A stretch of DNA of 25,038 bases from a virus: positions 1 to 25,038 of the IMG/VR virus record IMGVR_UViG_3300048828_000140; one strand, 5' to 3'. Below are positions 1 to 25,038 of the stretch, piece by piece; position 1 is the stretch's first letter; every line of letters begins with the position of its first letter. Under the pieces are notes generated by a model. That model did no database searches. It was not told the origin of the DNA and saw only the letters and a list, made by a program, of their open reading frames with translations. The translations under genes and the position numbers were made by a program.

Positions 1-1
1 A

Positions 2-94
2 TATAGCGGAACAGCTACAAAAAATATTATTCAGTTAATATCAACAAATGATGATACTGAAATATTTGGAACAATATCAAATTACACTGAATAA
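2..94 (+). CDS. 3' end of an unidentified upstream gene (partial)
   Basis: The frame starting at base 2 is open and reads about 30 residues, beginning YSGTATKNII and ending TISNYTE, before a TAA at 92-94. The start lies outside the window. The stop overlaps the next ATG (TAATG), the translational coupling used elsewhere in this module, which supports the frame being real. The piece is too short to recognise. From position, just upstream of a fibre gene, it is likely another tail or receptor-binding protein; that is inference only. Confidence 0.6.
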   Translation, partial: YSGTATKNIIQLISTNDDTEIFGTISNYTE

Positions 95-336
95 TGAAAG
101 CACGTTTAGAATCAGGAAAGGTTGTAAAGTACAATACTATCCCAAACATATTATCGAACAGTAGTAAAAGCATTACAAACGCAAATGTAGCTTCTGATGA
201 AGTTTTAGAAGAGTTTGGGTTTTTTAATGTTGTTGTTCCAGAATATAATATAGAAACACAAGCAATAAATAATTTACACTTTGATAATACAATCAATGCA
301 TTTACTTATGACGTAGTGGATGCGTCAGCAATATGA
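94..336 (+). CDS. Small conserved-looking phage protein, function unknown (80 aa)
   Basis: An 80-residue soluble protein beginning MKARLESGKVVKYNTIP. It contains a central EEFGFFNVVVPEYN segment and ends in a NNLHFDNTINAFTYDV-type motif. I remember similar small proteins with the same order (short charged start, GF(F/Y)-V-P-Y centre, FD-FTY-V end) next to tail-fibre genes in flavobacterial phages, but I know no experimental function. The start overlaps the previous stop (TAATG). The stop is followed by TAA and then the next gene's ATG only 3 bases later, so it is co-translated with the fibre gene. A fibre-associated or assembly role is possible but unproven. No signal peptide or membrane segment is visible. 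Confidence 0.65.
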   Translation: MKARLESGKVVKYNTIPNILSNSSKSITNANVASDEVLEEFGFFNVVVPEYNIETQAINNLHFDNTINAFTYDVVDASAI

Positions 337-339
337 TAA

Positions 340-3282
340 ATGGCGATTAACGAAAGACTTATAGATACTAAGGTAGCCGATGCAGGAAATGATGGAGGCG
401 GAACAGGTAATCAAGAAGAAGGGTTGGTGCTTCACCTAGATGCTAATGACGTAGATTCTTATGACGGTGATGGTTCTATTTGGTATGATATAAAAGACCA
501 CGAATATACACCTGCTACAAACGTTGACGAGCATTTTAATACTGTTTTATATACTGGTGATGGTTCTGCTAGTGGACAATCTATTACGGGGGTTGGTTTT
601 CAGCCAGATTTAGTTTGGTTAAAAAGTAGAGTAACAGTTAGTAATAACACAGGAGGTTCTCATATGCTTATGGACTCATTAAGGGGGGCTGATAAATGGA
701 TACGCACAGAGACAACAAACGGTAATCTCACGCCTAATGCCCTAAATAGTTTTGATTCCGATGGGTTCACAACAGATAATGATTATATATACAACAACCA
801 AAGCGGTAGAAACTACGTTGCTTGGTGTTTTAAAGCAGGAGGCGCACCAAGTGGTAGTGATAAAGTAAGTATAGATGGAACTTCTTATAGCACTTTTACG
901 GATGCTGGGCTAAGCGAACCAATTGGCACTACGGGCCAAAAATTATCAGTAAATACAGAACTAGGTTTTAGTGTTGTTTATACAACTGGCACCTCGGTTA
1001 ATACTAGTAATGCAAAACTAACACACGGCCTAAACCAAGAGCCTGAAATGTCAATATATAAATTTACATCTACAACTTCATCATGGTATACATACCATAA
1101 AGATGTTGGGAAAGATAGATATTTAGTGTTAAACGCAACAGATGCTCAAAGCTCTGCATTTACCGGAAGATTTTATTCTGATAACAATCACCAAAATGCT
1201 CAATTAGACTCTTCGCTAAGGGATTACGTTGTTTATAATTTTATATCAAAAAGAGGTGTATCTAAAGTAGGTAGTTTTGTAGGAACAGGTGCTGCAGGAA
1301 AGAAAATAAATACAGGATTTGAACCTGCTTTTATAATAACAAAAAGGTCATCATCTTCAGGTGCTAATTGGGCAATAATAGATAACAAAAGAAGTACTGA
1401 TTCTGATAAAAACGATTATTTAGCAGCAGATACAAATAATGCAGAAGCAACTTCGGGTAGCGGTATTACGTTTAACAGAGATGGTTTTACTTTTAACGGT
1501 GGTTCTTTTAACACTAATGGCGCAACGCATATATACTACGCAGTAGCTAAAAGCACTAACGAGAATGGGTTGGTTGAAGAAGTAACCACTGAAACCGATT
1601 ACGTTCAAGAAGCTGATGATAATTTTTATGATAGTGTTCAATCACTAACAACAACAAGCACAAGCGGCACGTTCACAATTGCCACGCTACAAGACCCAAC
1701 GGTTAACATAGGTTTTGGAAACAATGGATCAACAGAAGCAAATAATACTATTGAGTTTACAATGTCTAAGCCTTTGTCTGTAGATGGTTTTATAGCTGGA
1801 GCAAATTCTCAAAGTTATAGAGGTTATACTGGTATTGTTAAATTTTATGGTTCTAACGACGGCTCGGCATATACATTACTAGGCTCAGCACAGCAGGCGA
1901 CCAGCGGTTTTGCTCTAAATCCAACAAGAGAAGAAATTTCTGATAGTTTTACAGCAACTACATTGTACAACTATTTTAAGATGACACTTTCTAATATGGA
2001 AAGGGGCACATACGGGGGGATTCGTGACTTTATACCCAGCCTTAGCTCTGGAACATTTACGGAAACCATTACAACTGGTTCAGATACTGTACTACATTTA
2101 GATGCAGATAGCTTCCCAGAAAAAGGGGAAAGCGGATATAGTAATACACCTAGTACTTGGACTGCTTTAACTGGAAGCAACGGTACTATTTCAGGTGCTA
2201 CCTTTGATTCTGAATTAGGTAACTGGTTAGATTTTGATGGTAGTAATGATTATGTTAGTATTCCTTCAACAAGTACAACTCCAATAGATTTTACTAGCAA
2301 AAATTATTCTATTGAGTGTTGGGTTAATATTGATTCAAATACGACTCACCCAATATTAGCTAAATACGGAACTACTGATTCTTTACGTAGTACAAACTTT
2401 AGTATTACGGCAGGTGGAAATCTGTCATTATATGAAAGAATTGGAGGCAGCGGACAATCTAGCCTCTCAACATCTGCCTTATCTTTAAACACTTGGCGTC
2501 ACGTCTGTGTGGTTAGAAAATCAAGTCAAGTTGAGTTCTATATAGATGGAGAATTAGATAACACAGTAGCAGCTACTAGTACTCCTAACTCTGGAGGGGC
2601 TCAAAACATAAATATAGGTAGCCAAGCAAATGGTAATTATAGCTTTTTAAATGGAAGAATAGGACAAGTAAGAGTATATTCATCAGCCTTAACCCAAGAC
2701 GAAGTAAGACAAAACTTTAACTTTACTAAGTCTAGCTATCCAAATGGGTATAACGCAGTAGGAACTAATATGACTAGCGCTGATTGGAATTCTTACGGTT
2801 ATTTTGATTTTAGTGGCTCTAGTGAGTATTTTACTAATAACGACATTTCTTTAGACACAGCTAGTCCTTTTACCTTTTGCGGTTGGGTTTATCCTACGCA
2901 AAATAATGACTGGCAGAGAGTATTTTCTTTTGGTACAAGCGGCACAGAATGTACTATACAAAAAAGAGGAGATAACAATAACTCAAGACTTATAGGAAGA
3001 GTTTCAAACAGTATAAAGTTTGATGTCGATGGGGCAGTTTTAACTAATAACCAATGGAATTTTATAGCTGTAACTGGGGATGGTTCAAGTGTAAAGATGT
3101 ATGTAAATAATAATGTTGCTGTAACGGATAATATTAGTGGTACTCATACATATGACAACCTACAGTTAGGATGGGGAGCAGGGACTACAGAATATTTTCA
3201 CGGACGTATATCTAAATTCAAGGTTTACGATAGGGAACTTACTTCTACCGAAATAACTGCCTTATTTAACGAAGGACAATGA
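340..3282 (+). CDS. Mosaic tail fibre / receptor-binding protein with LamG-like lectin domains (980 aa)
   Basis: Likely distal tail fibre or spike that binds host surface glycans. Residues about 20-50 look like the start of a LamG fold (VLHLDANDVDSYDGDG, then IWYDI). Residues about 65-410 hold a domain typical of marine phage fibres, seen here twice in degenerate form: GVGFQPDLVWLK with SDGFT and YVAWCFKAGG, then GFEPAFIITKR with NRDGFTF and YYAVA. Residues about 450-575 resemble a discoidin (F5/8C)-like sandwich. Residues about 582-795 and 815-980 are two full concanavalin/LamG (Laminin_G_3) units, each with an (F/L)DF(D/S)GS start, a (C/G)W central strand and a GRI(G/S).(V/F)(R/K)VY end. 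It is coupled to the gene before (3-base gap) and after (ATGA). The start follows an A-rich leader with no Shine-Dalgarno motif. The fibre role is well supported by domain content; the receptor is unknown. Confidence 0.82.
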   Translation: MAINERLIDTKVADAGNDGGGTGNQEEGLVLHLDANDVDSYDGDGSIWYDIKDHEYTPATNVDEHFNTVLYTGDGSASGQSITGVGFQPDLVWLKSRVTVSNNTGGSHMLMDSLRGADKWIRTETTNGNLTPNALNSFDSDGFTTDNDYIYNNQSGRNYVAWCFKAGGAPSGSDKVSIDGTSYSTFTDAGLSEPIGTTGQKLSVNTELGFSVVYTTGTSVNTSNAKLTHGLNQEPEMSIYKFTSTTSSWYTYHKDVGKDRYLVLNATDAQSSAFTGRFYSDNNHQNAQLDSSLRDYVVYNFISKRGVSKVGSFVGTGAAGKKINTGFEPAFIITKRSSSSGANWAIIDNKRSTDSDKNDYLAADTNNAEATSGSGITFNRDGFTFNGGSFNTNGATHIYYAVAKSTNENGLVEEVTTETDYVQEADDNFYDSVQSLTTTSTSGTFTIATLQDPTVNIGFGNNGSTEANNTIEFTMSKPLSVDGFIAGANSQSYRGYTGIVKFYGSNDGSAYTLLGSAQQATSGFALNPTREEISDSFTATTLYNYFKMTLSNMERGTYGGIRDFIPSLSSGTFTETITTGSDTVLHLDADSFPEKGESGYSNTPSTWTALTGSNGTISGATFDSELGNWLDFDGSNDYVSIPSTSTTPIDFTSKNYSIECWVNIDSNTTHPILAKYGTTDSLRSTNFSITAGGNLSLYERIGGSGQSSLSTSALSLNTWRHVCVVRKSSQVEFYIDGELDNTVAATSTPNSGGAQNINIGSQANGNYSFLNGRIGQVRVYSSALTQDEVRQNFNFTKSSYPNGYNAVGTNMTSADWNSYGYFDFSGSSEYFTNNDISLDTASPFTFCGWVYPTQNNDWQRVFSFGTSGTECTIQKRGDNNNSRLIGRVSNSIKFDVDGAVLTNNQWNFIAVTGDGSSVKMYVNNNVAVTDNISGTHTYDNLQLGWGAGTTEYFHGRISKFKVYDRELTSTEITALFNEGQ

Positions 3283-3362
3283 TACAAGATTTAAGAATAT
3301 ACGGATTGAACATAGCAGCAGTAGTATTTAGTAGTTTGCTTAACTCAAGTAGTGAGGCGTAA
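3279..3362 (+). CDS. Very short hydrophobic peptide, possible truncated holin-like protein (27 aa)
   Basis: An ATG overlapping the fibre stop (ATGA at 3279-3282) opens a 27-codon frame: MIQDLRIYGLNIAAVVF, then SSLLNSSSEA and TAA. The middle (about residues 9-22) is hydrophobic. I recall similar N-termini (a short acidic/basic head, then Y-(G/A)-(L/V)-N-hydrophobic run) in roughly 45-60-residue single-membrane proteins, often called holin-like, in Bacteroidota phages. If so, this copy has lost its C-terminal half. A hairpin follows 8 bases later, so transcription may end here. Coupling and hydrophobicity are seen; gene status and the holin idea are inference. Confidence 0.45.
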   Translation: MIQDLRIYGLNIAAVVFSSLLNSSSEA

Positions 3363-3370
3363 TAATGAAC

Positions 3371-3394
3371 AAAGCTCATCTTTGGAGGAGCTTT
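3371..3394 (+). terminator. Hairpin after the fibre gene, possible terminator
   Basis: AAAGCTC (3371-3377) pairs exactly with GAGCTTT (3388-3394) around a 10-base loop, a 7-bp stem. The T-run is only the three Ts inside the stem plus scattered As and Ts after it, so intrinsic termination would be weak. It sits in the 58-base gap between the short peptide gene and the next gene, as expected for an operon boundary. Confidence 0.45.
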
Positions 3395-3402
3395 AATACT
3401 AA

Positions 3403-3420
3403 GAATTAAAATAAATATAA
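3403..3420 (+). promoter_or_regulatory. A/T-rich leader directly before a start codon
   Basis: The bases just before the ATG at 3421 read AATTAAAATAAATATAA. They carry no Shine-Dalgarno-like AGGAG and closely resemble the leaders at 9209-9224, 11836-11853 and 18434-18449. Bacteroidota generally use adenine-rich upstream regions rather than Shine-Dalgarno pairing, so this is likely a translation-initiation leader. A phage-specific promoter is an alternative. Confidence 0.4.
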
Positions 3421-3639
3421 ATGATTTATATTAGAAAAATATCAGTAGGTGCTGATTATAAGAATGCAATGCACTATATTGTAGGACAACAAGTGTTAGG
3501 AGGCAACTATGAGATTGCCGAGATCAATCACGAAGCAGACAGTTACTCTATCTGGGTTAAACAGGATGGAGAGATTCTTAAGTGGAAAGAGATCATGAAC
3601 ACACCAGTGATAATAGAATATAATTTAAACTCAATATGA
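3421..3639 (+). CDS. Small conserved-looking phage protein, function unknown (72 aa)
   Basis: A 72-residue protein with a mixed alpha/beta look. It starts MIYIRKISVGADYKNAMHYI, has a GQQVLGG turn followed by an I-E-I-N-H segment with SIWVK, and ends WKEIMNTPVIIEYNLN. The K-A-MHYIVGQ..L core and the P-(V/I)-IEYN end are features I remember from small proteins in flavobacterial phages near the terminase genes, with no known role. Its stop overlaps the next gene's ATG (ATGA at 3636-3639), so it is coupled to the co-chaperonin-like gene. No membrane segment or catalytic motif is visible. It is first in a transcript that may start after the hairpin at 3371-3394. Confidence 0.7.
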   Translation: MIYIRKISVGADYKNAMHYIVGQQVLGGNYEIAEINHEADSYSIWVKQDGEILKWKEIMNTPVIIEYNLNSI

Positions 3640-4184
3640 AACCAAGATGGGGCTATTTAATCACACCGTATGGGAGCGAATACAACAACCAAAAGACAAT
3701 AGGAGATCAGACACTAATCGTCAACACCTCTATAGAAGATGCCAGTTATGTGAACAGGCTGGGTGTTGTTTGTGCGGTGCCAACCACTGGAAGTAACGGA
3801 CCAGACTTAGGAGATATAGTGGTTTTACACCACAATGTTTTTAGAACATACTTCGACATGAAAGGTAATCAACGTAAAAGCAATGAGTACTTTCGTGACG
3901 ATTATTACCTAGTGAGTCCTGATCGCATATATATGTATAATGATGGAGAAGATTGGAAATGTACTGAAGGGTATTGCTTTGTTGGTCCTGTTGACTATAT
4001 ACAGTCTGGCGATTTATATAGGACAGAAAAGAAAAAAGAAGAACATGTGGGACTTATAAAGGTAAGCTCTACCTTTGACCCAGGAACAAGAGTAGGTTTT
4101 ACTAAGAACTCTGAGTATGAGTTTGAAATAGAAGGAGAGAAGATTTACAGAATGAGGGAGTCGGATATATGTTTATTAGTTTAA
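3636..4184 (+). CDS. Putative GroES/gp31-type co-chaperonin (182 aa)
   Basis: The ends of this protein follow the GroES (Cpn10) layout. Residues 6-11 (GYLITP) can form the first strand. A flexible stretch at 15-31 carries a hydrophobic LIV tripeptide at 27-29, where GroES has IVL and T4 gp31 has III for binding GroEL. NRLGVVCAVP then matches the GroES segment after the mobile loop, LGDIVVLHHNVFR matches V-GD-V-hydrophobic, and the end, VGFTKNSEYEF then YRMRESDICLLV, matches the GroES end with its M-SESDI-A-V. The middle (about 70-145) is a large insertion, so it is nearly twice the usual 95-111 residues. A T4 gp31-like role in folding the capsid protein fits its place beside terminase, portal and capsid genes. 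Family membership is inference from motif order; conservation of the loop tripeptide is the key point. Confidence 0.6.
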   Translation: MKPRWGYLITPYGSEYNNQKTIGDQTLIVNTSIEDASYVNRLGVVCAVPTTGSNGPDLGDIVVLHHNVFRTYFDMKGNQRKSNEYFRDDYYLVSPDRIYMYNDGEDWKCTEGYCFVGPVDYIQSGDLYRTEKKKEEHVGLIKVSSTFDPGTRVGFTKNSEYEFEIEGEKIYRMRESDICLLV

Positions 4185-4188
4185 CTCA

Positions 4189-4272
4189 ATGAAGGATAAT
4201 AATAATAATAATTACTGGACTTATAACGCAACTATCAATGTTCAAATAAAATATGTATGGCGGAAGACATAA
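4189..4272 (+). CDS. Possible very short gene (27 aa)
   Basis: An ATG four bases after the previous stop opens a 27-codon frame: MKDNNNNNYWTYNATINVQI, then KYVWRKT and TAA. It fills the 72-base gap before the next gene and overlaps it by 16 bases. The five Asn codons come from an AAT trinucleotide run (about 4198-4213). The tight spacing fits the coupled style of this operon, but the peptide is short and low in complexity, so the gap may simply be a leader. Confidence 0.35.
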   Translation: MKDNNNNNYWTYNATINVQIKYVWRKT

Positions 4273-4559
4273 GAGAAACTATATGTAGAGTAATAAGCGC
4301 AGGAGAACGTGCGGTAGAAGAGCTTATAAAGGTCGCAGAAGAGGAGATTATCACAGGCAAACCAGATGATGATCTTGCAGCAGATAGGTTGAAGAATGCG
4401 GCAGCAACAAAAAAGCTTGCGATATTCGATGCCTTAGAAATATTACAACGAATAGAACAAGAAAGAAATAAGCTAGATGGCAAGGACGAATCTGAAACAA
4501 GTTCAGGAAAAGATACAGGATTCCAAAGCTTCGCAGAGTCAAGAGGTAGAAAGTCTTGA
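4257..4559 (+). CDS. Candidate terminase small subunit (100 aa)
   Basis: A charged, almost wholly helical 100-residue protein immediately upstream of, and overlapping, the large terminase gene. That is the usual place for the DNA-recognising small subunit. It has an AGERAVEELIKVAEEEI helix, then a DDDLAADRLKNAAATKKLAI stretch running into a FDALEILQRIEQERNKL helix suited to coiled-coil oligomerisation, then a flexible Ser/Gly/Lys tail ending FAESRGRKS. No clear helix-turn-helix is recognisable by eye. Its last 83 bases also encode the N-terminus of the large subunit in another frame. The call rests on position, size and helicity, not on a recognised signature, so a different small packaging or regulatory protein is possible. 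Confidence 0.5.
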   Translation: MAEDIRETICRVISAGERAVEELIKVAEEEIITGKPDDDLAADRLKNAAATKKLAIFDALEILQRIEQERNKLDGKDESETSSGKDTGFQSFAESRGRKS

Positions 4560-6756
4560 GCTAATCAAAGAAGTTAATGGTTTAGTTACTGACTCTGTTC
4601 TCAAGAAAAACAATAAGGATAAATCTTGGAAGTATGGTTACGACAAGGATTATGATATAGTAATTATATCTAAAGATGGAACACTTGGTAGTATTGTGGA
4701 GATTCAAAGTCTAAGAATTGGATTACCTTTGCAGCCTAAAGATATTTACACAAGAAGTGAAAAAAAAGAAGAGCAGTACTGGGAACCTAAAGAGCAACCA
4801 AAGGATCTACAAAAAATCCAGACCATATTCCAGTGGAACGACTACCCTAATGCATTCAAAGAATCATGGATACCATATATTGAAACTGAGTTTGAAAGAA
4901 GAGAGGACGGTTTTTGGTTTAAGAATAACGGTGTGGCTACTTATATTACTGGCTCTCACTACATGTACTTGCAGTGGACCAAGATTGATGTTGGGCAGCC
5001 AGAGTTCAGAGAGTCTAACAGAGTTTTCTATATCTTCTGGGAAGCCTGTAAAGCAGACGTTCGGTCTTACGGAATGTGCTATCTTAAAAACAGACGCTCC
5101 GGATTTAGCTTTATGTCTTCAGGAGAATCCGTTCATCAGGCAACAATTACAAGCGATGCACGGTTCGGAATACTGTCCAAATCTGGTGCCGATGCTAAAA
5201 AAATGTTTACAGATAAGGTCGTTCCAATATCAAGCAACTACCCCTTCTTCTTTAAGCCGATCCAAGATGGAATGGATAGACCTAAAACCGAGCTTGCGTA
5301 CAGAGTCCCAGCTTCTAAACTTACCCGTAAGTCCATCGAACAGTCCAACAGTGAACATCTTACAGGACTTGATACAACAATAGACTGGAAAAATACAGGG
5401 GATAACTCTTATGATGGTGAAAAACTAAGACTACTTGTTCATGATGAATCAGGTAAGTGGGATAAGCCAGACAACATTCTAAATAATTGGAGGGTTACCA
5501 AGACCTGCCTTAGGCTAGGTAGAAGAATCATTGGTAAATGTATGATGGGATCTACATCTAACGCATTAGATAAAGGCGGATCTAACTATAAGAAACTTTA
5601 TAGAGACTCGGACGCTTCAGAAAGAAACTCCAATGGACAGACTAAAAGCGGTATGTATAGTTTGTTTATTCCAATGGAATGGAACATGGAAGGATTTATA
5701 GATATATATGGACACCCTGTTTTCTTTAAGCCAGATACAGATGTAATGGGTATTGATGGGATGAATATAGATACGGGAGTTATAAATTACTGGAACAATG
5801 AAGTTGACTCATTACGTAATGATCCAGATGCTCTTAATGAATTTTACAGACAGTTTCCTAGAACAGAGAATCATGCTTTTCGTGATGAATCAAAGAATAC
5901 TTTATTTAATTTGTCCAGGCTTTATGAGCAGATAGACTATAACGATGGACTAGAAGTTCAACGTGTAGTTAGACGTGGAGATTTTAGCTGGGCCAACGGC
6001 AAAAAAGATACTGAAGTTATTTGGACACCTAACCCTAAGGGAAGATTCTATGTGTCATGGATACCGCCTCTTGAGTTAAGGAATAATACTATAAATAAAA
6101 ACGGATCAAAGCATCCAGGAAACGAACACATTGGAGCGTTTGGTTGTGACAGCTACGATATATCAGGAACAGTAGGAGGTGGTGGATCTAATGGTGCATT
6201 ACACGGAATGACTAAATTAAACTTTGACGGACCATCTGATTATTTCTTTTTAGAATATATATCAAGACCACAGACAGCAGAGATATTTTATGAAGATGTA
6301 CTCATGGCCTGTGTATTTTACGGTATGCCTGTACTATGTGAGAATAATAAACCCAGACTACTTTATCACTTTAAGAATAGAGGGTACAGAGGTTTTAGTC
6401 TATCTCGACCAGACAAGCATAGAAATGATTTATCTAAAGCAGAGAAAGAACTAGGGGGTATACCATCCTCACAAGCAGTGATATCTATTCACGCTGAAGC
6501 AATAGAATCCTACATTGAAAAGCATGTTGGGTTAAGTGAAGAGGGTACCGGTAATATGTATTTTACCAGGACTCTTTTGGATTGGGCTAACTATGATATC
6601 AACAACAGAACTAAGTTTGATGCAACGGTGTCATCTGGTTTTGCTATAATGGCTAACAACAAGTACATTACAAAGCCAAAGAAATTGGTTAAAGAAATAA
6701 ATGTTACCTTTGCAAGGTACAATAATGGTGGATTAAATAGTACTATACTGAGATAA
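4477..6756 (+). CDS. terL: Terminase large subunit, DNA-packaging ATPase/nuclease (759 aa)
   Basis: The motor that drives DNA into the prohead and cuts it. Residues about 204-216 (KNRRSGFSFMSSGE) occupy the Walker A position in degenerate form. L319-L-V-H-D323-E324 is a clear Walker B with the catalytic Glu, and CMMGSTSNA is a motif III (coupling) candidate. The C-terminal RuvC-like nuclease is marked by GAFGCDSYDISG (D558), LCENN in the middle, and KFDATVSSGFAIM (D715). An N-terminal domain of about 200 residues, including a YDKDYDIVIISKDGTLG strand-rich part, makes it larger than the common 450-600 residues and similar to Bacteroidota phage terminases. The ATG at 4477 is the only start: no ATG, GTG or TTG in frame follows before conserved sequence, so the 83-base overlap with the upstream gene looks real. 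The portal gene follows after 6 bases. Confidence 0.92.
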   Translation: MARTNLKQVQEKIQDSKASQSQEVESLELIKEVNGLVTDSVLKKNNKDKSWKYGYDKDYDIVIISKDGTLGSIVEIQSLRIGLPLQPKDIYTRSEKKEEQYWEPKEQPKDLQKIQTIFQWNDYPNAFKESWIPYIETEFERREDGFWFKNNGVATYITGSHYMYLQWTKIDVGQPEFRESNRVFYIFWEACKADVRSYGMCYLKNRRSGFSFMSSGESVHQATITSDARFGILSKSGADAKKMFTDKVVPISSNYPFFFKPIQDGMDRPKTELAYRVPASKLTRKSIEQSNSEHLTGLDTTIDWKNTGDNSYDGEKLRLLVHDESGKWDKPDNILNNWRVTKTCLRLGRRIIGKCMMGSTSNALDKGGSNYKKLYRDSDASERNSNGQTKSGMYSLFIPMEWNMEGFIDIYGHPVFFKPDTDVMGIDGMNIDTGVINYWNNEVDSLRNDPDALNEFYRQFPRTENHAFRDESKNTLFNLSRLYEQIDYNDGLEVQRVVRRGDFSWANGKKDTEVIWTPNPKGRFYVSWIPPLELRNNTINKNGSKHPGNEHIGAFGCDSYDISGTVGGGGSNGALHGMTKLNFDGPSDYFFLEYISRPQTAEIFYEDVLMACVFYGMPVLCENNKPRLLYHFKNRGYRGFSLSRPDKHRNDLSKAEKELGGIPSSQAVISIHAEAIESYIEKHVGLSEEGTGNMYFTRTLLDWANYDINNRTKFDATVSSGFAIMANNKYITKPKKLVKEINVTFARYNNGGLNSTILR

Positions 6757-6762
6757 CAATAT

Positions 6763-9183
6763 ATGAACGGAGTTCAAACAAGAAACATTTTTGGTTTCCC
6801 TGATCAGTTGGAAAAGGATTCTATAAAAGAATCTAAAGAATACGGATTAAGAGTAGGTCAAGCGATAGAGTCGGAGTGGTTTAAAAAAGAAAGTGGGACA
6901 TCTCGCTTTTTTAGTAACAGAGATACATACCATAAACTAAGAACTTATGCTATGGGCGAACAGTCTGTGCAGAAGTATAAGAATGAATTAGCTATTAATG
7001 GAGATATATCTTATTTAAATTTAGATTGGACTCCTGTACCTATCATTCCTAAGTTTGTAGATATAGTTGTTAATGGGATGCAGCATAGAATGTATGACAT
7101 TTTTGCAGAAGCTGTTGATCCTATTAGCTCTAATAAGAAGCAAATGTATAAACTGAAGATTCAGTCAGAGATGAGAAACAAAGAAAACTTATCTGAAATG
7201 ACTGAGATGATCGGCATGGATATGTTTGATCAAGATCCATCTACATTACCACAGTCAAAAGATGAGCTCGAACTTCAAATGCAAATGGAGTACAAGGATG
7301 ATATTGAAATAGCTCAGGAGAAAAGTATTGAGAACGTTTTAAAAATAAACGATTACGACAGTGTAAAGACCAGGCTTAGTGAGGATCAAACCGTTATAGG
7401 TATATCCGCTGTTAAGCATAGCTATAATAATCATGATGGCATTAAGATTGATTATGTTGATCCTGCTAACTTAATATGGAGTCCGACTGAAGATCCTAAC
7501 TTTAATGACTGTTACTACTTTGGGGAAGTTAAGAATGTAAATGTTACAGAGTTAAAAAAGATAGACCCAAGTCTTTCACAGGAAGACCTTAAGGATATAT
7601 CTAAACTATCATCTAAGTTTGACTCTTACCAAGGGGTTAGAGGAGGTAATCAATCTGATAATCTTGATAAGAATACAGCTACACTTCTCTATTTCTGCTA
7701 TAAGACAGATAAAAATATAGTATATAAAAAGAAAAAGACTCCACAGGGTGGTGATAAAGTGTTAAAGAAAGACGATGGATTCAACCCACCTAAAAGCGAA
7801 GCAGCAAGATTTGAAAAACTTTCTAAAAGAATTGACGTATGGTACGAAGGTGTTCTTGTTCTAGGAACAAATCATCTATTGAAATGGGAACTAATGAAGA
7901 ACATGGTTCGTCCAAAGTCTGCAATCTCAGTTGCAAAGCCACCATTTATTGTCAGTGCGCCAAAAATGTACAGAGGTCAAATAGATTCTCTTGTAAAAAG
8001 AATGATTCCTTTTGCGGATCAGATTCAATTAACCCACCTCAAGCTTCAACAGGTAACATCGAAAATGATTCCTGATGGAGTATATATGGATATAGATGGA
8101 CTTAGTTCTATCAACATGGGTAATGGCGGTTCGTACACGCCTCAGGAGGCTCTTAACTTATACTTTCAAACAGGTTCTGTTATTGGTAGATCTCTATCAG
8201 AAGAAGGAGAGTTTAATAATGGCAAGGTTCCTATTCAGGAGCTTACATCTTCTGGTGCAAACGCTAAGATATCTTCTCTTATAAGTATATACAATTATAA
8301 CATGGGTATGCTTAGGTCTGTAACAGGACTTAATGAAGCTAGGGATGGGTCGATGCCTGATTCTAATTCATTAGTAGGTCTTCAAAAGTTAGCAGCGTTA
8401 AATTCAAACACAGCAACAAGACACATACTAATGTCTATTCTTGAGTTGACTAGAAGATTAGCAGAGTCTGTAACATACAGGATGTCTGATGTATTAGAAT
8501 ACTCACCTATGAAAGAGAGCTTTATACAAGCGATAGGTAAGTACAGCATGGATATAATTGATGAGATAAAAGATTTACATCTTCATGACTTCGGTATATA
8601 CGTTGAATTACATCCTGATGAAGAACAAAAGTCTGCGCTTGATCAGCAGATACAAGTTTCACTACAGCAAGGTAAGATAGATATTGATGACGTTATAGAT
8701 ATTCAATCTGTAAGAAATATAAAAGTAGCTTCTCAATTATTAAAGGTTAGAAAAAAACGTAGAGAAAAAGATGCTCAAGAAAGACAACAGAAAAACATAG
8801 AGCAGCAATCTCAAGCTAATCAAAGAGCAGCAATATCTGCGGAAGAAGTTAAACAACAAACATCTATGGCGCAGAAACAAGCTGAGATGGAAATTTTACA
8901 AATGAAATCTCAATTAAAGATCCAGGAGATGGAGAAAGAATTTGAGTTAAAAAGGATATTGATTTCAGAGCAAAAAGGTATGGATGCTGAGATAGTTGGA
9001 GCTAAAGGTTCTACTCAACTTGCTAAAGAAAAATACAAAGAAGACAGAAAAGACAAGAGAACCGCTAAGCAAGCATCTCAACAATCTAAACTAATACAAC
9101 AGAGAAAGCAAGACTTAGATCCGATAGATTTTGATGGTCAAGATTTGTTAAGCTCTGATTATAAAGGTATTACGGGTATCTAA
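6763..9183 (+). CDS. Portal protein (806 aa)
   Basis: Forms the dodecameric ring at one capsid vertex through which DNA enters and leaves. It follows the large terminase directly and precedes scaffold and capsid genes, the standard order. The N-terminal part has FFSNRDTYHKLRTYAMGEQS and LDWTPVPIIPKFVDIVVNGM, which I associate with portals of flavobacterial phages. The middle has the wing/stem-like region, including VDPANLIWSPTEDP and RPKSAISVAKPPFIVSAP. The last 130 or so residues (about 660-790) are a Gln/Lys/Glu-rich coiled coil (ERQQKNIEQQSQANQRAAI and following), unusually long and likely pointing into the capsid or serving as a docking barrel. The 806-residue length is large but in line with big-genome podoviruses of Bacteroidota. 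The final residues lead into an AT-rich 39-base gap. Confidence 0.88.
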   Translation: MNGVQTRNIFGFPDQLEKDSIKESKEYGLRVGQAIESEWFKKESGTSRFFSNRDTYHKLRTYAMGEQSVQKYKNELAINGDISYLNLDWTPVPIIPKFVDIVVNGMQHRMYDIFAEAVDPISSNKKQMYKLKIQSEMRNKENLSEMTEMIGMDMFDQDPSTLPQSKDELELQMQMEYKDDIEIAQEKSIENVLKINDYDSVKTRLSEDQTVIGISAVKHSYNNHDGIKIDYVDPANLIWSPTEDPNFNDCYYFGEVKNVNVTELKKIDPSLSQEDLKDISKLSSKFDSYQGVRGGNQSDNLDKNTATLLYFCYKTDKNIVYKKKKTPQGGDKVLKKDDGFNPPKSEAARFEKLSKRIDVWYEGVLVLGTNHLLKWELMKNMVRPKSAISVAKPPFIVSAPKMYRGQIDSLVKRMIPFADQIQLTHLKLQQVTSKMIPDGVYMDIDGLSSINMGNGGSYTPQEALNLYFQTGSVIGRSLSEEGEFNNGKVPIQELTSSGANAKISSLISIYNYNMGMLRSVTGLNEARDGSMPDSNSLVGLQKLAALNSNTATRHILMSILELTRRLAESVTYRMSDVLEYSPMKESFIQAIGKYSMDIIDEIKDLHLHDFGIYVELHPDEEQKSALDQQIQVSLQQGKIDIDDVIDIQSVRNIKVASQLLKVRKKRREKDAQERQQKNIEQQSQANQRAAISAEEVKQQTSMAQKQAEMEILQMKSQLKIQEMEKEFELKRILISEQKGMDAEIVGAKGSTQLAKEKYKEDRKDKRTAKQASQQSKLIQQRKQDLDPIDFDGQDLLSSDYKGITGI

Positions 9184-9191
9184 TAATGTTG

Positions 9192-9199
9192 TAATTTTG
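9192..9199 (+). promoter_or_regulatory. Bacteroidota-type -7 promoter box
   Basis: TAATTTTG fits the TAnnTTTG -7 consensus used by the primary sigma factor of Bacteroidota. It lies in the 39-base gap before the scaffold-like gene, 23 bases ahead of its ATG. No convincing TTTG -33 element is seen at the expected distance, so the call depends on the -7 box and position. It could give extra transcription of the scaffold and capsid genes. Confidence 0.4.
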
Positions 9200-9208
9200 T
9201 AATAAATT

Positions 9209-9224
9209 TAATTAAATATAAAAT
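9209..9224 (+). promoter_or_regulatory. Shared A/T-rich leader motif, copy 1
   Basis: The 16-mer TAATTAAATATAAAAT runs into the ATG at 9223. The identical 16-mer is at 18434-18449, just before the glycosyltransferase gene, and shorter versions are before 3421 and 11854. It may be a translation enhancer (adenines replacing Shine-Dalgarno) or part of a phage promoter. Identity of the two copies is seen; function is inference. Confidence 0.4.
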
Positions 9225-10416
9225 GGAAAATGATTTTAAGGTTTTCGCTTTAGATGATGATGGCAATAGAATAGAGCCACAGCAACCTGATCAAGAAACC
9301 AATGTTGAACAAGAGGCACCTTCAGAAGTAGAACCTAAACAAAACGAAACAGTAGATGAATTACCAGAGCAAGAAAGGCAAGAGCAAGATCAAGAGCAAG
9401 GAAGTTTGCAAGAGCAAGCCCAAGTCCAAGACGAGCAAGAGCAAGTATTAGAAACAGAAACTCTTGAAGAAGAAAAGTCTGAGCCAGCTTACGATGATAA
9501 TTGGTTTAAACAAAAACTAAAAGATAGATATGAAGTAGAGTTAAACTCTATGGATGATCTAAAAAATGTTCTTTCAAATAACGAAAAACAAGAAATCCCT
9601 GAAGAGGTTAGTAAGTACTTGGATTACAAGAAAGAGACCGGCAGGTCTTTTAGAGATTTCCAGGAACTTCAAAAGGATTGGTCCGAAGTAGAAGACACTC
9701 AGGTGTTAAAGAAATTTTTACAAGAGACTAAACCACACCTGGACAAGGAGGATATAGAGCATATCATTAGCGAAGATTATTCATATGATGAAGAATTAGA
9801 TGAAGACAAAACAATCCGAGCTAAGAAGATTGCTTATAAAGAAGCATTGTATGAAGCGAGAAATCACTTTAACAGTTTAAAAGAAAAGTATAAAGCGCCA
9901 CTAGGGTCTAGTGATGTTGACGTTCCGGAAAACTATAAAGAGGCATTTAGCTTTTATAATGAATATAGAGATCAAACTGAAAAACAAACCGAGCTACAAA
10001 AAGAACGCTCTACTGTTTTTGATCAGAAGACAAGTAAACTTTTCAATGACGAGTTCAAAGGTTTTGAATTTAACGTTGGAGAAAAGAAGTCGTTTGTCAA
10101 ACCATCTGATATCGAAAAAACAATAGATGCACAAAAGGATATCACCAAGTTTGTAAGTTCTCACTTAGATGAGAATGGATATCTTAGTGATGCCTCTTCT
10201 TACCACAAGGCACTGTACTCTGCCATGAACCCTGATCGTATTGCAAAGTATTTTTACGAGCAAGGGAGGGCAGATGCTACTGGAAACATTGTCAAAGAAA
10301 CTAAAAACATTGACATGAACGTCCGAGAAAATGCAGTAACAGAAGTAGGAGGAACTAAGTTCCGTGTAGTGGATAACAATGATCAGTTTGAGTTTAAGAT
10401 TAAAAAACGAAACTAA
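9223..10416 (+). CDS. Putative scaffolding protein (397 aa)
   Basis: An acidic, mostly helical protein between portal and major capsid genes, the usual place for the internal scaffold that shapes the prohead. Residues about 15-90 are Glu/Gln-dominated low-complexity sequence (for example QERQEQDQEQG), followed by helical segments such as YDDNWFKQKLKDRYEVELNS and FLQETKPHLDKEDIEHIISE. The end, GGTKFRVVDNNDQFEFKIKK, is basic and more compact, as expected for the capsid-binding end of scaffolds. No protease motif (Ser-His-Asp) is apparent, so cleavage-driven maturation is not indicated. Alternative: a head-core or internal head protein. The assignment rests on position, charge and helicity. Confidence 0.62.
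   Translation: MENDFKVFALDDDGNRIEPQQPDQETNVEQEAPSEVEPKQNETVDELPEQERQEQDQEQGSLQEQAQVQDEQEQVLETETLEEEKSEPAYDDNWFKQKLKDRYEVELNSMDDLKNVLSNNEKQEIPEEVSKYLDYKKETGRSFRDFQELQKDWSEVEDTQVLKKFLQETKPHLDKEDIEHIISEDYSYDEELDEDKTIRAKKIAYKEALYEARNHFNSLKEKYKAPLGSSDVDVPENYKEAFSFYNEYRDQTEKQTELQKERSTVFDQKTSKLFNDEFKGFEFNVGEKKSFVKPSDIEKTIDAQKDITKFVSSHLDENGYLSDASSYHKALYSAMNPDRIAKYFYEQGRADATGNIVKETKNIDMNVRENAVTEVGGTKFRVVDNNDQFEFKIKKRN
9365..9446 (+). repeat. Degenerate CAAGAGCAAGA-type tandem repeat within the scaffold gene
   Basis: GAGCAAG recurs about six times at irregular 6-12-base steps, interspersed with related CAAG words. It encodes a Gln/Glu-alternating stretch. The repeat stays in frame, so slippage would change only the length of the acidic linker. 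Confidence 0.7.
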
Positions 10417-10437
10417 AACTTTTAAAACTATTTACAC

Positions 10438-11775
10438 ATGTCTGTAACTATTTCAGGAGTACAAGGTGCATTAACACCAGCTCCGTCGAAAGCAACGCTT
10501 TCAAACAACTACTTAGGTTCAAGCATTGAGTTTACTTCTCAATACTTACCTGATGTTTATGAACAAGAATTTGAAAAATACGGAAACCGTTCTGTATCTT
10601 CTTTCTTACGTATGGTAGGCGCTGAGATGCCTTTCGCATCTGACGTTATCCAATGGTCTGAGCAAGGACGTTTACATTTAGCTGTAACTGGGGCAACTCG
10701 TTCTGCTGATGTAATCACTTCAAATGGTCACCCTTTCCGTGTAGGGCAAACTGTAATTGTTTCTGATGGTACTGACCAGGAGAAAGCAATTATTACTGCT
10801 ACTACTACTAACACGTTTACTGTTAAGTCTTACGAGAACGCTAACTTAGCTGCTGCAATTGCAACAACTGGATTAAAAGTATTTGCATTTGGTTCTGAAT
10901 TTAAAAAAGGAACTAACGGAATGAGCGGTAGCTTAGAGGCTGCTAAAGACATCCAAACAAATAACCCTATTATCATCAAAGATAAATATGAGGTTAATGG
11001 TTCTGACATGGCTCAGATCGGATGGATTGAAGTTACAACTGAGAACGGAGCTTCTGGATACTTATGGTACTTGAAGTCTGAGCACGAAACTCGTCAGCGT
11101 TTTGAGGATTATTTAGAGCTTTCTTTAATCGAAGGTCGTCCTGCTGCAAATGGATCAGGTGCTGCTGGTGAAGGATACAAAGGAACTAAAGGTTTATTCT
11201 ACGAAGTAGAAAACCGTGGTAACATTGCAACTGGATCTATCGCTGCTCGTACTGATATCGAAGAGTTAATCAAAGTATTAGACAAAGAAGGAGCTATTCA
11301 AGAGAACGTTATGTTTGTTAACCGTACTAAATCTTTCGAGATTGATACTGTATTAGCTGCACAAAACAACTCTGGAGCTTCAACCGCATCTTACGGATTA
11401 TTTGATAACGATGAGTCAATGGCATTAAGCTTAGGATTTTCTGGTTTCAACTTAGGATATGACTTCTATAAGACTGACTGGAAATACTTAAACGATGCTA
11501 CAACTGGAGCGTTAACTTCTGCTGTTGATGGTGTAATTGTACCAGCTGGTACTACTACTATCTACGATCAAGTACTTGGTAAAAATGCAACACGTCCATT
11601 CTTACACGTGAAGTATCGCAAGTCAGAAGCGGAAGATCGTAAGTATAAGTCTTGGGTAGTTGGATCTGCAGGAGGAGCTGGAATGTCTAGCGACTTAGAT
11701 GCAATGCAAGTACATATGTTATCTGAGCGTGCACTATGTGTACACGGAGCTAACAACTTCATCTTATTGAAGTAA
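10438..11775 (+). CDS. Major capsid protein, HK97-type (445 aa)
   Basis: Main shell protein. Evidence: position after the scaffold-like gene, length, a start of the form YLGSSIEFTSQYLPDVYEQ leading into EKYGNRSVSSFLRMVGAEMP and VIQWSEQGRLH, which I associate with Bacteroidota podovirus capsid proteins, and a strong terminator directly after. Residues about 85-145 form a small beta-rich insert (GHPFRVGQTVIVSDG, then KAIITATTTNTFTVKSYE). The C-terminal part, with YRKSEAEDRKYKSWVVGSAG, is likely the P/A-domain return. No N-terminal propeptide is evident. All 15 Arg codons are CGT (14) or CGC (1), while neighbours mostly use AGA/AGG, and Leu is mostly TTA: a sign of strong translational selection in a very highly expressed gene. 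The leader before the ATG lacks a Shine-Dalgarno motif. Confidence 0.9.
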   Translation: MSVTISGVQGALTPAPSKATLSNNYLGSSIEFTSQYLPDVYEQEFEKYGNRSVSSFLRMVGAEMPFASDVIQWSEQGRLHLAVTGATRSADVITSNGHPFRVGQTVIVSDGTDQEKAIITATTTNTFTVKSYENANLAAAIATTGLKVFAFGSEFKKGTNGMSGSLEAAKDIQTNNPIIIKDKYEVNGSDMAQIGWIEVTTENGASGYLWYLKSEHETRQRFEDYLELSLIEGRPAANGSGAAGEGYKGTKGLFYEVENRGNIATGSIAARTDIEELIKVLDKEGAIQENVMFVNRTKSFEIDTVLAAQNNSGASTASYGLFDNDESMALSLGFSGFNLGYDFYKTDWKYLNDATTGALTSAVDGVIVPAGTTTIYDQVLGKNATRPFLHVKYRKSEAEDRKYKSWVVGSAGGAGMSSDLDAMQVHMLSERALCVHGANNFILLK

Positions 11776-11786
11776 TAATTTTACCT

Positions 11787-11829
11787 GATAGGACAAGGGG
11801 GCTTCGGCCCTCTTTCCCCTATCTTTTTT
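11787..11829 (+). terminator. Strong intrinsic terminator after the capsid gene
   Basis: A two-part stem. The outer GATAGG (11787-11792) pairs with CCTATC (11818-11823). The inner AAGGGGGC pairs with GCCCTCTT and closes on a TTCG tetraloop (11803-11806) flanked by C and G, the extra-stable cUUCGg loop. TTTTTT follows at 11824. It should end or reduce transcription after the capsid gene and protect the 3' end of its mRNA. Confidence 0.92.
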
Positions 11830-11835
11830 ACATTA

Positions 11836-11853
11836 TAATTAAATAATAATACA
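11836..11853 (+). promoter_or_regulatory. A/T-rich leader before the head-associated gene
   Basis: TAATTAAATAATAATACA leads into the ATG at 11854. It shares the TAATTAAATA core with the leaders at 9209 and 18434. No Shine-Dalgarno motif is present. Because a strong terminator lies just upstream, either read-through or initiation in this stretch must feed the next gene. Confidence 0.35.
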
Positions 11854-12612
11854 ATGCCTAGAAAAAAAACAACAACCACTCCAGAGTGGGAAGTACGTGA
11901 CAGAATTTACATTCTTAAAGGAGGAGCTACTCCAGTAAATTATATATTAAGATCACGACATCACTTAAACAAACCTTTACAATATTTTGACGGGACAATG
12001 AATAGGTCTCTTAGATATGCGTCTAATCAAACTTCATTGTTTGAAGACGAACAGATTGGAGATGTTACATTACCTGCTATCATATTTAAAGACGGTAAAT
12101 TAATAGTACCAAAAGAAAATATCCTACTTCAGAAACTACTAAGCATATATCATCCTGACAGTGGTAGTGTATTCTTTGAGTTCAATGCTAATGAAGCTGC
12201 AAAAGAAGAAGTTGAAAATGTAGAGCAAGAACTAGAGGCTATGAACTTAGCCAAGGATATGTCTATTGAAGATCTTGAAGCTATCGCAAGAGTATGCTTA
12301 ACAGGAAGAGTATCTGACATGGCATCAAACGAGATTCGTAGAGATATGTTAATCTATGCTAGAAGAAATCCAGAAGAGTTCATTTCTCTAACAAAGGATG
12401 AAAACATTAACCTAAGAAATGTAGCTGTAAGAGCTGTTGAAATGGGAATTATTTTTATAGGTGATGATCAAAGAACAGTTAGCTGGAATGATAAGAAGAA
12501 AACTAAAATCATTACAGTTCCTTATGGTGAAAATGTATACAGTGCATTAGCTGTTTACTTCAAAACAGACGAAGGACTAGATACATTGCAAGGTATATCT
12601 AATCAGCTATAG
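11854..12612 (+). CDS. Head-associated structural protein candidate, function unknown (252 aa)
   Basis: I do not recognise a named family. The N-terminus MPRKKTTTTPEWEVRDRIYI has a basic start, then a beta-strand-rich part (YILKGGATPVNYILRSRHHL, TLPAIIFKDGKLIVP). A central acidic helix (NEAAKEEVENVEQELEAMNL) is followed by a mostly helical part (MSIEDLEAIARVCLTGRVSD, EIRRDMLIYARRNPEEFISL), a short beta segment (GIIFIGDDQRTVSWND) and a helical end. It stands alone between two strong terminators, directly after the capsid gene. This suggests high or separately tuned expression and a role in the head (decoration, vertex or completion). Such a gene after the capsid gene is common in Bacteroidota phages. 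Function remains inference. Confidence 0.6.
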   Translation: MPRKKTTTTPEWEVRDRIYILKGGATPVNYILRSRHHLNKPLQYFDGTMNRSLRYASNQTSLFEDEQIGDVTLPAIIFKDGKLIVPKENILLQKLLSIYHPDSGSVFFEFNANEAAKEEVENVEQELEAMNLAKDMSIEDLEAIARVCLTGRVSDMASNEIRRDMLIYARRNPEEFISLTKDENINLRNVAVRAVEMGIIFIGDDQRTVSWNDKKKTKIITVPYGENVYSALAVYFKTDEGLDTLQGISNQL

Positions 12613-12639
12613 TAATTCCACCTTAACTATGGTTGTCAT

Positions 12640-12669
12640 AAGGGGGTCTCAAAAATGGGACCCCTTTTT
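12640..12669 (+). terminator. Strong intrinsic terminator before the connector genes
   Basis: AAGGGGGTCTC (12640-12650) pairs with GGGACCCCTTT (12657-12667) around an AAAAAT loop: an 11-bp stem with two G-T wobbles. The T-run at 12665-12669 is partly inside the stem. It separates the head-associated gene from the next transcript. Confidence 0.9.
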
Positions 12670-12675
12670 ATTTTG

Positions 12676-12683
12676 TATATTTG
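12676..12683 (+). promoter_or_regulatory. Bacteroidota-type -7 promoter box, almost abutting the start codon
   Basis: TATATTTG matches TAnnTTTG exactly and starts only 7 bases after the terminator T-run. The ATG at 12688 is 4 bases beyond the box, so a start site at the usual spacing would fall at or within the start codon, giving a leaderless or near-leaderless mRNA. A -33 TTTG is not evident; that position lies in the terminator stem. Confidence 0.55.
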
Positions 12684-12687
12684 TTTC

Positions 12688-13377
12688 ATGATTAACCACG
12701 TAAGAAATACAGTCTTAACTATTCTCAATAAAGAGAACAGAGGATTCCTAACACCGGCTCAGTTTAATAGCTATGCCAAATACGCACAGCAGCTAATCTT
12801 TGATGACTACTTTAATGAGTTTGAAAAATATCAAACACTAGACAATAATAGAAGAGTACATAGTGGCACAGGTGACATCAAGGGGAGACTAATGCAGAAG
12901 ATAGAGAAATTTATAAAGACATCTACCGTATCAGAGGAGTATGGGTATTACTCTCAGCCTTCTGATTTATATAAAATTCAAAGAATAACATATTCAGGTA
13001 AAAACGTAGAACATGTAACGCCTTTAAAAAAGGTTTATTTAGATCTCTCAAATATAGCTGGACCTAGTGAAGAGTATCCTTCGTACTGTATGGAGGAATC
13101 TAATATATACTTATACCCTTCATCTCTTGATGATGATATAAAGTTAATGTATGTAAGGAAACCTTTAGATCCAAAGTGGACATATCAAACGATAGGAGAA
13201 AACCCTATTTACAATCCATCAGCTTCAGATCACCAAGACTTTGAGTTATTTGCAGATGATGAATCAAGATTAATCACAGAAATCCTTAAGCTTACAGGTC
13301 TCACAATTAGAGAACCACAGATTGTTCAGGCAGGTACTGGACTAGAGCAGCAGGAAGAACAAAGAGATAATGTATAA
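12688..13377 (+). CDS. Head-tail connector / ring protein candidate (229 aa)
   Basis: Probably one of the proteins joining the portal to the short tail. An in-frame ATG at 12655 lies inside the terminator stem and upstream of the promoter box, so I take the start at 12688 (MINHVRNTVLTILNKENRGF). The N-terminal half is helical (FLTPAQFNSYAKYAQQLIFD, DIKGRLMQKIEKFI). The middle is beta-rich with SQPSDLYKIQRITYSGKNVE and ESNIYLYPSSLDDDIKLMYV, the pattern of phage adaptor/tail-tubular-A-type proteins. The end has HQDFELFADDESRLITEILK and a Gln/Glu-rich tail. It overlaps the next gene by one base (TAATG). Placement between head and nozzle genes supports a ring role; the exact equivalent (T7 gp11 or a crAss-like ring protein) is uncertain. 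Confidence 0.6.
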   Translation: MINHVRNTVLTILNKENRGFLTPAQFNSYAKYAQQLIFDDYFNEFEKYQTLDNNRRVHSGTGDIKGRLMQKIEKFIKTSTVSEEYGYYSQPSDLYKIQRITYSGKNVEHVTPLKKVYLDLSNIAGPSEEYPSYCMEESNIYLYPSSLDDDIKLMYVRKPLDPKWTYQTIGENPIYNPSASDHQDFELFADDESRLITEILKLTGLTIREPQIVQAGTGLEQQEEQRDNV

Positions 13378-14234
13378 TGGCACTAACAGATCAGCAATAT
13401 TACAACGATAGTAGCAACTGGGGAAATAATCAGTTTGTTTTAATTAAAGATGTCATAAACAACTTCATGGCGTTTTATGTTGGAGAAAGTAAAGTTATAG
13501 ATAATGTGTCTAGATATGACGTATTATTTCACGCGAAGAGAGGTCTTCAGGAATTACATTACGACGCACTAAGAGATATAAGAGCACTAGAACTAGACCT
13601 TCCAGATGACCTTCAATTAGAACTTCCTAAGGATTTTGTAAGATTAGTTAGACTGTCCTGGGTAGACGATAGAGGTAGGTTGCATCAAATGATGGTAGAT
13701 AACGACACAGCTATGCCTACTGCCTACTTACAGGATAATAATTTCGATATAATTTTTGATTCAAACGGAAATGCAACAGAGGGTACTTCTGTTGTTGACA
13801 ATAAAAGATCTCAAATAAGCGACAATGAAACCGGAACTCACAAATCTTTATCAGATGAAATGTTTGGTGGTAGATTTGGAATGCTTACCAATAAGTCTAA
13901 CGTCAATGGAATGTATAACATTGACAAAAGGTTGGGTGTGCTAAGATTAAGCACAGAAGTAAAAGGTAAAACTATTGTGATTGAATACATAACTGATGGA
14001 CTAGAAGGTCTTGAAGAAAATGAAATCAAGATTAACAAAATGGCTGAAGATTTTTTATATAAATACATTGCTCATCAAATTGTTTCACATAAATTTGGAG
14101 TTCAAGAATACATTGTTAGAAGATTAAAGAATGACGCTTTTGCATCAATGAAAAATATGAAGATTAGAATGATGGATATTCATCCTTTAGATTTAGCACA
14201 AGCATTGAACGGAAGAAACAAGTGGATTAAGTAA
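13377..14234 (+). CDS. Second connector / ring protein candidate (285 aa)
   Basis: The protein begins MALTDQQYYNDSSNWGNNQF and continues with a helical VIDNVSRYDVLFHAKRGLQE and HYDALRDIRALELDLPDDLQ. The order resembles the N-terminal helical bundle of T7 gp11/ring-type adaptors, followed by a beta-part (LELPKDFVRLVRLSWVDDRG; GVLRLSTEVKGKTIVIEYIT) and a C-terminal helical region (NKMAEDFLYKYIAHQIVSHK). It is coupled on both sides by TAATG-type one-base overlaps: to the ring candidate before and the nozzle protein after. This supports fixed stoichiometry in one assembly. The assignment is by position and fold pattern, not by a defining motif. Confidence 0.6.
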   Translation: MALTDQQYYNDSSNWGNNQFVLIKDVINNFMAFYVGESKVIDNVSRYDVLFHAKRGLQELHYDALRDIRALELDLPDDLQLELPKDFVRLVRLSWVDDRGRLHQMMVDNDTAMPTAYLQDNNFDIIFDSNGNATEGTSVVDNKRSQISDNETGTHKSLSDEMFGGRFGMLTNKSNVNGMYNIDKRLGVLRLSTEVKGKTIVIEYITDGLEGLEENEIKINKMAEDFLYKYIAHQIVSHKFGVQEYIVRRLKNDAFASMKNMKIRMMDIHPLDLAQALNGRNKWIK

Positions 14235-17200
14235 TGGGTAAAGTAAAAAATTTATTTGTAGAAGGCAAAATGAACAAGGATCTCGATGAGAGACTTATTC
14301 CTAAGGGTCAATACATTGATGCTTTAAATGTTAAGGTTGGTAACTCAAGTGATTCAGATGTTGGAGCAATAGAAAACTCTTTATCAAATAAAAAAATAAC
14401 AGATCTTTACTTTGGCGATAATGCAGAATGCATTGGGTCTTGTACTAATCCAGCAGATAAAAGAATTTATTGGTTTATTGTAAGTGATAGCGGATCTCAT
14501 ATTGCTGAATACAATCACAACAATGATCACTCTTCTATAATATTACAAGATAATAGAGTAGGAACTACAAACGTTTTAAGATTCAGTAAAGGAGACCTTA
14601 TTGATTGCAATGTATTGATTGATGACGATAATGAAAAAACCTATCTTTACTTTACGGATGGAATAACGCCTCCAAAAAAAATAGAGATAGAGGATGCTAA
14701 GGCATTAACCAATCATGAATTTACTTTCGATGATATATCTGTTATTGTAAAGCCACCTATCAATCCTCCTAAGATTGATCCTAAGAAAACTGAAGAGGAA
14801 CTTGAGAGAAAAAATAATCTAAAAGAAAAGTTTATTATGTTTTCTTATAGATATAAGTACAAAGACGAACAGTACAGCGCTTTATCTCCATTTACAAATG
14901 TTGCTTTTTTACCACAGAAATATAAGTTTAATTATAAGTCACACGTTTTAGAATGTATGGTCAACGACTACGACAGTGTTGATGTTACTTTTAATACAGG
15001 TGATAAAAATGTTGTAGAAGTAGATGTTGTTTTTAAGGAGTCTGGTCAGAATACCATATACGTAGCCAAGTCTTTTAATAAATATGATGAGGGATATAGT
15101 GATAATGAAGAAAAAACTTTCACCTTTTCAAACAACCAGATATACAAAGTATTACCAGAGAAAGAAATTTTCAGACTATACGATAATGTTCCTTTAACTG
15201 CCAAGACTCAGGAAATAATAAACAATAGATTAGTTTACGGAAACTATACAGAAAATTATGATATTATAGATGAGTCTGGAAATGAGGTAGTACCTGACAT
15301 AGAACTGACATACTCTCAGGAAGTTTCAGAAATAAACAACCCATACCAGTCTGTAAAAAGTAATAGAGATTACGAGGTGGGAATTGTATATCTTGATGAA
15401 CATGGTAGAGCTACAACTGTTTTGTCTGGTGGAGATAATTCAGTTTACACTAAGCCGTATTCCTCGATAACAAAAAATAGCCTGTATGCTATTGTTAAAC
15501 ACAAGGCACCTAAGTGGGCAAAATATTATAGATTCTTTATAAAAGAAACAATATCTGATTATCACAGCATTTCATCAAGCACCTTTCATATTGGAGATGA
15601 TGAGAATGATATATATGTTAAACTTGGTGGTGATGATATAAACAAAATTAAAGAGGGTGACTTTATAACTATGAAGAGAGGAACTGACGGCGTATTAAGA
15701 ATACCGGAACAGTTCATGGTTAAAGATGTAGAGAAGAAAGAACGAAACTTTTTAGACTACGATGAAAACGCTACCAACACAGAGCAGGAACCTGGGTTGT
15801 ACATGGCGCTAAAACAAAGATCAAGCTTTTTAATTCAGGCAGATAGCTTTACGGAATATAATTTTGATCAAAGAGTTTATGCTAAATGGGCCATCCACCC
15901 ATTAACCACACCATATCACAATGTAACTACAGGTCCTTATTTTTATGGATTTGAAGATGACACAAATGACATAAACTTAGTTAGTTCTACTTATCCTGCA
16001 TCTGGAGAAAAAAATGACATATTTAGGGTAGAGATAGAGATATCAGAAAAAGATGTTGTTGCCGATAAGTTTAGATACAGAGTAAAATCTAGAGGTAAGT
16101 ACTACGAAAATAACGAAGATAGCGAATGGAATGGCGAGTGGACAAACTGGTCAGATGAAATTACTTGCTCTACAAGTAACATAGATATAGACATCGCACA
16201 GGATGGAAATGGAGTGCAGCAAAAGATAGTAATAAACTTCACATCACCAACAGGACATAACGTAGGTGATAAATTTACATTCACATATAAGCCAGCGTAC
16301 TCATGGAGAGCAAACACTTCTGTAGATGGAGGTAAAAGAGCTTATACAAACGTAACGTTTCCAATTGGAGATGCAGGGAAGGTTTTAGAGGGATCTTTTG
16401 CTACTATTGACACTCATGAAATAGAAAACTCACGTAATGAAATTTCCACATCAACTGAAACAGTCTATGCATCAGAAGATTATGAAACATTCGAGGAGTA
16501 TTATTGGGAGGAAAGGATATATGAAAGTATAGTGTCTCAAGGTCTTGGAGAGCATCATATATCTTTTCATAGAGGACAACAAACAACCGGACAAACAAAT
16601 CCTCAATACAAAACCCTAACAACTAACACATCTCACGCAGAGATAATGGTTTATGAGTCAAAAAACTCTAGGCCACATAAATATCAGGCAGCTCCTGCTG
16701 CCACATTAACTATAGAGTTTAATCAAACACAAGGAACTAATTCTACTTTCTTAGCTGAAACAAAATCAGAACCAAAAAACACAGAGGTGTATTATGAGGT
16801 TGGTAAAACTTATGAAGTTACTAACTTTGGCTATCATAAAGGAGATTTAGATGAGGGAGACATTAGTCAGGATCATAATGTAAATGCAAGGATTAAGATT
16901 GATTTCTTTAATTGCTTTGCATGGGGTAATTCACATGAGAGTATTAGAATTAAAGACTCATTTTTTGGAAACAAATATTCTTTTATTACAAGACCATCTA
17001 CAACTATAGATAAGTATCAAGAAAACGAACGTAGAGCTTCTTTAACGTACTCAAATGTGTATGATCAAACAACTAAGTACAATGGCCTTAATGAATTTAA
17101 TCTATCGACTGCAAACTATAAGGACTTAGATGATGCTGACGGTGATATTCAAAGAATAATTTCTAGAAATTCAGACTTAATAGTGTTTCAAGAAAACAAA

Positions 17201-18406
17201 ATATCTAGGGTCTTATATAATAAAAATGTTTTATTCAGCGCTGGAGGAGACGGTAGCGTTGCTCAAACCAATGAAATACTTGGACAGCAAATACCATATC
17301 TTGGTGAGTATGGGATTACTAGATCACCTCATTCAATCGCCACATGGGGAGGAAGAATATATCTTGCTGATACAAGAAGAGGAGCTGTTCTTAGATTGTC
17401 TCAAGACGGAATAACAGAGCTATCTCAATATGGAATGAGAGATTGGTTTAGAGACAATATGAAAAGCTCATTGGAGTCTAAAATTATTGGAGGTTATGAC
17501 CCTGAAAATGGTCAATATGTTTTATCTATTCAAACACCAACAATTGAGTGGCGTGAAGAAAGTGTTGATTGTGAAAACTACACATGGGAAATAGATGTAG
17601 TAGAGTGTATTCCAGAAGGAACAACTACAACTACAACTACGACTACAACGACAACTACTTTACCCACATTTGACTGCGCCAATGCTGATTTTGTTTTGAT
17701 AAACGGACAGACTGGATTTAACACTAGCTTATACAGCACGGTATCTGAAGGGACAATTACATCAGTATCTCCCTCTACTTACCAGGCGGGAACTAATACT
17801 TATACAGCCACTATAACAGTTCCATCTGGATACGCTAATGCGGGACAGTCTGTGACTTGTACTGATACAGCAGTAGGAACTTCTACTACAACAACCACTA
17901 CCACGACCACGACCACGACCACGACCACAACTTTAGCAACTTTTAATTGTGATGATATGGTATTTACAATGAGCAACGGATCAGCAGGGACTTCAACAAA
18001 CGGTCAAGGAACGACAAGCGATGGAACTATAACATCAATCAGTCCGTCCACATATGTAGGTGGAACTAGCGTATATACTGCTACCATAACAATACCTGCA
18101 GGTTATGCAAACTCTGGTGATTCTTGTACAAAAACCGCTTCAGCAGTAGGAACAACCACGACCACAACGAGTACAACTACAACTACGACTACTGCAGCGA
18201 GTACTTGCTCTTATTATAGATTTACAAATACGTCAACTGGAGAATCAATAACACAATTCATTTACGTACCTTGCGGAGAGTCGACACCTGTATCAGTGAA
18301 TACGGTAGGTCAATATGATTTCGTGCTACGATGTGCAGAAGATAGTCCCGCACCTTATATTTCTTCAGGAACTGGTTTAATAACGGTTCAAAACGAAGAC
18401 TGTTAG
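14234..18406 (+). CDS. Tail nozzle/stabilisation-like protein with mucin-like C-terminal extension (1390 aa)
   Basis: Residues 1-1120 or so look like the nozzle of short-tailed phages (T7 gp12, P22 gp10, muzzle of crAss-like phages). The start has DERLIPKGQYIDALNVKVGN with DVGAIENSLSN. Propeller-like strands follow, including RIYWFIVSDSGSHIAEYN. The late core has SRNSDLIVFQENKISRVLYN, GITRSPHSIATWGGRIYLAD and GGYDPENGQYVLSI, the last a recurrent nozzle motif. After this the protein does not stop. It adds poly-Thr tracts, two 72-residue domains with a Cys near each end, a third Thr/Ser tract and a Cys-rich end (ASTCSYYRF to NEDC). This extension looks exported from the nozzle surface as a fibre-like or glycan-bearing arm. 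It is coupled to the ring gene before it. The nozzle role is well supported; the extension's job is unknown. Confidence 0.8.
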   Translation: MGKVKNLFVEGKMNKDLDERLIPKGQYIDALNVKVGNSSDSDVGAIENSLSNKKITDLYFGDNAECIGSCTNPADKRIYWFIVSDSGSHIAEYNHNNDHSSIILQDNRVGTTNVLRFSKGDLIDCNVLIDDDNEKTYLYFTDGITPPKKIEIEDAKALTNHEFTFDDISVIVKPPINPPKIDPKKTEEELERKNNLKEKFIMFSYRYKYKDEQYSALSPFTNVAFLPQKYKFNYKSHVLECMVNDYDSVDVTFNTGDKNVVEVDVVFKESGQNTIYVAKSFNKYDEGYSDNEEKTFTFSNNQIYKVLPEKEIFRLYDNVPLTAKTQEIINNRLVYGNYTENYDIIDESGNEVVPDIELTYSQEVSEINNPYQSVKSNRDYEVGIVYLDEHGRATTVLSGGDNSVYTKPYSSITKNSLYAIVKHKAPKWAKYYRFFIKETISDYHSISSSTFHIGDDENDIYVKLGGDDINKIKEGDFITMKRGTDGVLRIPEQFMVKDVEKKERNFLDYDENATNTEQEPGLYMALKQRSSFLIQADSFTEYNFDQRVYAKWAIHPLTTPYHNVTTGPYFYGFEDDTNDINLVSSTYPASGEKNDIFRVEIEISEKDVVADKFRYRVKSRGKYYENNEDSEWNGEWTNWSDEITCSTSNIDIDIAQDGNGVQQKIVINFTSPTGHNVGDKFTFTYKPAYSWRANTSVDGGKRAYTNVTFPIGDAGKVLEGSFATIDTHEIENSRNEISTSTETVYASEDYETFEEYYWEERIYESIVSQGLGEHHISFHRGQQTTGQTNPQYKTLTTNTSHAEIMVYESKNSRPHKYQAAPAATLTIEFNQTQGTNSTFLAETKSEPKNTEVYYEVGKTYEVTNFGYHKGDLDEGDISQDHNVNARIKIDFFNCFAWGNSHESIRIKDSFFGNKYSFITRPSTTIDKYQENERRASLTYSNVYDQTTKYNGLNEFNLSTANYKDLDDADGDIQRIISRNSDLIVFQENKISRVLYNKNVLFSAGGDGSVAQTNEILGQQIPYLGEYGITRSPHSIATWGGRIYLADTRRGAVLRLSQDGITELSQYGMRDWFRDNMKSSLESKIIGGYDPENGQYVLSIQTPTIEWREESVDCENYTWEIDVVECIPEGTTTTTTTTTTTTTLPTFDCANADFVLINGQTGFNTSLYSTVSEGTITSVSPSTYQAGTNTYTATITVPSGYANAGQSVTCTDTAVGTSTTTTTTTTTTTTTTTTLATFNCDDMVFTMSNGSAGTSTNGQGTTSDGTITSISPSTYVGGTSVYTATITIPAGYANSGDSCTKTASAVGTTTTTTSTTTTTTTAASTCSYYRFTNTSTGESITQFIYVPCGESTPVSVNTVGQYDFVLRCAEDSPAPYISSGTGLITVQNEDC
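17621..17659 (+). repeat. Poly-Thr tract 1 (13 Thr codons)
   Basis: ACN triplets, mostly ACA ACT alternation, encode 13 successive Thr residues between the nozzle core and the first 72-residue domain. The mixed codons show it is not a recent single-triplet expansion. Confidence 0.9.
17666..17881 (+). repeat. 72-codon domain repeat, copy A
   Basis: Starts TFDC and ends CTDTAVGT. The core GTITSVSPSTYQAGTNTYTA and PSGYANAG is shared with copies B and C. Cys at positions 4 and 65 could form a disulfide. Flanked on both sides by Thr tracts. Confidence 0.85.
17885..17932 (+). repeat. Poly-Thr tract 2 with ACCACG hexamer array
   Basis: Sixteen Thr codons. Bases 17900-17926 are four and a half perfect copies of ACCACG, a strong candidate for in-frame replication slippage. 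Links domain copies A and B. Confidence 0.9.
17939..18154 (+). repeat. 72-codon domain repeat, copy B
   Basis: Starts TFNC and has GTITSISPSTYVGGTSVYTA, then PAGYANSG, and ends TASAVGT. Same length as copy A. Cys residues at positions 4 and 63. Confidence 0.85.
18152..18193 (+). repeat. Poly-Thr tract 3
   Basis: Six Thr, one Ser, seven Thr. Leads into the Cys-rich C-terminal module of the nozzle protein. Confidence 0.85.
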
Positions 18407-18433
18407 GGGGGTACGGTTAGCTTAATTAGATTG

Positions 18434-18449
18434 TAATTAAATATAAAAT
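18434..18449 (+). promoter_or_regulatory. Shared A/T-rich leader motif, copy 2
   Basis: TAATTAAATATAAAAT, identical to 9209-9224, ends 2 bases before the glycosyltransferase ATG at 18452. The 45-base gap has no terminator-like hairpin, so the gene may also be read through from the nozzle gene. Confidence 0.4.
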
Positions 18450-18451
18450 AA

Positions 18452-19363
18452 ATGAAATATATTTGTGCTCAACCAGCAACCAAATACTTTGCCTGGCAAA
18501 TAGATGTGATGCTATTCAGTTTCATGTCTGTAGGAGTTAAGTCACACGACATAGATGTAATATGCTCTAACAATGAAGGTATTGATGAGCACTTTAATAA
18601 GCTAATAAAAAAATACCCTGGCGTTAGGTTTGTTTTTTACGAAGATGAAAGAGAATATAAAGGATATGTGCCTTCTATAAAACAACACTTGCTAGCTAAG
18701 CATCTTAGGTCATTTCCTGATCTTCAAAGAGGCCCTATATTTTTACATGATTCGGATATAGCTTTAACTAAACCTATTGATTTTGATGGACTTTTAGATG
18801 ATAACATCTGGTACTACAGTGACACGTCTTCATATCTTAATTACGAGTACATAATGACAAAGGGTAGAGATGTTCTTGAGGCTATGTTAGATATAGCAGA
18901 CATATCTGAGGATATAGTTAGGGGTAATAGCAGAAATTCAGGAGGAGCTCAGTATCTTATGAAGAATGTTACACCAGAATTAATGAACGAGGTAGTTGAA
19001 ATGTCTCACAATTTATATGAACCAATAAGGGACATGAGTGAAGAAAAGAAAAAGAAAGACCCTAATCACTATCCAATTCAAATATGGACTGCGGAAATGT
19101 GGGCGATGCTTTGGGTGCCATGGAAAAAAGGAATAATGACTATTTGCCCAAAGGTATTAGATTTTTGCTGGGCAACGGATATTAAAAATAAATGGCATAA
19201 AGTTTCTATATATCATAACGCGGGGGTTACTAAGCCTTCAGAAGATATGTTTCACAAAGGCTCATATGTTAATAGTATGCCTGATCTTTCTATTCAGTTA
19301 GAACCTAAAAGATGCTCTTACATGTATTACAATTTACTTAAAAATGCTCTAGCTGAAATTTAG
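18452..19363 (+). CDS. Putative glycosyltransferase, GT-A-like with DxD motif (303 aa)
   Basis: Likely transfers a sugar from a nucleotide-sugar donor. The start MKYICAQPATKYFAWQIDVM resembles the first strand and helix of small GT-A enzymes related to peptidyl-Ser/hydroxyproline glycosyltransferases of eukaryotes. FLHDSDIAL carries a D100-S-D102 metal/nucleotide-binding DxD after a hydrophobic strand. Later parts fit the acceptor side: NSRNSGGAQYLMK, IQIWTAEMWAMLWVPWKKGI with clustered Trp, a second aromatic patch around FCWATDIKNKWHKVSIYHNA with a late His, and HKGSYV. No signal peptide or membrane segment, so it acts in the cytoplasm on newly made proteins or precursors. It lies between genes encoding Thr-tract virion proteins, which suggests these tracts as acceptors. 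Family-level identification is by motif and recalled N-terminus; acceptor and sugar are inference. Confidence 0.65.
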   Translation: MKYICAQPATKYFAWQIDVMLFSFMSVGVKSHDIDVICSNNEGIDEHFNKLIKKYPGVRFVFYEDEREYKGYVPSIKQHLLAKHLRSFPDLQRGPIFLHDSDIALTKPIDFDGLLDDNIWYYSDTSSYLNYEYIMTKGRDVLEAMLDIADISEDIVRGNSRNSGGAQYLMKNVTPELMNEVVEMSHNLYEPIRDMSEEKKKKDPNHYPIQIWTAEMWAMLWVPWKKGIMTICPKVLDFCWATDIKNKWHKVSIYHNAGVTKPSEDMFHKGSYVNSMPDLSIQLEPKRCSYMYYNLLKNALAEI

Positions 19364-19371
19364 TATCTTTG
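19364..19371 (+). promoter_or_regulatory. Bacteroidota-type -7 promoter box
   Basis: TATCTTTG fits TAnnTTTG. It starts at the base after the glycosyltransferase stop, and 15 bases separate it from the ATG at 19387, so the transcript leader would be only about 10-12 bases. No clear -33 TTTG. Confidence 0.5.
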
Positions 19372-19386
19372 TAGTAAAACCTTATA

Positions 19387-20220
19387 ATGCCTAAGACAGG
19401 AGTAAAAGTCATACAAACCTTAAGAAAGTATGTTAATGGAATTAAGACTGGTGAAACCAAGATTAATACTATTTCTGATCAATACTATATTCAACAATAC
19501 TACGATTTTTTAGATTGTGTAGTGAGGGATGAAGATGTTAATGAAACAACAACAACTATAGCACCAGAAACAACAACCACTACTACGACTACGACCACCA
19601 CAATAGCTCCAGGTTCAACATTTGATTGTAGCACAGCTCAATTCACGATGTTAGATGGAACTGTTGGTGAAAGCACTTCAGGCACAGGGTCTGTTGTAAG
19701 TGGTGTGATTGAAAGCATTGTACCAAATGTTTACCTAATCGGAGATAATGTATATACAGCTGCGGTTAGAATACCTGCGGGATATACAAACGGAGGATCA
19801 AAAGTTTATTGTACTATTAGCGCTACAGGTACTGCCGCAACAACTACCAGTACCACTAGTACTACCACTACAACAACCACAACAACCACAACAACTACTA
19901 CTACTACTACTACAGCCGCTCCTGTAGCTACTGCTTTTGGTTATTCATCACAAGTCTTTGAAGGATATAGTGCCTCTGTTAAAACATATTATTGTAATTC
20001 TTATGGTAGCCAATTCAATAAATATAACTTTAGTGCGTACCACGATGGTACAGGTACGTATCCTGCAGTAGGAGATACATTATATTATAATTCTAGTAAA
20101 ACTAGTTTATTTACAGGACTATCAACTCACACAATTGGAACATCATTTAAGATTTATTATGGACCGGTGGTTAAAGTAAATAATACTACAGGAGTAGTGG
20201 AACAAGTAGAGTACTGTTAA
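19387..20220 (+). CDS. Modular Thr-tract virion protein 1 (277 aa)
   Basis: A probable surface-exposed virion protein built in modules. Residues 1-50 (TGVKVIQTLRKYVNGIKTGE and on) form a domain shared with the next gene. A split Thr tract (4 plus 11 Thr) follows, then the 72-residue domain also found twice in the nozzle protein (TFDC start, PAGYTNGG, Cys at 4 and 65), then a long Thr/Ser tract including 18 consecutive Thr. The C-terminal module of about 95 residues (ATAFGYSSQVF to VVEQVEYC) has paired Cys and GDTLYYNSSKTSLF. No signal peptide. The shared N-terminal part may dock it to the tail; the variable C-terminal part may bind a receptor or glycan. It has its own promoter candidate and ends 1 base before the next gene. 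The exact role is unknown. Confidence 0.6.
   Translation: MPKTGVKVIQTLRKYVNGIKTGETKINTISDQYYIQQYYDFLDCVVRDEDVNETTTTIAPETTTTTTTTTTTIAPGSTFDCSTAQFTMLDGTVGESTSGTGSVVSGVIESIVPNVYLIGDNVYTAAVRIPAGYTNGGSKVYCTISATGTAATTTSTTSTTTTTTTTTTTTTTTTTTAAPVATAFGYSSQVFEGYSASVKTYYCNSYGSQFNKYNFSAYHDGTGTYPAVGDTLYYNSSKTSLFTGLSTHTIGTSFKIYYGPVVKVNNTTGVVEQVEYC
19570..19602 (+). repeat. Poly-Thr tract 4 (11 Thr codons)
   Basis: Eleven mixed ACN codons after a shorter run of four Thr codons (19546-19557), separated by IAPE. Precedes domain copy C. Confidence 0.85.
19618..19833 (+). repeat. 72-codon domain repeat, copy C
   Basis: Starts TFDC, has GVIESIVPNVY and NVYTAAVRIPAGYTNGG, ends TISATGT. Exactly 216 bases, like copies A and B in the nozzle gene 1.5 kb upstream, but clearly diverged in DNA, so the duplication is not recent. 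Confidence 0.85.
19840..19914 (+). repeat. Poly-Thr/Ser tract 5 (longest)
   Basis: Three Thr, Ser, two Thr, Ser, then 18 Thr. Includes ACAACC-type hexamers and a run of six ACT codons (19894-19911), both prone to slippage in frame. Confidence 0.9.
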
Positions 20221-20221
20221 T

Positions 20222-21004
20222 ATGGCAAACACTGGATATAAGAGAGTAATAACTCTAAGGAAATATGTAGACGGAGTCGCTACAACATCGACAAAAGCTA
20301 ATCACGAAGGAGATGAAGATTATGTTGCAAACTTTTATGACGATAGTTGTATAGAGTCAGGACAAGCAACAACAACGTCAACAACAACTACGTCTACCAC
20401 TACGTCGACAACAACTACGTCTGCGCAAGAAGGTGTTGGGAAAATAGCAGCGGTTGCTTTATGTACTGGTTCTAGTGGATCTTGTATATCTCCACTGACA
20501 AGAGACATTCAAAATGTGATTTATATTAAAATCAAAAGTGACGATGACCCGTCAATAACATTCTTAAGAAAGGGAAGCTATGATGTTGGATCGTTAAGAA
20601 ATCAAAAATACGTTATTGATAACAGTCCAACTAATTTAAAATATTTAGATGGAGGGATGTCTGGATTTTGCTACAACAGAGACGAAGGAATTGTTGATGA
20701 AGCCACTATAATAAACAGCAATGAGTCTATTGACGCAACTACACCTGCGGGAAGTGGTGACTACTTAGTTTCTGCTATAAGTATACTTGATGCTGGATCT
20801 GGTGAGGAAGCGGCTAACACTTATTACCCTAAAAACACCCCACTATTTACATTGTATTATAATCCTAGTGAATCTAGAATGGAGTGGATGATATCTAACT
20901 GTCTAAATATAGGCGGTAACCAAACAATAGATAACGAAACCTTAGGTGGTGGTGGAAGAAATGCAAATGAATATTTAAAAAGAAGTGATTCTGCTGAGCA
21001 ATAA
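20222..21004 (+). CDS. Modular Thr-tract virion protein 2 (260 aa)
   Basis: The first 45 or so residues (TGYKRVITLRKYVDGVATTS and on, with a later D-Y-YD-C) match those of the preceding protein: TG-K, TLRKYV-G, TK-N, D-Y and YD-C line up. A Thr/Ser tract (20369-20422) links to an unrelated C-terminal domain of about 190 residues. That domain contains KIAAVALCTGSSGSCISPLT, VIYIKIKSDDDPSITFLRKG, GFCYNRDEG, and ends in a Gly/Asn-rich tail. The two proteins thus share a base and differ at the tip, as in modular fibres. I do not recognise the C-terminal domain. The start is 1 base after the previous stop; the next gene starts 1 base after this one. Confidence 0.6.
   Translation: MANTGYKRVITLRKYVDGVATTSTKANHEGDEDYVANFYDDSCIESGQATTTSTTTTSTTTSTTTTSAQEGVGKIAAVALCTGSSGSCISPLTRDIQNVIYIKIKSDDDPSITFLRKGSYDVGSLRNQKYVIDNSPTNLKYLDGGMSGFCYNRDEGIVDEATIINSNESIDATTPAGSGDYLVSAISILDAGSGEEAANTYYPKNTPLFTLYYNPSESRMEWMISNCLNIGGNQTIDNETLGGGGRNANEYLKRSDSAEQ
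20369..20422 (+). repeat. Thr/Ser tract 6
   Basis: Eighteen codons with Ser every four or five residues (T3 S T4 S T3 S T4 S), built from ACA/ACG/TCN. A period of 12-15 bases is visible: ACAACTACGTCT occurs twice. Confidence 0.85.
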
Positions 21005-21005
21005 C

Positions 21006-21740
21006 ATGGCAACAAACAATACAATTACATACGACGAAAAAGTAAAAGGGTGGACATCGTTTCATTCATATTACCCTGAGTTTATGGTAAACATGAACAA
21101 TGAGTTTTTTACATTTAAGGAAGGTCAAATATATATACATAATCAAACAGATGGTGATCGTAATACTTTCTACGGAGAGACCGGCAATACTGAAGTTGAA
21201 TTTGTAGTAAACGAATCTCCTTCTGATGTTAAAATACTTAAAGCTATTTCAATAGAGTCAAATAATAAAACATGGGACACTACCATAACGACAGATTTAG
21301 ATGAAGGTCACGTAAATAAAGAGTCATTAGAAGATAAGGAAGGAATGAACTATGCTTACATAAGAAGAAACCTTGACTCTGATATTGACACATCTTTATT
21401 ATCCGTTCAAGGTGTTGGGGAGATGGCTTCACTATCTTCAAATACACTAATGTTTGGAACTGTTCCACAAAACGTATGTGTTGGTGACATAGCTTACTAC
21501 ATGGTAAACAATGATTATGTAAAGATTGGATTGATAGACACACTCACAGGGACAACATTAGTACTTAACTCACTCAGTAGTGTGCCAAATCCAGGAGACT
21601 TTATATTTTGTGTAAAAAATAATTTAGCAGAAAGCTACGGATTAAAGGGTTATTTTGCAAGACTTAGAATGATTTCTGAATCTTTGGATCCTTGCGAGTT
21701 ATTTGCTGTAAATACAGAGGTGGTTAAAAGCTTCCCTTAA
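21006..21740 (+). CDS. Virion structural protein, tail-associated candidate (244 aa)
   Basis: I place the start at 21006 (MATNNTITYDEKVKGWTSFH), 1 base after the previous stop, rather than at an in-frame ATG at 20985 that lies inside the preceding gene. The segment YDEKVKGWTSFHSYYPEF, followed by NEFFTFKEGQIYIHNQ and a FYGETG turn, is a pattern I recall from tail/nozzle proteins of Bacteroidota podoviruses. In some of those the segment lies within a larger nozzle or muzzle protein. The middle is beta-rich (PSDVKILKAISIESNNKTWD), with a conserved-looking EGMNYAYIRR. The end contains a small barrel-like stretch (VCVGDIAYYMVNNDYVKIGL to PGDFIFCVKN). It probably assembles at the tail tip or nozzle. 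Exact role unknown. Confidence 0.6.
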   Translation: MATNNTITYDEKVKGWTSFHSYYPEFMVNMNNEFFTFKEGQIYIHNQTDGDRNTFYGETGNTEVEFVVNESPSDVKILKAISIESNNKTWDTTITTDLDEGHVNKESLEDKEGMNYAYIRRNLDSDIDTSLLSVQGVGEMASLSSNTLMFGTVPQNVCVGDIAYYMVNNDYVKIGLIDTLTGTTLVLNSLSSVPNPGDFIFCVKNNLAESYGLKGYFARLRMISESLDPCELFAVNTEVVKSFP

Positions 21741-21747
21741 TATTTAC

Positions 21748-21755
21748 TATATTTG
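21748..21755 (+). promoter_or_regulatory. Bacteroidota-type -7 promoter box, near-leaderless
   Basis: TATATTTG followed by C matches the extended TAnnTTTGC form. The ATG at 21761 is 5 bases past the box, so transcription would begin at or next to the start codon. It lies in the 20-base gap between genes, and no -33 TTTG is clear. Confidence 0.55.
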
Positions 21756-21760
21756 CAGTA

Positions 21761-22162
21761 ATGAAATTTAATGTAAGAGCTGTACAAGAAGTTGATTACA
21801 ATAATACACTAAAGCCCTGGTGGGATTCATGGGGATGGGTAGCACCACCAAAAGATTTCTTACCAGAGACAGGTATAATAATATCAAAAAATGATATAGA
21901 TATCTGCGCAGGCTTTATGTATTTAACAAATTCTAAGGTAGCTCTAACAGAGTTTGTTATATCAAATAAAGAATACAAAGATAAAGACAGATCTGAAGCT
22001 ATAGAGTTGTTAATAGATTGCTTAATAGAACTAGCAAACAATCACGGATGTAAGTACGCTCATGTGATTTTAAAAAACAAGAGTCTTCTTAATAAATATA
22101 AGGAAGCGGGTTACATAGAGTCAGACACTAACGTTATAGAAATGATAAAAGTATGGCAATAG
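21761..22162 (+). CDS. GNAT-like acetyltransferase family protein (133 aa)
   Basis: Small GNAT-fold candidate. It opens MKFNVRAVQEVDYNNTLKPW with a WWDSWGWVAPPKDFLPE stretch. Strands then run IIISKNDIDICAGFMYLTNS and VALTEFVISNKEYKD, followed by a helix RSEAIELLIDCLIELANNHG, a strand YAHVILKNKSLLNKYKEAGY, and the end. The order (strand with CAGF, strand 4 with FVISNKEY, pantetheine-side helix, then LLNKYKEAGY before the last strand) is that of GNAT enzymes, but the acetyl-CoA loop (Q/R-x-x-G-x-G/A) is replaced by KDRSEA. Binding may therefore be weak or absent. Related proteins sit beside ejection-protein genes in podoviruses; T7 gp13 has been compared with this fold. Substrate unknown. It has its own promoter candidate and overlaps the next gene by 10 bases. 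Confidence 0.65.
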   Translation: MKFNVRAVQEVDYNNTLKPWWDSWGWVAPPKDFLPETGIIISKNDIDICAGFMYLTNSKVALTEFVISNKEYKDKDRSEAIELLIDCLIELANNHGCKYAHVILKNKSLLNKYKEAGYIESDTNVIEMIKVWQ

Positions 22163-22791
22163 CGACAGGGACAGCAATAGCACTAGGTGTTAGTGCGGCT
22201 ATGGGAGCAGGGCAAGCAATAGCTGGAGGTATAAAAGCCAAGAAGGCAAAGAGAGCTCTTTCAGATTTAGAAAAAAACAGACAAGAACTTAAAGGCTCTG
22301 AAAACCTAAGAGTGTCTACATTAGGAGCGGAACTACAAGCTAGAGAAGCTTCAAGGAGATTCGCAACATCTGTAGATGCACTTCAATCAGGTGGAGTTAG
22401 AGGTGTAGTCGGAGGTTTAGCAAGAGTGGACGCTGGACAACAAAGGGTTTCTGCTCAAATTGCAGCTGGACTAGACCAACAACAAGCAACTATCGAGCGT
22501 ATGAAGTTCCAGGAACAACAGTCTCTTAGACAAATGCAAGAATCAAGAGAGAGTCAAAAGATGGGGATGTTAATGGCTGAACAACAACAAGGTCAGCAGC
22601 AAGTGGCAGCGGGTATATCTCAAGTGGGATCTGCCGCAATGACTGGTCTTATGTCAATGGATTCAATGCAATCAGAGGCCCCTAGAGTTAATGATGGATT
22701 GTTAGATAGTAATCCGTTTTCAGGGTCATATAGAGACTACAAAAAATCAGGTGGTAATATGTCAAGAAGAGAATTTAGAAACCTTAATTAA
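22153..22791 (+). CDS. Internal virion / ejection protein candidate (212 aa)
   Basis: Residues 1-28 are a small-residue hydrophobic helix (MAIATGTAIALGVSAAMGAG and AIAGGIKAKKAK): a glycine/alanine-zipper segment able to enter a membrane, as in the T7 gp14 class. A long Gln/Arg/Glu-rich helical region follows (LEKNRQELKGSENL, QQQATIERMKFQEQQSLRQM), with a Ser/Gly-rich end. Size, N-terminal membrane helix and coiled coil fit a protein packaged inside the capsid and injected to form the DNA channel across the envelope. It starts 10 bases inside the preceding gene and ends 1 base before the next, itself an ejection-protein candidate. No enzymatic motif. Function is inference from pattern and context. 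Confidence 0.65.
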   Translation: MAIATGTAIALGVSAAMGAGQAIAGGIKAKKAKRALSDLEKNRQELKGSENLRVSTLGAELQAREASRRFATSVDALQSGGVRGVVGGLARVDAGQQRVSAQIAAGLDQQQATIERMKFQEQQSLRQMQESRESQKMGMLMAEQQQGQQQVAAGISQVGSAAMTGLMSMDSMQSEAPRVNDGLLDSNPFSGSYRDYKKSGGNMSRREFRNLN

Positions 22792-22792
22792 T

Positions 22793-24571
22793 ATGGCAGC
22801 AAGGGATTTAATGGCCGGCTATAGAGTAGCAGGCGGAGGACAGGCAAATATTATCGATCTAACAAAAGCCGCTAGTGATGTAGCTAAGCATCAGTTAGAA
22901 CAAGACGAATTAACAAGGACTAGACAAGAAGCCTTTGATAAAAATAGAGCAGACTTCAAGGCGAAGATGCAAGAAACTTATGATCAATACGTATATGAAG
23001 ATCAATACGATGATACAGGTATTCTTGAACTAGATAAAGCAGCTGAAAAACTTAGAGGGTCTGTCAAGGCTCAGTATCTTCAGACGGAATACGAGTATAA
23101 CAATGGAATGATTGACGAAGCTACAGTAAGAGCTAGAAACAATAATCTAAAAGGACAAGTTGGGCAGTTCCAAAGCTTAACAAAGGATATAACCGAATGG
23201 GGAGCAAGAAGAGATGCTCTTGAAGCGGAAGGAAAATCAAATGCTCTCAATGATACAAGAGCTGAGGTGCTAGAAAAATACGCTAAGTCTTTCAAGATAA
23301 AATCCACAGGAGAAGGATTGGTTATGAGTACTGTTGGTACTGATGGAAAAGAAATAGATGTTCCTGCTGGTCAGTTTAAAAGACTAATGGAGACAGATGT
23401 AGCTGTAGATATAGAGACAGACCTTGACGACCTAGTAAAGCTTGGTGGATTAGACGAGAGAATAGAAGGATGGGGAAGAAACGCTAAGAAAATAACAGAA
23501 TATACTAGAGGTAAAGAGGGTCAGTCTTTAATTAAAACAAGAGTTGATCAATGGACACCCGCAGAAAAAATAGACTACGCTTTAAAGAGAGGTTTAATCT
23601 CTGACAACGAGGAAGAAGCTAAAGAAAAAGGAGTACCCTATATGGGGCCTGACGCTGTTTTTGCTACTGAAGTTCAAGACGGTGTTCAGGAAAAGATATA
23701 CGAGAGTATGTCTAAGGAGCTAGAAGATAGGCTAACATTCAAAGCTAAGTCTGAGCTGTATGATGATAAGTTTGCTATGGAGGCAGTTAAAGAAGTCAAC
23801 AGACAAAAAGGTAGAGCCGGAAAATCTATAATTAAAACAGCAGATCTTGCTGTTACTGATGAGATTAGTGGAGATAAGTCAAATGTAACTGAGGTATATC
23901 CAACGAGCGGAAAAGGTATAGAGATGAGCTACGTTGTTCAAGACCCTGGAAGTAATATGAGTAGAGCATTCATGGATTCTATTGAAGGTGTTGCAGGTCA
24001 CGCCATTCCAGCTAATGCAATCAAGTCAACCAAGTTTAAAAAGGAGAGATACAACAAAAGAACAGGTCTAATTGAGGTTACATTAGGTTACGATTACGAA
24101 AATCAACCTGAAAAAATATCTGAAGAAGTTCTATCTTTGACAGATAATAAATATACTGAGTACATAGATAAGGTTGTTGAACAACACAACAATAAAGTGA
24201 AGGCAAACCCAGAAGGTGGTGGTCAGATTATTGATCAGTCAGCTAAAGAGGAGATGTACAGTAACAGACAACAAGGTGTTAACTTTGCAACACAAGCAAT
24301 GCCTAAGTCTGGATCTGGAACATTTAAGTATGTGCCTAGAACTCTATCTGAGTACAATACTATACTTACTGCTACCGGAAGGGATCCAATTAGCTCTGAT
24401 AAATGGAGTGAGTTTATGTTAGTTAAAAGGCAGAACAAAGTAGCTAATCAATCAATGGCTAGGTTTAATCCTACAGGAACAAAAGTTGCTCAAACGACAG
24501 CGGCAACACCGACATCAGCAACACAAACAGTAGACATGCAATCAGGACAAAGCGCAACGGATCAACAGTAG
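22793..24571 (+). CDS. Internal virion / ejection protein candidate (592 aa)
   Basis: The start at 22793 (MAARDLMAGYRVAGGGQANI) lies 1 base after the previous stop. An in-frame ATG at 22751 would overlap the previous gene by 41 bases and adds residues that look unlike a protein start. The protein is long, helical and highly charged. Its early part (LTKAASDVAKHQLEQDELTR, RQEAFDKNRADFKAKMQETY) and middle (YEYNNGMIDEATVRARNNNL) resemble the helical ejection proteins of podoviruses (T7 gp15 class in position and size). The last 60 or so residues are Gln/Thr/Ser-rich and disordered. No transglycosylase motif is seen. The order gp14-like, gp15-like, then a further larger gene supports the role; sequence alone does not prove it. 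Confidence 0.6.
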   Translation: MAARDLMAGYRVAGGGQANIIDLTKAASDVAKHQLEQDELTRTRQEAFDKNRADFKAKMQETYDQYVYEDQYDDTGILELDKAAEKLRGSVKAQYLQTEYEYNNGMIDEATVRARNNNLKGQVGQFQSLTKDITEWGARRDALEAEGKSNALNDTRAEVLEKYAKSFKIKSTGEGLVMSTVGTDGKEIDVPAGQFKRLMETDVAVDIETDLDDLVKLGGLDERIEGWGRNAKKITEYTRGKEGQSLIKTRVDQWTPAEKIDYALKRGLISDNEEEAKEKGVPYMGPDAVFATEVQDGVQEKIYESMSKELEDRLTFKAKSELYDDKFAMEAVKEVNRQKGRAGKSIIKTADLAVTDEISGDKSNVTEVYPTSGKGIEMSYVVQDPGSNMSRAFMDSIEGVAGHAIPANAIKSTKFKKERYNKRTGLIEVTLGYDYENQPEKISEEVLSLTDNKYTEYIDKVVEQHNNKVKANPEGGGQIIDQSAKEEMYSNRQQGVNFATQAMPKSGSGTFKYVPRTLSEYNTILTATGRDPISSDKWSEFMLVKRQNKVANQSMARFNPTGTKVAQTTAATPTSATQTVDMQSGQSATDQQ

Positions 24572-24589
24572 AATAAAAGACATTAAAAG

Positions 24590-25038
24590 ATGCAGCAAAA
24601 CGTAGATCAAAATACAAACAACCAGGATCCATCTAGTCCAAGTAACGAAGCACTAAGCATTTCTTACGAGAACTTTATTGATGCTGGATATACCGGAAGT
24701 CACTCTGATTTTTTTCAGTTAATGTGCACAAATGAAGAAGCATTAAATGCTGCTCTTGAAGAAGCACAGGATCAAGGATATACAGGTGATGTGAATAACT
24801 TCAAGTCATTAATCGGCGTATCACAAGCTCAAAACAATGTCCTGGAACAAGAGGATCAGGAGGCTGAAGAGTTAAAAAAAAAAGCTACTCCTTTAGAATT
24901 GGAAGATGGAGAGTCAGAATCGATAGATATTCAGACGCTTCCTGAACCAACAGGATTTAACTACAACAAGTATAAAGACGAATACGATAAGAAGCAATAC
25001 GAAGCTGCAGTATCAAAGCTTAGAGAGCTAACTCCAGA
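24590..25038 (+). CDS. N-terminal part of a large internal virion protein candidate (truncated by window end)
   Basis: An ATG at 24590 (MQQNVDQNTNNQDPSSPSNE) opens a frame that is still open at the last base, about 149 codons later. After a polar start come two related short motifs: AGYTGSHSDFFQLMCTNEEA and QGYTGDVNNFKSLIG. They share GYTG, F and L at similar spacing and look like a duplicated helical N-terminal module. A Glu/Lys-rich stretch (EQEDQEAEELKKKATPLELE) and a Tyr-rich YNKYKDEYDKKQYEAAVSKL follow. I recall such GY-G-F-L modules at the N-terminus of very large internal proteins (T7 gp16-like place) in marine flavobacterial phages. The remainder lies outside the window, so any lytic transglycosylase domain cannot be checked here. 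Confidence 0.65.
   Translation, partial: MQQNVDQNTNNQDPSSPSNEALSISYENFIDAGYTGSHSDFFQLMCTNEEALNAALEEAQDQGYTGDVNNFKSLIGVSQAQNNVLEQEDQEAEELKKKATPLELEDGESESIDIQTLPEPTGFNYNKYKDEYDKKQYEAAVSKLRELTP

Follow-up and report, generated by a model that had tools for sequence, protein, structure and literature searches.

Virion glycosylation is already known from mycobacteriophages: it involves a phage-encoded glycosyltransferase (Che8 gp110, Corndog gp38; Freeman et al. 2023, as cited in PMC12619734 and PMC12363180), and the glycans are reported to sit on the C-terminal ends of the capsid and tail-tube proteins and to act as an antibody shield (PMC12619734, PMC12363180). The phage locus analyzed here has a phage-encoded, here predicted, glycosyltransferase in common with this system, but the host group differs. 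No poly-Thr tract is found at the capsid or tail C-termini of Che8, a phage known to be glycosylated, and we found no literature on phage poly-threonine in combination with a glycosyltransferase, an absence that is not proof. The PHROG 4417 enzyme and the proposed poly-Thr acceptor tags appear to be new.

The window, i.e., the whole stretch of 25,038 nucleotides that was analyzed (IMG/VR record IMGVR_UViG_3300048828_000140), carries a crAss-like structural module consisting of muzzle domains and of TerL, portal, capsid and ring-type genes in order, the capsid and ring genes being labeled by position and by matches to PHROG 'virion structural protein' families. The crAssphage muzzle protein shares its MUZn and MUZ_C domains with proteins of the window, yet here they are encoded by two genes, and a variable slot between the two holds the genes for the putative glycosyltransferase and for poly-Thr proteins:

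14234-18406, + strand, muzzle protein, N-terminal part, 1390 aa (Pfam crAss_MUZ, 4.7e-8; phrog_14478, virion structural protein, 2e-229)
17621-17659, + strand, tract 1, T13, in the muzzle N-terminal gene
17660-17881, + strand, inter-tract domain copy 1, 74 aa, in the muzzle N-terminal gene
17879-17932, + strand, tract 2, TST16, in the muzzle N-terminal gene
17933-18154, + strand, inter-tract domain copy 2, 74 aa, in the muzzle N-terminal gene
18152-18193, + strand, tract 3, T6ST7, in the muzzle N-terminal gene
18452-19363, + strand, GT-A glycosyltransferase by predicted fold, 303 aa, PHROG 4417 (phrog_4417, 1.3e-70; AlphaFold2 model; PDB fold matches; invariant residues)
19387-20220, + strand, poly-Thr virion-type protein 1, 277 aa (ORF; two tracts flanking inter-tract domain copy 3)
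19570-19602, + strand, tract 4, T11, in poly-Thr protein 1
19612-19830, + strand, inter-tract domain copy 3, 73 aa, in poly-Thr protein 1
19840-19914, + strand, tract 5, TTTSTTST18, 25 residues with 18 Thr in a row, in poly-Thr protein 1
20222-21004, + strand, poly-Thr virion-type protein 2, 260 aa (ORF; one tract)
20369-20422, + strand, tract 6, TTTSTTTTSTTTSTTTTS, 18 residues, in poly-Thr protein 2
20985-21740 (likely ATG 21006), + strand, muzzle C-terminal part, a separate gene (Pfam crAss_MUZ_C, 2.2e-14) and the downstream border of the cassette slot

Since the crAss_MUZ_C gene lies at 20985-21740, the operon reaches at least 21740, and separate promoters in the cassette are not supported, as a promoter-like scan of 13300-22400 returned fewer sites than shuffled sequences. 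An insertion of the cassette into an intact muzzle gene was considered and rejected, because the muzzle already consists of two genes in relatives lacking the enzyme: MUZn and MUZc are separate ORFs in 27/27 relatives where both were found, and in several of the enzyme-less relatives their genes are adjacent.

The earlier note on this DNA had described six Thr or Thr/Ser tracts in three genes of the virion operon, with a maximum of 18 consecutive Thr, and this description holds (11-25 residues per tract). Three tracts lie near the C end of the muzzle N-terminal protein, separated by two copies of the 74-aa domain, and the N-terminal ~45 aa of protein 2 are similar to the N-terminus of protein 1. 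The longest Thr/Ser runs in the three proteins (18, 25 and 18 residues) were matched by 0/5000 residue shuffles (maxima 9, 11 and 9). All four types of Thr codon are used within the tracts (ACT 30, ACA 29, ACC 17, ACG 15). The tracts are therefore not the product of a single slipping triplet, and selection is apparently exerted at the peptide level.

Between the first and the second tract gene we found, as had been claimed, a 303-aa protein with an HDSD motif (residues 99-102). Its residues 1-299 match positions 1-291 of 293 of PHROG 4417, a family annotated as 'unknown function' that is also matched by 68/68 of the enzyme relatives; no Pfam or NCBIfam family was found for the window protein. 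A sequence search against solved structures found no glycosyltransferase, and it was fold comparison alone that showed one. The best solved-structure matches of the AlphaFold2 model (pLDDT 96.6, pTM 0.93) are all glycosyltransferases, namely glycogenin (Z 15.9, rmsd 3.3, 222 aligned), Skp1 alpha-galactosyltransferase (15.5), LgtC (15.2) and UGGT, with WbbM and XXYLT1 among the further PDB matches. The suspected GT-A enzyme is thus borne out by a predicted GT-A fold, closest to glycogenin and LgtC. D100 and D102 are invariant in 25/25 and 68/68 sequences, as are H255 and several further residues in 68/68, at identities down to 31%, and this invariance fits an active site. By its predicted fold, the window protein is a GT-A glycosyltransferase, for which nucleotide-sugar transferase activity is inferred.

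The affiliation of this enzyme with described families is less clear. It has the GT-A fold in common with members of CAZy family GT8 such as glycogenin-1 and LgtC (Z 15-16 over about 220 residues), and glycogenin is known to glycosylate protein. The DxD of bacterial GT8 also aligned with that of PHROG 4417 in a weak profile comparison, but the profile-profile probability was only 7.6%, identity to glycogenin-1 and LgtC is 7-10%, and membership is not supported, as none of the 68 members matched Pfam PF01501 (Glyco_transf_8) at E 1. The start of the protein had further been likened to peptidyl-Ser/hydroxyproline transferases. In line with this impression, hydroxyproline O-arabinosyltransferase (HPAT, Pfam PF23452) is the best weak Pfam match of any member of the enzyme family, with residues 37-122 of the relative L056 aligning to HPAT 43-128, DxD region included (best E 0.0044). 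However, this match concerns only 2/68 members, stays below the Pfam cut-off (16.9 versus 23.9 bits) and does not extend to the window protein, which had no match. A direct HPAT profile search of 49 records gave no matches, and control genomes gave no signal either.

Thr/Ser tracts were found in 71/76 non-redundant enzyme loci versus 2/65 control loci (p 3e-31), and a tract gene adjoins the enzyme gene in 61/76. Among the homologous major tail proteins of Firmicutes phages, C-terminal poly-Thr tails are present in 17/17 with the enzyme and in 0/53 without (p 1e-16, uncorrected for relatedness). Enzyme presence was scored here by an HMM of the enzyme core; in some prophages a small structural-operon ORF is fused to the enzyme, and its own BLAST matches were not counted as enzyme. 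Homologous capsid proteins are tailed in 15/16 cases with the enzyme, the sixteenth being a split gene, and in 0/53 without. On the Firmicutes tree, enzyme and tails switch together, with 9 independent switches on the best tree and no fewer than 4 when just the strongly supported branches are counted. Among crAss-like relatives, a set chosen by the ring protein, tracts occur in 5/5 with the enzyme, and a tract of 8 or more in 0/24 intact loci without it; the crAss-like loci L224 and L231 have just one 7-residue run each. L221 and L260 were rejected as crAss-like exceptions, as their contigs end before the expected position of the enzyme. As enzyme and tract genes are neighbors, joint transfer of the cassette inflates the naive p-values.

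The correlation that the earlier note had proposed to look for in related phages is therefore nearly perfect in the direction from enzyme to tract, with linked switches on the tree, whereas the reverse fails: of the tract-bearing contigs that are 20 kb or longer, just 7/34 have the enzyme. The other 27 are enriched in family-2 glycosyltransferases (10/27 versus 2/42). Three loci (L313, L354, L361) have tails and no recognized glycosyltransferase in the DNA read, and L152, a Firmicutes prophage, has a tailed connector with no enzyme found in 39 kb. Conversely, the enzyme locus L093 lacks a nearby tract, and its contig of 281 kb contains no (ACN)7. A candidate for another glycosyltransferase, phrog_2295, which lies beside tracts in five loci, was dropped because its matches are to segments of very long ORFs.

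In most annotated phages examined, the enzyme gene is located within the structural operon. It adjoins the tracted muzzle gene in the window, the tailed major capsid protein (MCP) gene in Enterococcus 4995_1, a poly-Thr ORF located after the tailed MCP in iLp84, and the tailed major tail protein (MTP) gene in phiFL1A, Staphylococcus PMBT8 and Lactococcus 1706, the latter with a tailed MCP upstream. Lactococcus 1706, Enterococcus phiFL1A and Chryseobacterium MA9V-3 are among the enzyme-carrying phages available in culture. The proposal that the tail surface is the decorated site thus fits the window, where the muzzle carries tracts, but elsewhere the tail is not alone, as the capsid is tailed too.

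It is quite improbable, in our opinion, that the tracts are mere flexible linkers or low-complexity tails and that the enzyme glycosylates another target, for instance DNA or, to change a receptor or exclude superinfection, polymers of the host cell wall. Poly-Thr is indeed common in viruses without the enzyme (27/34 tract contigs), and phages are well known to encode glycosyltransferases for the modification of DNA or of the host surface (PMC12619734). Yet linkers would not predict tails that are gained and lost with the enzyme on homologous tail and capsid proteins, and the C-terminal tails of Firmicutes phages have nothing to link; the family-2 enrichment in enzyme-less tract viruses and the location of the enzyme within the structural operon also speak against this reading.

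Slightly less credible still is that enzyme and tract genes travel as one recombination block, the correlation reflecting linkage and not function. Their adjacency is compatible with this, as is the position of the enzyme directly 3' of the tailed gene in the tail-protein set, but in that same set capsid tails about five genes upstream split the same way, and in L100, L126, L138 and L140 the enzyme follows the capsid gene while the tail-protein tail lies five genes downstream. Moreover, the partners are unrelated proteins (muzzle, MCP, MTP, connectors) in unrelated phages, and linkage alone leaves unexplained why the block would have identical content everywhere. We give the least credit to a GT-A fold relative with a non-catalytic role, e.g., in binding the tails or aiding their assembly: a similar fold is by itself no demonstration of activity, and the fusion to a small structural-operon ORF in some prophages could be read this way, but the DxD, H255 and the other residues that fit an active site remain invariant across the family.

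Taken together, the sequence family, the predicted fold, the conserved DxD and the gene order, along with tracts that co-occur and switch jointly with the enzyme, make it highly likely that this cassette serves, as the earlier note had suggested, for O-glycosylation of the virion by an enzyme of the phage itself, with catalysis, donor sugar, attachment to Thr, surface exposure and benefit being inferred. A glycosyltransferase, by predicted fold, that is encoded with virion genes and a dedicated candidate acceptor co-occurring with it, as expected of an O-glycosylation system, are both present. Even without biochemical or mass-spectrometric evidence, it is very probable that this phage covers its virion with sugars. 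The PHROG 4417 protein would be a cytoplasmic GT-A glycosyltransferase, probably metal- and nucleotide-sugar-dependent, that attaches sugars to Thr (and Ser) of the homopolymeric tracts of newly made virion proteins before assembly. The acceptors in the window would be the muzzle protein and the two small proteins encoded alongside, giving the tail tip a mucin-like sugar coat, and in other phages the enzyme would act on C-terminal poly-Thr tails of major capsid and major tail proteins. Possible benefits include shielding, hydration or stability, or altered adsorption.

With somewhat better than even confidence, we further propose a portable glycosylation system of enzyme plus poly-Thr tag, common to the unrelated virions of crAss-like phages, Firmicutes siphophages and Herelleviridae. 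In it, a GT-A family of novel sequence, which may be distantly related to the peptidyl-hydroxyproline glycosyltransferases of eukaryotes, would decorate any Thr-tagged virion protein, and family-2 glycosyltransferases would play the same role in other poly-Thr viruses. These observations provide a likely function for PHROG 4417, which is found repeatedly in phages of Enterococcus, Lactobacillus, Lactococcus and Staphylococcus as well as in crAss-like aquatic phages, and account for the threonine runs that end some phage capsid and tail proteins. The poly-Thr tag and its own glycosyltransferase could serve as a protein-labelling pair. The observations also predict that virions of already cultured phages are sugar-coated, which is of relevance to phage immunogenicity and adsorption.

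The window, a 25,038-base IMG/VR virus record, encodes a crAss-like structural module, in which the slot between two muzzle genes holds the gene for a predicted glycosyltransferase (hereafter the enzyme) and two genes for poly-Thr proteins, all on the plus strand and tightly packed:

4477-6756, + strand, terminase large subunit
6763-9183, + strand, portal
10438-11775, + strand, presumed capsid protein (a conserved virion structural protein)
12655-14234, + strand, two ring or adaptor-type genes
14234-18406, + strand, muzzle protein (crAss_MUZ)
18452-19363, + strand, enzyme, 303 aa (PHROG 4417)
19387-20220, + strand, poly-Thr protein 1
20222-21004, + strand, poly-Thr protein 2
20985-21740, + strand, muzzle C-terminal part, as its own gene (crAss_MUZ_C)

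Both poly-Thr proteins have an N-terminal segment of ∼45 residues in common, and a 74-residue domain lies between the tracts in three copies, distributed over the N part of the muzzle and the first poly-Thr protein. The six Thr or Thr/Ser tracts reported in an earlier note are real: they are 11-25 residues long each, and the observed run was never reached in 5000 residue shuffles of each protein. As their Thr codons are mixed (ACT 30, ACA 29, ACC 17, ACG 15) and tandem repeats in the DNA itself form only short, imperfect arrays, it seems to be the peptide that is kept, not the DNA repeat. Other genes of the window include a 133-aa ORF (21761-22162, phrog_17252), acetyltransferase-like by eye, which follows the muzzle C part in three related loci (L002, L004, L008), though not in every relative; a GroES-like co-chaperonin match within the structural module (3636-4184, phrog_13932, 1.8e-13); and, upstream of the terminase gene, a 980-aa protein of tail-fibre type (340-3282) with DUF7483 and laminin-G-like lectin domains, which also weakly matches a neurotoxin receptor-binding N-domain fold, most likely through the lectin fold they share.

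The enzyme matches PHROG 4417, a family of unknown function, across its full length. Searches gave relatives in 74 phage records, chiefly from Lactobacillus, Enterococcus, Staphylococcus and Lactococcus phages, but also in Chryseobacterium phage MA9V-3, and further ones in IMG/VR and in Bacillota genomes. Its AlphaFold2 model (68-sequence alignment; pLDDT 96.6, pTM 0.93) has GT-A glycosyltransferases as best matches among solved structures (WbbM, UGGT, glycogenin and XXYLT1 by Foldseek); a structural aligner placed glycogenin at the top (Z 15.9, 222 residues, 3.3 A), closely followed by Skp1 alpha-galactosyltransferase and LgtC. The proposed GT-A assignment is thus supported by predicted fold, and D100 and D102 of the DxD motif (HDSD) are, like H255, invariant in 68/68 sequences; catalysis is inferred. 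By analogy with glycogenin, these three residues presumably bind the metal. Against four bacterial GT8-type proteins, profile comparison gave only a weak match (probability 7.6%), though with the DxD aligned. The suggested likeness of the enzyme start to peptidyl-Ser/hydroxyproline transferases finds only weak support: HPAT, the hydroxyproline O-glycosyltransferase family, is the best weak Pfam match of the family (E 0.0044 in one member, L056, spanning the DxD region), but lies below the Pfam cut-off, and the window enzyme itself has no match in Pfam or NCBIfam. Based on the fold matches and the weakness of the GT8 and HPAT comparisons, we regard it as a predicted GT-A enzyme that belongs to none of the named families examined, whose sugar is unknown and whose activity is inferred. 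Two genes ahead of the enzyme in locus L009 is the start of a family-2-like glycosyltransferase (8302-8874, MTIEFIIPTFNRVN) that possibly extends the glycan.

The earlier note had asked whether enzyme and Thr-tract proteins co-occur in related phages. With a tract defined as a [TS] run of at least 6 residues (at least 4 Thr) in any ORF that shares locus and strand with the enzyme, the enzyme implies a tract in 71/76 non-redundant loci, versus 2/65 control contigs (at least 9 kb, picked by poly-Ala). Among the loci without a tract by this definition, L022 has TTVAPTTVKP repeats instead, L070 carries TTTTTTEAPTTTTTTT on the opposite strand, and in L033 and L056 the locus is at a contig end. L093, with no (ACN)7 anywhere in its 281 kb contig, is a true exception and the only clear case of enzyme without tract.

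In Firmicutes phages, most tracts form C-terminal tails, borne by the major capsid protein, a small connector-type protein or the major tail protein. Loci were gathered with the major tail protein core, its poly-Thr tail removed; among those with at least 1.2 kb downstream, 17 had both enzyme and tail, 53 had neither, and none had one without the other. Capsid proteins of the same loci were tailed in 15/16 cases with the enzyme, the 16th being a split gene (L167) whose fragment has the tail, and in 0/53 without it. On the best tree of the tail protein, likewise built without its poly-Thr tail, the enzyme state switches 9 times, and at least 4 times if only branches with strong support are counted. 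The tail switches along each time; the four forced pairs alone are too few for a sign test to become significant. For most of the enzyme-plus phages here, the enzyme gene comes directly after the tail protein gene; in the examples inspected, it is fused to the small ORF that follows, an independent gene in enzyme-minus phages. In L142 and other Bacillota prophage loci, the fusion is at the C end of the enzyme, and its partner is a small ORF resembling MSKYEVIHDFKDL..., found as a separate gene after the tail protein in phages lacking the enzyme. One 39 kb prophage (L152) has a connector-type protein with a T10 tail, and neither enzyme nor tails on capsid or tail protein; this may be a remnant after enzyme loss.

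Crass-like loci were gathered by a ring-type protein, blind to enzyme and tract. Strong tracts were present in 5/5 enzyme-plus loci, and a run of at least 8 in 0/24 intact enzyme-minus loci. Two apparent exceptions are truncated contigs, and another two loci have no more than a single 7-residue run. The muzzle is encoded by two genes in 27/27 loci where both parts were found, and since these are adjacent in several enzyme-minus loci, the space between them represents a variable slot.

The reverse half of the co-occurrence fails: tracts do not imply the PHROG 4417 enzyme, which occurs in 7 of the 41 (ACN)12-containing contigs that reach 20 kb (34 of the 41 have a genuine Thr tract within an ORF of the examined DNA) and in 0/42 poly-Ala controls. 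Family-2 glycosyltransferases above cut-off were found in 10/27 tract contigs without the enzyme versus 2/42 controls (p 0.0009), an over-representation that is merely suggestive because the two sets are not matched for contig size or host range. Three of them directly adjoin the tract gene, in viruses without PHROG 4417:

L346, 4243-5067, family-2-type glycosyltransferase beside a poly-Thr gene
L349, 3895-4731, family-2-type glycosyltransferase beside a poly-Thr gene
L363, 3749-4549, family-2-type glycosyltransferase beside a poly-Thr gene

They could possibly form a second, parallel system. ORFs neighbouring tracts also match GlcNAc-transferase and GT25; no glycosyltransferase was among the listed families of neighbouring ORFs in the controls. 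In the tailed phages L313, L354 and L361, none was recognised in the DNA examined.

The simplest account is that the enzyme O-glycosylates Thr/Ser of the tracts in the cytoplasm ahead of assembly, which would coat the muzzle with sugar here, and capsids and tails in Firmicutes phages; neither this activity, nor the coat, nor a benefit has been shown for the PHROG 4417 family. Such a coat may shield from antibodies or host factors, or alter adsorption or stability; shielding by virion glycans is reported for mycobacteriophages (PMC12619734 and PMC12363180, citing Freeman et al. 2023). Our literature search found no paper on poly-Thr together with a phage glycosyltransferase, an absence that is not proof. 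Phage enzymes that glycosylate virions are already known; the apparent novelty lies in the enzyme family, the homopolymeric Thr acceptor, and the breadth over unrelated virion types.
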